Source of the DNA: an uncultured Ilumatobacter sp.
GTDB lineage: Bacteria; Actinomycetota; Acidimicrobiia; Acidimicrobiales; Ilumatobacteraceae
NCBI GenBank assembly: GCA_905182555.1
Contig: CAJJBX010000002.1
Coordinates: forward strand, 1 to 64,000
DNA: 64,000 nucleotides
Direction of reading: 5' to 3'
A model generated the notes under the pieces. The model did not search any database. It was not told the DNA's origin and saw only the letters and a program-made list of their open reading frames with translations. This document shows, piece by piece, positions 1 to 64,000 of this stretch (the stretch's first letter is position 1; each line of letters begins with the position of its first letter). Both the position numbers and the translations under genes were made by a program.

Positions 1-1
1 A

Positions 2-1237
2 ATGCAGACGACACTCGACGAAGGCGCGGCGATGATTGCCGACAGCGTCCGATTTTTGCACGGCGAAGGACGCGGCGTCCTGGTCGACCTTGAGCACTTC
101 TTCGACGGCTACAAGTCCAACCCTGAGTTCTCGTTGCGGGCCATCGAAGCGGCCGTGGTCAATGGTGCATCCCATCTTGTGCTGTGCGACACGAACGGAG
201 GCACCCTGCCCGACGAGGTGTTAGCCATCGTTGCTGATATCAAGGCGCACGTCGGCAACGACGCCACGATTGGCATCCATTGCCACGACGACACGGGTTG
301 CGCTGTGGCGAACTCAATGGCGGCAGTCGAGGCCGGCGCCGGTCACGTGCAGGGCACGTTGAACGGCCTGGGGGAGCGGACGGGCAACACCAACCTCACG
401 ACGGTGATCCCGAACCTTCAGCTCAAGCGGGGCTACCAGTGTCTCCCAGAGGGGCATCTGGCTCGCCTTACATCGGTGAGCCACCACGTGGCCGAGACGT
501 TGAATCGGGCGGTCAACCCGCAGGCTCCCTACGTTGGTTCATCAGCATTCGCGCACAAGGCCGGGCTGCATGTTTCAGCGATCGCCAGAGCGAAAGATGC
601 CTACGAGCACATCGACCCGGGCACGGTCGGCAACGGCACTCGCTTCGTCGTGTCTGAAATGGCCGGCCGAGCGACGATCCAGATGAAGGCCGACGAATTG
701 GGCCTGGAAATTGACGGAGCACAAATTAATCAGGTGATCGATGATCTCAAGCGACTCGAGCACGAGGGGTATCACTTCGAGGCGGCTGACGCTTCGCTAG
801 AACTTCTGATGCGGCGAGCGATTGGCAGCGTTCCCGAGTTCTTCGAGATCGAGTCAATGCGTGTGATCACCGATGAAGTGCGCGGGGGCCCGTTCAGCAC
901 TGAAGCCACGGTGAAGCTCTGGCTGGGTCAAGGCGTCCGTGGGCACCGGCGCGTGTCGATCGCCGAGGGAAACGGCCCGGTCAATGCCCTCGACACGGCA
1001 TTTCGTTCTGCCGTCGGCGAAGCGTTCCCCCAGCTCAGCAGTATTCACCTCACCGACTACAAGGTTCGGATCTTGGATGGTGGCAGCGCCACTGGGGCGA
1101 CGACGCGGGTGCTGCTGTCGGCGTCGAATGGTGAGCAGGATTGGACGACGATAGGTGTGAGCGCAAACATTATTGAGGCTTCTTGGCGTGCCTTGGAAGA
1201 CACGTTGATCTACGGGTTGCTCCACACCGAGGCCTAG
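2..1237 (+). CDS. cimA: (R)-citramalate synthase, 3' part (N-terminus outside window)
   Basis: The frame is open from the window edge, so the N-terminal part of the TIM barrel is missing. The visible 411 residues belong to the alpha-isopropylmalate/citramalate/homocitrate synthase family. The HCHDDTGCAVANS segment (metal-binding HxH) and the VQGTLNGLGERTGNTNL segment are hallmark barrel motifs. A C-terminal regulatory (LeuA dimer-type) domain follows from about residue 280. Citramalate synthase condenses pyruvate and acetyl-CoA toward 2-oxobutyrate and isoleucine. The choice of CimA over LeuA rests on overall resemblance to the long CimA subfamily, e.g. the internal HKAGLHVSAI motif. It ends about 45 bp before a dyad and is not coupled to the TetR genes that follow. 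Confidence 0.88.
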   Translation: MQTTLDEGAAMIADSVRFLHGEGRGVLVDLEHFFDGYKSNPEFSLRAIEAAVVNGASHLVLCDTNGGTLPDEVLAIVADIKAHVGNDATIGIHCHDDTGCAVANSMAAVEAGAGHVQGTLNGLGERTGNTNLTTVIPNLQLKRGYQCLPEGHLARLTSVSHHVAETLNRAVNPQAPYVGSSAFAHKAGLHVSAIARAKDAYEHIDPGTVGNGTRFVVSEMAGRATIQMKADELGLEIDGAQINQVIDDLKRLEHEGYHFEAADASLELLMRRAIGSVPEFFEIESMRVITDEVRGGPFSTEATVKLWLGQGVRGHRRVSIAEGNGPVNALDTAFRSAVGEAFPQLSSIHLTDYKVRILDGGSATGATTRVLLSASNGEQDWTTIGVSANIIEASWRALEDTLIYGLLHTEA

Positions 1238-1282
1238 CCCGCCGATAGAATGTGGCCTCTGCCCACAGATTGTCACCTAAAT

Positions 1283-1315
1283 CCACAGGAAGTGGTTTGC
1301 AAACACTTTGTGTGG
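1283..1315. promoter_or_regulatory. 33-bp interrupted dyad, candidate TetR operator
   Basis: A dyad centred on base 1299 has two perfect arm pairs with the same centre: AAGTG (1290-1294) with CACTT (1304-1308), and CCACA (1283-1287) with TGTGG (1311-1315). It lies 60 bp upstream of the first TetR start, a usual place for an autoregulatory operator. It could instead act as a hairpin terminator for cimA, which stops at 1237, but no T-run follows. Confidence 0.45.
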
Positions 1316-1375
1316 CCTGTACTTTACATGCATGAACTGTCGATTGCTTGACGAATATGTCCGGATTGGCCCCTG

Positions 1376-2044
1376 ATGAGTGAAAACGCGGGAACGCTCA
1401 CAAGCGACCCAATTGCTCACGGGGCGTCGCCGGATCAGCTACGTGATGAGGTAGTCACCGGCGACGGTCGCGTCGCTCGGCGGGAGCGAAATCGTTCCGC
1501 TGTCCTCGACGCTGTGGTCGAGCTGTTCGAGGCGGGCAACACCGAACCGGCGGTCGAAGATGTGGCGGTCCTCTCGGGCGTGTCGTCGCGGTCGATCTAC
1601 CGTTACTTCCACCACCGTGACGAGTTGGTTCGTGCCGCAATGTGGCATCTCAGGGCGCGGGTCGAGCCGCAAATGCAACTTGTCGACATCGGTGAGGGTC
1701 CACTCGACGAGCGGATCGACAACTTCGTCGCACACCGGCTCGCTGTGTTCGCGGTGCTCGCACCGATCACTCGTGCAGCCCGGCGCACTGCCAACTCGCT
1801 CGATCTGAGCAGCGAAGAGTTCGGAGCCTTTCAAATGGTACTTCGTCAACAGTTCCTCGATCAGTTTGAGCCTGAGTTCTCGACGCTTGCGGGTCGGGTC
1901 CTGACACGGGCCGTGGTTGCGGCTGAAATCGGGTTCCAATTCGACTCGTTGGAGTACCTCTTCACTTCGTTTGAGGGAAACACCGACAAGATGGGCCACC
2001 TGCTCGGCCGACAACTTCGGATCCACCTGGAGGTTCTGCGATGA
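1376..2044 (+). CDS. TetR family transcriptional regulator (first of a tandem pair)
   Basis: This 222-residue protein has an N-terminal TetR helix-turn-helix. Residues about 40-85 carry the signature: RERNRSAVLDAVVELF, then VEDVAVLSGVSSRSIYRYF, then HHRDELVRAA. The C-terminal ligand domain is not recognisable. Its stop overlaps the next gene by 4 nt (ATGA), so the two are probably translated together. The dyad at 1283-1315 suggests autoregulation. The target genes cannot be read from sequence; both flanking metabolic genes point the same way. Confidence 0.85.
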   Translation: MSENAGTLTSDPIAHGASPDQLRDEVVTGDGRVARRERNRSAVLDAVVELFEAGNTEPAVEDVAVLSGVSSRSIYRYFHHRDELVRAAMWHLRARVEPQMQLVDIGEGPLDERIDNFVAHRLAVFAVLAPITRAARRTANSLDLSSEEFGAFQMVLRQQFLDQFEPEFSTLAGRVLTRAVVAAEIGFQFDSLEYLFTSFEGNTDKMGHLLGRQLRIHLEVLR

Positions 2045-2664
2045 CATCCGAACTCATGAATCCGGTATCGACCGAGACCCGCACCGACGGTCGGATTGAC
2101 CGGCGCCTGCGCAATCGTGAGGCTGTGCTCGAAGCCACAATCAAAATGTTCATCGAAGGCGAGGTCATTCCAGCCATGGACGACGTCGCCGAGCGAGCTG
2201 GGGTGTCGCTTCGTTCTGTGTACCGTTACTTCGCAACGCGCGATGAGTTGATTCGGGCTGCCCTCGAACAATGGCTTCTGCAAGAGGCACCACACCTCGT
2301 AGCCCAGCCGCCGATCGAAGGCGATCTTGCCGAGCGCATCGAGTATTTTTGCGGCCAGCGCCTGGCGCTGTACTTCAGATTCGCTCCGCTGGCTCGGGTG
2401 GCACTTGTGCTCGATGAGGCCGATCCGCTCGTGCGGGACCTCTTCGATTACGGCCGGGACACTCTTAGCGAACAGTTTGCCGCACAGTTCGAGACTGAAC
2501 TGGGATTACTCGGACACCAAGATTGGGCTATGGCCACGACCGCAGCAACGCTGCCGTTGCAGTATCATTTGTTCGAGTACATGCATGTTGGCTGCGGTTT
2601 CGATGCGACAGAGATGCACGCGCTCGTCGTTGAGCAATTGCAGCTTCATCTGTCGGCACTCTGA
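2041..2664 (+). CDS. TetR family transcriptional regulator (second of a tandem pair)
   Basis: This 207-residue TetR protein has its HTH at residues about 22-70, with AMDDVAERAGVSLRSVYRYF followed by ATRDELIRAAL. It resembles the preceding regulator across the HTH and into the C-terminal half, which suggests an old tandem duplication. The start overlaps the upstream stop (ATGA). The pair could act as homodimers or a heterodimer; neither can be decided from sequence. Confidence 0.85.
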   Translation: MTSELMNPVSTETRTDGRIDRRLRNREAVLEATIKMFIEGEVIPAMDDVAERAGVSLRSVYRYFATRDELIRAALEQWLLQEAPHLVAQPPIEGDLAERIEYFCGQRLALYFRFAPLARVALVLDEADPLVRDLFDYGRDTLSEQFAAQFETELGLLGHQDWAMATTAATLPLQYHLFEYMHVGCGFDATEMHALVVEQLQLHLSAL

Positions 2665-2719
2665 CCGGCGGGCCAACCGACGCATCGCTTTGCGGCGCAG
2701 ATCCTGTAGAAAGGCATCG

Positions 2720-3244
2720 ATGGCAGCCCCGAAGTTCAGCCCCGTTGCAACAACTGACCGCGCTCGCGGCTACGAATCACCCGATCACGTCCCGGCGAAC
2801 TGGATGCCGGATCGACCGGCCGAGATCGCGGGTTTCCAACCGTCCGGTCCACGGCGCGGTAATCACGGCCCCGACCAGGGGTTTGCATTGCGCATCGCTG
2901 CGCGGCTCTCTCCCCATATCCAGCTGCAGCCCGGCGAGCATCTCGACGATGCCGTTCGCGGTTGTCTCGGCATCGCGCTCGGGCGTTCCTCACTGTTCTC
3001 TCGCGCACCTGTCGTGCACGACGTCAGGCTGGCCTTCACGATCTGGGGCTACTTCGACGAGCAGCCTCCAACTGACCTGATCGAGCTGCGAACGAAGCTT
3101 TTTGCTGGCCTGCGACACGTTGCTCATCACTACACCGAGGCCCGCGTCGTTGCTGACATGGTGCCGGACGCAACACTGCAGTTGACGCCTGAGGTAGCTG
3201 CCGCGATGTACCCCGCGTCCTGGCGCGAACTCGTCGGCGCCTGA
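2720..3244 (+). CDS. Conserved-looking hypothetical protein, 174 aa
   Basis: I do not recognise a characterised family. The ATG at 2720 is chosen because the longer open frame upstream overlaps the TetR gene and does not look coding. The protein is soluble, with no signal peptide or membrane segment. It has a Pro/Arg-rich N-terminus (YESPDHVPANWMPDRPAEI) and a mixed helical body ending in YPASWRELVGA. It lies 55 bp after the second TetR gene and 16 bp before the DNA glycosylase, so it may share a transcript with either. Confidence 0.65.
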   Translation: MAAPKFSPVATTDRARGYESPDHVPANWMPDRPAEIAGFQPSGPRRGNHGPDQGFALRIAARLSPHIQLQPGEHLDDAVRGCLGIALGRSSLFSRAPVVHDVRLAFTIWGYFDEQPPTDLIELRTKLFAGLRHVAHHYTEARVVADMVPDATLQLTPEVAAAMYPASWRELVGA

Positions 3245-3260
3245 CCGTAGCGGTCGCCAT

Positions 3261-4190
3261 ATGACCGCACTCTCCACGATCAGGCACCTTCGAGCCCCGG
3301 GTATCGATCTGCGTTCGACGCTGCAGATGATCGGGATCTATCGCAATGACCCGACCCACGCAATGGCAGCAACGAGCTTCGCGAAGGCGGTGCTCACCCC
3401 GCACGGTCCTGCAACAATGAGGCTGTCGTGGAACAGTTCCGGAGATATCACCGCTGAGGCGTGGGGCGACGGCGCTGAGTGGCTGCTCGATCGGGCGCCA
3501 CACTGGGCAGGGCTCAACGACAACATTGCTGGGTTCATCCCGGGGTTGCATCCCCGAATCGAACAACTCTGGCAGACACACAGCACGACGCGCCTCGCTG
3601 CCGCGGGAGTGATCTGGCAAGAGCTCGTTCTCGTGCTGCTCGGTCAGCGGGTGACGACTGAAGAGGCGTCGAAGAGCTGGAATCGGATGTGTCGCACGTG
3701 GGGCGAGACTGCTCCTGGCCCGTGCGAACTGACACTGCCGCCGACGCCGAAGGTCGTTGCAGGTCTGTCGTACACCGACCTGCACGAAATCAACGTCGAA
3801 CGGCGTCGGGCCGAAGCTATTCTGCTGGCAGCCAAGCGTGCCAGTCGGCTGGAAGAGGCAGCGACAATGTCGGTCGATAATGCACTCATTCGGTTGTCGG
3901 CGCTCCCCGGAGTCGGCATGTGGACCGCCACAGCAACAGTCCTCGCGTCGCACGGCGCTCCTGACGTGTTGGTGCTCCGGGACTACGGGTTGCCGACGCT
4001 CGTCAACTTCGCGTTCACCGGCGATGCGCGGCGACTCGACCCAGATCGCGGTGGCGACGAGATCATGCTGGCGCACCTCGCACCCTGGGCGGGGCATCGG
4101 CAGCGCATCATCCGCTTGCTGTTCGCCGCGGGGGTGTCGGCGCCGCGGCGTGCACCGCGTGCGTTCAATCCGGACATTCGCCAGCTCTGA
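3261..4190 (+). CDS. HhH-GPD DNA glycosylase (AlkA-like 3-methyladenine DNA glycosylase family)
   Basis: This 309-residue protein would excise alkylated or oxidised bases at the start of base-excision repair. A helix-hairpin-helix motif (LSALPGVGMWTATATVL) lies at about residues 213-230. It is followed by the catalytic-Asp region (VLVLRDYGLP), in the place of AlkA's LPDDY. No iron-sulfur Cys cluster is visible at the C-terminus, which argues against the EndoIII/MutY branch. The N-terminal 120 residues resemble the AlkA/OGG1-type beta domain. The exact substrate is not predictable. Confidence 0.8.
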   Translation: MTALSTIRHLRAPGIDLRSTLQMIGIYRNDPTHAMAATSFAKAVLTPHGPATMRLSWNSSGDITAEAWGDGAEWLLDRAPHWAGLNDNIAGFIPGLHPRIEQLWQTHSTTRLAAAGVIWQELVLVLLGQRVTTEEASKSWNRMCRTWGETAPGPCELTLPPTPKVVAGLSYTDLHEINVERRRAEAILLAAKRASRLEEAATMSVDNALIRLSALPGVGMWTATATVLASHGAPDVLVLRDYGLPTLVNFAFTGDARRLDPDRGGDEIMLAHLAPWAGHRQRIIRLLFAAGVSAPRRAPRAFNPDIRQL

Positions 4191-4255
4191 CTGCTGAGTG
4201 ATGGGCCTCACCGACAGGGGCAGCTTCGCGATGATGCGCCGCTAAGTTTCGGGGC

Positions 4256-5329
4256 GTGCCCGAGACTTTTGACCCGTCCGTTCACCCGCACCGTCGGCGT
4301 AACGCTCTCACTGGTCAGTGGGTGATCGTGTCGCCGCAGCGCACCAAGCGTCCGTGGCAGGGCAAAACCGATGACGCGGCAATCGAGCGGCCTGGCGCCT
4401 ACGACCCGAACTGTTACCTGTGCCCGGGCAACGAACGTGCCGGCGGACTGTCGAACCCGGACTATGCGTCGACGTTCGTATTCCAGAACGACTTCGCGGC
4501 GCTGCTCCCCGATATCCCGCTTCCAAGTGGCCCGGTCAGTTCAGGCAGCCCCATCAATGCAGGCAGCCCTGTCAGCCATGTTGGTGATGCACCGGGCGGG
4601 CTGTATCGGGCAGCGACCGGCGACGGCGAGTGTCGAGTCATCTGTTTCTCGCCGGATCATGGCAAGACACTGGCCACGATGGACTTGGCCGAGATTGGTG
4701 TCGTGATCGATCTCTGGAAGAGTCAGCTCGCTGAGTTACTCGATCGGTACGAATACGTGCAGATTTTCGAGACGCGCGGAGCGATCTCGGGGTCGTCGAA
4801 TCCGCACCCGCACGGTCAGATTTGGGCATCGAACTTCCTGCCAGACGAGATCGCCGCAGAACTCGCCGAACAGCGTTCGTACCGGGCCCAGCACGGGAGT
4901 CATCTGCTCGTCGATTACGTGGAGAGCGAACTGGCGGCCGGTGACCGGATCATCCATGTCAACGACCACTGGGTTGTGGCGGTCCCGTACTGGGCCTACT
5001 GGCCGTACGAAACCATCGTGCTGCCACGCCGCCCTGTGGCATCGCTGCTCGATCTGACGGCGGACGAGGCAGAGGGTCTTGCCGACTCGCTCAAGACAAT
5101 GCTGTCGGGCTTCGACCGGTTGTTCAATACGCCGTTCCCGTACTGCTCTGGTTGGCACACCGCGCCGCGGGGGCTCGAGGACGACTGGCAGCTGCACGCG
5201 CACTACTACCCTCCGCTGCTTCGTTCAGCCGACGTGGCCAAAATTCCGGCGAGCTACGAACTGCTCGCCAACCTCCAACGCGACCTCACACCAGAAACCG
5301 CTGCCGGCAATCTGCGCGCCGTCCTCTGA
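4256..5329 (+). CDS. galT: Galactose-1-phosphate uridylyltransferase
   Basis: The enzyme transfers UMP from UDP-glucose to galactose-1-phosphate (Leloir pathway). The 357-residue length fits the class I family. Zinc-ligand motif CYLCPGN is at about residues 56-62, and the HPHGQIW active site, with the His nucleophile after SNP, is at about residue 183. The start is GTG at 4256, giving MPETFDPS and then the family-typical RRNALTGQWVIVSPQR. No galK or galE is visible, so the gene stands outside a classical gal operon. It converges with the aminotransferase gene with only 13 bp between stops. Confidence 0.93.
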   Translation: MPETFDPSVHPHRRRNALTGQWVIVSPQRTKRPWQGKTDDAAIERPGAYDPNCYLCPGNERAGGLSNPDYASTFVFQNDFAALLPDIPLPSGPVSSGSPINAGSPVSHVGDAPGGLYRAATGDGECRVICFSPDHGKTLATMDLAEIGVVIDLWKSQLAELLDRYEYVQIFETRGAISGSSNPHPHGQIWASNFLPDEIAAELAEQRSYRAQHGSHLLVDYVESELAAGDRIIHVNDHWVVAVPYWAYWPYETIVLPRRPVASLLDLTADEAEGLADSLKTMLSGFDRLFNTPFPYCSGWHTAPRGLEDDWQLHAHYYPPLLRSADVAKIPASYELLANLQRDLTPETAAGNLRAVL

Positions 5330-5342
5330 CCTCGCCGGTCTT

Positions 5343-6425
5343 TCAGCTCTGTGGGCGAACTTTTGCGAGGGCTGCGAGGAATCGATCGTTCCACTCGGCG
5401 CTGGCAATGGTGACTCGCATACCGACATCGGGAAACGCACGCGTAACGACGCCATGGCGCTCGAGGTCGAAACCGAGTGCTGCAGCGTCACCGAGTACCG
5501 GAAGCCACACGAAGTTGCCCTGCGGGTCAGGGAGTTCCCAACCTGTCGAGCGCAGCGACTCCACGACCCGCGTCCGTTCACTGACCACTTCGGCGACCCG
5601 AACCCGCATCTCGTCGGCCGCGGCCAAGCTTGCTCGTGCGGCGCGCTGCGCGAGTTCGTTGATGGCAAATGGGACGAGCGTGCGGTCGATCATGCCGATC
5701 ACATCGGGATGGCCAAGCGCATAGCCGATGCGCAGCCCGGCCAGGCCATGTGCCTTGCTGAAGGTTCGGGTGATCACCAGATTCGAGTGGTCGGCCAGCA
5801 GCGCGATTGAGTCGGTCACACGCTCGTCAGTGACGAACTCTGAGTACGCCTCGTCGAGGACCACCAGGCATCTTTCAGGGACGTTGCGGAGGAATTCGGC
5901 GATGTCGGCCGTCGGCACGATTGTGCCGGTCGGGTTATTCGGGTTCGTGACGAAAACGAGCTTCGTTTTGTCGGTGATTGCAGCCGCGAGCGCGACGAGG
6001 TCGAACGTTTCGTTGACCAGCGGGACCCGCACCTGCTCGGCTTCGACGAGCGCGGCGAACAGTGGATACGCCTCGAACGACGGCCAGCACATCGCTACCT
6101 GGTCGCCGGATCCGACGTAGCTGAGCAACAACTGTTGCAAGATGCCAGCTGAGCCAGCGCCGATCGTGACCTGCTCGGTGTCGACTCCGACAAACTGCGC
6201 GAGGTCTTCGCGCAGCGCAGTGGCGCCGTGGTCGGCGTACAAACCAATGTGTTCGATCCCGGCGCTGATCGCGCCAGCAACGGAGGGGAGCGGACCGTAC
6301 GGAAGCTCATTCGATGCCATTTTGATTGCATCAGCAATCCCGTGTGCGGCAGCGGCGGCGGCTGCCGAACGGCCGGGCTTGTATCCGGGGAGAGCAGCAA
6401 CGGCGGAGCGGGGGCGACCAGTCAT
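5343..6425 (-). CDS. hisC: Histidinol-phosphate / aromatic aminotransferase (class I/II, PLP)
   Basis: This 360-residue fold-type I aminotransferase opens with LPGYKPGR and MASNELPYGPLPS, typical of HisC and the actinobacterial aromatic aminotransferase Pat. NPNNPTG binds the cofactor region, DEAYSEF carries the PLP-contacting Asp/Tyr, and SKAHGLAGLRIGY carries the PLP-forming Lys. ATG at 6425 is preferred, because the open frame extending to 6740 has no family similarity and overlaps the divergent ligase gene. HisC versus Pat cannot be settled from sequence; no his operon is nearby. It is divergent from aacS across 105 bp. Confidence 0.85.
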   Translation of the reverse strand: MTGRPRSAVAALPGYKPGRSAAAAAAAHGIADAIKMASNELPYGPLPSVAGAISAGIEHIGLYADHGATALREDLAQFVGVDTEQVTIGAGSAGILQQLLLSYVGSGDQVAMCWPSFEAYPLFAALVEAEQVRVPLVNETFDLVALAAAITDKTKLVFVTNPNNPTGTIVPTADIAEFLRNVPERCLVVLDEAYSEFVTDERVTDSIALLADHSNLVITRTFSKAHGLAGLRIGYALGHPDVIGMIDRTLVPFAINELAQRAARASLAAADEMRVRVAEVVSERTRVVESLRSTGWELPDPQGNFVWLPVLGDAAALGFDLERHGVVTRAFPDVGMRVTIASAEWNDRFLAALAKVRPQS

Positions 6426-6530
6426 CTGCCCATGATTCCAGACCGGTGACGCTGTGGCCTGATCCCTTGCTCTGAAAACTTCTCGCCTGACAGTTTCTTG
6501 TGCGCGGCTCAGAGTGGCAACATCTTGGAC

Positions 6531-8525
6531 ATGACGAAGGAGTCGATTGAACGCGGCGCACTCACATGGCAACCGGCATTGGACGCTTGGGAGAACAGCT
6601 CGCTCGCCGACTTTGCTGATCACGTTGTGGCGCTCGGTGGGCCTGCCTGTTCGGACTACATCGAATTGCTCGACTGGTCTCTCGGCGAACTGGGACCGTT
6701 CTGGGCTGCGGTGGCGAGTTGGCAGTGCATCCGCTGGCACGACGAGCCCAGCGCATCATTGGTCCACGGGAGCATGTCGGATGTGACCTGGTTTCCCGGC
6801 GGCACGCTTAACTACGCTGAACGTATGCTCGCCTGGGCGACCGAGCAGCCTGACGACACGGCGATCATCGAGTTGTCACAGAGCCGTGACCGTCGCGAGG
6901 TCACCTGGGCACAGCTGGTCGATCAGGTCGCACGTTGTCGGGCCGGCCTCGTCGAACGGGGCGTCGGCCGCGGCGATCGGGTGGTTGCGTTCAGCCCGAA
7001 CATCTCTGAGACGTTGGTTGCGTTCCTGGCAACGGCGAGCCTTGGTGCAATTTGGAGTTCGTGTGCGCCCGAGTTTGGGGTGCGTGCAGTAACCGACCGC
7101 TGGGCACAGATCGAGCCGAAGGTGTTGATTGCCGTCGATGGCTACATGTACGGCACCAAGGGCATTGACCGCAGCGCGCATGTCGATCAGATCGCTGCAG
7201 CGCTTCCGTCCCTTGAGCACATCGTGCACATCGGTTACCTTCAACCCGAGGGCGAGCTCTCGAGTGATGCGCGTGTCTGCGCATGGGATGCTTTGCTCGC
7301 CAATCACGCGCCACTGGAGTTTGAGGCAGTTCCGTTCGATCACCCGCTGTACGTCCTGTTCTCGTCGGGCACGACGGGGCTGCCGAAACCGATTGTGCAT
7401 GGCCACGGTGGCATTGCGCTCGAACATGCCAAGGCCTGGTCGTTGCATTACGGCCTGCAGCCGGGGGAGCGCGTGATGTGGTTCACGACGACCGGTTGGA
7501 TGATGTGGAACTTCTTGATTTCGGGGCTGATCACCGGGTCGACGATTGTCCTGTTCGACGGTGATCCTGCCGCCCCTGACCTGTTGGCGCTGTGGCGTGT
7601 TGCAGCCGACGAGCAGGTCGATGTTCTTGGCGTGAGTGCGCCGTTCATCATGGCGTGTCGGAAAGAGGGCATCCGGCCGGGCGACCTTGTTGACCTGTCG
7701 AGCGTGCGCCATCTGGGTTCCACCGGGGCCCCGCTGCCGGTCGAAGGGTTCGAGTGGATTCCTGATGCGGTCGGGAGCCATATCCAGACTGGCTCGATGA
7801 GCGGCGGTACCGACGTATGCACGGCCTTCGTCGGCACGGCGCCGACCCTTCCCATCAGGGCGGGCGAGATTGGTGCCCGCATGCTGGGCTGCGACGTGCA
7901 GGCCTTTACGCCGACTGGTGATCAGTGCGCTCCGAACGAGACCGGTGAACTCGTGATCGTGGCGCCGATGCCGTCGATGCCGATTGGCCTCTGGGGTGAC
8001 GAGTCGGGTGAGCGATACCGGAGCACGTACTTCGACACCTATCCGGGTGTCTGGCATCACGGCGACTGGATCACCTTTTTCGACGACGGTGCCTGCCAGA
8101 TCACTGGCCGGTCCGATGCCACGTTGAACCGCGGTGGTGTTCGCCTCGGCACCGCGGACTTTTACGTCATTGTCGACTCGATGCCCGAGATTGCCGACAG
8201 TGCGGTCGTCCACCTTGAAGACAAGGACGGCGGGCCCGGCGAGTTGATCCTCTTGGTTGCAACTGCTGGCGGCCACGAACTCGACGATGACCTTGCCAAC
8301 CGGATCAAGCGAGCGCTCCGGTCAGAACTTTCGCCACGTCACGTCCCCGACGAGATTGCGGCGCTGTCTGCTGTGCCGCGCACACTGTCGGGCAAGAAGC
8401 TCGAGGTGCCAATTAAGCGGATGTTGCTGGGCATGCCGGCAGACAAGGCAGCGTCACGCGATTCGCTCGCAAACCCCGAGGCACTCGATCATGTTGCGGC
8501 GTGGGTCGCTGCCCGTACTACTTGA
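6531..8525 (+). CDS. aacS: Acetoacetyl-CoA synthetase (acetoacetate-CoA ligase)
   Basis: This 664-residue ANL-superfamily adenylating enzyme activates acetoacetate with ATP and CoA. P-loop-like motif LFSSGTTGLPKPIVHGHGG is at about residue 285, and WFTTTGWMMWNFL and TGRSDATLNRGGVRLG are also present. The last holds the hinge of the C-terminal domain, and LSGKKLEVPIKRML holds the catalytic Lys. The N-terminal FW-rich ACS-type domain (WFPGGTLNYAERML) matches acetoacetyl-CoA synthetases. ATG 6531 is chosen over an in-frame GTG at 6498. The substrate is inferred from family resemblance; a related short-chain acid is possible. Confidence 0.87.
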   Translation: MTKESIERGALTWQPALDAWENSSLADFADHVVALGGPACSDYIELLDWSLGELGPFWAAVASWQCIRWHDEPSASLVHGSMSDVTWFPGGTLNYAERMLAWATEQPDDTAIIELSQSRDRREVTWAQLVDQVARCRAGLVERGVGRGDRVVAFSPNISETLVAFLATASLGAIWSSCAPEFGVRAVTDRWAQIEPKVLIAVDGYMYGTKGIDRSAHVDQIAAALPSLEHIVHIGYLQPEGELSSDARVCAWDALLANHAPLEFEAVPFDHPLYVLFSSGTTGLPKPIVHGHGGIALEHAKAWSLHYGLQPGERVMWFTTTGWMMWNFLISGLITGSTIVLFDGDPAAPDLLALWRVAADEQVDVLGVSAPFIMACRKEGIRPGDLVDLSSVRHLGSTGAPLPVEGFEWIPDAVGSHIQTGSMSGGTDVCTAFVGTAPTLPIRAGEIGARMLGCDVQAFTPTGDQCAPNETGELVIVAPMPSMPIGLWGDESGERYRSTYFDTYPGVWHHGDWITFFDDGACQITGRSDATLNRGGVRLGTADFYVIVDSMPEIADSAVVHLEDKDGGPGELILLVATAGGHELDDDLANRIKRALRSELSPRHVPDEIAALSAVPRTLSGKKLEVPIKRMLLGMPADKAASRDSLANPEALDHVAAWVAARTT

Positions 8526-8596
8526 GCGCCCCGCCGACACTTCTGGTCAGTGCAGGTCGGCACCCTCGCGTCGTGCGCGATTGCCGACGGCCTCGT

Positions 8597-10051
8597 TCAG
8601 GCCGGTGAGTGCAGGCCGGGTGGCTGGATTTTGGCCAGGTATTTGCTGTTGGAGTATCCGGTGTCGGTCCGCATGCGTTGGCGGAGGTCGTCGTAGTAGG
8701 TGCGGGGCGGGTTGAAGTAGATCTGCCCGGTGTCCATCCGCCCGCCGTCGGGATGGGAATACACCGCTGCCGGTTGCGGTGGCGGCCCGGTCGGCATGGT
8801 CGGTGCTGCACCTGATGCGGTGATGATCCGGCCGTGTTGGTTGCGGAATTCGAGGCCTTCAGGTTGGTCGGCGTTGCCGGTGATGTCGAGTCGGCCTCGG
8901 TGGTGCATTCGATGATGTTTGCTGCAGACGAGCAGCAAGTTGTCGGTGTCGGTGCCGCCGCCGTGCTCCCAATGGATCAGGTGGTGCACTTCGAGGCCGA
9001 GCGTGGCGTCACAGCCAGGGACCCGACACGCGCCGTGGTCGCGGTGTTCAATGACGGTGCGGGTGCGGGCGGGGACGACGTACTGGGCGCGCCCAACCGA
9101 TACCGGCAGCCCGTTCTCGAGGAACACGGGGGTGACCGTGCCGTTGCAGGTGAGGTAGCGGCGGATCGCGTCAGGCACGTTCCAACCGGCGGCGTCGGTC
9201 ATATCCCGCTCGTCGCTGTTGGAGGTGTCGGTGTTGATGAACAGGTTGACCCGGAACCGTGACCGGCGAGCCGGATCAGTGACCGAGTCGAGCGACCCTT
9301 GAGCCATTTCGACCAGCGCTTCGGCGAGCCCGGCACCGAAGTCGCCGCGCTGGAACAGCCGGTCACGGGCTTCATCGAGTGCAGCGTGCACGATCATCCC
9401 CGCATCAGCATCGAGGCGACCGGACAGGCGGAACGATCCGTCGTCGTCTTGCCACAGCGACACAAACTCCTCAACCGACGACCGCGTTTTGGAATCACCT
9501 GATTTCGCTGACCCGACCTCGGTGTCCGTGTCGGCTTCGTCCTTGGGTGTATCAACCGGGTCGGTATCGCCCGGCCCGGGAGCATCCGTGTCGGCATCGG
9601 GAACTTCGTGGCCTTCTTCGTCGAGCACGGGGAACGGATACTTCCGCAGCACCTGACGCAACTGGGTGACGGTCATCACGATCGCATAATCACGCGACTG
9701 CACGTCAGCCCATGCCGGCGCGTTCCGGGCAATCGCCGCCATCTGATCGAGTGACAGCTCACCGCGCCGGAACGCCTCGATCGAAGCAGGAAGCTCGGCG
9801 ACTCGTTCGGCAATCGCCACAATCGAGCGGGCCATTGCCGGCGACATCCCAGCCCGCCACGCAACCCACGCCGACATCGACGTCATGCCCTCACCAGCCC
9901 ACAACCGCGAATCGCCCAACAGGGCAACGACACAATCGACCAGCGCCGCATGCTGGGAGTTGAGCACACCAACGATGTCGTTCACCGCGATGTCGTTCAC
10001 CGCGGTGTCGACCGAGATGACTTCGCACTCCAACTCAGCGGTCAACGACAT
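8597..10051 (-). CDS. DUF222 / HNH endonuclease repeat-family protein, copy A
   Basis: This 484-residue protein has an N-terminal DUF222 (13E12 repeat) domain at about residues 20-150. An acidic Pro/Asp/Thr-rich linker covers about 150-190, followed by a conserved segment (FRLSGRLDADAGMIVHAALDEA). The HNH nuclease domain is at about 345-400: GACRVPGCDATLGLEVHHL, then HHRMHHR, with the Cys and His ligands present. Such genes are scattered and multicopy in actinobacteria; mobile-like behaviour is suspected but the function is unknown. It differs from copy B by scattered substitutions, a different linker and a slightly longer C-terminus. A VNDIAVNDI duplication sits near residue 20. Confidence 0.9.
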   Translation of the reverse strand: MSLTAELECEVISVDTAVNDIAVNDIVGVLNSQHAALVDCVVALLGDSRLWAGEGMTSMSAWVAWRAGMSPAMARSIVAIAERVAELPASIEAFRRGELSLDQMAAIARNAPAWADVQSRDYAIVMTVTQLRQVLRKYPFPVLDEEGHEVPDADTDAPGPGDTDPVDTPKDEADTDTEVGSAKSGDSKTRSSVEEFVSLWQDDDGSFRLSGRLDADAGMIVHAALDEARDRLFQRGDFGAGLAEALVEMAQGSLDSVTDPARRSRFRVNLFINTDTSNSDERDMTDAAGWNVPDAIRRYLTCNGTVTPVFLENGLPVSVGRAQYVVPARTRTVIEHRDHGACRVPGCDATLGLEVHHLIHWEHGGGTDTDNLLLVCSKHHRMHHRGRLDITGNADQPEGLEFRNQHGRIITASGAAPTMPTGPPPQPAAVYSHPDGGRMDTGQIYFNPPRTYYDDLRQRMRTDTGYSNSKYLAKIQPPGLHSPA

Positions 10052-10174
10052 GTTTAAGTATACAGGTGTTCGAATAAAATTTGATCCACGAACAAGTGTT
10101 TAATCCTTACAGCGCCCCAAATTGCGATCAACCTGACGGTTTCAGGGCGGAGGCCATTCCGCATCGACGACGCA
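8599..10174. repeat. Long inverted repeat, copy A (partner 60851-62429)
   Basis: This 1.58-kb block carries one DUF222/HNH gene plus about 120 bp of its upstream region. It recurs in opposite orientation at 60851-62429. The similarity begins at an AGGCCGGT stretch just past the gene's 3' end and ends at the CGACGACGCA at 10165-10174. Beyond these points the flanks differ. The main divergence is a length-variable linker inside the gene. I see no terminal inverted repeats or target-site duplication. Confidence 0.9.
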
Positions 10175-10216
10175 GAGACGTATCTCGACGCGACGTCGAA
10201 GACTGTTGTCAAAGAG

Positions 10217-11035
10217 TCAGGGGGCTTCGAGGCTGAGTCGCTCGGCGCGCTGTAGGCCTGGCTGTTTGCGTGCTGCCTGGACGAGTGGGTGGACCCGCCG
10301 GCGCCACTCTGGCAGAAGGCCGTATGCGGCTTTGCCGGGGCAGGCCGTGTAGGTCATGTCGCGGTGACCGGAGATCGTCGGGGTCTCGATGAAACTGCCG
10401 GCTTTCCACCTGTCAGAGCCGCGCGAGATGAACTGTGCCCGCGCGTCCTTCCACGTACTGAGGTCGTAGCGGTGTGCGAGGTGGGCCAGGAGGCGGACGA
10501 GGCTGTTCTGCATCGCAACGGGCGGAGTGAAGTCAGTGAAGTCACCGAGCAGGCACACCAGCTGAGCGAAGCCTTGACTGCCACCCGAAGCTGACGCCTC
10601 GACCGGGCCGTCGAGTGACCCGGCGCGGCCTTCCCACACGGTGCCGTCTTGGCCAATGAAGAAGTTGTAGGCAACGTCGTTCCAGCGCTTCGCCGGCCCG
10701 GTATGGAATGCGTAGGCGACACGAATGAGGTCGCGTTGAGTCCCGCGGTAGTTGTTCGGAGAAGACGTGTGATGGACCAGCAGGAAGCGAACGTCTTCGA
10801 CACCCATTGGGCCCTTCGGCGCCAGGTCGGCACCCCATGCATCTCGGGGCAGAATATTCAAACCCGGCGCAACAGTGACCGCAGCAGACAGCAGCGCTCC
10901 GCTCGCCTGTGTTGCTCCGCTCGCCTGTGTTGCAATGCCGAGCACTCCAGCGGTTCCGGCGGCAAGGCCACCGGCGATCAGCGCCCTCCGGCTGAGCGTT
11001 GATTTCGGAAAGTCGCCGTTGCATTGCCCGCACAC
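10217..11035 (-). CDS. Tat-exported N-acetylmuramoyl-L-alanine amidase (PGRP/amidase_2 family)
   Basis: This 272-residue cell-wall hydrolase has a twin-arginine signal: SRRALIAGG at residues about 14-22, followed by an Ala/Gly-rich hydrophobic stretch. The mature domain has the zinc-amidase pattern: LVHHTSSPN (first His), VAYNFFIGQDGTVWEGR (PGRP core) and SGHRDMTYTACPG (second His and the Cys/Asp-position ligand). It should cut the bond between N-acetylmuramate and the stem peptide outside the membrane. Just after the signal there is an 18-nt duplication encoding ATQASG twice (about 10899-10934). A CGQC pair at residues 2-5 precedes the Tat motif. Confidence 0.85.
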   Translation of the reverse strand: MCGQCNGDFPKSTLSRRALIAGGLAAGTAGVLGIATQASGATQASGALLSAAVTVAPGLNILPRDAWGADLAPKGPMGVEDVRFLLVHHTSSPNNYRGTQRDLIRVAYAFHTGPAKRWNDVAYNFFIGQDGTVWEGRAGSLDGPVEASASGGSQGFAQLVCLLGDFTDFTPPVAMQNSLVRLLAHLAHRYDLSTWKDARAQFISRGSDRWKAGSFIETPTISGHRDMTYTACPGKAAYGLLPEWRRRVHPLVQAARKQPGLQRAERLSLEAP

Positions 11036-11449
11036 ATCGCACAGCGTAGATGACCCGGATTCTGCCCGTTACGGGAACGCCGAACTCGGAGTGGTTCTGC
11101 GCCGCATCGACTGCATCGCCCGCCGAATACGCTCAGCAGATCGTGCGGGTCGAACCATCACCCTGCGCTTCCGGTTTGACGCCTTCGCCAGGGCAACCCG
11201 GTCACACTCGCTGCCGTCACCAACCGCAGCCAGCGCGACGATCGAGAGCGTCGCAATCGCGCTGCTCGCTGCCGCGCTGACGATGATCGACGATGATCGA
11301 CGAGCGGGGCCTGACATTGCTCGGTGCCTCGTTTGGCAATCCGGAGAACGAGTCGACAGTGCAAATGGCGCTCCTGCCCGACTAGCCCAAAGTTGGTTCT
11401 CGAAACGGACCGACTTGGTTCTGATTCCGAACTCACCTATGGTGAGGAG
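11036..11449. other. Divergent intergenic region with a doubtful small minus-strand reading frame
   Basis: These 414 bp separate the amidase (leftward) from the HxlR gene (rightward). A minus-strand frame at 11069-11317 (82 codons) would encode one hydrophobic segment (SIIVSAAASSAIATLSIVAL) followed by a basic tail, ending 33 bp before the amidase start. It could be a small membrane protein or chance. I see no clear promoter hexamers, RNA gene or repeat here. Confidence 0.3.
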
Positions 11450-11905
11450 ATGCCGGACACAGAGAACACCGCCGATCGAGCGTGCTCGATTCAGGCGAGC
11501 CTCGACGTGCTCGGTGATCGTTGGACCATTTTGATCATGCGAGACGCGTTTCGTGGAGTCAGACGGTTCGACGATTTCCGGCGTGACCTCGACATCGCTC
11601 GCCCGGTACTCACTGAACGCCTGAAAAGGCTGGTCGTGGCTGGTGTGCTCGAACGCCGTCTGTACTGCGAACGGCCTCCGCGGTACGAGTATCGGCTAAC
11701 GCCGATGGGCGCTGCCCTGTCGCCGACCCTGGTTGCGCTGATGCGCTGGGGCGACGAATGGATTAACCACGACGAGCCGCCCACCGTGCTCGTGCACGAG
11801 GCATGCGGAGAACCGCTCGACCAGGCATTCGTGTGCTGGCACTGCGACGAGACCTTTACCCAGTCGGCTATTGCGAGCCGGCCCGGCAACACCGTTACCC
11901 ACTGA
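11450..11905 (+). CDS. HxlR family transcriptional regulator
   Basis: This 151-residue winged-helix protein is of the HxlR/MarR-like type. Residues about 10-95 show the family pattern CSIQASLDVLGDRWTILIMR, then RRFDDFRRDLDIARPVLTERL and RYEYRLTPMG. The C-terminus holds CGEPLDQAFVCWHCDE, a CxxC-type pair that may bind metal, as in several actinobacterial HxlR proteins. ATG 11450 is chosen because it follows GGTGAGGAG, a good ribosome site, and starts just before the family domain. It lies 48 bp before fbiC in the same direction, but a role in F420 or flavin control is unproven. Confidence 0.85.
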   Translation: MPDTENTADRACSIQASLDVLGDRWTILIMRDAFRGVRRFDDFRRDLDIARPVLTERLKRLVVAGVLERRLYCERPPRYEYRLTPMGAALSPTLVALMRWGDEWINHDEPPTVLVHEACGEPLDQAFVCWHCDETFTQSAIASRPGNTVTH

Positions 11906-11927
11906 GACCCACTGAGCCCCACTGAGA
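11898..11927. repeat. Three 10-nt tandem units between hxlR and fbiC
   Basis: The unit CCCACTGAGA is repeated three times with one change, starting inside the last codons of the HxlR gene and running through its stop into the leader of fbiC. Confidence 0.75.
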
Positions 11928-11953
11928 CCTGTCCACTTTCTCCTGGAGACCAC

Positions 11954-14314
11954 ATGCATCATCCACTGTTGAACGAATCGCTACCCGATCTGCTCGCACT
12001 CGCCTCGGCCCGCCGTGACTCCAAGCTCGTGACGTACAGCCGGAAGGTCTTCATCCCGCTCACGCGGCTCTGCAACGATACGTGCGGGTACTGCACGTTC
12101 GCGCAGCCACCGGCGCGGGTAGAGAAGCTGTATCTCGACCCCGAAGACGTCTTGAAGATCGCCAAGCAGGGCGCTCGGCAAGGCTGTCACGAAGCGTTGT
12201 TTACGCTGGGGGAGCGGCCGGAAAACCGCTACGAAGTCGCCCGCGACTGGCTTCGCGAACGCGGTTACGACTCCACCGTGCACTACGTCGCTGAGATGGC
12301 GAAGTTGGTCCTCGCCGAAACCGGCCTCCTCCCGCACGCCAACTGCGGAGCGCTGACCAAAGCCGAACTTGAACAGCTGCGACCATTCAGCCCGAGCCAG
12401 GGGATGATGATCGAATCGATCAACCCCGACCTCGAAGCACACCGTGGCGCGCCTGACAAGGTGCCTGCGCGCCGCCTTGCCACTCTTGAGGCTGCGGGCG
12501 AACTGCAGATTCCGTTCACCACCGGCATCCTCATCGGGATCGGTGACACGCGCGCCGATCAGCTTGCCGGCCTCGAAGCAATTGCCGACAGCCATCGCCG
12601 CCACGGCCACGTGCAAGAAGTGATTGTGCAGAACTTCCTCCCGAAGCTGCGTACCGCAATGAAGGGCGTGCGGGCGTGCCCGAGCGACGACTACCTGTGG
12701 ACGCTCGCAGCAGCCCGGCTGATCTTGCCTGCCGATGTGCACTTGCAGGCGCCGCCGAACCTGTCCGACGATTTCGGTGCCCTGGTCGATGCCGGCATTG
12801 ACGATTGGGGCGGCGTTTCGCCAGTGACCGCCGACCATGTCAATCCCGAGCGGCCGTGGCCGGACCTCGATCGGCTCCGTGAGGTCACCGAGGCGAAGGG
12901 TCACGTGCTCGCGCCGCGGCTGACCGTGTACCCCGAGTTCGTTCGCGACCGCGTGCGCTGGCTCGACGAGGGCATGCACTTTCCGGTGATGGACCGCTCC
13001 GACTCGGAGTGGCTGGGCCGCGACGACCCGGGCCAGTTTTGGCCGGAGAAGACCACCGCTGCCGACACCGTTGCTGACGGTGCCGAGTTCGTGCTGGTCG
13101 GCCACCGTTCAACTGCCTGGTATTCAGGCGCTGACCATTCGCCGCCGGTCATTTTGTCCGACGACCCGGACCGGGAACGGACGATCTGCCCGACCGGCGC
13201 TGTTGCCGAGGTGCTCGACGGCATCGAGATGGGCCAAGAGCCGGGCCTTGATGAGATCGCCACGCTCTTCACGGCGCGCGGGCCCGAAGCGGTCGCGGTA
13301 ATGGAACTTGCTGACCGTCGGCGCAAGGAGATCGTTGGCGACACGCTCACCTGGGTCGCGAACCGCAACATCAACTACACGAACGTGTGCACGTTCAAGT
13401 GCAAGTTCTGCGGCTTCTCGAAGGGCCCGCTGTCGCTCAACCTGCGCGGCACGCCGTACCTCCTCACGCTTGACGACATCGCTGAGCGCGCCAAGGAAGG
13501 CTGGGATGCTGGAGCCACCGAGGTCACACTGCAGGGTGGCATCCATCCGAACTTCGATGGCGATTACTACATCGACGTCACGCGTGCGGTCAAAGACGCC
13601 GTGCCTGACATGCATGTGCACGGCTTCACCGCCCTCGAGGTCACCGAAGGTGCCAAGCGCCTCGGCGAAGACCTCGTCACCTACCTCGGGCGGCTCAAAG
13701 AGGCCGGTCTCGCATCGTTGCCCGGTACTGCTGCCGAGATCCTCGACGACGAGATCCGGGCGATCCTGTGCCCCGACAAGATCAACACCGAAGAGTGGAT
13801 GGATGCCCACCGGGCAGCGCACTCGATTGGTCTCCACTCGAATGTGACGATCATGTTCGGCTCCGTCGAAGAGCCGATCCACTGGGCCCGTCACATGGTC
13901 ATCACGCGTGACCTGCAGAAAGAGAATGTGCGGCTGGGGCAGGTCGGGTTTACCGAATTCGTCGGCCTTCCGTTCGTGCATATGGCCTCGCCGATCTACC
14001 TGCAGCGCAAGGCGCGGCGCGGCCCGACGTTCCGCGAGAACGTGTTGATGCACTCGGTGGCCCGTCTGGCCTACGGCGAACTGATTCCGAACATCCAAGC
14101 CAGTTGGGTCAAGATCGGCCTGTCCGGAACACACCAGATGATGAACGCTGGCTGCAACGACCTCGGCGGGACCCTGATGGGCGAAAACATTTCACGTGCC
14201 GCCGGTGCAAGTCACGGCCAAGAGATGACGGTCCAAGACTTCACCAAGTTCGCCGAGTCGATCGAGCGGCCGGTCGAACAGCGCACCACCGGTTACGGGC
14301 GAGTGCTGGTGTGA
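11954..14314 (+). CDS. fbiC: FO synthase, fused CofG-CofH (7,8-didemethyl-8-hydroxy-5-deazariboflavin synthase)
   Basis: This 786-residue bifunctional radical-SAM enzyme makes the deazaflavin chromophore of coenzyme F420 from tyrosine and 5-amino-6-ribitylaminouracil. The CofG half has its [4Fe-4S] motif in CNDTCGYCTF at about residues 40-49. The CofH half has NVCTFKCKFCGFSKGP at about 477-492. The fused length is typical of actinobacteria. The ATG follows TCCTGGAG, a good ribosome site. The 3' end overlaps ribA by 4 nt (GTGA), so the deazaflavin and flavin enzymes are probably coupled in translation. Confidence 0.96.
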   Translation: MHHPLLNESLPDLLALASARRDSKLVTYSRKVFIPLTRLCNDTCGYCTFAQPPARVEKLYLDPEDVLKIAKQGARQGCHEALFTLGERPENRYEVARDWLRERGYDSTVHYVAEMAKLVLAETGLLPHANCGALTKAELEQLRPFSPSQGMMIESINPDLEAHRGAPDKVPARRLATLEAAGELQIPFTTGILIGIGDTRADQLAGLEAIADSHRRHGHVQEVIVQNFLPKLRTAMKGVRACPSDDYLWTLAAARLILPADVHLQAPPNLSDDFGALVDAGIDDWGGVSPVTADHVNPERPWPDLDRLREVTEAKGHVLAPRLTVYPEFVRDRVRWLDEGMHFPVMDRSDSEWLGRDDPGQFWPEKTTAADTVADGAEFVLVGHRSTAWYSGADHSPPVILSDDPDRERTICPTGAVAEVLDGIEMGQEPGLDEIATLFTARGPEAVAVMELADRRRKEIVGDTLTWVANRNINYTNVCTFKCKFCGFSKGPLSLNLRGTPYLLTLDDIAERAKEGWDAGATEVTLQGGIHPNFDGDYYIDVTRAVKDAVPDMHVHGFTALEVTEGAKRLGEDLVTYLGRLKEAGLASLPGTAAEILDDEIRAILCPDKINTEEWMDAHRAAHSIGLHSNVTIMFGSVEEPIHWARHMVITRDLQKENVRLGQVGFTEFVGLPFVHMASPIYLQRKARRGPTFRENVLMHSVARLAYGELIPNIQASWVKIGLSGTHQMMNAGCNDLGGTLMGENISRAAGASHGQEMTVQDFTKFAESIERPVEQRTTGYGRVLV

Positions 14315-14979
14315 GCGAGATGATCGAGTGCGTCGGCCCCGCCGGTGTCACACCCAGGTCTGACCTTGGCCCGAGCGTGACAGTTGAGCGCGTGGGCGAC
14401 GCGCGACTACCGACAGACATCGACACGTTTCGCATTGTTTCGTATCGGGCCAGTGATGGCCACGAGCACGTCGCGCTCATTGCGGGCGACCCGACCGTGC
14501 CGTCGTCGCAACCGGTGCTGATCCGCCTGCACAGTGAATGCCTCACCGGCGACGTGCTTGGCTCAGCCAAGTGCGATTGCGGTCAACAACTCGACGAAGC
14601 GCGCCGCTCCATCTCGGCGGAGGCAGCTGCAGGGCGAGCCGGAGTGGTTGTTTACCTTCGAGGCCACGAAGGCCGTGGGATTGGGCTGGCAAACAAGATT
14701 CGGGCCTACGAGCTGCAAGACCAAGGCCTTGACACCGTCGACGCGAACACCGCACAGGGGCTTCCGGTCGATGCCCGGCAGTACGACATCGCTGCGGCGA
14801 TCCTGCTTGATCTCGGCGTCAGGTCGGTCCGGTTGATCAGTAACAATCCAGCGAAGGCCCAGGGCCTCGAAGCGCACGGTGTCACTGTGGCCGAGATGGT
14901 GCCAATCGACGTCGCTCACACCGCCGAGAGCCGCGCCTACCTCGCCTCGAAACGAAAGCTTCTGAACCACCTCGGCTGA
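14311..14979 (+). CDS. ribA: GTP cyclohydrolase II
   Basis: This 222-residue enzyme opens the GTP imidazole ring in the first committed step of riboflavin synthesis. Its product also leads to the FO synthase substrate. The zinc site is SECLTGDVLGSAKCDCGQQL at about residues 75-94, and YLRGHEGRGIGLANKIRAY holds the GTP-binding and catalytic Arg region. It is a stand-alone RibA without a fused DHBP synthase. The start is taken as GTG 14311 overlapping the fbiC stop; an ATG at 14320 is possible. It converges with ribD, with 16 bp between the stops. Confidence 0.93.
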   Translation: MSEMIECVGPAGVTPRSDLGPSVTVERVGDARLPTDIDTFRIVSYRASDGHEHVALIAGDPTVPSSQPVLIRLHSECLTGDVLGSAKCDCGQQLDEARRSISAEAAAGRAGVVVYLRGHEGRGIGLANKIRAYELQDQGLDTVDANTAQGLPVDARQYDIAAAILLDLGVRSVRLISNNPAKAQGLEAHGVTVAEMVPIDVAHTAESRAYLASKRKLLNHLG

Positions 14980-14995
14980 TCCCGCCGACGGCCGT

Positions 14996-15997
14996 TCAGC
15001 GATCGATTTTATCGAGTGTGAGGTCGAGCCTGATGTCGTTGCCTAACTGGCGGGTGGCAACGAACCGTCCGCGTCGCAGGTCGGCCATCGTAGGTGCGCC
15101 ATCGCCAACGAAAAGAGGATGCGCATCGTTTCCACCGAAGATCGCTGGGGCGACATACAGCACGTAGCGATCGATCAGGCCAGCATCGTGGAACTCGGAT
15201 GCGACGTTGGCGCCGCCTTCTACCATTAACTGCAGCACACCGTCGGCGGCCAGCAGATCCAGGAGTTCGGGGATCGGGCCAACCCACTCGATGCAGGGGT
15301 GGACGTTGGCGTCAGCGGGCGCCGTTCCGAGCACGATGCGGCGGGGGCTCGGCCCCTCAACGAGGCGCACGTTGAGCGACGGGTTGTCGGCCCGAACGGT
15401 GCCGGCACCAACAAGGATCGCCTGGCTCTCGGCGCGCATCTGGTGCACGTCGGTGCGGGCTTCCTCGCCGGTGATCCATTCGCTACCGCCATCGGGTGCA
15501 GCCGTTCGGCCGTCCAAAGTCGGCGAGCTTGAGGACGACGTCGACTGGCCAGTTTTGCGGTGGTGCAGGTACGGCTCAAGTTGCACGGTGACCTCGGCCG
15601 ACAGGGTGCCGACCACGACCTCGATGCCGGCATCCCGCAGTGCCTTGATGCCCTCGCCAGCGACCTGCTTGTCAGGGTCTTCGATACCAATGAGGACCCG
15701 AACAACACCCGCCTCGATGATTGCTGTGGTGCATGGCCCTGTTCGGCCTGCGTGACAGCACGGTTCGAGCGTGGTTGCCAGTGTGGCACCGGCAGCGTCA
15801 CTGCCAGCAGCAGCCAACGCACCGATTTCGGCGTGTGCGCCGCCAGGCGGCTGCGTTGCGCCGACATGGACGGCGCCATCAGTTGTGAGCAGCGCGGCGC
15901 CGACCCAAGGGTTCGGAGCCGTCGTTGTCCGCACGGGCCATGCCGCGTCGATCGCGTGCTGCATCAATTGCTCGTCGGTTAGCGCGTTGAGAGCCAC
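14996..15997 (-). CDS. ribD: Riboflavin biosynthesis deaminase/reductase, with a locally frame-shifted segment
   Basis: This bifunctional enzyme (333 aa) carries the next two riboflavin steps. The deaminase domain has GGAHAEIGAL and TLEPCCHAGRTGPCTTAI, giving the zinc ligands. The reductase domain starts near residue 145 and contains MVEGGANVASEFHDAGLID. At about residues 146-158 the protein reads KTGQSTSSSSSPTLDG, where the family has a K-T-G-R-P-x-V-x-L-K-L-A-x-S-L-D-G-type strand. Reading the same DNA in another frame restores PVDVVLKLA. This points to a compensating pair of indels around 15524-15551, with the conserved Lys lost from the translated frame. Activity is therefore uncertain unless this is a sequence error. 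Confidence 0.9.
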   Translation of the reverse strand: MALNALTDEQLMQHAIDAAWPVRTTTAPNPWVGAALLTTDGAVHVGATQPPGGAHAEIGALAAAGSDAAGATLATTLEPCCHAGRTGPCTTAIIEAGVVRVLIGIEDPDKQVAGEGIKALRDAGIEVVVGTLSAEVTVQLEPYLHHRKTGQSTSSSSSPTLDGRTAAPDGGSEWITGEEARTDVHQMRAESQAILVGAGTVRADNPSLNVRLVEGPSPRRIVLGTAPADANVHPCIEWVGPIPELLDLLAADGVLQLMVEGGANVASEFHDAGLIDRYVLYVAPAIFGGNDAHPLFVGDGAPTMADLRRGRFVATRQLGNDIRLDLTLDKIDR

Positions 15998-16040
15998 CTA
16001 CCCATGTTGGCAGCGGAGGCAGTCCTGCACCAAGACCATC

Positions 16041-16118
16041 GCACGCGCAGTTCGCACGACCAGTTCGCACGACCAGTTCACATGACCAGTTCGGACGCGC
16101 GGTTCGGACGCGCGGTTC
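16041..16118. repeat. Six 13-nt imperfect tandem units upstream of the nitroreductase
   Basis: Six imperfect copies of a 13-nt unit ending in CAGTTC or CGGTTC run from 16041 to 16118, e.g. GCACGACCAGTTC. They sit between the ribD start (15997) and the nitroreductase start (16153). The unit length is not a multiple of three, consistent with a non-coding position. Confidence 0.8.
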
Positions 16119-16152
16119 GCCAGCGACACGTGTGGCTTGAGAGACTCCCCTC

Positions 16153-16803
16153 ATGAACGTCACCGAAGCGGTCAACCGACGCAAGTCCGTCCGTGCTTTC
16201 CTGCCGGAGCCAGTCAGTAACGAGACGATTGAGGAGCTGCTCACGAAGGCATCGCGCGCTCCGTCCGGTGGCAACGTGCAACCTTGGCGGATCTATGTGG
16301 TCAACGGCGAATCAATGACGCGATTCCGAGAGTTCCTCTCGACTCGAGAACCTGGAGTGCCGTCCTACGACATCTACCCGCCGAAGATGCCAGAGCCGTA
16401 TCGGTCATCGAGATACAAAATTGGCGAGGACATGTACGCCTCGATCGGCGTGACCCGCGACGATAAGGCGGGGCGCTTCGAGCAGTTCGCAAAAAACCTC
16501 GATTTCTTCGGCGCACCTGCTGCAATCTTCTGCTTCGTTGACCGGATCATGGGCCCACCGCAGTGGAGCGATCTCGGCATGTTCCTGCAAACGTTCATGC
16601 TGGTTGCTCAAGAAGCCGGCCTCGACACGTGTCCGCAGGAGGCATGGTGCGTTCACGAGGCAGCGGTCAGTGAGTTCGTCGGTGCTCCTGACGAACAGCA
16701 GATCTTCTGTGGAGTCGCACTCGGCACCGTCGATGCAGATGCCCCGATCAATGGCGTCGAGAGCGCACGCGAACCGCTCGACGTGTTCGCGCGATTCGTT
16801 TGA
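16153..16803 (+). CDS. Nitroreductase family FMN oxidoreductase
   Basis: This 216-residue flavoprotein is of the NfsA/FRP-like superfamily. The N-terminus has RRKSVRAFLPEPV and ASRAPSGGNVQPWRIYVV, the FMN-phosphate and Ser/Asn-Gln contacts. The middle has WSDLGMFLQTFMLVAQEAGLDTCPQ, which forms the dimer and cofactor site, and FCGVALGTVD follows near the end. It would reduce nitro, quinone or enone groups with NAD(P)H; the physiological substrate is unknown. The ATG follows GAGACTCCCCTC. Two 15-nt units (CGATTTGTCCGAGC) follow the stop at about 16806-16836. Confidence 0.88.
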   Translation: MNVTEAVNRRKSVRAFLPEPVSNETIEELLTKASRAPSGGNVQPWRIYVVNGESMTRFREFLSTREPGVPSYDIYPPKMPEPYRSSRYKIGEDMYASIGVTRDDKAGRFEQFAKNLDFFGAPAAIFCFVDRIMGPPQWSDLGMFLQTFMLVAQEAGLDTCPQEAWCVHEAAVSEFVGAPDEQQIFCGVALGTVDADAPINGVESAREPLDVFARFV

Positions 16804-16838
16804 GCGCGATTTGTCCGAGCCCGATTTGTCCGAGCCGG

Positions 16839-17175
16839 TCATCCTTCGATGTCGATGGTGAGCACGGCGTTTGCGTGAGCGTTGACCTGCTGGGTGTTCA
16901 AAAAACCGCCTGGTAGTTCAACAATAAACTCCACCGCGTTGCTGTCTTTTTGCAGCTCGTTCTTTGCCCAGGTCGCAGCAATGTCGGGTAAACACCGCGT
17001 CCGCTGCATCAGTCGGCGAGACCGAATGCTGTGAGCTCGCGGTGCCGAGCCCGGATTCGACCATCTCTGTAGGTCGAGGGGATGATCAAGTTCGCGTCCT
17101 GGTGGTACGAGATCGTGATGTCGGGCCGGAACGGTGGTGGTGGCCAGAGCCTTCGTCGTTGACGGTGTTGCTCAT
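16839..17175 (-). pseudogene. Decayed or frame-broken gene of unknown function
   Basis: The 430-bp gap between the nitroreductase and the acyl-CoA dehydrogenase holds minus-strand coding traces in different frames. From the ATG at 17175 one frame runs about 30 codons to a stop. A second frame then gives ISYHQDANLIIPSTYRDG and ends in LTAFGLAD. A third, closing at 16839, gives DIAATWAKNELQKDSNAVEF and ends in ANAVLTIDIEG. Joined, they would make roughly a 110-residue protein with at least two frame changes. I do not recognise the family. It could be a pseudogene or an intact small gene hit by sequence errors. Confidence 0.4.
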
Positions 17176-17233
17176 CGCAGAAGTCGGTACTTCTGGCTGC
17201 GAATCGGCTACTGGCACCTGCCAGGCTGATTGC

Positions 17234-18490
17234 ATGGCGATTGATTTCTCCCTCAGCCCCGAACTCGAAGCGATCCGCATGCAAGTTCGCACCTTCGTCA
17301 CCGATGTGATCAAGCCCGAAGAGCACCGGATCGAAGGCAAGGACGCCGAGGGCAACAAGGTCGGTGAGCCACTCGGTGGAAACGATCGAATCGCCGCGCT
17401 CGTCGGCTTGCGCAAACAGGCGTTCAAGGCCGGCATCTGGTTGCCGCACATGCCACAGGAGTGGGGCGGCATGGGGCTCGGCCATGTCGAACTCGCCATG
17501 GTCCAGGCCGAGGCGGCGAAGTCGTACTACGGACCGTGGGTCTTCAACTGCCAGGCGCCAGACGAGGGAAATATGCACACACTGCTGCACTGGGGCACCG
17601 ACCAGCAGAAAGAGAAGTACCTCAAGCCACTCTGTGCCGGCACGGTGCGCGGATCGTGCTTTGCAATGACCGAGCCCGAGGTCGCAGGATCCGATCCGAC
17701 ACTCATCCAGACAAAGGCGTACCAAGACGGCGATGAATGGGTCATCAACGGCCACAAGTGGTTCATCTCCGGCGCACGCCGAGCCCAGTTTGCGATCCTG
17801 GTGTGCCGCACCGAAGAGAACCCCGACATCCCGCAGGCCGCGAACTCGGCGTTCATTATCGATCTGCCTCACGAGGGGTGGAACGACGTTCGCGAAGTCG
17901 AAACCATGCACGGCGGCACGGGGCACTCTGAGATCGTGATCACCGACCTGCGCGTGCACAACGATCAGATGCTTGGTGGTCGCGGGCAGGGCCACCTGCT
18001 CGGCCAGTACCGGCTCGGCCCGGCCCGACTCGCGCACTGCATGCGTTGGATCGCTCAGGCCGAAACAGCACTCGACATGATGGTCGACCGGTCACTCAAC
18101 CGGTACTCGCACGGATCGCTGCTCGCTGAGAAGCAGGGCATCCAATGGATGATTGCCGACAGCTCGATGGAGATCTACCAGGCGAAGCTGATGGTCCTAC
18201 ACGCTGCCTACAAGATCGACAACAAGGAAGACTTCAAAGCCGAGGTCTCGATGTCCAAGCACTTCGTTGCGAACATGTTGGGCCGCGTTATCGACCGATC
18301 AATCCAGGTCCACGGTGCGCTCGGCTACTCGACCGACACGCCGTTGGCGCACATGTACCAGCACGCCCGTTGGGCCCGCTTCGCCGACGGTGCCGACGAG
18401 GTCCACCAGATGCGCATTGCCCAACGCACGATTGCGGCCTACACCGATGAGGGTTCGACGCGCCGAGCCACCGGCAACCTGCCGATTTAG
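17234..18490 (+). CDS. Acyl-CoA dehydrogenase family protein
   Basis: This 418-residue FAD enzyme would introduce an alpha-beta double bond into an acyl-CoA. N-terminal helical domain, then CFAMTEPEVAGSDPTLIQT (FAD/substrate loop), then GWNDVREVETMHGGTGHSE, and a C-terminal domain with QVHGALGYSTDTPLAHMYQHAR, where family members contact FAD. A helical position is occupied by DGADEVHQMRIAQRT, typical of the ACAD10/11-like subfamily. The usual E-x-x-x-G catalytic Glu site cannot be placed with certainty. ATG 17234 gives the family-length N-terminus MAIDFSLSPELEAIR. Confidence 0.9.
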   Translation: MAIDFSLSPELEAIRMQVRTFVTDVIKPEEHRIEGKDAEGNKVGEPLGGNDRIAALVGLRKQAFKAGIWLPHMPQEWGGMGLGHVELAMVQAEAAKSYYGPWVFNCQAPDEGNMHTLLHWGTDQQKEKYLKPLCAGTVRGSCFAMTEPEVAGSDPTLIQTKAYQDGDEWVINGHKWFISGARRAQFAILVCRTEENPDIPQAANSAFIIDLPHEGWNDVREVETMHGGTGHSEIVITDLRVHNDQMLGGRGQGHLLGQYRLGPARLAHCMRWIAQAETALDMMVDRSLNRYSHGSLLAEKQGIQWMIADSSMEIYQAKLMVLHAAYKIDNKEDFKAEVSMSKHFVANMLGRVIDRSIQVHGALGYSTDTPLAHMYQHARWARFADGADEVHQMRIAQRTIAAYTDEGSTRRATGNLPI

Positions 18491-18620
18491 GCCAGTATCA
18501 GACGGTGTCGCTCAGGCGGCTCGCAGGTGGTGCTGGGCTGTTGCCATTGCGTCGACTTGGCCGGCTGCGATGTCGACATCGGCCTCGTCACGCTTGCGTC
18601 TTGCAGCCGCTGCGCCATGA

Positions 18621-19280
18621 TCAGCGGCGTCGGAGCACGAAGACGGTCGACATGCTGCCGAGGCCTTTGATGTGGATGCCGTGCTCGGCGAATTCTTGCT
18701 CGGCGAGGCCGGACGAAACAACGTCGGTCAACGCGTCGGTGAACTCGGGAACTTTGAGCGCGTGGTCGTTGTAGGAAAAGACCAGGCGGCCATCGGTCGC
18801 GAGTGCTTCCAGTGCGAGGCGAAGCAGCGAAGCGGGGGCTGCCCCAAGACCGATCACGCCGACTGCGGCAATGGCGGCGTAGGTGCCCAAGGCGAACGGG
18901 AACGGGTTCTCGATATCGGTGACCCAGGTGTCGCGATATATGCCAGCTACTCGGGCGACGTCGAGCATCTCGACGTTCACATCCGTGCCCGCAAGATTGG
19001 TGAACCCGGCTGCAGCGAGTGCAGCTCCGGACAACCCGGTTCCGCAACCGATGTCGACAACAGCAGCGTCGGATGCAATGAAACGGCGCAGCGCATCTGC
19101 GCAGCGCTGCGGTGTTTGGTAGCCCTGGCGAGTCAGTTCGTCGTCGTAGCTCGCCGCCCACCTCGTGTAATACGCGTCGGTGTCGGCCTGCGTGGCTAAG
19201 TCGTACACATTTTGGAGGTAGTTGCCAGCGCTGTTTGTGCTGTCATTTGTGCTGTCATTTGTGCTGGCAGTATCGCTCAT
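18621..19280 (-). CDS. SAM-dependent methyltransferase
   Basis: This 219-residue class I methyltransferase has motif I as VVDIGCGTGLSGAALAAAGF at about residues 68-87, and motif II as LAGTDVNVEMLDVAR. The N-terminus contains a 12-nt repeat encoding STNDSTNDSTNS (DNA at about 19232-19266). ATG 19280 is chosen because upstream sequence belongs to the DUF2237 gene. After the stop, another minus-strand frame continues RRKRDEADVDIAAGQVDAMA and closes at 18512, which looks coding and might be a displaced C-terminal tail. The substrate is unknown. A similar enzyme is encoded at 46087-46722. Confidence 0.85.
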   Translation of the reverse strand: MSDTASTNDSTNDSTNSAGNYLQNVYDLATQADTDAYYTRWAASYDDELTRQGYQTPQRCADALRRFIASDAAVVDIGCGTGLSGAALAAAGFTNLAGTDVNVEMLDVARVAGIYRDTWVTDIENPFPFALGTYAAIAAVGVIGLGAAPASLLRLALEALATDGRLVFSYNDHALKVPEFTDALTDVVSSGLAEQEFAEHGIHIKGLGSMSTVFVLRRR

Positions 19281-19287
19281 CGCTGGC

Positions 19288-19659
19288 TCACGGCTCGGCG
19301 ATGATGGCGTGCTGTTTGAGTTCGGCGAGATCGAGGTATTCCAGCGTGCTGACATGGGTCGACTCGAGGACGACGTCGCACGCCTGGCCGGCGTCGAAGG
19401 CTTCTTTCCAGCGCATCGCGCAGACGCACCACTGGTCGCCGGGGGCCAGACCGGCGAAGCCATATTGCGGCATCGGAGTGCTGAGGTCGTTGCCCTGCGA
19501 CGCCGAGTAGGCAAGGAAGCCGGCGGTGACACGGCAACACACCGTGTGCATGCCAGGGTCGTCGCCGCGGTTCTCGCAACAGCCGTTGCGGTAGTAGCCG
19601 GTCATTGGGTCGTAGGAACACGGCATCAGATCGGTACCGAGGACGTTCATCTGCTGCAT
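19288..19659 (-). CDS. DUF2237 family protein
   Basis: This 123-residue protein of unknown function shows the DUF2237 signature: NVLGTDLMPCSYDPMTGYYR, then NGCCENRGDDPGMHTVCCRV, then GDQWCVCAMRWKEAFDAG. Several conserved Cys suggest metal binding or redox chemistry, but no activity is established. It ends 7 bp before the methyltransferase start in the same direction, so the two are likely cotranscribed. An ATG at 19650 is an alternative start. It is divergent from the glutamate dehydrogenase gene. Confidence 0.85.
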   Translation of the reverse strand: MQQMNVLGTDLMPCSYDPMTGYYRNGCCENRGDDPGMHTVCCRVTAGFLAYSASQGNDLSTPMPQYGFAGLAPGDQWCVCAMRWKEAFDAGQACDVVLESTHVSTLEYLDLAELKQHAIIAEP

Positions 19660-19743
19660 CTTCGGAGTCTGGCATCCAAACGCACGCGAAACGAGTGGAG
19701 GATCTTGAAACACAGTTCCACGGCAGCAACTACGGTCATCGAC

Positions 19744-22700
19744 ATGGGGTCATCAGCGGACAAACTCGACTCGCTCGCCGCTGCTGCTCGTCGCTGGTAT
19801 CGCGACGACCCGCTCGCCGATTGCTTCATGGCGGAATACCACCGTGACGTCCCGATCGACGACGTCGAAGATCGTGACCTCGGCGATGTGGTGAGTGTTG
19901 CTGCGGCTCATCTCGAACTCGGTCGACACCGTGCAGCAGGACAGACGCTCGTCCAGGCAATCGTGCCGCCGGCACAAACCCAGGCGTCGGGCAGTGCCGT
20001 ACTCCTTTTCGTCACCGACGACATTCCGTTTCTCGTCGACACGGTCCGAATGGTGCTCGATCGTCGATCCCTCGGGATCGAGCTATTAGTCCTCCCAATG
20101 CTGTCGATTGTTCGAAATGTCGATGACGAGTTGGTCGAGGTGGTCGACAGGGGCGCTGCTCGGCCGCCCGGGACCCAGGTGGAAGCGTGGACGCAGATCA
20201 GGCTGAACGGCTGCCCTGCCGACCTTCTGTCGGATGTCGAAGACGAAGTCACGGCCGCCATTGCCGACGTGGTCCGGATCGTCACCGACTTCTCCGAGAT
20301 GCGTGAACGGCTCCTGAGCGTTAGTGCAGACAATGCGCTCGTTGCCTGGTTGGCCAATCAGCACTTTGTGCTGCTCGGTGCAGCATCGTACGAGCGGCGC
20401 GTCGACGCAGTCGGCGAGGTGAGCCTGCACTTGGCGGTCGGCTCCGAACTCGGTGAGTACCGCCCCGACACCCGGCTTGATGTAACAGCAGTCGGGCCAC
20501 CGTCGAAGGCCGGCGATGTCAACGCCGAGCCCGTGGTCATTGCCCGGACGGAGGCGCTTTCGACTATCCATCGATCGGCCCGCCTCACGAGCCTTGCCAT
20601 CCGTCGGACCGCGGACGACACGGTGATCGAAGAGCGATTCATCGGCCTGCTCGGGAGTGGCGCATATCGGGAAAGCGTGTTTGCGATCCCGGTGTTACAA
20701 GACCGGGCGACCGCACTTCTCGAACTGTCCGGGGCAGCGGCGATCAGCCACACGGGCCGAGCGATCAAGAACGTGGTCGAAACCTTGCCGCGCGATGTTG
20801 TCTTCGAGCTGGGCCAGCATCAGCTGGCGAGTCTGGTGATCGACATCGTTGGCCTGCAGGAACGTTCGATTGTTCGTGTCTTTGATGTTGCCGAGCCGGT
20901 GGGCTCGTTCAGCACCGTGTTTGTGTACCTCCCGCAGTCTCGTTTCGTTGCCGGTCTGCAGAATGACGTCGCTGACCTTGTGGCTGAGCATTACGGCGGC
21001 GACGTGCGCGACGTCGAGACACTGGTCGGCGCGAGTTCGCTCGCCCGCATTTCGATGACGGTCCGCACGAGCGGGCCGGTCGACCTCGATCGACTTGCTG
21101 AGATCATCGATGGTGCAACCGCATCGTGGGATGACCGGGCGCGTCTTGCGCTTGCGGCTCGGGTCGGGGCGCAGCGCGCTCGAGACGTGCTCGACCTCGT
21201 GGGCGAGGGCATTGAGCGCGACTACCGCGCCCGGGTCGATCCGGCGTGTGCTGTCGAGGACCTGTTGCGTGTCGCCTCGCTTATCGAGCGGCAAGACGAA
21301 TATGTCGCCACCTCGATGAGTCGATCGACCGACGCGGCGACAGGGGAGTGGCGTTTTAAGGTGTTCCGACGCGACCACGCATCGACGATTGCCGAACTCG
21401 TCCCGCAGCTCGCCCACCTCGGGCTCCACGCAGTCGAAGAGCACCCGAGCGAATTCGTCATCGGAGACGACACGGTGCGTCTGTATGACATCGGAGTCCG
21501 TCTGGATAGCGGCCTCGAACCCACCGATCGACAGATCTCCGAGGCACAACTCGGATTCCGGGCGCTACTCCAGGGTGATGTGGAGGCCGATGGGCTGAAT
21601 TGCTTGGTGCTCGCTGCGGGCGTCACGATTCGACAGGTGGCGATATTGCGGACCTACTCCCGCTACCTCCAGCAGGCCGGCTTTCCCTTCAGCCAGAAGT
21701 ACATCGAGGAAGTGTTGGTCCGCCTTGCGCCGATCACCAGCGGGCTGCTCGACCTGTTCGCCGCGCGCTTCGACCCTGCGAGCGAGCCCAGCCCGACCGA
21801 GACGGCAGTCGTCGCGAACGCACTGCGCGCCGACGTCTTGGGACGTCTTGAACGGGTGCCATCGCTTGATGACGATCGCATCTGTCGCGCCGTGCTGGTG
21901 CTGATCGACGCAACCACGCGAACGAATGCCTACCGCCTTCGCCCTGATGGAGGGCTGGCCGAAGAGATCGCCATCAAACTCGATGCGAAGTCAGTCGGAT
22001 TCCTGCCAGAGCCCCGCCCGATGTTTGAAATATTCGTGTGTTCGCCGCGCGTTGAAGGCGTCCATTTGCGTGCTGGCGCGGTGTCGCGAGGTGGCTTGCG
22101 CTGGAGTGACCGTCGCGAAGATTTCCGGACCGAGGTACTCGGGCTGGTGAAGGCCCAAATGGTCAAGAACGCAGTGATCGTTCCGGTCGGGGCCAAGGGC
22201 GGTTTCGTCATCAAGCAGGGCGCTGCATCGCCGTTGGACCGCGATGCAGTCCGTGCCGAAGGGGTGGATCGGTACCAACGCTTCATCCGATCGTTACTTG
22301 ACGTCACCGACAACCTCGTCGCCCGAGACGGAGGTGCGACGAGTGTCGTACACCCGCCAGGCTGTGTCATCTACGACAACGATGACCCCTACCTCGTCGT
22401 CGCCGCAGACAAGGGCACGGCGACGTTTAGCGATATCGCCAACGCTCTGGCCGACGACTATGGCTTCTGGCTCGGTGATGCGTTCGCATCCGGCGGCAGC
22501 AACGGTTACGACCACAAAGTAATGGGCATCACGGCGCGCGGTGCGTGGGAGAGCGTGCGGCGTCATGCCCGGGTCATGGGCAAAGACGTCGAGACGGACA
22601 CGCTCACCGCTGTCGGGGTCGGCGATATGTCGGGTGACGTGTTTGGCAACGGGATGTTGTTGTCGACGCACCTCGAACTGGTCGCAGCGTTCGACCATCG

Positions 22701-24498
22701 CGACATCTTCCTCGACCCCACCCCGAACGCTGCGGTTTCCTTTGTTGAACGGCAACGGTTGTTCGAGCTGTCGCGATCGAGTTGGGCCGACTACGACACG
22801 CAGCTGATCTCGGAGGGCGGTGGCGTGTATTCCCGCTCGCTCAAGTCGATTCCGATTTCAGATCAGGTCCGAACCGCGCTCGGCCTTGCTGACGAGATCA
22901 CCGAACTGGCACCAAATTCGCTGCTGTCTGCCATCCTCCAAGCCCCGGTTGAGCTGTTGTGGAACGGCGGTATTGGTACCTACGTGAAGGCGAGCACCGA
23001 GTCGCACGAGTCGGTCGGGGACCGGGCGAACGATGCAATCCGAGTCGACGGCGCTGATCTGCGCTGCAGTATTGTTGGTGAAGGTGGCAACCTGGGGCTC
23101 ACCCAGCTCGGTCGGGTCGAGTACGCAATGGCCGGCGGATTGATCTACACCGATGCCATCGACAACTCTGCCGGCGTCGATTGCAGCGACCACGAGGTGA
23201 ACATCAAGATCGCGCTCGCCGGCCTGGTCGCCAGTGGCGACCTCTCGGACGTCGATCGGAACGCCCTGCTTGAAGAGATGACCGACGAGGTCGCCGAACT
23301 GGTGCTTGACGACAACCGTGCACAAACGCTTGCGTTGATGATCGCGCGCACACAGTCGTTGACGATGGTCAACGTGCATGCCCGCTACCTGGAGACCCTC
23401 GAAGAGGAGGGACACATCGACCGGGCACTCGAAGCGCTTCCCAACGACAAGCAAATCGCAGAACGCCAGAGTGCAGGAAGTGGGCTTCGAGCCCCTGAGT
23501 TCGCAGTCTTGATTGCGTCGACAAAAAACGCCGACATTGGGCAGGTCATCGCCAGCGACCTTCCCGATGAGGCCATCCTCGAAGACGACCTTTTCGGGTA
23601 CTTCCCCCGTCCGCTCCGCGAGCGGTTCCCCGAGGCGATCCGCACCCATCGGCTCCGTCGCGAGATCATTGCCACCGGCCTGGTCAACAATATGGTGAAC
23701 CTTGCGGGCATCTCGTTCGATCATCGAATGACCGAGCAATCAGGCGCATCGGTTGCCGATGTCGCCCGAGCATTTGTTGCATCCCGGAACATCCTTGGTT
23801 TCAACGATCTGTGGCGGGAGGTCGATGCGCTCGGCAGCTCGGTTGACCTCGATGTGCAGATCGAACTCTTCTTGGACGTCCGGCGCATGGCAGAACGAGC
23901 GGCAACGTGGCTGCTCCGGCGGCGGCACTCACCCATTGATATTGCTGCGGCGATCGATACCTTTTCGGCAGGCTTCGCCTTCTTGAGCGAGTCGCTCGAC
24001 GACGTGGCCGGTGGGCGTGTGGCCACCGAGATCCGGTCCGCCCGAGAAGAGCGGATTGCCGCAAAAGTACCTGCCGCGTTGGCTGCGCGGTCGGCGCGCT
24101 GGCCGTGGCTGCACACGAGCTTCGACATCATCGAGATCGCCCATACGGAGTCGTGCAACGTGGCCGACGCGGGTGCGGCCTACTGGTCGGTTTTCGAATC
24201 GTTTGAGGTCGGCTGGCTGTGGGATGGCATCGGTGCGCTGCCGCGTTCTGATCGCTGGCAGACGCAGGCCCGCGCGTCGCTCCGTGACGACCTGATGACG
24301 GTCCTTGCAGATCTCACAGCACACGTGATCCGCACGGCCAACGGCTCGCCAGATGAATGGATCGAGGCCAATCATTCGGCCTACACCCGGATGATCGACA
24401 TGGAGACCGAGATTCGTCGGGCCGAATCGTTCGATCTCACGACGCTGTCGGTCGCACTCCGCCAACTCCGCAACCTCACGGTCAACGCAACGCGCTGA
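19744..24498 (+). CDS. gdh: NAD-dependent glutamate dehydrogenase, large (about 180-kDa) type
   Basis: This 1584-residue enzyme deaminates glutamate to 2-oxoglutarate with NAD. Its length matches the L_180 class found in actinobacteria and proteobacteria. The N-terminal half is the regulatory ACT-like region. The catalytic region lies at about residues 780-1110, with RGGLRWSDRREDFRTEVLGL and MVKNAVIVPVGAKGGFVIKQ, the latter carrying the catalytic Lys. ASGGSNGYDHKVMGITARGA and IVGEGGNLGLTQLGRVEYA belong to the dinucleotide-binding region. The ATG at 19744 follows an unrelated overlapped stretch. It is intact over 4.7 kb, unlike several other genes in this window. Confidence 0.95.
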   Translation: MGSSADKLDSLAAAARRWYRDDPLADCFMAEYHRDVPIDDVEDRDLGDVVSVAAAHLELGRHRAAGQTLVQAIVPPAQTQASGSAVLLFVTDDIPFLVDTVRMVLDRRSLGIELLVLPMLSIVRNVDDELVEVVDRGAARPPGTQVEAWTQIRLNGCPADLLSDVEDEVTAAIADVVRIVTDFSEMRERLLSVSADNALVAWLANQHFVLLGAASYERRVDAVGEVSLHLAVGSELGEYRPDTRLDVTAVGPPSKAGDVNAEPVVIARTEALSTIHRSARLTSLAIRRTADDTVIEERFIGLLGSGAYRESVFAIPVLQDRATALLELSGAAAISHTGRAIKNVVETLPRDVVFELGQHQLASLVIDIVGLQERSIVRVFDVAEPVGSFSTVFVYLPQSRFVAGLQNDVADLVAEHYGGDVRDVETLVGASSLARISMTVRTSGPVDLDRLAEIIDGATASWDDRARLALAARVGAQRARDVLDLVGEGIERDYRARVDPACAVEDLLRVASLIERQDEYVATSMSRSTDAATGEWRFKVFRRDHASTIAELVPQLAHLGLHAVEEHPSEFVIGDDTVRLYDIGVRLDSGLEPTDRQISEAQLGFRALLQGDVEADGLNCLVLAAGVTIRQVAILRTYSRYLQQAGFPFSQKYIEEVLVRLAPITSGLLDLFAARFDPASEPSPTETAVVANALRADVLGRLERVPSLDDDRICRAVLVLIDATTRTNAYRLRPDGGLAEEIAIKLDAKSVGFLPEPRPMFEIFVCSPRVEGVHLRAGAVSRGGLRWSDRREDFRTEVLGLVKAQMVKNAVIVPVGAKGGFVIKQGAASPLDRDAVRAEGVDRYQRFIRSLLDVTDNLVARDGGATSVVHPPGCVIYDNDDPYLVVAADKGTATFSDIANALADDYGFWLGDAFASGGSNGYDHKVMGITARGAWESVRRHARVMGKDVETDTLTAVGVGDMSGDVFGNGMLLSTHLELVAAFDHRDIFLDPTPNAAVSFVERQRLFELSRSSWADYDTQLISEGGGVYSRSLKSIPISDQVRTALGLADEITELAPNSLLSAILQAPVELLWNGGIGTYVKASTESHESVGDRANDAIRVDGADLRCSIVGEGGNLGLTQLGRVEYAMAGGLIYTDAIDNSAGVDCSDHEVNIKIALAGLVASGDLSDVDRNALLEEMTDEVAELVLDDNRAQTLALMIARTQSLTMVNVHARYLETLEEEGHIDRALEALPNDKQIAERQSAGSGLRAPEFAVLIASTKNADIGQVIASDLPDEAILEDDLFGYFPRPLRERFPEAIRTHRLRREIIATGLVNNMVNLAGISFDHRMTEQSGASVADVARAFVASRNILGFNDLWREVDALGSSVDLDVQIELFLDVRRMAERAATWLLRRRHSPIDIAAAIDTFSAGFAFLSESLDDVAGGRVATEIRSAREERIAAKVPAALAARSARWPWLHTSFDIIEIAHTESCNVADAGAAYWSVFESFEVGWLWDGIGALPRSDRWQTQARASLRDDLMTVLADLTAHVIRTANGSPDEWIEANHSAYTRMIDMETEIRRAESFDLTTLSVALRQLRNLTVNATR

Positions 24499-24672
24499 AC
24501 GTTGCTCGTCGGCGTGGCCGACAGTGTTGAAACGGCCGAGATTTTCCGAAAGGGAGAGGAACGAGCACTCAGTTCACCGCAGCCTTGCCAGGGTCAGCAG
24601 AGTCGTCGGTGGTGAAAGGTTGTGCGAGATGGTCGATCCACGACACCGTCGACGGATAGCGTCGAATAGGTA

Positions 24673-26094
24673 ATGACCTCTCAACCTCGCTTTCGATTCG
24701 CACCCTCGCCGACCGGCTTCTTTCATGTCGGCGGCGCCCGTACGGCGCTGATGAACTGGGCACTCGCCCGGCGCCTCGAAGGCACGTTTGTTCTTCGCAT
24801 CGAAGATACCGATGAGGCACGTAACCAGCCCCAGTGGATTCAGGGCATCATCGATGCTCTGGCGTGGATCGGCATCGACGAGAGCGACCCGCATTTCGAG
24901 GGTCCGCACTTCCAAAGCGCGAACGCCGAAGCGCACGTTGCAGCAGCTCACCGCCTCTTCGAGTCGGGTGCGGCGTACTACTGCGATCTGACCGGCCAAG
25001 AGGTGCAGGACCGAGCGAAAGAGCTCGGGATTACCGGTTACGACGGCCACTCGCGAGACCGCGGGCTTGAGGCTGGGCCTGGCCGCGTGCTGCGTTTCCG
25101 AGTGCCCGAAGGTCGCACAATCGTCCAAGACCTTGTGCGCGGCGACGTCGACTTTGACAACGCGACGATCGAGGACTTCGTGCTCCTGCGCGGTAACGGC
25201 GCCCCGATGTTCCTACTCGCCAATGTCGTCGACGACATTGAGATGGCGATCAGCCACGTGGTTCGTGCCGAAGAGCACCTGCCGAATACGCCAAAGCAGC
25301 AGATGCTGTGGGATGCGCTCGGTCACGCTCCGCCGGTGTGGGCCCACGTGCCGGTGCTCGTCAACGAGCAGCGCAAGAAGCTGTCGAAACGTCGCGACAA
25401 GGTCGCGCTTGAGCAGTATCGCGACGACGGCATCCTTGCCGATGCAATGGTCAACTACCTGATGACGCTCGGCTGGACGCCGCCCGGTGCCGAGGAGGCC
25501 GGTAGCGAGATCGTCACGTGGAGCCAGATCGAGGCCGACTTCGCGCTCGAAGACGTCAACCTGTCGCCTGCCTTCTTCGACGTGAAGAAGTTGACGGCGT
25601 TCAATAAGCAGTACATCAAAAACATGGACCCTGTCGAGTACCTTGCGGCAGCGTCTGCGCAGCTACCGCCCGAGTGGGATCGTGCACGCTTCGCCGCCAT
25701 TGCACCGCACATCCAAGAGCGCCTCGAGCGGCTGACCGATGTGCCGGGAACCGTCGACTTCCTGTTTTGGGCCCAGGGTGATGACGCTGCTCCGATCGCC
25801 TACGAAGAGGCGTCATGGGCCAAGGCGACTGCTCCCGAATGGTCTGGGCAGCTCTTGAGTAATGTCATTGACACATACAACGACCTGGCTTCGTGGGATC
25901 ATGAGTCATTGAAAGCTGCGATCGAGGACGTGATGGTGCGCTTCGAAGTGAAGCTTGGCAAGGCGCAGGCGCTCCCACGTGTTGCGGTGACCGGTCGGGC
26001 TGTTGGCCCGCCGCTGTTCGAGTCGTTCGAAGCGCTCGGCCGCGACGAAACGCTGCGGCGGCTGCGTGTCGCCCTCGGTCAGCTCGGGAGCTGA
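24673..26094 (+). CDS. gltX: Glutamyl-tRNA synthetase
   Basis: This 473-residue class I aminoacyl-tRNA synthetase has its HIGH-type motif in FAPSPTGFFHVGGARTAL at residues 9-26, as HVGG, and the KMSKS-type motif as KKLSKRRD at about residue 236. In actinobacteria lacking GlnRS the enzyme usually charges both tRNA-Glu and tRNA-Gln, the latter then corrected by GatCAB. Both tRNA genes lie within 1.1 kb downstream. The 174-bp gap upstream contains a minus-strand stretch (WIDHLAQPFTTDDSADPG) that may be the remnant of another gene's end, but this is doubtful. Confidence 0.96.
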   Translation: MTSQPRFRFAPSPTGFFHVGGARTALMNWALARRLEGTFVLRIEDTDEARNQPQWIQGIIDALAWIGIDESDPHFEGPHFQSANAEAHVAAAHRLFESGAAYYCDLTGQEVQDRAKELGITGYDGHSRDRGLEAGPGRVLRFRVPEGRTIVQDLVRGDVDFDNATIEDFVLLRGNGAPMFLLANVVDDIEMAISHVVRAEEHLPNTPKQQMLWDALGHAPPVWAHVPVLVNEQRKKLSKRRDKVALEQYRDDGILADAMVNYLMTLGWTPPGAEEAGSEIVTWSQIEADFALEDVNLSPAFFDVKKLTAFNKQYIKNMDPVEYLAAASAQLPPEWDRARFAAIAPHIQERLERLTDVPGTVDFLFWAQGDDAAPIAYEEASWAKATAPEWSGQLLSNVIDTYNDLASWDHESLKAAIEDVMVRFEVKLGKAQALPRVAVTGRAVGPPLFESFEALGRDETLRRLRVALGQLGS

Positions 26095-26105
26095 AGGCCC
26101 CCAAG

Positions 26106-26792
26106 ATGCCAGGTGCGCTGACAGAGCAGCGCGATGCCACGCCTGTGAGTCCGCTCGCTCGGCGCCGCTTGCGACGGAGTGGTCAGATGCTGTTTGCGGC
26201 GAGCCTGGGTTGCGTCGCGCTGCTCGGCTACTTCCTGGTCTCGTTCTTCCAGGTGTACGCGACCGGCAGGGATGATCAAGTCCGCTCGGTCGACGCGATC
26301 GTGGTGATGGGAGCGGCCCAGTACGACGGCCGCCCGTCACCTCAACTGGCAGCCCGCCTCGACCACGTTGCCGAACTCTGGCCACAAGGGTTCGCACCGG
26401 TCGTCGTCGTCACCGGTGGCAATCAGGCGGGTGACCGGTTCACCGAAGCCGAAGCCTCGACCACGTATCTTGTGGAACGAGGAGTTCCCGAGGCGTCGAT
26501 TGTGCTTGAAGACCGCGGTACGACGTCGTTCGAATCCCTGGAGCGCGTGGCTCACCTCCTCGCCGAGAGTACGGGGAGCAACGACAGCAGCGTGTTGGTG
26601 GTCACCGACCCGTATCACTCGCTCCGCTCGCGCCTTATCGCCGACGAAGTCGGCATGACTGCCTATGTGTCGCCGACGACCACGTCGGTGGTGACCGGCG
26701 TTGGATCATTTGAGCGTCACTTCTGGGAAGCTGGCGGCGTCGCGATCGGTCGTGTGATGGGCTTCGGGCGGCTGAGCGAACTCACCGACTGA
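26106..26792 (+). CDS. DUF218 (ElyC/SanA/YdcF-like) membrane-anchored protein
   Basis: This 228-residue protein has one N-terminal membrane segment (MLFAASLGCVALLGYFLVSF, about residues 28-47) and a DUF218 domain after it. Domain motifs are DAIVVMGAAQYDGRPSPQLA, VVVVTGGNQAGDR and TDPYHSLRSRLIADEVGM, with the conserved Asp/His positions of the family. Relatives act in envelope or peptidoglycan homeostasis in E. coli, but the chemistry is not established. It starts 11 bp after gltX and so probably shares its transcript. Confidence 0.82.
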   Translation: MPGALTEQRDATPVSPLARRRLRRSGQMLFAASLGCVALLGYFLVSFFQVYATGRDDQVRSVDAIVVMGAAQYDGRPSPQLAARLDHVAELWPQGFAPVVVVTGGNQAGDRFTEAEASTTYLVERGVPEASIVLEDRGTTSFESLERVAHLLAESTGSNDSSVLVVTDPYHSLRSRLIADEVGMTAYVSPTTTSVVTGVGSFERHFWEAGGVAIGRVMGFGRLSELTD

Positions 26793-26905
26793 TCGGTGCC
26801 GGAACCGGGTCTTCGAAATCGACGGTGGTCGGTGGAGCCGACCGCCGATATGCTCCCGTCTGCATCGTGCGGTGAGTGTGAATAACGCTCGTCGGGCAAG
26901 CACCC

Positions 26906-26977
26906 TGGGGTGTGGTGTAATTGGCAACACGGCAGTTTCTGGTTCTGTTATTAGGGGTTCGATTCCCTTCACCCCAA
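26906..26977 (+). tRNA. tRNA-Gln (anticodon CTG)
   Basis: The 72-nt cloverleaf folds with acceptor arms TGGGGTG and CACCCCA, a D stem GTGT/ACAC, an anticodon loop TTCTGGT giving CTG, and a T arm around GGGTTCGATTCCC. The anticodon stem has one weak closing pair. CCA is not encoded. It is followed 68 bp later by tRNA-Glu. Confidence 0.93.
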
Positions 26978-27045
26978 CGTTTCGCTCGGACTTTCGTGCC
27001 GAGTGAATCACTGTGCAACGGCGATATCGTCGTCGTTCGCAACAG

Positions 27046-27118
27046 GTCCCGTTCGTCTAGCGGCCTAGGACTCCACCCTCTCAAGGTGGCGGCACGGGTT
27101 CGAATCCCGTACGGGATA
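27046..27118 (+). tRNA. tRNA-Glu (anticodon CTC)
   Basis: The 73-nt cloverleaf folds with acceptor arms GTCCCGT and ACGGGAT, anticodon stem CCACC/GGTGG around the loop CTCTCAA giving CTC, and T arm CGGGTTCGAATCCCG. The next three bases are CCA, so the 3' end may be encoded. It is the last gene before the pfa region. Confidence 0.95.
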
Positions 27119-27329
27119 CCAACACAACCCCCCAGTCACCATATTTAACACATGTGTTTTTTGCCTGCTCTGGAGGCGCCGTATTTGACTTCGTCGGGTT
27201 GGTCCCCACGAGTAACTGAGCACAGCGCATGTGAGACGTGTGATCCAGCCCTCTGGAGCGCTGACGGGCTGGCCGCGAGACGTTGCGCTGATCGACGTTT
27301 GCCGGTCAGCGCAAAAATCAGTCGATCGA

Positions 27330-27440
27330 TCAGTTGCCGATCGGCTTCTTATCTTGCTGCTTGGACTTTTTGGCTTCCCGCTTCTCTTTGAGGCTCTTGC
27401 CTGGCTTCTTGCCGTCGCGTCGCTGTGGTGATTTGACCAT
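27330..27440 (-). CDS. Small Lys-rich protein, 36 aa
   Basis: This very short gene starts at ATG 27440 behind a strong ribosome site (GAGGAGCTACC). It encodes a highly basic protein beginning MVKSPQRRDGKKPGKSLKEK and ending KKPIGN. No membrane segment or Cys is present. Tiny Lys-rich proteins with this DGKKPGKSLKEKR pattern occur widely in actinobacteria and are unannotated or called hypothetical; nucleic-acid or ribosome association is a guess. It is divergent from pfaD and lies in an otherwise empty 568-bp stretch between tRNA-Glu and pfaD. Confidence 0.65.
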   Translation of the reverse strand: MVKSPQRRDGKKPGKSLKEKREAKKSKQQDKKPIGN

Positions 27441-27686
27441 TGGTAGCTCCTCTGTTGTCGAACGGGTGGTGACCTGACCAGGTGATCGATGGTTCCGAAA
27501 AAACATGACCTCGCACGATCACCGAGCGGCGCCGTTGTTTTGCAACGTATCACCCCGCCAGATCGAGCGGTTTCGCGGTTTGGCCGACGGTGGAGCAACA
27601 TTGTCGCCGGGGCGCGACCGATCTGCGAGGTGTGCCAATTGGCGTACCCATCGGTAACTTCGAGCACCCGTCTGAGGTGGGGCGAC
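27441..27686 (+). promoter_or_regulatory. Divergent intergenic region upstream of pfaD
   Basis: These 246 bp should hold the promoters for the small basic gene (leftward) and pfaD (rightward). The leader just before pfaD has GGTGGGG as a possible ribosome site. A short dyad ACCT-GACC-AGGT occurs near 27472-27483. I cannot place convincing promoter hexamers. The in-frame extension of pfaD back to 27489 is Arg/Pro-rich and does not look coding. Confidence 0.3.
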
Positions 27687-29363
27687 ATGACGGCTACGTT
27701 CAATCTTGTGGCAAATGTTTCTACACTTGTTTTGGCGAGCACGCAGTCCGAAATCGTCGCCGGCTGGCGGGGCTCTGTGGCTCCCGCTCTCTCGGTGAAC
27801 GACCTCACGGCGGTCATCGAGCAGATACGTGAACGCGCCTACATCGTTGTTGACCCCATCACAGGCCAGCACGGTGTTGCTACCGGAGGCGGGCTCGTCG
27901 ACGAGAAGTCAGCTGGGGCCTGGCCCGTCATTGCGGTCCTGCCGGCGATGTACCCAGAGTGGCTGGGTGATCGCAGCTTCAACGAAGTGCACGGGACCCG
28001 ATTCCCTTACGTCACCGGAGCGATGGCCAACGGGATTGCAACAACGCAGCTCGTGATCGCAATGGCACGCACCGGCTGCCTTGGCTTCTTCGGCGCAGCT
28101 GGCCTTCAACGCCATGTGGTCGCCGCAGCGATCGAGGAACTCCATGATGCGCTCGGGCACACCGGTTTGCCGTGGGGCTGCAACCTCATCCACTCACCGC
28201 AAGAGCCAGCGCTCGAAGAGGCCGTTGCCGATCTCTACATCGAGCGCGGCGTTCGCAGAGTGTCGGCCGCCGCCTACATGTCATTGACGCCTGCGATCGT
28301 GCGGTACGCGTACAGCGGCATTCACATCGACGAAGACGGCAACGTCCAGCGCCCGAATATGGTGTTCGCCAAGATCTCACGCCCCGAGGTCGCTCGACAC
28401 TTCGTCCATCCGGCCCCCGAGGCGATGCTCACAGCACTCGTAAGTAAAGGACAGCTCACTGCCGCCGAAGCGGCGCTCGCCGCGTCGTTGCCGGTCGCTG
28501 AAGACATCACGATCGAAAGCGACAGCGGCGGCCACACCGACAACCGTCCACTCGCACCGCTGTTCGCCACGATCCAAGCAGTCCGCGACGAGGCCGTTGC
28601 ACAACACCGCTATACCCGGCCTGTTCGCCTCGGGGCTGCTGGCGGCATCGGCACGCCGCAGGCCGCAGCGGCAGCATTTGCACTCGGCGCCTCGTACGTC
28701 CTCACCGGCACGATCAATGAAGCATGCGTCGAGTCGGGCCTGTCGGATGAGGGCAAGCAAATGCTTGCAGCAGCCGACATCGCCGATATCGCTATGGCAC
28801 CCGCCGCCGACATGTTTGAGATGGGCGTCGAACTCCAAGTGCTGAAACGCGGCACGATGTTCGCGCCGCGGGCCAAGAAGCTGTACTCGCTTTACACCAC
28901 GTACCCGAGCCTCGATGCGATTCCCGATACGGAGCGGATCGAGGTCGAGCAGAAAATCCTCGGCGCCACGTTCGACGAGTGCTGGGAAACAACCAAGGCA
29001 TTCTGGAACGACCGCGAACCAGCCCAGGTTGTCGAAGCCGAGCAGAACCCACGCCACAAAATGGCGCTCACCTTCCGTAGCTACCTCGGTTTGTCGAGCC
29101 GGTGGTCAATTGAAGGGGCCACAGACCGTCGCCTCGACTACCAGATCTGGTGTGGGCCGGCCATGGGCGCTTTCAACGCCTGGACAGCTGGCACCTTCTT
29201 GGCCGATCCAGCCAACCGTCAGGCTGCACAAGTCGCTCGCAACATGCTCGAAGGTGCCGCCGTTGTCACCCGAGCCCAACAACTCCGCACCTATGGCGTG
29301 CCGGTTCCGGCGGCGGCTTTCGACTACCGCCCCCGCCCATTGCACATCGGCAACGAACTCTGA
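27687..29363 (+). CDS. pfaD: PfaD-type enoyl reductase of a PUFA/secondary-lipid synthase
   Basis: This 558-residue flavin-dependent enoyl reductase is of the PfaD (2-nitropropane-dioxygenase-like TIM barrel) family. Motifs include GTRFPYVTGAMANGIATTQL, TGCLGFFGAAGLQ, RPVRLGAAGGIGTPQAAAAA with the FMN-phosphate loop, and DIADIAMAPAADMFEMGVEL. The C-terminal YQIWCGPAMGAFNAWTAGTF and LTFRSYLGLSSRW are typical of PfaD. It would reduce enoyl groups on the ACPs of PfaA. ATG 27687 gives a family-like start with GWRGSVAPALS. It is the first gene of the pfa cluster and lies 45 bp before pfaA. Confidence 0.93.
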   Translation: MTATFNLVANVSTLVLASTQSEIVAGWRGSVAPALSVNDLTAVIEQIRERAYIVVDPITGQHGVATGGGLVDEKSAGAWPVIAVLPAMYPEWLGDRSFNEVHGTRFPYVTGAMANGIATTQLVIAMARTGCLGFFGAAGLQRHVVAAAIEELHDALGHTGLPWGCNLIHSPQEPALEEAVADLYIERGVRRVSAAAYMSLTPAIVRYAYSGIHIDEDGNVQRPNMVFAKISRPEVARHFVHPAPEAMLTALVSKGQLTAAEAALAASLPVAEDITIESDSGGHTDNRPLAPLFATIQAVRDEAVAQHRYTRPVRLGAAGGIGTPQAAAAAFALGASYVLTGTINEACVESGLSDEGKQMLAAADIADIAMAPAADMFEMGVELQVLKRGTMFAPRAKKLYSLYTTYPSLDAIPDTERIEVEQKILGATFDECWETTKAFWNDREPAQVVEAEQNPRHKMALTFRSYLGLSSRWSIEGATDRRLDYQIWCGPAMGAFNAWTAGTFLADPANRQAAQVARNMLEGAAVVTRAQQLRTYGVPVPAAAFDYRPRPLHIGNEL

Positions 29364-29408
29364 TTGTCCCGAACAGCGAACCAACCCAGAACCATGCAGG
29401 ACGCACCC

Positions 29409-32400
29409 ATGTCTGAACATTCACGATCGAACCGACCACCCGTTGCCATCGTTGGCGTCTCGGCGCTCTTCCCAGGTTCCGTCGACTCGACCGGCTTCTG
29501 GAACGACATCCTGGCCGGCACCGACCGGATGACCGATGTGCCGCCGAGTCATTGGCTGATCGAGGACCACTTCGACGCTGACCCATTGGTCCCGGACCGC
29601 ACCTACGGCCGCCGTGGTGGCTTTCTCGACCCCGTCGATTTCGACGCGATGGCCTTTGGTGTTCCGCCGAGCGTGGTGCCATCCACCGACACGGCACAGC
29701 TGCTCGCACTGATTGTTGCCCAACGCGTCCTCGACGACGCGGTGCGCGGCCAGTTCAGCGAACTCGACCGGACCCGTGCGTCGGTCATCCTCGGCGTTAC
29801 CTCTGGCCAGGAACTCTTTGGTGCAATGGCGAGTCGAATGAGCCGCCCGATGTGGTTGCAGGGCATGCGCCGCGCCGGCATTGCCGAAGACGTCGCATTG
29901 GAAGCCTGCGACCGGATTCTCGCGCTGCATCCCGAGTGGACCGAGAGCACGTTCCCAGGTCTCCTCGGCAACGTCGTCGCCGGCCGAATCGCAAACCGTC
30001 TCGACTTGGGCGGCACGAACTGCGTCACTGACGCTGCGTGCGCGTCGTCGTTCTCGGCCATCTCGATGGGCGTCAACGAGCTGTACCTCGGTGACAGTGA
30101 CCTCGTCATCGCCGGCGGTGTCGACACCATGAATGACATCTTCATGTACATGTGCTTTTCGAAGACACCTGCGCTGTCGAAGTCCGAAGATATCCGGCCG
30201 TTCTCTGATCAGGCTGACGGCACCATGCTCGGCGAAGGCATCGGCATGGTCGCGCTCAAGCGACTCGAAGACGCCGAGCGCGACGGCAATGACATCTATT
30301 GCATTGTCAACGGCATTGGCGCAAGCTCTGACGGACGGTCGAAAAGCGTTTACGCGCCTGTGTCGGAAGGCCAGGCGCGAGCCCTCGACAACGCTTACAG
30401 CAAAGCTGGTTACGGGCCCGACACGGTGGAGTTGATCGAAGCACACGGAACGGGAACGGTGGCGGGCGACGCTGCCGAATTTGGCGGTCTCCAGCTGGCC
30501 TTTGATGCGTCGGATCGCATGGATCGTCAGTGGTGTGCACTTGGAACGGTCAAGAGCCAGATCGGACACACCAAGGCCGCAGCCGGCGCCGCTGGCTTGT
30601 TCAAGGTTGTGATGGCGCTCCATCACAAAGTGCTGCCGCAGACTGCCAAGATCGACAAGCCAAACCCGAAGCTCGACCTTGAGAACTCGCCGTTCCACCT
30701 GAACACCACGACACGGCCGTGGGTGCGTGGCTCCGACCACGAACGCCGTGGCTCGGTCAGCTCGTTCGGATTCGGTGGATCCAACTTCCACATTGCCCTG
30801 TCTGAGTACACCGGGTCGGGCGCGCATGCGCCGCGGTTACGCAGTAGCGACGTCGAGATGGTGGTGCTCTGTGGTGCTGACGCGGCCGACGTCTCCGCGC
30901 AGGCAGCACAAATGTTGAGTGACCTCGTCGACGGCCAACTGGCCTTCCTTGCACAGACAACGCAGGGCGCGTACGACGCGTCGAAGCCCGCCAGGTTGGC
31001 CGTGATTGCCACCGACGAAGACGATCTGGCAAGCAAGCTCGCCCAGGCAGTCGACAGCGTCACAAAAGCGCCCGGCACCGCGTTTTCGACACCTACTGGC
31101 GTGCACTACGGCGTGGGTGGCCAGAGTGGCGATGTCGCATTCCTTTTCCCTGGCCAGGGAAGTCAGTACGTCGGCATGGGCGCCGACCTGGCCATGAATT
31201 TTGCTGAGGCGATGACTGCGTGGGACCTCGCTGCCGACCAGGCTTGGGACGAAAAGACGCTCCACGAGGTCGTCTTTCCGATCACCTCGTTCGAAGACGG
31301 CGCAGCGAGCGTCAACCAGGCCCTCCTCACCGCAACACACTGGGCGCAGCCTGCCATTGGCACAATGAGCCTCAGCTTGTTGCGGGTGCTCGACTTGATC
31401 GGGCTCGATGCGCAACACGTCGGAGGGCACAGTTTTGGGGAAATCACCGCGCTTCACGCGGGTGGCGTCCTCACCGACGTCGACATGGTGCGCGTCGCTC
31501 AACGGCGCGGCGTCCTCATGGCCGAGGCAGCACAAACACCGGGGTCGATGACTGCGGTCACCGGCTCGATTGAGTCGGTTCGGGCGATCCTCGAACAGTC
31601 TGACGCCGACGTCGTCATCGCGAATCACAACAGCCACCGCCAGGTCGTCCTGTCCGGGCCGACCGAGGCCATCGAGCGCATCGAAGCCGACCTGACCGCT
31701 CAGGGCGTTGCCGCCAAGCGGTTGCCGGTTGCAACGGCCTTCCACTCGTCGGTGGTTAGCGGCGCCAGCTCGGCGTTCGGGGACTTCCTCACCGACGTGG
31801 CCTTCGCCGTGCCGACCAGTCCTGTCCACGCGAACGAGACCGCCGAGCCATACAACGGCGACGACGAGTCTGCTGCGGGCACAGCTCGCCCGACAGCTCT
31901 CGAACTCTGTGCGCTTCGTCGAGATGGTCGAATCAATGTACGACAGCGGTGCGCGCATCTTCGTCGAAGTTGGCCCATCGTCAGTCTTGACCGGCCTCGT
32001 CGGCAACATCTTGGATGGTCGAGATCATCGGGTCATCCCGCTCGACAAGAAAAACAAGGGCGGCCTCTCAGCGTTCCACAATGGCTTGGGCCAACTCGTC
32101 GCCGCTGGTGTCGAGATGGACCTCGGCGGGCTGTGGCGCGAGTACGGCGACATCGCGAACCCTGCCGATGCACCGATCCCCAAGCTCGCCATTCCGATCA
32201 ACGGCGCCAACTACGACAAGCCGTATCCCCCGCACGACCTGAACGAACTCGCCGAGGCAAATCACGTGACTCCCACCGCACCCGCCACCCCAGCCAGCAC
32301 CCCGGCCAGCACTCCCGGCCAGCACTCCGGCCAGCACTCCGGCCAGCACTCCGAACGCGGCTGTGCAGCCGGCTCCGGCGGCCGCGCCCGCAGGGGTGCC

Positions 32401-35020
32401 GGGCCCGGCATCTCCCGCGGTGCAGGCTCCGGCTCCGCCAGTGCAGGCGGCGGCGAGCGTCGCTCCCGACTCAGCAGTGCTCGCGGCGTACCAGAGCGCC
32501 CAGCACCAGACAGCTGTGGCCCACACCGCTTACCTGAACTCGATGGCCCAAGCGCACAGCGCCTTCCTCGATGCTGCCCAACACGGGATTGCCGTACTTG
32601 GCCAACTCGCCGGGGGAACCGCACCGGCAATCGCTGCCCCGACCGCCGTGCCGGTCATCGCTGCTGCACCGACTCCGGCTCCTGTTGCTGCGCCGGTTGT
32701 CGCAGCGCTTGCGCCCGCACCGGTTGTCGCAGCGCCCGCGCCCGCACCGGTTGTCGCAGCGCCCGCGCCCGCACCGGTTGTCGCAGCGCCCGCGCCCGTT
32801 GTGCCGGTTTCAGCTGCGCCGGTTTCGGTTTCAGCCGCGCCGGTTTCGGTGGAGGAGATGACGCCGAAGTTGTTGGGTGTGGTGTCGGATCGGACGGGTT
32901 ATCCGTCGGAGATGTTGACGATGGATATGGAGTTGGAGTCGGATCTGGGGATTGATTCGATTAAGCGTGTTGAGATTTTGAGTGCGATGCAGGATTTGGT
33001 GCCGGAGTTGCCGGAGGTTGATCTTGCGGTGATGGCGGGTCTTGCGACGCTCGGAGAGATCGTGGCGTACCTCACCGACCAGGCCAGTGGTGCAGCTGTG
33101 TCAGCGTCTGTCGCACCTGCCGCATCGGTTTCGGTTTCAGCTGCGCCGGTTTCGGTTTCAGCCGCGCCGGTTTCGGTTGAGGAGATGACGCCGAAGTTGT
33201 TGGGTGTGGTGTCGGATCGGACGGGTTATCCGTCGGAGATGTTGACGATGGATATGGAGTTGGAGTCGGATCTGGGGATTGATTCGATTAAGCGTGTCGA
33301 GATTTTGAGTGCGATGCAGGATTTGGTGCCGGAGTTGCCGGAGGTTGATCTTGCGGTGATGGCGGGTCTTGCGACGCTCGGAGAGATCGTGGCGTACCTC
33401 ACCGACCAGGCCAGTGGTGCAGCTGTGTCAGCGCCGACAACCGCGCCGACAACCGCGCCGACAACCGCGCCGACAACCGCGCCGCCAGCGTCGTTATCCG
33501 GCGCAGCTCTCCAGGAGGACGCGGCAGATGCAGCAGCAAGCGGCTTCGGTCGATTCGTCGTACGGGCACATTCGCTGCCGCTGCCAGGCTCGCCGCTTCC
33601 CGGGTTGCTTGACTCCCCGATTGCAGTTGTCGGCGATCCGGATGGCATCGGAACGGCGCTCGTCGCAGCGCTTGCTGCTGCCGGCGCAGACGCTCGACTG
33701 ATCGATGCCGTTGCCGATTCTGGCCAGAACAGTGTCATCTACCTGGCCAATCTTCGGTCCGTGACCGATTCGGGCAAGGCGAGCTCACTCAACCGAGATG
33801 CATTCGAAGCGGCCAAGTCCTTCGCTCCCGCTGCGGCGTCAGGCGGCGTCTTCGTGGCAGTCGACGACCAGGGTGGCGCGTTCGCAACGACCGGTGGCGA
33901 CGCCGAGCGGGCATGGGCTGGCGGGCTTGCTGCGTTGATGCGCACCGCTGGAATCGAGTGGCCCTCAGCGTCGCTGAAAATGATCGACATCGATGGCGCT
34001 GGCCGCGCGGCGCAACTCGTGGCTGCGGACATCGCCAGCGAACTCCTCAACGGTGGAGCCGATCGAGAGGTCGGCCTCGATGCAGACGGAACACGTATTG
34101 GACTGCGCGCAGAGCCGGTTGACGTGACCGCAGGAACGCTGCCAATTGGTGCCAATGACGTTGTCGTTGTTTCCGGTGGCGGGCGCGGCGTCACTGCGGC
34201 AACGACCATTGAACTGGCCCGATCGTCGCAGGCAGCCTTCGTGCTGCTCGGTCGCTCGGAGCTCACTGAGGAGCCCGAGCCCGAGCACTATGGCGCGGCG
34301 CACGATGACGCTGCCTTGAAGCAGTTGCTGCTTGCCGAATCCAAGAAAGCTGACGAGAAGCTCACTCCGGCGAAGCTGAAGAAGCTCGTCGGTGGGGTGC
34401 TTGCCAACCGGGAGATCCGAGCCACGCTCGCATCGATCGAAGCCGCGGGCGGCCGGGCGAGCTACCTGGCTGTCGACATCACTGACGCCTCTGCAGTGAG
34501 GAGCGCACTTGAGTCGGTGCGATCCGATGTCGGGCCGATTAGTGGCCTGATCCACGGTGCTGGCGTCCTCGCCGACAAACTGATCGCCGACAAGTCGTCA
34601 GCACAGTTCAAGATGGTGTTCAACACCAAAGTCGAAGGACTCCGGAACCTGCTCGATGCCACCTCGGGCGATCAACTCGCTGTGCTGTGTCTGTTCTCGT
34701 CGGTTGCGGCGCGAACCGGAAACATCGGTCAGGCCGACTATGCAATGGCCAATGATGTTCTCAACAAGGTGGCTGCTCACGAACGGGTACGCCGCGGTGA
34801 CAGCTGTGTGGTGAAGTCGCTGGGCTGGGGCCCATGGGCGGGCGGCATGGTGACGCCGGCCCTCAAGACGCACTTCGAATCGATGGGCGTGGAGCTGATC
34901 GACCTTGATGTCGGGTCGCGGATGCTCGTCGACGAACTGTCGAGCCCACAGACCGACCAGGTCGAGATTGTTTTGGGCGGCGGCGTGATTGCGCCCGCAA
35001 GCCAACGGATCAATGCATGA
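29409..35020 (+). CDS. pfaA: PfaA-type PUFA/polyketide synthase (KS-MAT-ACP-ACP-KR), two frame changes
   Basis: This multidomain synthase elongates and reduces acyl chains on its own ACPs. The ketosynthase spans about residues 9-460: Cys in DAACASS near residue 211, His in EAHGTGT near 346, and KSQIGHTKAAAG. The malonyl transferase has FPGQGSQYVGMG and GHSFGE, with Ser near residue 675. A Pro/Ala linker leads to two ACPs (GIDSIKRVEIL, Ser codons at 32957 and 33284). The C-terminal ketoreductase has SGGGRGVTAATTIELA and SSVAARTGNIGQADYAMAND. It reads as one protein only with a frame change near 31876 (between DDES and AQLARQLSN) and another at 32314-32316. It ends shortly after the KR with no dehydratase. 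ATG 29409 follows AGGA; the stop overlaps pfaC by 8 nt. Confidence 0.92.
32283..32352. repeat. 12-nt tandem repeat in the MAT-ACP linker of pfaA, one unit 13 nt long
   Basis: About five units of GCCAGCACTCCG-type sequence would encode repeated Pro-Ala-Ser-Thr. One unit, at 32311-32317, has an extra C (CTCCCGG instead of CTCCGG). Downstream the coding frame is shifted by exactly one base, so this tract is where one of the two pfaA frame changes occurs. Confidence 0.8.
32805..33433. repeat. Tandem duplication of the ACP-coding segment, 327-nt period
   Basis: Copy 1 (32805-33106) and copy 2 (33132-33433) are about 302 nt each and differ at only two bases that I can see, both silent Val codons. 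Each copy encodes a Val/Ser/Ala/Pro spacer and one ACP. The short stretch between them is unique. Within each copy, 64 codons from the ATG at 32858 or 33185 almost completely avoid C-ending codons. Confidence 0.92.
33434..33485. repeat. 12-nt tandem repeat encoding Thr-Thr-Ala-Pro after ACP2
   Basis: The unit CCGACAACCGCG is repeated four times in frame, forming a TTAP linker between the second ACP and the ketoreductase part. A separate 27-nt unit (encoding APAPVVAAP-type sequence) is repeated about three times at roughly 32705-32795 in front of ACP1. Confidence 0.85.
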
Positions 35021-38000
35021 CCCGAGCCGAACGGTGAGCACCTTTTCGCCAATCGCCGTCGTGGGGCGCGCCTGCGTGCTGCCTCGCGCCATGTCTCCTG
35101 TCGAACTTTGGGAACGCGTGGTGTCGGGCACCGACTTGACCTCGACCGTCCCGAAAGATCGATGGGGTATTGCTCCGGCTGACGTTCTCTGCGACCCGGA
35201 GAACGACAGCACCGATCGCATCTGGTCTGATCGCGGAGGCTACGTCTCTGGCTTCGACGACGTGTTCGACGCCACCGGCTTCGGTCTCCCTGCCGACGAG
35301 ATCACCGGCCTCGACCCGGTCTTCCAGTGGACATTCCACACCGCACGCGAAGCACTCCGCGACGCCGGATATGGCGAGCACGATGCGGCGCGCTTCGGAG
35401 CCGTGTTCGGCAACCTGTCGTTTCCATCGGCAAGTATGGCCGCGTTCGCTCAGGCGGTCCACCTTGCCGATGGAGCCCTTCCTGACGCACATCTTCCTGA
35501 CGCCCGCAACCGGTTCATGTCGGGGCTCCCTGCGCTCATGCTGGAACGTGCGCTCGACCTCGGTGTCGGCGCCATGGCACTCGACGCGGCATGCGCCAGC
35601 AGTTTGTACGCAATTAAGCTGGCGTGCGATCGCCTGCACGACGGTGAGGCCGACCTGATGTTGGCCGGCGCGGTGAACTGCGCTGACGACCTGTTCATTC
35701 ACCAGGGTTTCACTGCGCTGAACGCGTTAAGTCCGACCGGTCAGTCGCGGCCTTTTCATCCCGAAGCGAACGGTCTCGTCCCTGCTGAGGGTTGCGGCTT
35801 CGTGGCACTTTATCCTTGACGATGCAGTGCGCGATGGCGACACGATCCACGGGATTATTCGCGGTGTCGGCCTGTCGAACGATGGCCGTGGACGGGGCAT
35901 GCTCGCGCCGGCGGTCGACGGCCAGGTTCGAGCCATGCAGACAGCGTTCGACGTTGCGGGCATCACGCCGAATGACATCTCTCTGCTCGAATGCCACGCA
36001 ACAGGAACGAGCGTCGGTGACGCCACCGAGATTGAGTCGAGCGCGCGCGTTTATTCCGACTGTTCTGACCTCGCGATCGGCTCGTTGAAGTCGAATACCG
36101 GGCACCTCATTACCGCAGCCGGCGTCGCCGGGGTCATCAAGGTCATCGAGGCAATGCGCAACGAAGTGCGGCCCCCGACTCTGCACGTCGACAACGAACT
36201 CGCCGCGCTCGGCGGCTCGCCGTTCCGCGTCCTCAGTGCTGCTGAGCCTTGGGCCCGTGGAGACGTGGCTGATGGCGTGCTCCGGGCCGGAATTTCAGCC
36301 TTCGGGTTCGGTGGCAACAACGCACACCTCATCCTCGAAGAACCGACGACTGCAACACAGCTCGTAGCCAACAGTGCGGAGCCCACCGAGCTGAACAGCG
36401 CCGCACCGGTTGCACAAGCCCTACCGATTGCCATTGTTGGCATTGGCATCGCGGCGGCCAGTGCAATCGGCTTTTCGGCCTTTCGCGATGCTCTCGTCGG
36501 GAACACTTCATGCCTCGACGCCGACGGTGCCGGGCGGCTGCCTGACATCGAACTTCAGCTCGCCGCGCAGAAGTTCCCCCCGAACGATCTGAAGGCGACG
36601 CTCAGCCAGCAACTCGCGATGCTGCAGGTTGCCGATGAAGCATTGACCAATGCCGGAACTCTGCCGACCGACACGACGGGCATCTACGTCGCGATGGGCA
36701 CCGACCCGGAAGCCGCAAGGTTCGGAACCCGCTGGCGACTCGCTGCTCAGCATGTCGGTACAGCTCAATCGCTCGCGGATGCACGCGACCTGGTTGGTCC
36801 ATCACTCACTGCTGCGGGTGTGCTCGGCACGATGCCGAACCTGGTCGCCAACCGGCTGAATAGTCAGTACAACGTGGCCGGGCCGAGCTTTACCGTGAGC
36901 GGTGAGGAACACAGCGGCCTCGACGCCCTGCGGATTGCAGCGCGAGCGCTTCGCTGCGGTGACATCGACGCAGCGCTCGTCGGTGCAGTCGATCTTTCCT
37001 GCGACCCGGTCCATATCGCCGCTGCGTCAACTGCGCTGGCGAAAGAGCGCCGCGTCCCGGGCGACGCGGCCGTCATGCTCGTGTTGAAGCGACTCGACGA
37101 CGCCGAGCGCGATGGCGACACCGTGTATTCGCTCGTGTGCGATGCGCTGAGCGACCAGAACGGCAACGCTGCAGACCCCGGCTCGGTAAGTGACCTCCGC
37201 CTGGGATTGAGTGACAACGCCCGGTCGGTCACTGACCTGTTCGGCCACGCTCACGCTGCATCGGGCCTGGTGCATGTTGCAGCAGCAGCCGTCATGCTGC
37301 ACCACCGCGTGGAGCGGGGCGATGTTCCGTTGATCGCGTCGAACCCCGAGCAAGGCAGCGGCTTGCCCGATGGTGCCGGCCCCCGAACCGTGTCGGTCGA
37401 GACAACCGCGATGGACGGCATCGCGCACCGTTCAGTGCTCCTCGCCGAAGCAACGAACCACCTTGCACCGAGCCGAGCGGTCCCACCCGCACTGCACGTC
37501 TACTCGGGAGCAAATGCTGCAGCGGTCCTTGACGCACTGACTGCTCGACGTGAATCGTCCGAGGGCCCCGCGCGGCTAGTGATTGTTGCCGCTGATGCAG
37601 CGCAACTCGCTGAGCGAGCAGCGCGAGCCGAACAGCACATCACCGCAGGCAAGCCTGCGGGAACCGGGGTGCACTTCGCCGCCGTGCCTACCCAAGGCGA
37701 ACTGGGCTTCGTGTTCACCGCCGGGGGAGCGGCCTACAACGGTATGGGCGCTCAACTGTTCCGTGCACTGCCAGAATCGATCACGCCGATTTCGACCAAC
37801 TTTCCGCTCGGGCAGATCTCCAACTGGGTCAACGATCCTGACCACGTGCCGCTGCCCGCCGACTACCTGTGGGGTACTGCGCTGCTCAGCCAAGCGCACG
37901 CCGAGATCACGTTGGGTCTCCTTGGCCTCAAGCCGTCGGCAGCAATCGGCTACTCGTCAGGCGAAAGCAACGTGCTCTACGCCTTTGGCGTGTGGCGTGA

Positions 38001-41000
38001 TATGGACGCAATGCGTCGTGAGATCGACGCGACGGGAATGCTCACCAACGAGATTGCCGTCGATTTCGATGCTGTCGCCCGAGCTTGGAACGTCGACCGG
38101 GTCGACTGGGCCGTGTGGAACGTGCTCGCCCCGATCGACGATGTGCGTGCCGCAATCGCCGACGAGCCCCATGTCCACCTCATGCTGATCAACACCGAAC
38201 GCGACCTCGTCATTGCTGGTGATGCGCAAGTTTGTGGTCGCATCGTCGACACCTTCGGAGTTCAGCGCTGCCGTCCTGTTGGCTACAACCTCGCCTGCCA
38301 CGTTCCCGAGGTCGCGGCGGAGTTCCATCAGCCCTGGCTCGACGTGCACACGCGCGACGTCACGGCGGTGCCGGGGGTGCGGTTCTATTCGAACGGCGTC
38401 GGTGGGGCTTACGACGTCAGCACTGAAAACTGTGCTGCAGCAATTACACGGCAGGCCGAGACGACCGTCGACTTCCCGATGACGATCCGGGCCGCCTACG
38501 ACGACGGTGTCCGTATCTTCGTCGAGCATGGCCCTTCCGGTGCCTGCACCAACTTCATCCGTGAGATCTTGGGTGATGATGTGCTCGCCCTGCATGTCGA
38601 CCGCCGTGACAGCAACATCGAGCAACTCTTCGATGTGTGCGCAGCGCTGGTAGCTGTCGGTGTCGAGGTCGATCATGACGCGCTGACTTCCAGGTTGAGT
38701 CAATGCACACCTGAGCGCACCGCTTCCAGCGGCCCGGTGATGTCGTTCCCGGCTCATCGAGCGCCCGTCCGCCGGAACACGCAACCTGTGGTTGCCCACC
38801 AGACGATGGCGCCCGCACCAGTCTTGCCGTCCATTTTTGACTCGATGGCGGAACGCGATCGTCTGATCGAGGAAGTGCCGAGTATCGATGCAGTCGATGA
38901 TTCGTTACCGGCAGCCGTAGCCGTGCCTGTCGCTCAACTCGTCGGCGCCACGCCTGGGTACTTGGTTGCCACGAACGCGGCGGATGTGATGCAAGAGCAG
39001 ATCACGGCGATGGCCACCATGCACCAGAACTTTGTGGCGCAGCAGGCAGCCATTCACGAGCAGTTCCTCGCTGTCCGGGCCAGCTCACTCGATCTGCTCT
39101 CGCACGTTGGGACGACACAGTCCGCAGTTCTTGGGTCGGCGCTGATTACTCAGCCACCGCCAACTGTCGTGCCGGTCACTCAACGGATCGCTCAGCCAGC
39201 GCACGCCGTTCAACCGGCACCAGCGCCAGCGCCAGCACCAGCGCCAGCACCGGGCATCGAGCGGCACCCGGGTCCGAAGTGGGATAAGGCGCAGCTCGAG
39301 ATCCATTCATCCGGACGGATCTCGGAACTGTTCGGAACGCTCTTCGAGGCGCAAGATCAGTACGAAGTGCAGTGCCGCATGCCGGAGCCGCCCCTGCTGC
39401 TTGCCGACCGAGTGACCGGCATGGTTGCTGACGCTGGCGTATTGGGCGTCGGGACCATTTGGACAGAAACCGACATCGAGCCAGGTGCGTGGTATCTCAA
39501 CGACGGCTATATGCCAGCCGGATTCATGATCGAGTCAGGCCAGGCCGATCTGATGCTGATCAGCTACATGGGCATCGATCTGCTCAACAAGGGTGAGAGG
39601 TCCTATCGGCTGCTCGGCTGCACGATGACGTACCACGGCGATCTTCCCACGGTCGGTGACACGCTTGAGTACGAGATTCGGATTACCGGCCATGCCAAGC
39701 ACGGCGACATCCGGCTGTTCTTCTTCGAGTACGACTGCATCGTCGACGGCGAGCTGCGTTTGACCGTTCGTGATGCGCAGGCCGGCTTCTTCACCAAACA
39801 AGAACTCGCCGATGCACTTGGTGCGCTCTGGACCCCCGAGTCGGCTCAGGCAAACCTGCGTGCTGACGCCCGCGTCGACGCACCACCGATTCTCGGCACG
39901 AAGTCAGCCTTCACCGCAGGTGAGGTCCGGGCATTTAGCGAAGGACGCGTCGTCGAGTGTTTCGGGCCGGGCTTCGAGTGGACCGAGACGCACACGCGTA
40001 CGCCGAAGATTCAGGCCGGTGACCAACTTTTCATCGACGAGATCACTGACTTCGATCCAACCGGTGGCCCATGGGGGCGCGGCTTTATGCGCTGCGAGTC
40101 GACCATTGCGGCCGACGCGTGGTTCTTTGACGGGCACTTCAAAAACGACCCATGTATGCCGGGCAACTTCATGGTCGAAGCATGCATCGAAGCAATGTCG
40201 TTTTACCTTGCGGCACTCGGTCACACGGCTCGTGTCGATGGCTGGCGGTTCCAACCGCTGCCGGGACAACCCTTCGAGTTGAAGTGCCGCGGCGAGATCA
40301 ACCCCCAGACCGATCGGGTCGCCTACGAGCTGTACGTCGAAGAGGTCTGGGATGGCCCGCACCCGACGATTATCTGCGACGTGCTCGGATTCGTCGATGG
40401 CAAGGCTGGATTCCACGCGCATCGTCTCGGCGTTGAACTCGTCCCCGGCTGGCCGCTTACTTCGATGCCCGAGGTGTGGGAGAACGTGGTTGAACCGGTC
40501 GCTGTCGCCACCGACGCGGCAGGGTTTCGGTTTGACTGGAAGGCCATGATCTCGTGCGCATGGGGCAAGCCGTCTGATGCGTTCGGGTCGATGTACGAGG
40601 CATTCGACATCACCCGGAGATCGCCTCGGTTGCCGGGTGAGCCGTATCACTTCATCAGTCGCGTCACTCAGATCGACGGCGACCTTGACGACTGTAAGGC
40701 CGGCCTCGAGATCGTCTGCGAATACGACATACCTGACGACGCCTGGTACTTCGACGAGAACGGCGCCGAGACCATGCCGTTTGCCGTGCTCCTCGAAGCC
40801 GCACTGCAGCCCTGTGGCTGGGTCGCGTCTGCAGTTGGCTCGGCGAACAACATCGACGAAGATCTGCTGTTTCGCAACCTTGACGGCACGGGCACCGTGG
40901 TCGACGAGCTGACGCGGACGTCTGGCACCTTGTCGACGCACGTGAAGCTCACGAGCGTTTCTCGCGCTGGCGGGATGATCGTCGAAGGCTTTGAAGTCGT

Positions 41001-42597
41001 CTGCTCCCTCGGCGATCGGGTCGTCTACACGATGCAAACCGTCTTCGGCTTTTTCCCGCCGGCGGCCTTCGAAGACCAGGTTGGATTGCCGGTGACGAGC
41101 GACCACCATGCGCTCAGTGAGCTGATCGTTGCAGATGCCTCGGCCAAGACCGACCTCACTTTACGGCCTGAGCGATTCTTCTCGGGCACAGCCCGTCTGG
41201 CCAACGAGATGCTGCTGATGGTCGATCGTGTCGTCCACATCGAGACGCAGGGCGATGCCGGGCTCGGGGTCATCGTGGGGGAGAAGGACGTCGACGTCTC
41301 TGAGTGGTTCTTCAAGGCTCACTTCTTCCAAGACCCGGTGCAGCCGGGCTCACTCGGTGTCGAAGCGCTCCTTCAACTACTCCAGTACTTCATGCTCGAC
41401 ACGGCAATGGATGCAGGCGTCGACGATGCACGGTTTGAACCAATGCTGCTCGGTGCGCCGATGGTTTGGAAGTATCGCGGCCAGGTGACTCCAAAGAACG
41501 AGATGATCACGACGGTGATGGAAATCACCGAGGTCGGCGTTGACGATGTTGGGCCGTTCGTCATCGGCGCCGGTTCGCTCTGGTGCGACGGACTGCGCAT
41601 CTATGAGGTGTCGAACATGGGGATGCGCCTGGTGTCAGGTGCCCCAAGTGAAGTGTCTGTGCTGTCGGGTTCAGCCGAGGTTCTTGACAACGACACAACA
41701 GCCCAGACAACCGCGCAGGCCGACCACACAACCGTGACGAATGAGCTTGCGATCAGCGTTGGCTTGTCGCATCATCCGCAGCTGATCGATCATGCGGTCA
41801 ACGGCGTCCCGGTCGTGCCGGTTGTCTTTGTCGTCGAGTGGTTCGCCCGGCTCGCTGCAGCGAATTGCCCCGACCTGCACCTTGTCGCCCTGACCGAGCT
41901 TCGTGTCCTGCGCGGCCTGATCGCCGACGACTACTTCCATGGCGGCAGCCTCGACGTAGTTGCTGCAGTGATCGACTCAGAAGCCAGTGGCAAAGGCCCC
42001 GAGATGGCTCGCCAGTTGACCCTGCAGCTCACGAACACAGCGACTGGCCGAGCCCACTACCGATGTACGGCGCACATGGCTCCGACGGCACCGTCGGCTG
42101 TTGACCTTGCCGGTATCAACCCTGCAGCCGTGGCCGACAGCGAGCCTTGGACGTCGGAGATCTACTTCGGCGACGTCTTGTTCCACGGTCCGGCGTTCCG
42201 TGTGATCGAAGAGATCGTTGGTGTGTCGGAGTCGGGCATCGATGCGCGCTGCTGGGGTGTCAGAGCCGTCGGGTGGCCGAACGAGACATGGACATCGGAC
42301 CCGGCGCTGCTCGACGGCGCCTTGCAACTCGCGCTGCTCTGGACCGAGCGTCAACTTGGCCTGCCATCGCTGCCAACCGGAATCGGTGCGGTTCGGCTGC
42401 TCTGTGAGCCGACTTTTGGGCAACACACGATGTCGCTTGTCGGCCGCCGCACCTCATTGCATATGGTCGTGTGCGATGTTGAGATTCGCTCAGCGGCGGG
42501 CCACGTCGTTGCCCAACTCGAGGGCATCGAAACTCACGTCCTTGCACCGTCCGAACTTCCGTCCGAACCCCCGTCCGAACCCGCGTCCGAAGACTGA
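35013..42597 (+). CDS. pfaC: PfaC-type PUFA/polyketide synthase (KS-CLF-AT-hotdog x4-PKS-type DH), one frame change
   Basis: This protein of about 2,500 residues begins with a ketosynthase (DAACASSLYA, then CHATGT and KSNTGHL). A chain-length-factor copy follows from about 36415, where the active-site Cys region reads GPSFTVSGEEHSG, with no Cys. An acyltransferase domain has IGYSSGESNVLYAF, followed by an Ala/Pro linker. Four FabA-like hotdog units follow: two with intact His (GHFKNDPCMPGNF and AHFFQDPVQPGS) alternating with two lacking it. The C-terminus is a PKS-type double-hotdog dehydratase (HPQLIDHAVNGVPVVP, then DPALLDGALQL). A frame change is needed near 35811-35815, between GFVAL and LDDAVRDGD. 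It ends in 12-nt repeats (SEPPSEP). Confidence 0.9.
42548..42595. repeat. 12-nt tandem repeat at the 3' end of pfaC
   Basis: Four units of a CCGTCCGAACCC-type sequence encode a Pro-Ser-Glu-Pro tail immediately before the stop of pfaC. Confidence 0.85.
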
Positions 42598-42629
42598 CTC
42601 GGCAAGTCGCCGATGAAGGAGTCACAGCG

Positions 42630-43024
42630 ATGTCAAACGTCGAACTGATCGCAGCTGACGACACAACATCGTGCAGTCATACGCCCCGTTCTCGAAATTC
42701 AGGGCGGGCGCAGCTGTTCGTTGCAGCGATGACCGGATGGTGCCTGGAGTCATCGTCGAGAACGTCTCGCTGGGGCTTTCGATGTGTGCTGAGCGGGTGG
42801 CAATGTTCTCTGCTGTCGCGCAGGGCACGCGGCCCGTTGCGCTGGCACTCGCGGCCCCAGACACCGACGGTGGCCCGACGTGGCCATGCGGCGCGTGTCT
42901 CCAGGTCGGCCTCGAACTCGGCGGCCCCGACATGTTGGTTGTCGTGGGCGACAACAAGGGCGGTCCGGTGCAGCAATCCACGATTGGCGAACTACTCCCG
43001 CGCGGCCCCCACGTCAACGTCTGA
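42630..43024 (+). CDS. cdd: Cytidine deaminase, with an N-terminal frame change
   Basis: This small zinc enzyme deaminates cytidine to uridine. The main frame gives QSYAPFSKFRAGAAVR, then VENVSLGLSMCAERVAMF (CAE zinc/catalytic site) and WPCGACLQVGLEL (PCGAC zinc ligands). The N-terminal helix, MSNVELIAADDTTS from ATG 42630 behind a GAAGGAG ribosome site, lies in another frame; one missing base near 42671 would join them. Tyr-Ala-Pro would then stand near residue 18, as in the family. As written, translation needs a GTG at about 42671 and would lack the first helix. It is 32 bp after pfaC. Confidence 0.85.
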
Positions 43025-43098
43025 GCGCATTCGGGACTGCGCCCGGCGCGATTCATGCGACTCGCTCCGCGCCCGGGTCATCGTGGGATAATGCTGGG

Positions 43099-43902
43099 AT
43101 GGCAGCCAACAGTCGTCTTACCGTTGCCGATCTTCGTGCAAGTAAAGGCACACGTCAGTACACCGATGTCTACGTCTCAAGCGTTGACGAGGCCGCCGCT
43201 GCAGCGGATGGTGGGATCGACATAATCACCATCCAGGACTCTCAAATGAGTACCGAGATGCGATCTGCTGCAGGCAATGCATTCATTGTGGTCGGCCTCG
43301 ACTACGGCCAGGTGATCACGACTGATGACTACCTGCGTGCAGCATTCTCGGCAATCAACAATGGCGCCGACGCGTGCTGGTGCGCAGCATCGGTGCAAAC
43401 CATAGAGCGATTGGCCGCCGAAGGCATTCCGGTTGTCGGCCACGTCGGCCTCATCCCGCCGCGTCGTACCTGGACCGGCGGGTTCAAGGCGGTTGGCAAG
43501 ACGGCGACCACCGCGATGGAGGTATGGAGTCAGACCGCAGCGCTGGTCGATGCTGGTGCATTTGCCGCTGAGATCGAAGTAGTTCCCGAACCGGTCGCCA
43601 CGGCGATCAGCGCGAAGACAAGCCTCGTGATGATCTCGATGGGCTCCGGCCCGAACTGTGATGCGCAGTATCTGTTTAGCTCCGACGTGCTCGGCACCAA
43701 CACTGGCCACGTCCCACGGCATGCGAAGCAGTACGCCGACTTGCGGACCGAACTCGATCGAATCCAAGAGATGCGGGTCGCCGCCTACGCGGCATTCGTC
43801 GATGACGTTGCCTCGGGCGGTTTCCCTGACGCAGCGCGATTGGTTGGTATTGACCCTGGCGAACTTGCGACGTTCGCGTCTGCCCTCGCCGCCGAACAAT
43901 GA
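43099..43902 (+). CDS. PanB-like protein (ketopantoate hydroxymethyltransferase family)
   Basis: This 267-residue TIM-barrel protein is of the PanB/PEP-mutase superfamily. The middle and C-terminus match PanB: GIPVVGHVGLIPPRRTWTGG, then the EIEVVPEPVATAI region, with the Glu at the catalytic position, and SMGSGPNCDAQYLF and DVLGTNTGHVPRHAKQYAD. The first metal-ligand region is altered (IITIQDSQMS in place of the usual GDSLG), but the Asp is kept, and so is a second Asp (VVGLDYGQ). It may make ketopantoate, the precursor of CoA and phosphopantetheine, or be a paralogue with another substrate. It is placed between the pfa cluster and the GNAT gene, overlapping the latter (ATGA). Confidence 0.75.
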   Translation: MAANSRLTVADLRASKGTRQYTDVYVSSVDEAAAAADGGIDIITIQDSQMSTEMRSAAGNAFIVVGLDYGQVITTDDYLRAAFSAINNGADACWCAASVQTIERLAAEGIPVVGHVGLIPPRRTWTGGFKAVGKTATTAMEVWSQTAALVDAGAFAAEIEVVPEPVATAISAKTSLVMISMGSGPNCDAQYLFSSDVLGTNTGHVPRHAKQYADLRTELDRIQEMRVAAYAAFVDDVASGGFPDAARLVGIDPGELATFASALAAEQ

Positions 43903-44450
43903 CCACGCCGAGCACGATCGAAACCGAGCGGCTGCTGCTGCGTCCGTTTCGGGGTGATGACTTCGAACCGATGGTCGAATTTTACGCCGACCCGGTCTCG
44001 AAGTTCTATGGCGGCCCCTGTAGCAGAGAAGAAGCGTGGCGCAAGTTCGCTGTGTATCCCGGGCACTGGGCGTTGCGCGGTTACGGCCCGTGGGCGATTG
44101 AAGTGAAAGCAACGGGGCGATTCGCCGGGGTCTGCGGCCTGTGGAATCCTGACGGCTGGATTGAGCCAGAGATCACGTGGGCGCTCGTGCCCAATCATCA
44201 CGGCATGGGCTACGCCACCGAAGCCGCCCGACGGGCCCTCCAGGCCGCCTACGAAGACCACGGGTGGACAACAGCGGCGAGCGTGATCGCCGTTGCCAAC
44301 GTTGCGTCAGCAGCTTTGGCCGAGCGCCTCGGCGCAACGATCGAGTCCGAACAGCAAAACCGTTATGGCCCCGTCCACGTGTACCGGCACATCCCGCCCA
44401 CCAGCATCCCGCCCACCAGCATCCCACCCACCGTATGGAGCGCATCATGA
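43899..44450 (+). CDS. GNAT N-acetyltransferase (RimJ/RimL-like)
   Basis: This 183-residue acetyltransferase opens with IETERLLLRPFRGDDFEPMV, typical of the RimJ/RimL group. The acetyl-CoA binding region is VPNHHGMGYATEAARRALQAA. The acceptor is unknown. Both ends overlap neighbours by 4 nt (ATGA), so PanB-like, GNAT and the two SDR genes form one coupled unit. The C-terminus is a 15-nt repeat encoding IPPTSIPPTSIPPT (about 44393-44435), which looks like a recent extension rather than part of the fold. Confidence 0.85.
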   Translation: MTTPSTIETERLLLRPFRGDDFEPMVEFYADPVSKFYGGPCSREEAWRKFAVYPGHWALRGYGPWAIEVKATGRFAGVCGLWNPDGWIEPEITWALVPNHHGMGYATEAARRALQAAYEDHGWTTAASVIAVANVASAALAERLGATIESEQQNRYGPVHVYRHIPPTSIPPTSIPPTVWSAS

Positions 44451-45214
44451 TCACTGTCAACAACTCGACTGACCTCACCGGTCAAGTCGCCCTCGTCACG
44501 GGTGCAACATCTGGCCTCGGCTGGCGCTTCGCCCAGGTGTTGGCCGCTTCCGGTGCATCTGTCGTTGCGACCGGTCGACGTCAAGAACGGCTCGATGAAT
44601 TGGTCGCCGCCATCGTTGCTGATGGTGGTCAGGCAGTGGGCGTCCCGATTGACATGACCGACGCCGACAGCATCGTTGCCGCTGTCGACCAGGCCGAAGC
44701 GGCGTTCGGTGCTGTCACCATCCTTGTCAACAACGCAGGCATCCCCGATGCGCAACGCGCGCACAAGATGTCGCTCGAACTGATCGACAAGGTCATTGAC
44801 ACCAACTTGCGCGGGCCGTACATCCTGTCCTGCGAAGTCGGCAAGCGCCTGATTACCGCGAAGTTGCCGGGGCGAATGGTCAACGTCTCCAGCATCGCGG
44901 CCACCAACTACGGCGGCGAAGGCGCCGCGCTGTACTCGATCACCAAAGCAGCCATTGCCCGCATGAGCGAGGCGCTCGGCGTCGAGTGGGCGCGTTTCGG
45001 CATCAACGTCAATGCGATCGCCCCGGGGGCATTCGAATCGGAGATGATGGACGGCATGCTCGAACGGATGGGCGACATCAGCGGGCACTTCCCGCGCAAG
45101 CGGATTGGTCGACCGGACCAGCTCGACTCGACCCTGCTTTTCCTCTGTTCTCCAGCTTCTGATGCAGTCACCGGCACGATCATCAAGGTCGACGACGGCC
45201 AGAGTTCGCGATGA
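44447..45214 (+). CDS. Short-chain dehydrogenase/reductase (SDR), first of a pair
   Basis: This 255-residue classical SDR has the cofactor motif TGATSGLG at about residues 18-25, the NNAG motif (ILVNNAGIPD), catalytic Ser in VNVSSIAATN, and YSITK with the catalytic Tyr and Lys. An Arg after the second strand (ATGRRQERLDEL) suggests NADP(H) preference. The substrate is unknown. It is coupled to the upstream GNAT gene and the downstream SDR gene by 4-nt overlaps. Confidence 0.9.
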   Translation: MITVNNSTDLTGQVALVTGATSGLGWRFAQVLAASGASVVATGRRQERLDELVAAIVADGGQAVGVPIDMTDADSIVAAVDQAEAAFGAVTILVNNAGIPDAQRAHKMSLELIDKVIDTNLRGPYILSCEVGKRLITAKLPGRMVNVSSIAATNYGGEGAALYSITKAAIARMSEALGVEWARFGINVNAIAPGAFESEMMDGMLERMGDISGHFPRKRIGRPDQLDSTLLFLCSPASDAVTGTIIKVDDGQSSR

Positions 45215-46086
45215 CCGCCATGTCGAACGGCCAGATGGGTCAACTTAATGGCAAGGTCGCGGTGATCACCGGCGCAGCAAGCGGCATGGGTCTCGCAACA
45301 GCGCAACGCTTCGTCGCGGAAGGAGCGGCTGTCGTCATTGCCGATTTCAATGCCGATGCCGGCGAGGCAGTTGCTCGTGAACTTGGTGACGCAGCGCGAT
45401 TCGTCCGCTGCGACGTGGCGATTGACGGTGATGTCGCATCTGCGGTGGCCCTTGCCATTGAAGCGTTTGGCCGGCTCGACATCATGTTCAACAACGCGGG
45501 CATCGGGGGAGCGTTCGGGCCAATCACAGAGATCGAGTCAGACGACTGGGATGCAACCTTCGCCGTCCTCGTCAGGGGCGTGTTCCTCGGAACCAAGCAC
45601 GCTGCGCGTGTGCTGATCGATCAAGGCGACGGGGGCGTGATCATCAACACGGCATCGGTCGCAGGCCAGGGTGGCGGCGGCGGGCCACAGGCCTATTCCG
45701 CCGCCAAGGCTGGGGTCATCAACCTCACCGAGACGACAGCAATCGAATTGGCCCCGCATGCCATCCGAGTCAATGCCATTTGCCCGGGGATCATCTTCAC
45801 CCCTTTGATGCACCATGGTGACGAAGTCGACGCCGAACGTGTGATGGCGGAACTGCAGCCGTATCCCAAGCGGGGTGAGGGGGCTGACATCGCGGGCGCA
45901 GCATTGTGGCTGGCCGGGCCCGACTCAGCGTTCGTCACGGGCACGTCGATCACGGTTGACGGCGGGATCAGCGCTGCAGGCACCCGATTGTTCGGGCGGT
46001 TAAACGGGACGACAAAGCTCGATCGCGTCGTCGGTATCGCGCACGGCACGACTGGCCAGAAGCCGACGGTCCGCCGGCTCGACTGA
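45211..46086 (+). CDS. Short-chain dehydrogenase/reductase (SDR), second of a pair
   Basis: This 291-residue classical SDR has TGAASGMG near the N-terminus, IMFNNAGIGG, catalytic Ser in INTASVAGQGG, and YSAAK. An Asp after the second strand (VVIADFNADAGE) suggests NAD(H) preference, unlike the preceding SDR. A C-terminal extension of about 35 residues (GRLNGTTKLDRVVGIAHGTT) goes beyond the usual fold. It overlaps the preceding gene (ATGA) and converges with the methyltransferase with no gap. Whether the pair acts on the pfa product is speculation from position only. Confidence 0.9.
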   Translation: MTAMSNGQMGQLNGKVAVITGAASGMGLATAQRFVAEGAAVVIADFNADAGEAVARELGDAARFVRCDVAIDGDVASAVALAIEAFGRLDIMFNNAGIGGAFGPITEIESDDWDATFAVLVRGVFLGTKHAARVLIDQGDGGVIINTASVAGQGGGGGPQAYSAAKAGVINLTETTAIELAPHAIRVNAICPGIIFTPLMHHGDEVDAERVMAELQPYPKRGEGADIAGAALWLAGPDSAFVTGTSITVDGGISAAGTRLFGRLNGTTKLDRVVGIAHGTTGQKPTVRRLD

Positions 46087-46722
46087 TCAGGTCGCGATGA
46101 GGGTCACGTCGTGGACGCCATCGTCGAACTCGCTGTGGCCGGGCAGGTACGGTCGAGGCGGTGAGACGTCGACGGTGCACCGGCCTTGCTCAGCGAGTCG
46201 CTGGAGTACAGCGTCCATCTGGCGGCTTTCCCACAGTTTGACGCGCTGTGTGAAGACGATCGGGCCACCGTGGCGAACGATGCGTAAGAACTCTCGAAGC
46301 ACGGCCTCGGGCTCGGTGAGATAGCTGAAAACGCCACCGGAGACGACGGCGAGAAAGCGCTGCGATGTAAACGGCAGCGGTTGGCTGAGATCAAGAACAT
46401 GCAGCTCTCGGTACACATCGCGTTGCTTTGCGACGTTGATCGACTCGGGCGAGAAATCGGCGCCAATGACCGATGCGACACCGACAGCATCGAGCGCACG
46501 GCCAACAAGGCCGGTGCCGCAGCCGGCATCGAGCACGTCACCGTTGGTGGCGCCAGCAGCGGCGACCACCGATGCGAGTCGTTCAGGAACCTCGTAGCCC
46601 CACGACTGCACGTCGGTGTCGTACGTCGACACCCAGTCGTCGTAGACCCCAACGACTTCGGCCGGTGATGCGTCTGACACCGCGGCCAGGCCCTGCCCGT
46701 CAGCGTTCATTGACTTCGGCAT
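46087..46722 (-). CDS. SAM-dependent methyltransferase
   Basis: This 211-residue class I methyltransferase has motif I GDVLDAGCGTGLVGRAL and motif II VIGADFSPESINVAKQR. YDDWVSTYDTDVQSWGYEVP near the N-terminus resembles the same region of the methyltransferase at 18621-19280 (RWAASYDDELTRQGYQTPQ), so the two are distant paralogues. The substrate is unknown. It starts 3 bp after the pyrophosphatase stop on the same strand, so the two genes are probably cotranscribed. Confidence 0.87.
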   Translation of the reverse strand: MPKSMNADGQGLAAVSDASPAEVVGVYDDWVSTYDTDVQSWGYEVPERLASVVAAAGATNGDVLDAGCGTGLVGRALDAVGVASVIGADFSPESINVAKQRDVYRELHVLDLSQPLPFTSQRFLAVVSGGVFSYLTEPEAVLREFLRIVRHGGPIVFTQRVKLWESRQMDAVLQRLAEQGRCTVDVSPPRPYLPGHSEFDDGVHDVTLIAT

Positions 46723-46725
46723 GGG

Positions 46726-47259
46726 TCAGGTGCTCGAGACAGCGCGGGCAATGGCGTCGACGATCATTTGTTTTGCCTCTGCAGCATCACCCCAGTGATC
46801 AATTCGCACCCACTTGTTCGGTTCGAGGTCTTTGTAGTGCTCGAAGAAGTGCTGGACCTGTTCAAGAGTGATCGTTGGTAGATCGGTGTAGTCGGCGACA
46901 TTTTGGTATCGACGGCTGACATGGCTGCTCGGAACCGCCAAGATCTTTTCGTCTTGGCCAGCGTCGTCTTCCATGACAAGAACGCCGACGGGGCGGCAGT
47001 TGATGACGCCTCCAGGGATGATCTCGCGGGTGTTGCACACGAGCACATCGATCGGGTCGCCGTCTTCGGACAAAGTGTGCGGGACGAAGCCGTAGTTGCC
47101 GGGATACCTCATTGGGGTGTACAGGAATCGGTCAACGAACAGGGCGCCCGAGGCCTTGTCCATCTCGTACTTGATTGGTTCGCCGCCGACGGGTACCTCG
47201 ATGATGACGTTGATGTCATCAGGCGGGGTGTTGCCGGTAGGGATCTTGTCGAGCCGCAT
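46726..47259 (-). CDS. ppa: Inorganic pyrophosphatase (family I)
   Basis: This 177-residue family I enzyme hydrolyses pyrophosphate to drive biosynthetic reactions. It shows [32 protein letters not shown] and [10 protein letters not shown] with the metal-binding Asp cluster, and [20 protein letters not shown] 47259 gives the size of the E. coli enzyme; a GTG 18 nt upstream is possible. It is the first gene of a leftward pair with the methyltransferase. Confidence 0.95.
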
Positions 47260-47322
47260 GGCATCACCGTACGCCACGGGCCAGCCGGTGTTGCGGTCTG
47301 CTCGACCGTGTAGACCAATCAG

Positions 47323-47997
47323 ATGGAAGTTGCCGAACCGAGCGAGTCACCCCGGGCGCTCCAGCTTGCCGCCCGGGTTGAGAAAATGGATCCGCCCACC
47401 ACCGCACAGATCTGCGCAGTGGCCGCGCTCGCCACTATCGAGTTGCTGGACGACGAGCGAAGCCAGCCGGGCGGCGAATGGTACGAAGCCGTCGCTGCCT
47501 GGAACGGCGACCGGATCCGCAAGATCGTTCGACGTGGACGCGCATCGGCATGGCGTCGAGCCCAAGAACCAGATGGGGTGACTGCTGAGCGAGGCGGTGT
47601 GGAAGTGCGTGCCTTCGTTCCCTGTCGTTTGGACGAGGCTCCGGAACAGCTCGCCAAGCTCCAGATCCAGTCGTCGTCACTCGACGAAATTGATCCGATC
47701 GATGTCCTGCCGGACGTTTTCGGCCTGGTTATTGCCGTGACGCCGATGGTCGAGATGTCGTGGGGCAAGCAGGCTGCGCAGTGCGCCCACGCTGGCCAGT
47801 GGGCGTGGATGCGCTCTGACGGCGAGGTGGTGAGCAGATGGAATGCTGCTGGCCGGCCGATCACCGTGGTGCACCCAAATCGGCAGCTGTGGGACGCGCT
47901 TGTTGAGAGCGCTCCCGTTCAGATCCATGACGGTGGATTCACCGAGATTCCGGCCGGGACGAAGACGGCGCTGGCCTGGTGGTTAGAACCCTTCTGA
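47323..47997 (+). CDS. Peptidyl-tRNA hydrolase, Pth2-type
   Basis: This 224-residue protein has a C-terminal Pth2 domain at about residues 128-224: [18 protein letters not shown], with the Lys and the Ala-rich helix of the family, and [19 protein letters not shown]. Pth2 releases peptides from prematurely dropped tRNAs. The N-terminal 110 residues are a helical extension seen in actinobacterial relatives; their role is unknown. It ends 1 bp before the E1 gene begins, which implies cotranscription. Confidence 0.82.
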
Positions 47998-47998
47998 C

Positions 47999-50248
47999 AT
48001 GCCCGCCCGTTCGCGGCGAACGATGTGGTCAAATGGCCGCGTGAACCGGGTCGAGATCGTCCATGACAACTTCTTGAGACGAGTTGCTCAGGGCGACCTC
48101 CCGGAGCGGGTTGGTACAGCGACGCTTGACGATGCACAGCTCACTGCTGGCGAACTCGTATCGCTGTTCGAAGCACAGGTGCTCAGCCGGCACCTCGACC
48201 GTGCCGCTCGGGACATGCAGGCCCGCGGATTCGGCTTCTACACGATTGGTTCGTCTGGGCACGAGGGGATGGCAGCAGTTGCTGGAGCACTGCGTCCAAC
48301 CGACATGGCCTTCGTCCATTACCGCGATGCTGCATTCCAGATTGCGCGATCTGGCCAGGTCGGCGTCGACCCGATGCGCGACATGCTGCTCAGCTTCACC
48401 ACGTCCATCGACGACCCGATTTCGGGTGGTAGGCACAAGGTGTTGGGCTCGGCCGACATGGCAATGCCACCGCAGACGAGCACGATTGCATCGCACCTTC
48501 CGAAAGCGGTCGGCACGGCGTATTCGATCGGCCTCGCCAAACGGGTGAAGCCGGAGCATCAGGTTTTGCCCGACGACTCGGTGGTGATGTGCAGCTTCGG
48601 TGATGCCTCGCTCAACCACGCGAGTGCTCAAGCGGCAATCAACACCGCCGGTTGGACGGCGTATCAGGGCGTCCCGCTGCCGCTGATCTTCGTATGCGAA
48701 GACAACGGGCTGGGTATTTCGGTGAAGACGCCGTCCAACTGGGTTTCTGCATCGATGTCGGGCCGTGCGGGCGTCGGCTATGTCGCCGGTTCAGGGCTCG
48801 ATCTGCTCGATGCAACAGTGGCGACGCAACGCGCCGCGCACGTTGCTCGACGGCAACGCCGGCCCGTGTTCCTGCACCTCTCCTGTGTCCGTCTGTATGG
48901 CCATGCTGGTGCTGATGTGGCGTCGAGTTATCTGTCCATGGAGCGCATCGAGGCCGATGAGGCGAACGATCCGCTGCTGCACACTGCTCGGCTACTCGCT
49001 GAGTTCAGCGATCTCTCGCCGACCGATGTGCTCGATTGCTACCAGAGCGTCGGCGTCAAGGTCGATCGCGCCGTTGACGCCGTGGCCGATACGCGGCGGC
49101 TCCAAACGGCCGACCAAGTCATGGCCAGTATTGTCCCGCCCCGCCGGATAGCCGAGCCAGCGACGGTGCCGAACGTCGAGAATCGGGCCGAAGTGTTCGG
49201 AGCGCACGAGATGCGCCTGATGAGTGAACCTCAGCACCTGGCAAAGTTGTTGAACTGGGCGTTGACCGACGAGCTCCTGCGGCACCGCGAGATCGTCCTT
49301 GCGGGCGAAGATATCGGGGCCAAGGGCGGCGTGTATGGCGTGACGCAGCGGCTCCAGAAGCGGTTCGGCGCCCATCGGGTGATCGACACCATTCTCGACG
49401 AGCAGTCGATTCTCGGCATGGGCATCGGCCTGGCGCACAACGGGTTTATTCCAATCGTTGAGATCCAGTTCCTCGCGTACTTGCACAATGCCGAGGACCA
49501 ACTCCGTGGTGAGGCAGCGACGTTGCCGTTCTTTTCGAACGGGCAGTTCACCAACCCCATGGTGGTCCGCATTGCCGGCCTTGGATACCAGCGCGGCTTC
49601 GGTGGCCACTTCCACAACGACAATTCGATCGCAGTGCTTCGCGACATTCCGGGCCTCGTGATCGCCTGTCCGTCAAACGGCGTCGATGCCGTCCTGATGA
49701 TGCGGGAGGCCGTGCGCCTAGCGCGTGAGGAGCAGCGCGTTGTCGTTTTCCTTGAACCGATTGCTCGGTACATGACTCGAGATCTCCATGCAAACGGCGA
49801 TGACCGGTGGGCGGGCCGGTATCCCGACATGATTGTTGAGCCGATCACGATGGATCGAATTGCGGTGCGCGGTACCGGTATCGACGTCGCCATCGTCACC
49901 TACGGCAACGGGGTTTTCCTGGCCGAACAGGCCGCGGAGATATTGCGGGCCAAACACGGCGTTTCCTGCCGAGTCGTCGACATGCGCTGGCTCGCTCCAC
50001 TGCCGACCGACGCGATCGTCGCGTCAGTCGAACCGTGCGCTCAGGTCTTAATTGTGGACGAGTGCCGAGAAACAGGGTCGCAGAGCGAAGCGCTGGTAGC
50101 GCATCTCGGTGAGCGAGGGGTGACGAACATGTCTCGCTTGTGTGCGAGCGACTCGTTCATCGCTACTGGCCCAGCGTCTGGTGTCACGTTGCCGAGTTGT
50201 GACTCGATTGTCGATGCCGCGCTCGCGGGCCAGGCGGAGCCGACCTGA
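47999..50248 (+). CDS. 2-oxoacid dehydrogenase E1, alpha and beta fused
   Basis: This 749-residue thiamine-diphosphate enzyme contains both E1 subunits. The alpha part (about 60-370) has SSGHEGMAAVAGAL and the ThDP motif CSFGDASLNHASAQAA with FVCEDNGLGISV. The beta part (about 410-740) has VLAGEDIGAKGGVYGVTQRL, GMGIGLAHNGFIPIVEIQF and RGFGGHFHNDN. It resembles branched-chain or broad 2-oxoacid E1 enzymes. No E2 or E3 gene is beside it, so its partners must lie elsewhere. The start may be 48023 (ATG) or 48041 (GTG) rather than 47999, because the first 20 residues are Arg-rich and not conserved-looking. Confidence 0.9.
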   Translation: MPARSRRTMWSNGRVNRVEIVHDNFLRRVAQGDLPERVGTATLDDAQLTAGELVSLFEAQVLSRHLDRAARDMQARGFGFYTIGSSGHEGMAAVAGALRPTDMAFVHYRDAAFQIARSGQVGVDPMRDMLLSFTTSIDDPISGGRHKVLGSADMAMPPQTSTIASHLPKAVGTAYSIGLAKRVKPEHQVLPDDSVVMCSFGDASLNHASAQAAINTAGWTAYQGVPLPLIFVCEDNGLGISVKTPSNWVSASMSGRAGVGYVAGSGLDLLDATVATQRAAHVARRQRRPVFLHLSCVRLYGHAGADVASSYLSMERIEADEANDPLLHTARLLAEFSDLSPTDVLDCYQSVGVKVDRAVDAVADTRRLQTADQVMASIVPPRRIAEPATVPNVENRAEVFGAHEMRLMSEPQHLAKLLNWALTDELLRHREIVLAGEDIGAKGGVYGVTQRLQKRFGAHRVIDTILDEQSILGMGIGLAHNGFIPIVEIQFLAYLHNAEDQLRGEAATLPFFSNGQFTNPMVVRIAGLGYQRGFGGHFHNDNSIAVLRDIPGLVIACPSNGVDAVLMMREAVRLAREEQRVVVFLEPIARYMTRDLHANGDDRWAGRYPDMIVEPITMDRIAVRGTGIDVAIVTYGNGVFLAEQAAEILRAKHGVSCRVVDMRWLAPLPTDAIVASVEPCAQVLIVDECRETGSQSEALVAHLGERGVTNMSRLCASDSFIATGPASGVTLPSCDSIVDAALAGQAEPT

Positions 50249-50640
50249 GTTCGATACTCGCCAACCAATTCAGTTGCAGTGCCCGCATGAGGGCGCTGCA
50301 ACTGGTCGCTTGGTCGAACGGATTACTTGGTCGAACGGCGTGCCAGTGGCACGTGTGATGATCGGGAGATTGTGTCGAACGCCTGTTGGCTCGGACCGGT
50401 CTGGGCTCCGGGGTAGTGGCGAACCCAATCGTTCACCTTGCTGAACAGGAGCCGGCTGGATGCGGGCTTCGACAGTGATTTGACTGCGGGTTGCTTGCGC
50501 TCTTTCAACGACGTGGGGATTCCCATTTTCGGACTCTCTTTCGGGGTGTTCAATTGGGGGGTACTTGACTGCTGAAAAGCGTAGTGTCAGTGGGGTGAAG
50601 CGAGGTACGCATTTTTCGGCACGAGGTATCCGGTTTTCGG
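50249..50640. other. Intergenic region before the LysR gene, holding a possible small minus-strand gene
   Basis: This 392-bp gap contains the small minus-strand frame described separately and a direct repeat of about 11 nt (TTGGTCGAACG, near 50310-50338). No RNA gene or clear promoter is seen. Confidence 0.4.
50323..50526 (-). CDS. Small basic hypothetical protein, 67 aa
   Basis: Starting at ATG 50526 behind a purine-rich AAAGAGAG site, this frame encodes MGIPTSLKERKQPAVKSLSK and ends in ARRSTK. Codon choice (C/G endings) is like that of real genes here, and no competing gene occupies the region. The protein is basic, with no membrane segment or Cys. I do not recognise a family. A start nine codons upstream (50553) is possible. 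Confidence 0.45.
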   Translation of the reverse strand: MGIPTSLKERKQPAVKSLSKPASSRLLFSKVNDWVRHYPGAQTGPSQQAFDTISRSSHVPLARRSTK

Positions 50641-51579
50641 ATGTCTGACTTCGACCAGAACCTTCCGCCCCTTGCAGCTCTCGTGCCGTTCGAGGCGGCA
50701 TTCCGGCATCGGAACTTCACTCGGGCTGCCCGTGAACTCCACCAGTCTCAGGCAACGGTCAGTAGGCGAATCCGCGAACTCGAAGCCGACTTGGGTGTCA
50801 GCCTGTTCGAACGGCACCGCCACGATGTGACCCCGACCGCCGATGGCGAACTGCTTGCAGCGTCGGTGCGCCTTTCTCTGAGCGAACTCTCGGCGACGGC
50901 CGATCTGATCCGTCGGCGCTCAGCTGGCAACGACTCGATCACGATTCTTACGAGTCTGTCGCTGGCGACGGCGACCGTGGCCCCCATCCTCGGCGAGTTC
51001 CACCGCACCCATCCCGATGTGAATATCCGAGTGCTTGCCTCGAACGATCTGGTCGCTTCCACAGACGAGGTCTTCGACCTGGCTTTGGGATACGGGCCCA
51101 GCGAGTCCAGCTTGTTCACCGTGGAATTCATCGCCGATGACGCCGTGTTCCCGGTCTGCTCGCCAACGTTCGCAGCGCAACTTCCTACACCGGTCACACC
51201 AGCGGACCTCGCGGTGCTGCCGCTTCTGCATGTTGACTACGTGGATCCCGGCTGGACCACATGGCAGGACGTTCTTTCGTCGGCCTTGGTCGTCGAGCCC
51301 GGCAGCATTAAGACAGTGGTCTTCACCTCGTATCAAGTGTGCCTCGACGTTGCCGAGCGCGACGGTGGCGTTGCCCTGGGGTGGGAGCGCTCGGTTCGAC
51401 CGCGGATCGACGCGGGGACCTTGGTGCGCGTTCCCGACATCACGATTCCGCACGCGGGCAGAATCAATGCGTACTTTCCAATCCGGACAGCCCAGAACCC
51501 TCATGCTGTTGAGTTCGTCTCCCTCCTCAAGCGGATCCTTGCGGAGGACCCCGCGGACACTTCGTCGACAGACGGATAA
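50641..51579 (+). CDS. LysR family transcriptional regulator
   Basis: This 312-residue regulator has the LysR winged HTH at residues about 15-75: [20 protein letters not shown], then [21 protein letters not shown] periplasmic-binding-like effector domain fills about 95-300. The target genes are not evident; the divergent neighbour is only the small 67-aa frame. A purine/AT-rich tandem repeat immediately follows the last codons. Confidence 0.9.
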
Positions 51580-51627
51580 ACGGATAGTCGGACAGACAAA
51601 CGGATAGACGGATAAACGGATAGACGG
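51571..51627. repeat. Degenerate GACGGATAAACGGATA-type tandem repeat at the end of the LysR gene
   Basis: Units of about 8 nt (ACGGATAA/ACGGATAG) are repeated six or seven times with variation. The repeat covers the LysR stop codon and the intergenic gap before the XRE gene. Confidence 0.75.
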
Positions 51628-51657
51628 CTGCCAGCCAGCACAGCGGGGGCGGCGCTG

Positions 51658-52077
51658 TTAGCGAGTGCCGCGAGCGATGTCGATTCGGGCCGCAAGTACG
51701 TCGACCTCGTTGAGGGTGTCGGCGAGTTGCGCCTGCACTCGGCTCAGTGCCACCTTGATTTCATCGAGGTCGTCGCTAGATGTTGGTTCGTCGCCATGGC
51801 CAACGAGCAACCAGGAAAGGCTGACACCCAAGATCCCTGCGAGGGCGGCCAAGCGATTGCTGCGTGGCGACGCGCTGCCGTGCTCCCACTTCGCGACGGT
51901 CGACGCCTTCACACCTCATTCGTTCGCGATTTCTGCCTGCGTGCGGCCGGCGACAACGCGCGCCTCAGCCATCCGTGAACCAACATCGTTGGCGGAATCT
52001 TCGATGCCGCGAGGTTGCGCATCCAGGTCGCCGTCGAGGAAACCTTGCAGTGAATTGGTCGGTTGCTGTTCAGCCAT
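51658..52077 (-). pseudogene. XRE-type HTH regulator interrupted by an in-frame TGA
   Basis: Read from ATG 52077, the protein begins MAEQQPTNSLQGFLDGDLDA and enters an HTH (RMAEARVVAGRTQAEIANE). It then meets TGA at 51916-51918. The same frame continues GVKASTVAKWEHGSASPRSN and LAGILGVSLSWLLVGHGDE, ending in a coiled-coil-like tail at 51658. The stop replaces the Leu expected in an ANELGVKASTVAKWE-type recognition helix. The gene is broken in the DNA-binding domain, or the base call is wrong. Unlike other cases here, no frame change is needed. Confidence 0.8.
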
Positions 52078-52255
52078 TCGTACATCCAAGTTGGGGTGGA
52101 CCCACGACCATACGCAGAGACCCACCGAGTTGGCAACGAAGAGCCAATTCGGCCGGCCGTCAAAACGGAGAAGGACAACACTTCTGCTGGCTCGCGCTCG
52201 GCAGGTTTGAACGGAGAAACCAGTAAGCGGGGCGTCGACGCGGTAAGCATGACCT

Positions 52256-53191
52256 ATGGGCGGTTTTACGAACATCGACGTTTCTGACCAGTCCGGACGG
52301 ACGATTCTCGTGACCGGGGCAAATACCGGCCTCGGCTTTGGGGCAGCGAAGGTGCTCGCAGCACAGGGCGCCCGTGTGCTGCTGGGTTGCCGGTCACTCG
52401 ACAAGGCCAACGCAGCAATCGATGCCATTCGTGTCGATGTCTCCGACGCCGACCTCGACGTCATCCAAATTGACCAGGCCGACCTTTCCAGTGTGCGCGA
52501 CGCAGCTGCTCAGGTGAATGAGGAGGCCCGGCTCGACGTGCTCGTGAACAACGCCGGCATCATGATGCCGCCCAGGGAGATGACTGCTGACGGGTTCGAA
52601 TCGCAGTTCGGCGTCAACCATCTCGGCACGTTCGCACTCACATCGTTGTTGCTACCGAAGCTTGGCGAACAGCCCGATGCCCGGGTTGTTGTGACGAGCA
52701 GCATCGCGCACCGCGGCGCAAAGATTTTCTTCGACGACATTAATGCGCAGAGCCGCTACCGGGCGCAAGATCGTTACGGGCAGAGCAAGCTCGCGAACCT
52801 GATGTTCGCGTTTGAACTCGACCGCCGGCTGCGACGAGCCCGGTCATCGACCATTGCCGTTGGCTGCCACCCGGGCATTGCCGACACCGAACTGGCGCGG
52901 CACCTGCCGTTGCTCGTTCGGTTCGCGGTCCCGCTGTTCCGCCCGTTTTTCAACTCAGCAGCGGAAGGCGCATGGCCCACACTGATGGCTGCAACTGCGC
53001 CAGGCGTCGAAGGTGGCGAATACTTTGGCCCCACACGGCGCAACGAAACTGCTGGCCCAGCAGGCAGAGCGCGGGCTTCGTCGGTGTCGCGTGACGGGGC
53101 GCTCGCCGCCGAGCTGTGGGAACTGTCGATCGAGATGACAGGCATCGATCCGGCTCTGCCTGGCAACGATATGTCCGGTGATCAAAACTAG
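52256..53191 (+). CDS. SDR oxidoreductase, retinol-dehydrogenase-like
   Basis: This 311-residue protein belongs to the extended retinol-dehydrogenase/WWOX-like SDR group. Cofactor motif VTGANTGLGFGAAKVLAAQG is at about residues 17-36; VLVNNAGIMMPP, VVVTSSIAHRG and YGQSKLANLMFAFEL supply NNAG, the Ser and Tyr-x-x-x-Lys. HPGIADTEL follows. An Arg after the second strand (LLGCRSLDKANAA) suggests NADP(H). The substrate is unknown. Confidence 0.9.
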   Translation: MGGFTNIDVSDQSGRTILVTGANTGLGFGAAKVLAAQGARVLLGCRSLDKANAAIDAIRVDVSDADLDVIQIDQADLSSVRDAAAQVNEEARLDVLVNNAGIMMPPREMTADGFESQFGVNHLGTFALTSLLLPKLGEQPDARVVVTSSIAHRGAKIFFDDINAQSRYRAQDRYGQSKLANLMFAFELDRRLRRARSSTIAVGCHPGIADTELARHLPLLVRFAVPLFRPFFNSAAEGAWPTLMAATAPGVEGGEYFGPTRRNETAGPAGRARASSVSRDGALAAELWELSIEMTGIDPALPGNDMSGDQN

Positions 53192-53261
53192 GCAAGTGGT
53201 CATCACGATGAAGCGAGCATCACCAGGTCGTTACGTCGCCTTGTCACACTGATCATGGCAC

Positions 53262-53283
53262 AAAAAAAAAGGGGGGGGGGGGG
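53262..53283. repeat. Homopolymer run A9 then G13
   Basis: Nine A (53262-53270) are directly followed by thirteen G (53271-53283). This is the longest homopolymer pair in the window. It lies in the 133-bp gap between the SDR gene and the convergent hypothetical gene. Confidence 0.95.
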
Positions 53284-53324
53284 TCTGAGCTGGGTGTGAC
53301 AGGCGGGCCTCTCGTTTGCTCGGA

Positions 53325-53711
53325 TCAGCAGCCGAGGGCATCGGCGAGCCCCTGCGGGTCCGCAACGCTGACCCACAGCGCTGAATGGCGGCGCGGTCCA
53401 ACGACCTTGGGAATGCGCTCGACGAACTCAATGCACAGTCCTTGGTGATGGTTCGTCCCGAAGGTGAGACCGTCGTCAGCGAAACTCAGGCGTGCACCAA
53501 CTGCGGTGTACCAGCGATGCGGTCCCGTAATCTCGGTGTGATCGACGTTCGACAGTGGCGTCTCCGTCGATAGGAAACCAAACGTCGCTCGGAACGTCCC
53601 GTTGCCGTCGGTATCGCGAGTCAGCGTGACGCCGTCGTCGGCGCCGACGCGCATCACCGCAAATATTGGCGTCCATCGCTTGTCAAACCTGTAGGGAAAG
53701 AAGTCGCTCAC
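53325..53711 (-). CDS. Conserved hypothetical protein, 128 aa
   Basis: I recognise the look of an uncharacterised actinobacterial family but no function. The protein starts MSDFFPYRFDKRWTPIFAV, then TFRATFGFLSTETPLSNVDH, RWYTAVGARLSFADDGLTFG and VVGPRRHSALWVSVADPQGL. It is probably a compact beta-rich soluble protein without membrane segments or metal motifs. It is divergent from the DUF4129 operon, with 59 bp between. Confidence 0.75.
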   Translation of the reverse strand: MSDFFPYRFDKRWTPIFAVMRVGADDGVTLTRDTDGNGTFRATFGFLSTETPLSNVDHTEITGPHRWYTAVGARLSFADDGLTFGTNHHQGLCIEFVERIPKVVGPRRHSALWVSVADPQGLADALGC

Positions 53712-53770
53712 AGACTGAGCCTGCCACCTGAACAGTCGAGACGTGCGAGCCGATCATCTACGGTGGCGAA

Positions 53771-54514
53771 ATGAGCCGTCGAGTCGTGTGGATCGTCGTC
53801 GCAAGCGCTCTGACGAGCCTGCTGTTCGCGTGGGTGAGCACTTCGGGAGGGGTGAACCTTTGGGGTGAAGTTCAATGGGATCCGACACCCGCCGAGCGTG
53901 GTCCAATCGATTTCGATGGTTCGTTTGACTCGACGGATTCGCCGATGCGGTTTGATGAAACCGACGTGTCGTCATTTGAACTTCCCGAGTGGATCGAGTC
54001 GATTCTTCAGGTGCTGGTTGTGGTCGTTGCGTTTGTGGCCATGATCGCCTTGGTGATCATGGGATGGAGGAATCGGCCGCGTCTGCGTTGGCGACGCCGG
54101 CCAGCGGGCGCCGAAGAATTCGAGGTGCTCCCCGACGTCGCTGCGACGGTCGTCCACGAAGCTGCCGCTCAGCGCGCTGCGCTTGTCGGAGGCATGCCAC
54201 GCAATGCGATCGTGCAGTGTTGGTTGCGGCTCGAAGGTGATGTGGCTGCAGCCGGCTTGTTACCCAACTCGGCCGACACATCGGCCGAGTTCACCGAGCG
54301 TGTGCTGGGCCGCTACAGCGTCGATTCCGAAGCGATTCAGGAACTAGCTGCGTTGTACCGCGAGGCCCGGTTCTCTCAGCACTCGCTCGATGAGTCGGCC
54401 CGCCAATTGGCGCTCGATGCGCTCGACCGTCTCCATCAGGCTTTGCGCATGGCCAGTACAGAGCAGGTCGGCGCCGAGGCGCCAGCCAGCCCGTTGCGAG
54501 GAGTGTCGCGTTGA
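53771..54514 (+). CDS. DUF4129 domain membrane protein
   Basis: This 247-residue protein is the first gene of a five-gene operon. It has an N-terminal membrane segment (VWIVVASALTSLLFAWV), an extracytoplasmic acidic stretch and a second segment (ILQVLVVVVAFVAMIALVIM, about residues 79-98). A cytoplasmic DUF4129 domain follows (CWLRLEGDVAAAGLLPNSAD, EFTERVL, LYREARFSQHSLDESARQLA). Such proteins are regular partners of MoxR/DUF58 modules and sometimes of transglutaminase-like proteins; the role is unknown. The stop overlaps a TTG start (TTGA). Confidence 0.82.
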   Translation: MSRRVVWIVVASALTSLLFAWVSTSGGVNLWGEVQWDPTPAERGPIDFDGSFDSTDSPMRFDETDVSSFELPEWIESILQVLVVVVAFVAMIALVIMGWRNRPRLRWRRRPAGAEEFEVLPDVAATVVHEAAAQRAALVGGMPRNAIVQCWLRLEGDVAAAGLLPNSADTSAEFTERVLGRYSVDSEAIQELAALYREARFSQHSLDESARQLALDALDRLHQALRMASTEQVGAEAPASPLRGVSR

Positions 54515-55065
54515 GTTTCGGGTTGAGGCAACGTACGGGCCGGCGGATTGGTGTGATTGTTGGTGCCGGAACGGTTATCGGAGTCGCAATGGTGTTGCTG
54601 GGTATGGAACCACGGCTCGTGCTGGTCGGGTGCGTGGTTGCTGCTGTTGGTGCGACCACGTGGCTTCTCGTCGATTTGGCAAATGTCGTGGCGCCGGTTT
54701 CTTGGTACAACTACGGCACGGTCGCTGACACGTCAGCGCGTTCGGATCCAAGTGTGCAAACGTTGCAGACTCGGCTTCGAACGCCTGCTCGCCGGCGTCG
54801 CCGAGTAGCACCGCTCGACCGCGTCCGAGCCGATCCGACTGATGAGATCACCGCCGCCCTGCTCGATGTCATCGAAGACCACCTCGTCGCTGAACACGGC
54901 ATCGACATGTTGATTGATCCGCACGCTGCCGCCGAGGCGCTTGGCCCAGAGCTGGCTCGGTTCGTCACTGATTCGAAGACCCGTCGGTCGATGGCGCAAC
55001 CGCGCACGTTGGCCTACACGCTCACACTGATCGAGGACTTCTCGGATCAGCAGCATCTCGCATGA
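54511..55065 (+). CDS. Small membrane protein of the MoxR operon
   Basis: This 184-residue protein starts at TTG 54511, overlapping the upstream stop. Two membrane segments lie near the N-terminus: GVIVGAGTVIGVAMVLLGM and LVLVGCVVAAVGATTWLLVD. The cytoplasmic part holds a basic patch (RRRRRVAP) and a helical domain (LLDVIEDHLVAEHGIDMLID). I do not recognise a named family; its slot in the operon matches the small membrane proteins common in MoxR-DUF58 modules. It overlaps the MoxR start by 4 nt. Confidence 0.7.
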   Translation: MSFGLRQRTGRRIGVIVGAGTVIGVAMVLLGMEPRLVLVGCVVAAVGATTWLLVDLANVVAPVSWYNYGTVADTSARSDPSVQTLQTRLRTPARRRRRVAPLDRVRADPTDEITAALLDVIEDHLVAEHGIDMLIDPHAAAEALGPELARFVTDSKTRRSMAQPRTLAYTLTLIEDFSDQQHLA

Positions 55066-56063
55066 AGGACACCCCCATGGCACCCCTCGAAATTTCCCAG
55101 GTCTCTGAGCTGGCCGGATCGATCCTCGACGAAGTCGAAACCGCGGTGATTGGTAAACGCGAAGCGTTGACAATGGTGCTCAGCGGCATCCTTGCGGGCG
55201 GTCACGTGCTCCTCGAAGACTTTCCTGGGTTGGGCAAGACACTGGCAGCTCGCTCGTTCGCTCAAACGCTGGGGCTTGATTTCGCGAGAGCGCAATTCAC
55301 CCCGGACCTTCTTCCTGCGGACCTGACCGGATCGTTTATCTTTGATCAGCGGGTGAGCGAGTTCTCCTTTCGTAAGGGCCCCTTGTTTACCGGGTTGCTG
55401 CTCGCTGATGAGATCAACCGCACTCCGCCCAAAACGCAGGCAGCGCTGCTCGAGGCAATGCAGGAGCGGCAAGTGACCGTCGAAGGCGAGACGTTCCAAC
55501 TAGAGCGGCCGTTCCACGTCTTGGCCACGGCGAATCCCGTTGAATACGAGGGCACCTATCCATTGCCCGAAGCCCAGCTCGATCGCTTCATGCTCCAAAT
55601 CAGTTTCGGTTATCCCACTGCCGACGAGGAGTGGGGCGTGCTCCAGCGCAGGCTGGCAAGGCGCCAGGAAGAACAGAGGCTGCGTGCGGTGATTGATGCC
55701 CCCACGTTGTGTGCGATGCAAGAGGCGATCGAGCGTGTCACTGTCGATGAGAGCGTCGGTCGGTATTGCGTCGAGTTGGCAGCTGCTACTCGGAGCCATC
55801 CCCACACATTGATGGGTTCGTCCCCACGCGGTTCGCTCGCGCTGATGCTGGTGGCCCGTTCGTTTGCGGTTGTTGCCGGTCGCGATTTCGTCATCCCTGA
55901 AGATGTGAAGGCCGTGGCCGTCGCGGTGCTCGCCCACCGCATTGCGGTGAAGCCCGAACTTTGGATGAGTGGTGCGAGTGGCCCATCGGTCGTTGCGGCC
56001 GTGCTCGGCTCGGTCGCGACGCCCGCAGCACTCGAAGCCGATTTCGCGACAGATGTGAAGTGA
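55062..56063 (+). CDS. MoxR family AAA+ ATPase
   Basis: This 333-residue AAA+ chaperone-like ATPase has Walker A as DFPGLGKTLAARSFAQTL at about residues 48-65, Walker B as LLADEINRTPPKTQAALLEA, and sensor 1 as HVLATANPVEYEGTYPLPEA with the Arg finger region following (LDRF). MoxR proteins remodel or activate partner proteins, often with the VWA or DUF58 protein encoded next. Start 55062 overlaps the upstream gene; ATG 55077 is also possible. Confidence 0.93.
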   Translation: MKDTPMAPLEISQVSELAGSILDEVETAVIGKREALTMVLSGILAGGHVLLEDFPGLGKTLAARSFAQTLGLDFARAQFTPDLLPADLTGSFIFDQRVSEFSFRKGPLFTGLLLADEINRTPPKTQAALLEAMQERQVTVEGETFQLERPFHVLATANPVEYEGTYPLPEAQLDRFMLQISFGYPTADEEWGVLQRRLARRQEEQRLRAVIDAPTLCAMQEAIERVTVDESVGRYCVELAAATRSHPHTLMGSSPRGSLALMLVARSFAVVAGRDFVIPEDVKAVAVAVLAHRIAVKPELWMSGASGPSVVAAVLGSVATPAALEADFATDVK

Positions 56064-57361
56064 CAGTGTCCAGCGCGTCCCAGTGGCGCTCGAGCCCGGC
56101 GCATTTCCGTGCAGTTGCCGTTGGGATAGCCGGTGTTGCTGCCGCGTTACTTTTCCGTGTCCCGGCGCTGCTCGTGATGAGTACCCCGTTTGCGGTTGTC
56201 GCTCTGTGGGCGACAGCGACGCGCCCGAGCGATGAACCTGTGCTCACCGGTGGGATCGCTCCAACGACCGTTCGGGAGGGCGAAGCGACGACGTGGACCG
56301 GTGTGCTCTCGAACGTCGCCCACATCGACCACGTAGTAGCGCTCGCCCCAGCCACGGCTTGGATTGAAATGCGGCCGCGTTCAGGGGTGGTCGCAACGGC
56401 AGTTCGTCACGGCGACGCGACAGCCAGCATCGCGATTCCGATGCGCTCCACGCACTGGGGGCGCCACGAAATTGGCCGGATCAACGTCGTCGGGGTGAGT
56501 TCGTGGGGAGCGTTCCGGTGGAGGCAGCTGGACATTGGGTATGGCGTGATGACGCTTCCATTACCCGAGGTTTTCGATGCAGCGCCACCAATGCACCGTG
56601 CCAACGGCCTCGTTGGCCTCACTCGGTCGGCGCAGCCTGGCGATGGGAGCGAGTTCGCTGGTATCCGACCATTCCAGATCGGCGATCGACTTCGCCGAAT
56701 CAACTGGCGACGTTCGTTGCGCAGCGGAGAGCTGTATGTGACATCGACGTATGCCGATCAGGACAACCACGTTGCTTTGTTCGTCGACGCGCTTGCTGAT
56801 GTCGGAACGTCCGGTGGGATCGACGGCGAGGCATCGAGCCTCGATACCACCGTGCGCGCCGCAGGTGCGATTGCTGAACACTTCCTGCTTCGCGGAGATC
56901 GTGTCTCGTTGTGCGTCTTTGGCTTGTTTGGCGATGCGAGCGTTCCCCCGGCGAGCGGCCGGGGACATCTCCGCCGAATCCTCGACGTGCTCGCCTCGAT
57001 CGAGACGGACGCCAGCCGCCCTCGATCCCTCCGCGTCGGCAAGGGAGCTGTTCCCAGTGATGCCTTGGCGATCATGTTGTCGCCGCTCATTTCGTCAGTG
57101 GCGCTGGACCGAGCGGTCTCGCTTGCCAGTCACGGGCTCAGCGTCGCAGTGGTGGACACGCTGCCTGAGGACGTCCATGTCGTTGACGATCCAACGGCGG
57201 AACTCGCCTGGAGAATCCGCTTGCTTGAACGACGCCGCGAGATTCGAACTGTTCAGCAAGTCGGTGTGCCGGTCATTGCCTGGCATGGCCCGGGAAGCCT
57301 CGATCCGTTCCTGCGTGAGATGGCTCGGCGCTCCTCGGCACCGAGGATGGCTCGCCGATGA
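56060..57361 (+). CDS. DUF58 domain protein
   Basis: This 433-residue protein has one or two N-terminal membrane segments (VAVGIAGVAAALLFRVPALL, VMSTPFAVVALWA) and a DUF58 domain at about 195-300, with GDGSEFAGIRPFQIGDRLRR and INWRRSLRSGELYV. A VWA-like fold follows. The partner is the MoxR ATPase just upstream. GTG 56060 overlaps the MoxR stop; GTG 56066 is an alternative. The length and context are typical of actinobacterial modules; the substrate is unknown. Confidence 0.87.
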   Translation: MTVSSASQWRSSPAHFRAVAVGIAGVAAALLFRVPALLVMSTPFAVVALWATATRPSDEPVLTGGIAPTTVREGEATTWTGVLSNVAHIDHVVALAPATAWIEMRPRSGVVATAVRHGDATASIAIPMRSTHWGRHEIGRINVVGVSSWGAFRWRQLDIGYGVMTLPLPEVFDAAPPMHRANGLVGLTRSAQPGDGSEFAGIRPFQIGDRLRRINWRRSLRSGELYVTSTYADQDNHVALFVDALADVGTSGGIDGEASSLDTTVRAAGAIAEHFLLRGDRVSLCVFGLFGDASVPPASGRGHLRRILDVLASIETDASRPRSLRVGKGAVPSDALAIMLSPLISSVALDRAVSLASHGLSVAVVDTLPEDVHVVDDPTAELAWRIRLLERRREIRTVQQVGVPVIAWHGPGSLDPFLREMARRSSAPRMARR

Positions 57362-57906
57362 ATCCGATGTCGCTGCAGCAATGGGTTGATGAATTCCTCG
57401 CGATAAGCCGTCAGCAGTGGCTGTTGCGTCTCGTCGTCGTCATCTCGCCGGTGGCGGCTGTTCTTGCCGCCGCAGCGGCGACTGGACGGTGGTGGACCTT
57501 TGGTTTATTGATGGTGGCCATCCTGGCGACGGCTTCGGCGATTCGACCCGACACGCACACGGCACTCGGGGTTGTTTTGTTGATCGTTTGGTATTGGTCT
57601 GGCCGGATCGACGCTGTCGATACGCCTTGGCTGCCAGTTGCTGGCATTTGCCTGCTCGTGTTCCACTCCGTGGTTGCGTTGTCGGCGACCATTCCGGCCG
57701 GCGGCGAGGTCGCTCGCGCGACGCTCGGCAACTGGCTTCGTCGCACAGCACTCGGAGGTGGCGCGACGCTCGGCATGTGGGTTCTCGTCGTGGTGTTCGA
57801 CCGTGGTGACGCTGCGGGCAATGGTGGGCTCACCGCCTTGGCCCTCGTGGTCGTTTTCGGTGCCGTCGTGCTGGTCTGGTCACGCAGTATTGACCCGACG
57901 CAGTAG
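57358..57906 (+). CDS. Multi-pass membrane protein, last gene of the MoxR operon
   Basis: This 182-residue protein has about five hydrophobic segments, e.g. LVVVISPVAAVLAAAAATGR, WTFGLLMVAILATASAI, LGVVLLIVWYW and LTALALVVVFGAVVLVWS. No family is recognised. The start overlaps the DUF58 stop (ATGA), the fourth 4-nt overlap in the operon. It may anchor or complete the membrane complex. Confidence 0.72.
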   Translation: MNPMSLQQWVDEFLAISRQQWLLRLVVVISPVAAVLAAAAATGRWWTFGLLMVAILATASAIRPDTHTALGVVLLIVWYWSGRIDAVDTPWLPVAGICLLVFHSVVALSATIPAGGEVARATLGNWLRRTALGGGATLGMWVLVVVFDRGDAAGNGGLTALALVVVFGAVVLVWSRSIDPTQ

Positions 57907-57967
57907 CTCTCCACCTTGTCGATGCCAAGCCTGGGGGACGGGGACGGATGCTTGCTCCAACAGAGCT

Positions 57968-58747
57968 TCAGAGTCGGAACGTTGCAGCGATGTAGGAATC
58001 GCCGAAGCGCCCCGCGATCGACGTCCCAGCGGTCGGCGGCACCATGCCTGTGCAAGTTCCGGTGATGACCAGCTCGCCAGCGGCGATCGGTGTGCCCCAC
58101 TCGATTGCCTTGCGTGCAACGAATTGCAGCACGTTGAGCGGGTGGCCCAGTGCGCTCGCACCAGTTGCCGCGACCTGCTCGGTGCCATCGATGTCGAGCG
58201 CCACGACGAGCTGATCGAGCGCTCTGATTTGCTGCACGTTGAGGCCAAGCAAGCCACCCTGAACAATGACCGACGACACGGCGTTGTCGGCAATCAGGCT
58301 CGGAGCGCCAGGACGAACCAAGTCGGTGAAACGTGAGTTGACGAGTTCGAAGCAACCAACGACGTCGACCATCGAGGCAAGTTCGAGCGGGTCGTCCGGT
58401 ATTTCGGTCAGTTCGGTCAGTGGGATGAATCCGATTTCGACCTCGATGCGCGTCGGCCCGACGAACCACTCACTGAGCGAAATGTCGACCCCGTCGCGAA
58501 GCACACGGTTGAGGTGCGGCCGACCGACAAACGGGGCGTCGATCCCCAAAAACTTTTGCCCCACAACACTGGTGGCGCCGACCTTCCATGGGCCGAGCCG
58601 TACGCCGCTGAGCCGATGGCCGGCCTGCTGAACGGCGTAGCCCTCTTCAACGCTGCTCGGCTTGATCTCGTCGGGAAGGCCTTCTATTGGATGGCGATCG
58701 TTGAATGCCTTGAGCAGCATTTGCGCCGCCTGGTCGATGCTGTTCAT
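57968..58747 (-). CDS. 2-keto-4-pentenoate hydratase family protein (MhpD-like)
   Basis: This 259-residue FAH-fold enzyme resembles 2-hydroxypenta-2,4-dienoate hydratases and 4-oxalocrotonate decarboxylases of aromatic meta-cleavage routes. Motifs: GPWKVGATSVVGQKFLGID, VEVDIG-type segment (EVEIGFIPLTEL) with acidic metal ligands, VGCFELVNSRF, and GHPLNVLQFVARKAIEWGTP with GELVITGTCTGMVPP. A metal-dependent water addition to a dienol is expected. No ring-cleavage dioxygenase is nearby, though boxC is 5 kb away. It is divergent from the thiolase gene. Confidence 0.82.
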   Translation of the reverse strand: MNSIDQAAQMLLKAFNDRHPIEGLPDEIKPSSVEEGYAVQQAGHRLSGVRLGPWKVGATSVVGQKFLGIDAPFVGRPHLNRVLRDGVDISLSEWFVGPTRIEVEIGFIPLTELTEIPDDPLELASMVDVVGCFELVNSRFTDLVRPGAPSLIADNAVSSVIVQGGLLGLNVQQIRALDQLVVALDIDGTEQVAATGASALGHPLNVLQFVARKAIEWGTPIAAGELVITGTCTGMVPPTAGTSIAGRFGDSYIAATFRL

Positions 58748-58941
58748 GGCTGTGACCGTCTCATCGCTGTACTCATTCGGGCAGTTTCACTGGCGGACAT
58801 TGGTCACGACGAGTCAGTCGAGTGCAAGATCGGAGTGTTCAGGTCACTAAGTTCGCGAGCGCACATCTGCACCCTCACCCCGACACCCTCACCCGACTGC
58901 CCGCCTGGTCCAGTCGGGCTCAATTCCCAGGAGTTCTCCCC

Positions 58942-60115
58942 ATGCGCGAAGCAGTCTTCGTTTCATACGCCCGTACCGGTCTGGCAAAGGCCGGCCGAGG
59001 TGGTTTCAACATGACCCCCGCAATGTCAATGGCGGCACATGCCATTAAGAGCGCTGTCGACAAGTCGGGCATCGAGCCCGGCCAGGTCGAAGACGTCGCC
59101 CTTGGCAATGGCGCCCACGGTGCTGGCAACCTCGGTCGCCTCGCTGGCCTGCTCGCAGGTTTGCCCGTCAACGTCGGTGGCAACACCATCCAGCGTCACT
59201 GCTCGTCGGGTCTCAACTCGATCGCCATCGCTGCAAACCACATCAAGTCCGACGGCGTCGACATCGCAGTCGCCGGTGGCGTCGAGTCGATCTCGATGCC
59301 GAACCCGGGCATGGGCGGCTCTTCCAATATGGATTCTGCACTGTCGGACATGTACCCGGCTGTTTACATGGCAATGATTGAAACAGCCGACATTGTCGCC
59401 GAGCGCTACAACGTCAGCCGCGACTACCAGGACGAGTACTCCTTCGAGTCGCAAATGCGTATGGCCCGCGCCCAGGAGAACGATCTGTTCGCTGACGAGA
59501 TCGTCCCGATGGAGACGAAGATGAAGCTCGTCGACCGCGAAACCAAGGAAGAGACCATTGTCGACGTCACTGTCGATCGCGACGAGTGCAACCGTCCCCA
59601 GACCACACTTGAGGGCCTGCAGAAGCTCGGCCCGGTTCGTGGTGAAGGCAACTACGTCACCGCCGGCAATGCCAGTCAACTGTCCGACGGCGCTGCCGCT
59701 GTCGTGATGATGAGCGACGAAGAAGCCAGCAAGCGCGACATCGAGCCGCTCGGTGCCTTCAAGGGCTGGGCAGTGGCAGGTTGCGAACCCGACGAAATGG
59801 GTATCGGCCCTGTGTTTGCGATCCCCAAACTGCTGAAGGTCAGCGGGTCTAACCGTCGATGACATTGATTTGTGGGAGCTCAACGAAGCATTCGCCTCGC
59901 AGTGCCTTTACAGCCGTGACAAGCTCGGCATCGACCCCGCTAAGTACAACGTCAACGGCGGCTCGATTGCCATTGGCCACCCCTTCGGTATGACCGGCAC
60001 ACGCTGCGCCGGCCACATCTTGCAAGAAGGCAAGCGTCGCAACGCCAAGTGGGGCGTCGTCACCATGTGTATCGGTGGAGGCCAAGGCGCCGCCGGTCTC
60101 ATCGAGATCTACTGA
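58942..60115 (+). CDS. Thiolase (acetyl-CoA acetyltransferase family), one frame change near the C-terminus
   Basis: The first frame gives MREAVFVSYARTGLAKAGRG, the nucleophilic Cys in NTIQRHCSSGLNSI at about residue 90, and GGVESISMPNPGMGG. It stops at 59862 after FAIPKLLKVSGSN. Another frame then gives VDDIDLWELNEAFASQ, GGSIAIGHPFGMTGTR (catalytic His) and VVTMCIGGGQGAAGL (catalytic Cys). One extra base near 59850-59855 explains the break. As written, the product lacks the C-terminal His and Cys and would be inactive. The ATG follows CAGGAG. A role in beta-oxidation or acetoacetyl-CoA metabolism is likely. Confidence 0.88.
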
Positions 60116-60138
60116 CCTGAACTGAACTGAACTGAACT
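60116..60138. repeat. 5-nt tandem repeat (CTGAA)n just after the thiolase stop
   Basis: The unit CTGAA is repeated four times, immediately behind the thiolase stop and running into the left arm of a hairpin. Confidence 0.85.
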
Positions 60139-60177
60139 CTGCGTTCGGTCTCCGCAACGGAGGCTGGGCGCAGAGTT
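60135..60177 (+). terminator. Nested hairpin downstream of the thiolase
   Basis: A perfect 9-bp stem AACTCTGCG (60135-60143) / CGCAGAGTT (60169-60177) encloses an inner 5-bp stem CTCCG-CAA-CGGAG (60150-60162). It lies 20 bp after the thiolase stop and 43 bp before the end of the convergent GNAT gene, so it could stop transcription from both sides. No U-run follows, so it is not a textbook intrinsic terminator. Confidence 0.6.
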
Positions 60178-60219
60178 CGCCGCGTCTGGCACTCCATCAC
60201 CTGGGCTGGGCTGGGCGTG

Positions 60220-60780
60220 TTACCGGCCTGTCGGCAAGGGCGCAGGGTCCGTGATGACCCACCGGGTTGTGGCCTGTTCGAAGTTCAGCTGGCCAGGTGT
60301 TGCCATGTGCGAGAACTCGTAGCGGAAGCCGGCGCGCTGCAAGGTTCGGTTCGGGGCGACGTTAAACGCGTTCGGTTCGCAATAGATCCGATCCAGACCC
60401 AATACCTGAAAGAAGTGTCTGACTGCCAAGATCACAAAGTGGGCACCGAGGCCACCTGCCCGATCGTTGGGATCGGCAATCTGGAGGTGCATGAAGGCTT
60501 GGCGGCCAAAGTCGATCTGGTCGACGTTGCTCCATCCCACGACCTCGTCGTCAACGAGCCACATCACGCCGTAGCCCTGGCGCTCTTCGATCGGACGTTC
60601 GAAGTCGAGCCGGTAGGTCTCTTTCCAATCTTCGCGCTCAGGAAGAAGCAACCGGTCGACTCCGATCTGAAGAAGAAAGTCGTCACTCGAGTCGTGAAAG
60701 TAGGCAATCCTGCGGTCAACGTCGGCGAGGTTCATTGGCCGCACGGTCGTCAGCGGACTGCGGGCACCGTGAGCATTCAC
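60220..60780 (-). CDS. GNAT N-acetyltransferase
   Basis: This 186-residue acetyltransferase has a GNAT core: YGVMWLVDDEVVGWSNVDQI (strands 2-3), AFMHLQIADPNDRAGGLGAH with the acetyl-CoA loop replaced by RAGGLGAHF, and PNAFNVAPNRTLQRAGFRYE, a typical C-terminal motif. The acceptor is unknown. The C-terminus includes TRWVITDPAPLPTGR. It converges with the thiolase gene. Confidence 0.85.
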   Translation of the reverse strand: MNAHGARSPLTTVRPMNLADVDRRIAYFHDSSDDFLLQIGVDRLLLPEREDWKETYRLDFERPIEERQGYGVMWLVDDEVVGWSNVDQIDFGRQAFMHLQIADPNDRAGGLGAHFVILAVRHFFQVLGLDRIYCEPNAFNVAPNRTLQRAGFRYEFSHMATPGQLNFEQATTRWVITDPAPLPTGR

Positions 60781-60930
60781 GACCCGAACATATCGAAGGT
60801 TTGATTGGCTGCTCGATTTTATCGACGGCTGTGAGCCAGCGGATGCCGCGTGCGTCGTCGATGCGGAATGGCCTCCGCCCTGAAACCGTCAGGTTGATCG
60901 CAATTTGGGGCGCTGTAAGGATTAAACACT

Positions 60931-60968
60931 TGTTCGTGGATCAAATTTTATTCGAACACCTGTATACT
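60931..60968 (+). promoter_or_regulatory. Promoter/operator of HNH copy B (mirrored before copy A at 10057-10094)
   Basis: An AT-rich stretch unlike its surroundings holds an inverted pair TGTTCG (60931-60936) and CGAACA (60953-60958). A -10-like TATACT at 60963-60968 lies only 5 bp before the ATG at 60974, so transcripts may be leaderless. TCGAAC at 60952-60957 matches one half of the actinobacterial LexA box TCGAAC-N4-GTTCGA, but the other half is poor. The same bases precede copy A. Confidence 0.45.
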
Positions 60969-60973
60969 TAAAC

Positions 60974-62422
60974 ATGTCGTTGACCGCTGAGTTGGAGTGC
61001 GAAGTCATCTCGGTCGACACCGCGGTGAACGACATCGCGGTGAACGACATCGTTGGTGTGCTCAACTCCCAGCATGCGGCGCTGGTCGATTGTGTCGTTG
61101 CCCTGTTGGGCGATTCGCGGTTGTGGGCTGGTGAGGGCATGACGTCGATGTCGGCGTGGGTTGCGTGGCGGGCTGGGATGTCGCCGGCAATGGCCCGCTC
61201 GATTGTGGCGATTGCCGAACGAGTCGACGAGCTTCCTGCTTCGATCGGTGCGTTCCGACGCGGTGAGCTGTCACTCGATCAAATGGCCACGATTGCCCGG
61301 AACGCGCCGGCGTGGGCTGATGTGCAGTCACGTGATTATGCGATCGTGATGACCGTCACCCAGTTGCGTCAGGTGCTGCGGAAGTATCCGTTCCCCGTGC
61401 TCGACGAAGAAGGCCACGAAGTTCCCGATGCCGATCCGGTTGCTCCCGGGCCGGCCGATAACCAGCCTGGCGATACCGACCCGGTCGATACGCCCGAGGG
61501 CGACGCCGATACCGAGGCCAAGAAGTCGCCCGATTCCGAAACGCGGTCGTCGGTTGAGGAGTTCCTGTCGCTGTGGCAGGACGACGACGGTTCGTTCCGC
61601 CTGTCCGGTCGCCTCGATGCTGATGCGGGGATGATCGTGCACGCTGCACTCGATGAAGCCCGTGACCGGCTGTTCCAGCGCGGCGACTTTGGTGCCGGGC
61701 TCGCCGAAGCGCTGGTCGAAATGGCTCAAGGGTCGCTCGACTCGGTCACTGACCCGGCTCGCCGGTCACGGTTCCGGGTCAACCTGTTCATCAACACCGA
61801 CACCTCCGACAGCGACGAGCGGGATATGACCGACGCTGCCGGTTGGAACGTGCCTGACGCGATCCGCCGCTACCTCACCTGCAACGGCACGGTCACCCCC
61901 GTGTTCCTCGAGAACGGGCTGCCGGTATCGGTTGGGCGCGCCCAGTACGTCGTCCCCGCCCGCACCCGCACCGTCATTGAACACCGCGACCACGGCGCGT
62001 GTCGGGTCCCTGGCTGTGACGCCACGCTCGGCCTCGAAGTGCACCACCTGATCCATTGGGAGCACGGCGGCGGCACCGACACCGACAACTTGCTGCTCGT
62101 CTGCAGCAAACATCATCGAATGCACCACCGAGGCCGACTCGACATCACCGGCAACGCCGACCAACCTGAAGGCCTCGAATTCCGCAACCAACACGGCCAC
62201 CTGATCACCGCATCAGGTGCAGCACCGACCATGCCGTCAGGGCCGCCACCGCAACCGGCAGCGGTGTATTCCCATCCCGACGGCGGGCGGATAGATACCG
62301 GGCAGATCTACTTCAACCCGCCCCGCACCTACTACGACGACCTCCGCCAACGCATGCGGACCGACACCGGATACTCCAACAGCAAATACCTGGCCAAAAT
62401 CCAGCCACCCGGCCTGCGCTAA
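60974..62422 (+). CDS. DUF222 / HNH endonuclease repeat-family protein, copy B
   Basis: This 482-residue protein matches copy A almost throughout: the DUF222 domain, the FRLSGRLDADAGMIVHAALD segment and the HNH domain (CRVPGCDATLGLEVHHL, HHRMHHR) are nearly unchanged. The acidic Pro/Asp linker at about residues 153-195 differs in length and sequence. Substitutions such as VDELPASIG for VAELPASIE are scattered. The stop overlaps the end of the convergent paaX-like gene by 4 nt, so copy B has probably landed at, or rebuilt, that gene's 3' end. Confidence 0.9.
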   Translation: MSLTAELECEVISVDTAVNDIAVNDIVGVLNSQHAALVDCVVALLGDSRLWAGEGMTSMSAWVAWRAGMSPAMARSIVAIAERVDELPASIGAFRRGELSLDQMATIARNAPAWADVQSRDYAIVMTVTQLRQVLRKYPFPVLDEEGHEVPDADPVAPGPADNQPGDTDPVDTPEGDADTEAKKSPDSETRSSVEEFLSLWQDDDGSFRLSGRLDADAGMIVHAALDEARDRLFQRGDFGAGLAEALVEMAQGSLDSVTDPARRSRFRVNLFINTDTSDSDERDMTDAAGWNVPDAIRRYLTCNGTVTPVFLENGLPVSVGRAQYVVPARTRTVIEHRDHGACRVPGCDATLGLEVHHLIHWEHGGGTDTDNLLLVCSKHHRMHHRGRLDITGNADQPEGLEFRNQHGHLITASGAAPTMPSGPPPQPAAVYSHPDGGRIDTGQIYFNPPRTYYDDLRQRMRTDTGYSNSKYLAKIQPPGLR

Positions 62423-63342
62423 CCGGCCTGCGATCTCGGCTCGCCGTACGAATTGTTTGCCGCCGCCCACCATCGAGCTGCTGCCGGGCCCCAGTGAGCG
62501 CGAAGGCTCCGGAAACGCTGAGCGGCGGCATCGCCGGGCCAATCGGCGTCGTGGAGCGCTGCTGGCAGGCTCGGGTCTTGCAGCGGGAAGCGGCGCCAGG
62601 CGTCGACGAGGTCGAGTAGCCGTGACGCCGACTGGGCGTCGGGCTGGGCGTCGGGCTGGGCGTCGGGCTGGGCGTCGGGCTGGTTGGTGGCGCTCGGTTC
62701 GTCGAAGGCTTCCAGAAAGACGCGATAGCCGACCGCAAGAGCGTCGAGCTCCCACGCTCGTTCGGCGAGAGCGCGAGGGTTGCCGACATCGGTCATCGTG
62801 GATTGGAACAACGTCGCGTCGCCGATGTCGAGATCACTCAGGATCGCAGTGGCTTCACGTTGTCGGTCCGCCCATGGGCAAAGCCACACGCCTTGGCCAA
62901 GTGAACCGAAGCCGGCCCAGCCGAGGCTGACGTTCAACTTGGGCCGAAGCGTCCGCCGCTGTTCAGACACGCTGGCAAGCAGTACGAGCCACTGGCCGTC
63001 CCAGTCACGATCGACCTCGCCGTGCGCGTAGATGCGGTCGGCGCCACGTTGTAGGAGCGACGTCGCCCAGGGCGTCAGCGACCACTTCGATCGTCGACCA
63101 ACGCGCTCGGGCGTGATCCATCCCTTGTTCGAGAGTCGACTGATTGCCTGCCGGGCCGCCTTGGCTTCGACGTCGAACAGGCCAAGCGTCTCCACGAGTG
63201 TCTGTGTCCAGGCGCTTCGCCCACCGGGCAGCATGAGCTCACCGAAGATCGTGATGAGCAGGTCGGATGCGCTCGACGCAGAGACGCTGCCGTCTCGACG
63301 TACACCGAGGACGGGTGCGAGAGGAGCGACATCGTTCATCAT
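62419..63342 (-). CDS. PaaX family transcriptional regulator
   Basis: This 307-residue repressor-type protein has a winged HTH: LFDVEAKAARQAISRLSNKG and WITPERVGRRSKWSLTPWA at about residues 53-92. The PaaX C-terminal domain follows (WDGQWLVLLASVSEQRRTLR, FGSLGQGVWLCPWAD). PaaX relatives sense aryl-CoA thioesters and repress aromatic catabolism. A four-fold 12-nt repeat (PDAQ, DNA about 62634-62690) sits in the C-terminal domain. The final codons lie inside the HNH repeat. It is divergent from boxC over 74 bp, which makes control of boxC likely. Confidence 0.87.
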   Translation of the reverse strand: MMNDVAPLAPVLGVRRDGSVSASSASDLLITIFGELMLPGGRSAWTQTLVETLGLFDVEAKAARQAISRLSNKGWITPERVGRRSKWSLTPWATSLLQRGADRIYAHGEVDRDWDGQWLVLLASVSEQRRTLRPKLNVSLGWAGFGSLGQGVWLCPWADRQREATAILSDLDIGDATLFQSTMTDVGNPRALAERAWELDALAVGYRVFLEAFDEPSATNQPDAQPDAQPDAQPDAQSASRLLDLVDAWRRFPLQDPSLPAALHDADWPGDAAAQRFRSLRAHWGPAAARWWAAANNSYGEPRSQAG

Positions 63343-63416
63343 GATGTTCTACATTCTTCTTGCGTTGGGCTTGGAAAGCAAGGTATGTTTGGAATCAGCG
63401 AGCAAGGGGCATGCAC
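63343..63416. promoter_or_regulatory. Divergent paaX-boxC promoter region
   Basis: These 74 bp must hold both promoters and any operator. A direct repeat of TTGGAA (63371 and 63390 areas) and a GAATCA element, which resembles one half of known PaaX sites, are visible; the other half is not. Confidence 0.35.
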
Positions 63417-64000
63417 ATGACTGACACCACAACTGAGCACACAACCGAGCACACAACCGACACTGCGACGCATCCGCAGACTGCAGCACAGAGCAGCGAG
63501 ACCGACGCGCCCATCACGTTCGAGCGGCATCCGGACTCGTACGTGCACTGGAATCTCAAGGTCGAGTCTGAAGTTGCTCGGCTCTCGATGAATGTCGATC
63601 CGGCTGGTGGCCTGCTCGGCGACTACGAGCTCAAGTTGAACAGCTACGACATCGGCGTCGACATCGAACTCGCCGACGCGATTCGCCGCTTGCGGTTCGA
63701 GCATCCCGACGTCAAGGTCGTCGTCGTCGACAGTGCCGTGGAGGGTGTCTTCTGTGCAGGTGCGAACATCCGGATGCTTGCCGCTGCCACCCACAGCCAC
63801 AAGGTCAACTTCTGCAAGTTCACGAACGAGACTCGCCTGGAAATCGAAGAAGCTTCCGCCGAATCTGGATTGCGCTTCCTTGCGGCTATTAATGGTGCCT
63901 GTTCTGGCGGCGGCTACGAGGTGGCAATGGCTTGTGACCACCTGCTGCTCGTTGACGATCGATCGAGCGCGGTGTCGCTCCCGGAAGTTCCGTTGCTCGG
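63417..64000 (+). CDS. boxC: Benzoyl-CoA-dihydrodiol lyase, 5' part (runs off the window)
   Basis: The N-terminal 194 residues of BoxC are present. This crotonase-fold enzyme opens the ring of 2,3-epoxybenzoyl-CoA in the aerobic box pathway. Diagnostic segments are SYVHWNLKVESEVARLSMNV, KLNSYDIGVDIELADAIRRL, GVFCAGANIRML and KVNFCKFTNETRLEIEE, then the oxyanion region INGACSGGGYEVAMACD and SAVSLPEVPLLG. The start carries a 12-nt repeat (TEHTTEHTTDT). ATG 63411 is an in-frame alternative. The partner genes boxA and boxB are expected past the window edge. Confidence 0.92.
   Translation, partial: MTDTTTEHTTEHTTDTATHPQTAAQSSETDAPITFERHPDSYVHWNLKVESEVARLSMNVDPAGGLLGDYELKLNSYDIGVDIELADAIRRLRFEHPDVKVVVVDSAVEGVFCAGANIRMLAAATHSHKVNFCKFTNETRLEIEEASAESGLRFLAAINGACSGGGYEVAMACDHLLLVDDRSSAVSLPEVPLL

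Follow-up and report, generated by a model that had tools for sequence, protein, structure and literature searches.

Three genes in the order pfaD-pfaA-pfaC lie together in a stretch of 64,000 nucleotides from an Ilumatobacter genome (contig CAJJBX010000002.1; this whole stretch is referred to as the window). Do they encode a PUFA-type synthase, what would that synthase make, and where does the PKS-type dehydratase at the end of PfaC come from? The features of the locus are collected in Table 1.

Table 1. Coordinates of the pfa genes, their pieces and the genes downstream (positions in the window)
Feature	Position	Strand	Basis or remark
pfaD, PUFA-synthase-type enoyl reductase, intact	27687..29363	+	TIGR02814 616 bits; best PDB matches PfaD
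pfaA piece 1, frame 0: KS and most of MAT	29409..31867	+	TIGR02813 829 bits; motifs DAACAS, EAHGTGT, KSQIGH, GHSFG
pfaA piece 2, frame 1: MAT end and linker	31868..32310	+	tblastn with G006 PfaA; coding-potential path
pfaA piece 3, frame 2: two ACPs (DSIK) and KR	32311..35020	+	stop directly past KR, without terminal dehydratase
pfaC piece 1, frame 0: N-terminal KS part (DAACAS)	35034..35810	+	tblastn/profile/motif
pfaC piece 2, frame 1: KS remainder, CLF, PfaB-like AT (GYSSG), two FabA-type dehydratases, PKS-type dehydratase tail	35815..42597	+	
relocated PKS-type dehydratase (DH1; PfaA-terminal in other synthases), pfaC end	41731..42594	+	conserved His ~41791, Asp ~42313
cytidine-deaminase-like gene, frame-broken, outside synthase	42630..43024	+	PF00383 16.7 bits, below Pfam cut-off
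PanB-like, GNAT, SDR, SDR; separate unit	43099..46086	+	4-nt overlaps

Profiles and phylogeny place the cluster among the Pfa-type (PUFA/secondary-lipid) synthases rather than the ordinary type I PKSs, in agreement with the original prediction. The pfaD product clears the TIGR02814 cut-off of 449 bits, and in a PDB search it matched the PUFA PfaDs 6lkc and 4yx6 with 516 and 508 bits, against 404 for DfnA and 336 for MlnA, which rules out a trans-AT PKS enoyl reductase. Two pfaA pieces, scored separately against TIGR02813 (829 and 467 bits), stay under the cut-off of 1010 because the frame is broken; the intact PfaA of genome G006, which we take to be that of I. coccineum YM16-304, reaches 1420 bits. 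We built a KS tree with 63 of 123 KS rows, 12 rows outside the chosen list having been drawn randomly. The window PfaA KS falls inside a clade of 25 PfaA KSs (support 100/98), and the PfaC KSs form a clade of their own (18 rows, 100/99), in which G006 and a second relative, G009, stand in for the window PfaC KS, too short for the tree because of its broken frame. Both clades are separate from the KSs of type I PKS and FabF-like type in the tree, and the grouping with ordinary type I PKSs that had been named as the outcome against a Pfa assignment did not appear. The tree and the profiles thus rule out an ordinary type I PKS, despite a PDB sequence search in which the PfaA and PfaC KSs of G006 matched a 'putative polyketide synthase' (7zma) best. 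The D-A-C order is myxobacterial-like, as already recognised, and lineages neighbouring the acidimicrobial rows include Myxococcota; the sister group itself is weakly supported (95/46).

Most of the domain calls made earlier stand as well, namely KS-MAT-ACP-KR for PfaA and KS-CLF-AT-FabA-FabA for PfaC, but the last 'hotdog' is a PKS-type dehydratase of the kind that ends PfaA in nearly all the other loci compared. The catalytic motifs are intact in the window pieces, the FabA-type dehydratases carrying WFFDGH (~40120) and WFFKAH (~41305), and in a motif check the CLF lacks the active Cys. The AT sits between CLF and dehydratases; in the window it is recognised from its similarity to G006 and from a PfaB-model match of 53 bits, below the cut-off of 144, and no Pfam domain was called in its region (37957-39400).

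Frame breaks and flanking genes of the window copy

The original prediction treated pfaA and pfaC as intact genes, and neither reads through in the assembly. The frame of pfaA changes near 31868 and near 32310, that of pfaC near 35810, so the window copy may make nothing. Relatives carry both genes unbroken (1873 and 2399 aa in G006; in G009 pfaA gives 1744 aa and pfaC is an open frame of 2521 aa), and since they read through without a programmed frame shift, we set that explanation aside. The original prediction remarked on neither the breaks nor the moved dehydratase.

That the cluster is a decaying pseudogene, its three breaks real and its lineage in the process of losing the synthase, we regard as quite possible, if a little short of probable. 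The breaks fall within ~13 kb; the two that can be aligned to relatives show no obvious homopolymer, and the third, near 32310, sits in a repetitive linker. In G004, a close relative whose flanks are 99.3% and 92.9% identical to those of the window, ~14.9 kb are missing and two scraps of pfaD are left, and a pfaD match is absent in 5 of 9 genus-mates, two of those five being at least 94% complete. The remaining breaks on the contig cluster in apparent accessory genes. On the other hand, dN/dS is low in every window piece (0.06-0.14 against G009 and 0.10-0.21 against G006, with dS near saturation) and similar to that of gltX (0.10 and 0.16, respectively). Relative-rate counts against G005 likewise give the window branch no significant excess of changes, either in pfaD (24 vs 13, chi2 3.27) or in the KS-AT part of pfaA (27 vs 25, chi2 0.08). 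As judged from these substitution patterns, the pieces show purifying selection, and the breaks would therefore be recent or sequencing errors; an old pseudogene is ruled out. The intact motifs also argue against decay, and errors are possible because the window genome is only 72.7% complete and the contig holds further frame-broken genes.

The downstream PanB-like, GNAT and SDR genes had been proposed to supply or tailor the product. Their 4-nt overlaps are real (PanB/GNAT 43899-43902, GNAT/SDR 44447-44450, SDR/SDR 45211-45214), but the proposed role did not hold. G004 keeps window positions 42957-47117 (92.9% identical) though its synthase is gone, only the pfaD scraps remaining at the same site, and in G006 the gene following pfaC is a different one, on the other strand. 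One gene had been overlooked, a cytidine-deaminase-like one located downstream of pfaC and ahead of the PanB-like gene.

Predicted chemistry and product

We consider it probable that the locus specifies an iterative synthase of Pfa type that an acidimicrobial ancestor probably acquired from a myxobacterial-like donor and that was then rebuilt, with the dehydratase on PfaC; the likeliest product, we predict, is a methylene-interrupted PUFA of C18-C24. By analogy with published synthases, PfaA (KS-MAT-ACPs-KR) would carry out malonyl loading, condensation and ketoreduction, and the KS-CLF of PfaC would share in elongation. Both FabA-type domains of PfaC would dehydrate and isomerise to give cis double bonds, while the PKS-type dehydratase would produce a trans-2 bond for PfaD to saturate (the functions of both dehydratase types and their effect on the product are treated in PMC9702510 and PMC6731297). 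With the PKS-type dehydratase at the end of PfaC, every 3-hydroxyacyl-ACP would have to reach PfaC for either dehydration route. Because a release domain of the myxobacterial AGPAT type is absent, we propose that the PfaB-like AT inside PfaC may unload the chain: AGPAT is present in the related loci G426, G428 and G062, and no AGPAT match was obtained in G006, G009 or the window.

Few ACPs would be available for such a cycle. There are two in tandem in the window and three in G006, and one each in G009 and G426; the low number in the window, G006 and G009 counts against the explanation that we favour, and, according to the relevant part of Shulse and Allen (PMC3098273), single-ACP clusters are not excluded. 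The scanned genes around the window cluster contain no phosphopantetheinyl transferase (PPTase), as had been noted. The search for a PfaE-type enzyme suggested at the time found no Sfp/PfaE-type transferase in G006, which is complete, or in the window genome, at 72.7% completeness; both hold a single PF01648 protein with no 4PPT_N match, which we read as AcpS. The result for G006 counts against the favoured explanation, and it bears on the second outcome named beforehand as refuting, the absence of any PPTase able to load these ACPs. In I. coccineus, priming of the ACPs would fall to this single AcpS-like transferase. G009 has a second transferase, of Sfp type.

It is less likely, though far from negligible, that the synthase makes a non-PUFA secondary lipid, such as a saturated, monounsaturated or hydroxylated long chain destined for another carrier, the moved dehydratase and the missing AGPAT reflecting that change. 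In myxobacteria AGPAT is believed to transfer the chain to glycerol phosphate (PMC8436480, in part), and the identity of the dehydratase alters the product of myxobacterial hybrids (PMC6731297, in part); moreover, no PPTase adjoins the cluster. Against this, the PUFA set is present with its motifs (both FabA-type dehydratase/isomerases, KS-CLF and PfaD), and the compared Ilumatobacter loci have no neighbouring tailoring gene in common. The literature searched yielded no lipid data for an Ilumatobacter strain, and the fatty acids in the accessible part of PMC12263773 are those of another genus.

The PKS-type dehydratase at the end of PfaC

The position of this domain separates the acidimicrobial loci from the others. 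Among the loci listed (80 of 185, countable only where the KR is visible), a dehydratase follows within 1500 nt of the KR in 30 of 31 non-acidimicrobial entries and in none of the nine acidimicrobial ones. Since some entries repeat a locus (G429 and L041, G433 and L053, L035 and G009, L036 and G426), we also counted distinct loci, which gives 28 of 29 and 0 of 7; the sole exception is L110 (Oculatella). In the acidimicrobial loci PfaC begins 162-199 nt past the KR (167 nt to the PfaC KS in the window), and in all seven the dehydratase lies behind PfaC, seen directly in six and on a separate contig in one.

A dehydratase tree of 43 rows, 42 of them different (Sorangium is in twice, as G433 and L053), was built without matches shorter than 200 alignment columns and without G429, which duplicates L041. 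In it the tail dehydratases group with PfaA-terminal ones and are split from the PfaC-internal DH4 domains (6 rows) with support of 100/100; that the relocation happened only once has weak support (64/26, and 68% of bootstrap trees). The only NCBIfam match of the window tail at E <= 0.001 is to positions 2309-2535 of the 2582 of the PfaA model TIGR02813, and its predicted fold (pLDDT 88.5) finds the CurH PKS dehydratase as best PDB match. Tree, profile and predicted fold together identify the tail as the PfaA dehydratase in a new position. It is hardly credible that the tail is instead a PfaC-internal DH4, as in Pfa3 of Minicystis rosea (one DH4; PMC6731297, in part), with PfaA having merely lost its own dehydratase: relatives do carry DH4-type domains between FabA and AGPAT in PfaC, but the tree rules this out, the window tail aligns with the last part of the PfaA profile, and G062 has both a DH4 within PfaC and a separate tail-type dehydratase.

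Living relatives may preserve stages of the move. In G062 the tail-type dehydratase is a free-standing gene behind pfaC; in G426 and G428 it is fused behind AGPAT; in G427 the fusion follows straight after the FabA-type domains, and a PPTase gene adjoins; and in Ilumatobacter it is fused behind the FabA-type domains, without AGPAT and without a neighbouring PPTase. We tentatively suggest that the acidimicrobial dehydratase passed from PfaA to PfaC through such stages and that, every dehydratase now being on a single subunit, it would be on PfaC that saturation or a cis double bond is decided. If so, the product would change, and the lineage would offer a natural test of double-bond placement by PUFA synthases.

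How a PUFA synthase chooses its double-bond positions is a standing question in the field, and swapping the PKS-type dehydratase in hybrids is described, in the part of PMC6731297 available, as shifting the product between omega-3 and omega-6. A natural lineage with the domain moved and a cultured carrier, I. coccineus, makes the need for a tether to the ACP-KR subunit testable. The results also mark an actinobacterial group of possible PUFA makers that lack AGPAT; in I. coccineus no Sfp/PfaE-type PPTase was detected either.

Comparison with known synthases

The cluster in Ilumatobacter is not new, since it was reported in 2013 from I. coccineum YM16-304 (YM304_13430, 13420 and 13410; PMC3910706). 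What is new is the relocation of a PKS-type dehydratase from PfaA to PfaC within a known kind of synthase. According to the available part of that report, the YM16-304 cluster shares with the window the genus, the three genes and their order, a chimeric PfaC with internal AT, and no pfaE found. It calls the domain organisation of PfaA identical to that of Photobacterium profundum, whereas in our analysis the dehydratase is absent from the PfaA terminus and located on PfaC; and the window copy, unlike that of YM16-304, is frame-broken.

The marine gammaproteobacterial PfaABCD(E) systems (Types A and B) have the same catalytic domain types and PfaD and PfaA profile matches, but Ilumatobacter differs in gene order, in the AT fused into PfaC, in the relocated dehydratase and in that no PfaE was found. 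The secondary lipid synthase Types C, D, I and L, as far as set out in the relevant part of PMC3098273, share the pfaBC fusion. In Type L pfaD likewise comes first, and the AT lies past the dehydratases (KS-CLF-DH2-AT), unlike in Ilumatobacter; Types C and D share KS-CLF-AT-DH2 but differ in that Type C has pfaD last and Type D a split pfaA. We found no description of a PKS-type dehydratase ending a fused pfaBC in the available part of Shulse and Allen (2011; PMC3098273). The myxobacterial Pfa1-Pfa2-Pfa3 systems of Aetherobacter, Minicystis and Sorangium are alike in the D-A-C order and in their related KSs and dehydratases, and the KS-CLF-AT-FabA-FabA core is common to Ilumatobacter and Sorangium So ce26. 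In the myxobacteria, as partially documented, the PKS-type dehydratase ends Pfa2 and AGPAT ends Pfa3, whereas in Ilumatobacter neither is in that place and the dehydratase stands at the end of PfaC.

Layout and integrity of the synthase genes

As had been predicted, pfaD, pfaA and pfaC lie side by side, as consecutive genes at 27687-42597 of the window. The draft genome that carries them (G000; 2.56 Mb, 72.7% complete) belongs to the same genus as G006, a complete relative taken as Ilumatobacter coccineum YM16-304 (one contig, 4,830,181 bp). A gltX-DUF218-tRNA-Gln-tRNA-Glu group is found near the synthase in the window (24650-27122) and, in reversed order, in G006 (reverse strand of L013-L015, 42107-44715); gltX is likewise close to the synthase in G009, another genus-mate. 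Immediately 3' of pfaC, at 42630-43024, a cytidine-deaminase-like gene is spread over two frames.

Synthase genes in the window
Gene	Position	Place
pfaD	27687-29363	first of three genes in row
pfaA	29409-35020	second of three genes in row
pfaC	35034-42597	third of three genes in row

In the window assembly pfaA is found as pieces in three frames and pfaC as pieces in two, and both genes are unbroken in G006 and G009. The dN/dS of the pieces is 0.06-0.14 against G009 (gltX 0.10) and 0.10-0.21 against G006 (gltX 0.16), with dS near saturation in both comparisons. The excess of changes on the window branch over that of the genus-mate G005 was not significant, and all the motifs searched for are present in the pieces. 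With a low dN/dS in each piece, no significant excess on the window branch and the motifs retained, the frame breaks must either have arisen recently or be errors. The same contig, C2, also has frame breaks in genes for an HrpB-like helicase and an OafA-like acyltransferase (names read from their translations; L020 and L023, at about 88-90 kb and at 144-146 kb), so that breaks cluster in some of its genes.

Ketosynthase kinship and the relocated dehydratase

In a tree of 63 ketosynthase (KS) rows, the PfaA KS of the window groups with Pfa ketosynthases, as expected from the original prediction, inside a PfaA clade of 25 rows (support 100/98). The eight acidimicrobial PfaA rows form one group (98/96), weakly joined (95/46) to a neighbour group of four Myxococcota and one Pseudomonadales (L041, L042, L046, L059, L082). 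PfaC ketosynthases form a separate clade (18 rows, 100/99), and here too the seven acidimicrobial rows (99/96) are near L041, L042 and L059; the PfaC KS of the window was left out of the tree because of the frame break. Pfa ketosynthases from Mycobacterium OTB74 and a Rhodococcus plasmid are placed apart from the acidimicrobial rows, and actinobacteria therefore appear, from the tree, to have acquired Pfa-type synthases more than once. At E <= 1e-25, G006 has only three PF00109 ketosynthase matches: PfaA, PfaC and one FabF-like protein.

A PKS-type dehydratase begins 103-181 nt 3' of the KR in 30 of the 31 non-acidimicrobial entries with a visible KR (28 of 29 distinct loci), the single exception, with no dehydratase 3' of the KR, being L110 (Oculatella). 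No dehydratase follows the KR in 9/9 acidimicrobial entries (7 distinct loci), where PfaC begins 162-199 nt past the KR and such a dehydratase is found 3' of PfaC instead. In the window, as in G006 and G009, it comes immediately after the FabA-type domains; in two further acidimicrobial carriers, G426 and G428, it is at the PfaC end, after an AGPAT (in G428, pfaC and pfaD, L038, are on different contigs). In a third carrier, G427, the genome of L037, it is at the start of a separate contig with the end of a FabA-type domain directly before it; being on another contig, it is linked to L037 by inference. In a fourth, G062, whose assembled pfaA is divided over two open frames, the dehydratase is an open frame of its own (423 aa; L118, reverse strand). 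This frame has an N-terminal helix-like stretch similar to the linker preceding PfaA ACPs, which is perhaps a docking element.

A tree of 43 dehydratase rows places the seven acidimicrobial tails with the dehydratases that end PfaA: together with L041, L042, L046 and L059 they make up a group of 11 rows (92/95), and they are split at 100/100 from six DH4 domains internal to PfaC. This tree favours a single origin of the tails, with weak support (64/26; 68% of bootstrap trees). At E <= 0.001 the window tail matches a single NCBIfam profile, that of PfaA, and does so at the profile end (positions 2309-2535 of 2582, 36 bits). Its predicted fold (pLDDT 88.5, pTM 0.87) resembles PKS dehydratase domains, with CurH as top match (TM-score 0.66). 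One His and one Asp are invariant in 16/16 aligned dehydratase rows, and we take them to be the catalytic pair.

Accessory genes and loss in relatives

AGPAT matches were obtained in G426, G428 and G062 and in five non-actinobacterial loci (G433, G429, L072, L091, L081); none was found in G006, G009 or the window. A PPTase gene lies 3' of pfaC in G426, of the dehydratase tail in G427 and of the free-standing dehydratase in G062, and the next frame after pfaC in G428, G006 and G009 is a different gene on the opposite strand. In the genome search for a PfaE-type transferase suggested in the original prediction, G006 and G000 (the latter 72.7% complete) each gave a single PF01648 protein and nothing for 4PPT_N, the protein of G000 being read here, from its sequence, as AcpS; G009 has a second PF01648 protein, of Sfp type, away from the cluster. 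G005 (69% complete) gave no PF01648 match. As controls for these profiles, PF01648 was detected in 10/14 genomes and 4PPT_N in 3/14.

In the genus-mate G004, 276 bases with two tRNA genes are 99.3% identical to the window. The tRNA-Gln/Glu pair is followed there by two pfaD scraps (contig L018:416-1171; 69.6% over 450 columns, part of it upstream of pfaD, and 94.4% over 124 columns) and then by the PanB-like operon, window 42957-47117 being kept at 92.9% identity. Judged from this alignment, about 14.9 kb with the synthase is deleted in G004 relative to the window. A full-length PfaD match is present in 3/9 genus-mates, scraps in 1/9 and no match in 5/9; among the three with a completeness of 94% or more, PfaD was found in G006 and not in G007 or G008. 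Of 395 genomes sampled across the class, 3 have a match at E <= 1e-80, counting the window's genome and G006.

Proposed function and comparison with described synthases

In published synthases, PKS-type dehydratases lead to saturation by PfaD and FabA-type domains to cis-bond formation (PMC9702510, PMC6731297). By analogy, the PKS-type dehydratase of the Ilumatobacter synthase would supply PfaD saturation and its FabA-type domains the cis bonds. With every dehydratase on PfaC, we infer that PfaA may be confined to loading, condensing and ketoreduction. The chain would be released via the PfaB-like AT; a release role is reported for gammaproteobacterial PfaB in PMC12895367.

PMC3910706 reports this trio of genes from YM16-304, with a chimeric PfaC containing an internal AT and no pfaE, so the main observation of the original prediction was already known for the genus. 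Its authors propose that another transferase, YM304_08850, may stand in for pfaE. For PfaA they report exactly the same domain organisation as in Photobacterium profundum, and our results differ from this; the canonical PfaA domain list includes a dehydratase (PMC13291983). We found no report of the dehydratase move in the acidimicrobial Pfa group in the literature searched, part of which was read, as abstracts, passages or sections. The PfaC of Minicystis, as described in PMC6731297, carries the PKS-type dehydratase DH4, and Pfa2 there retains its own. Minicystis DH4 and the acidimicrobial tail are both PKS-type dehydratases on PfaC, but they are different domains.
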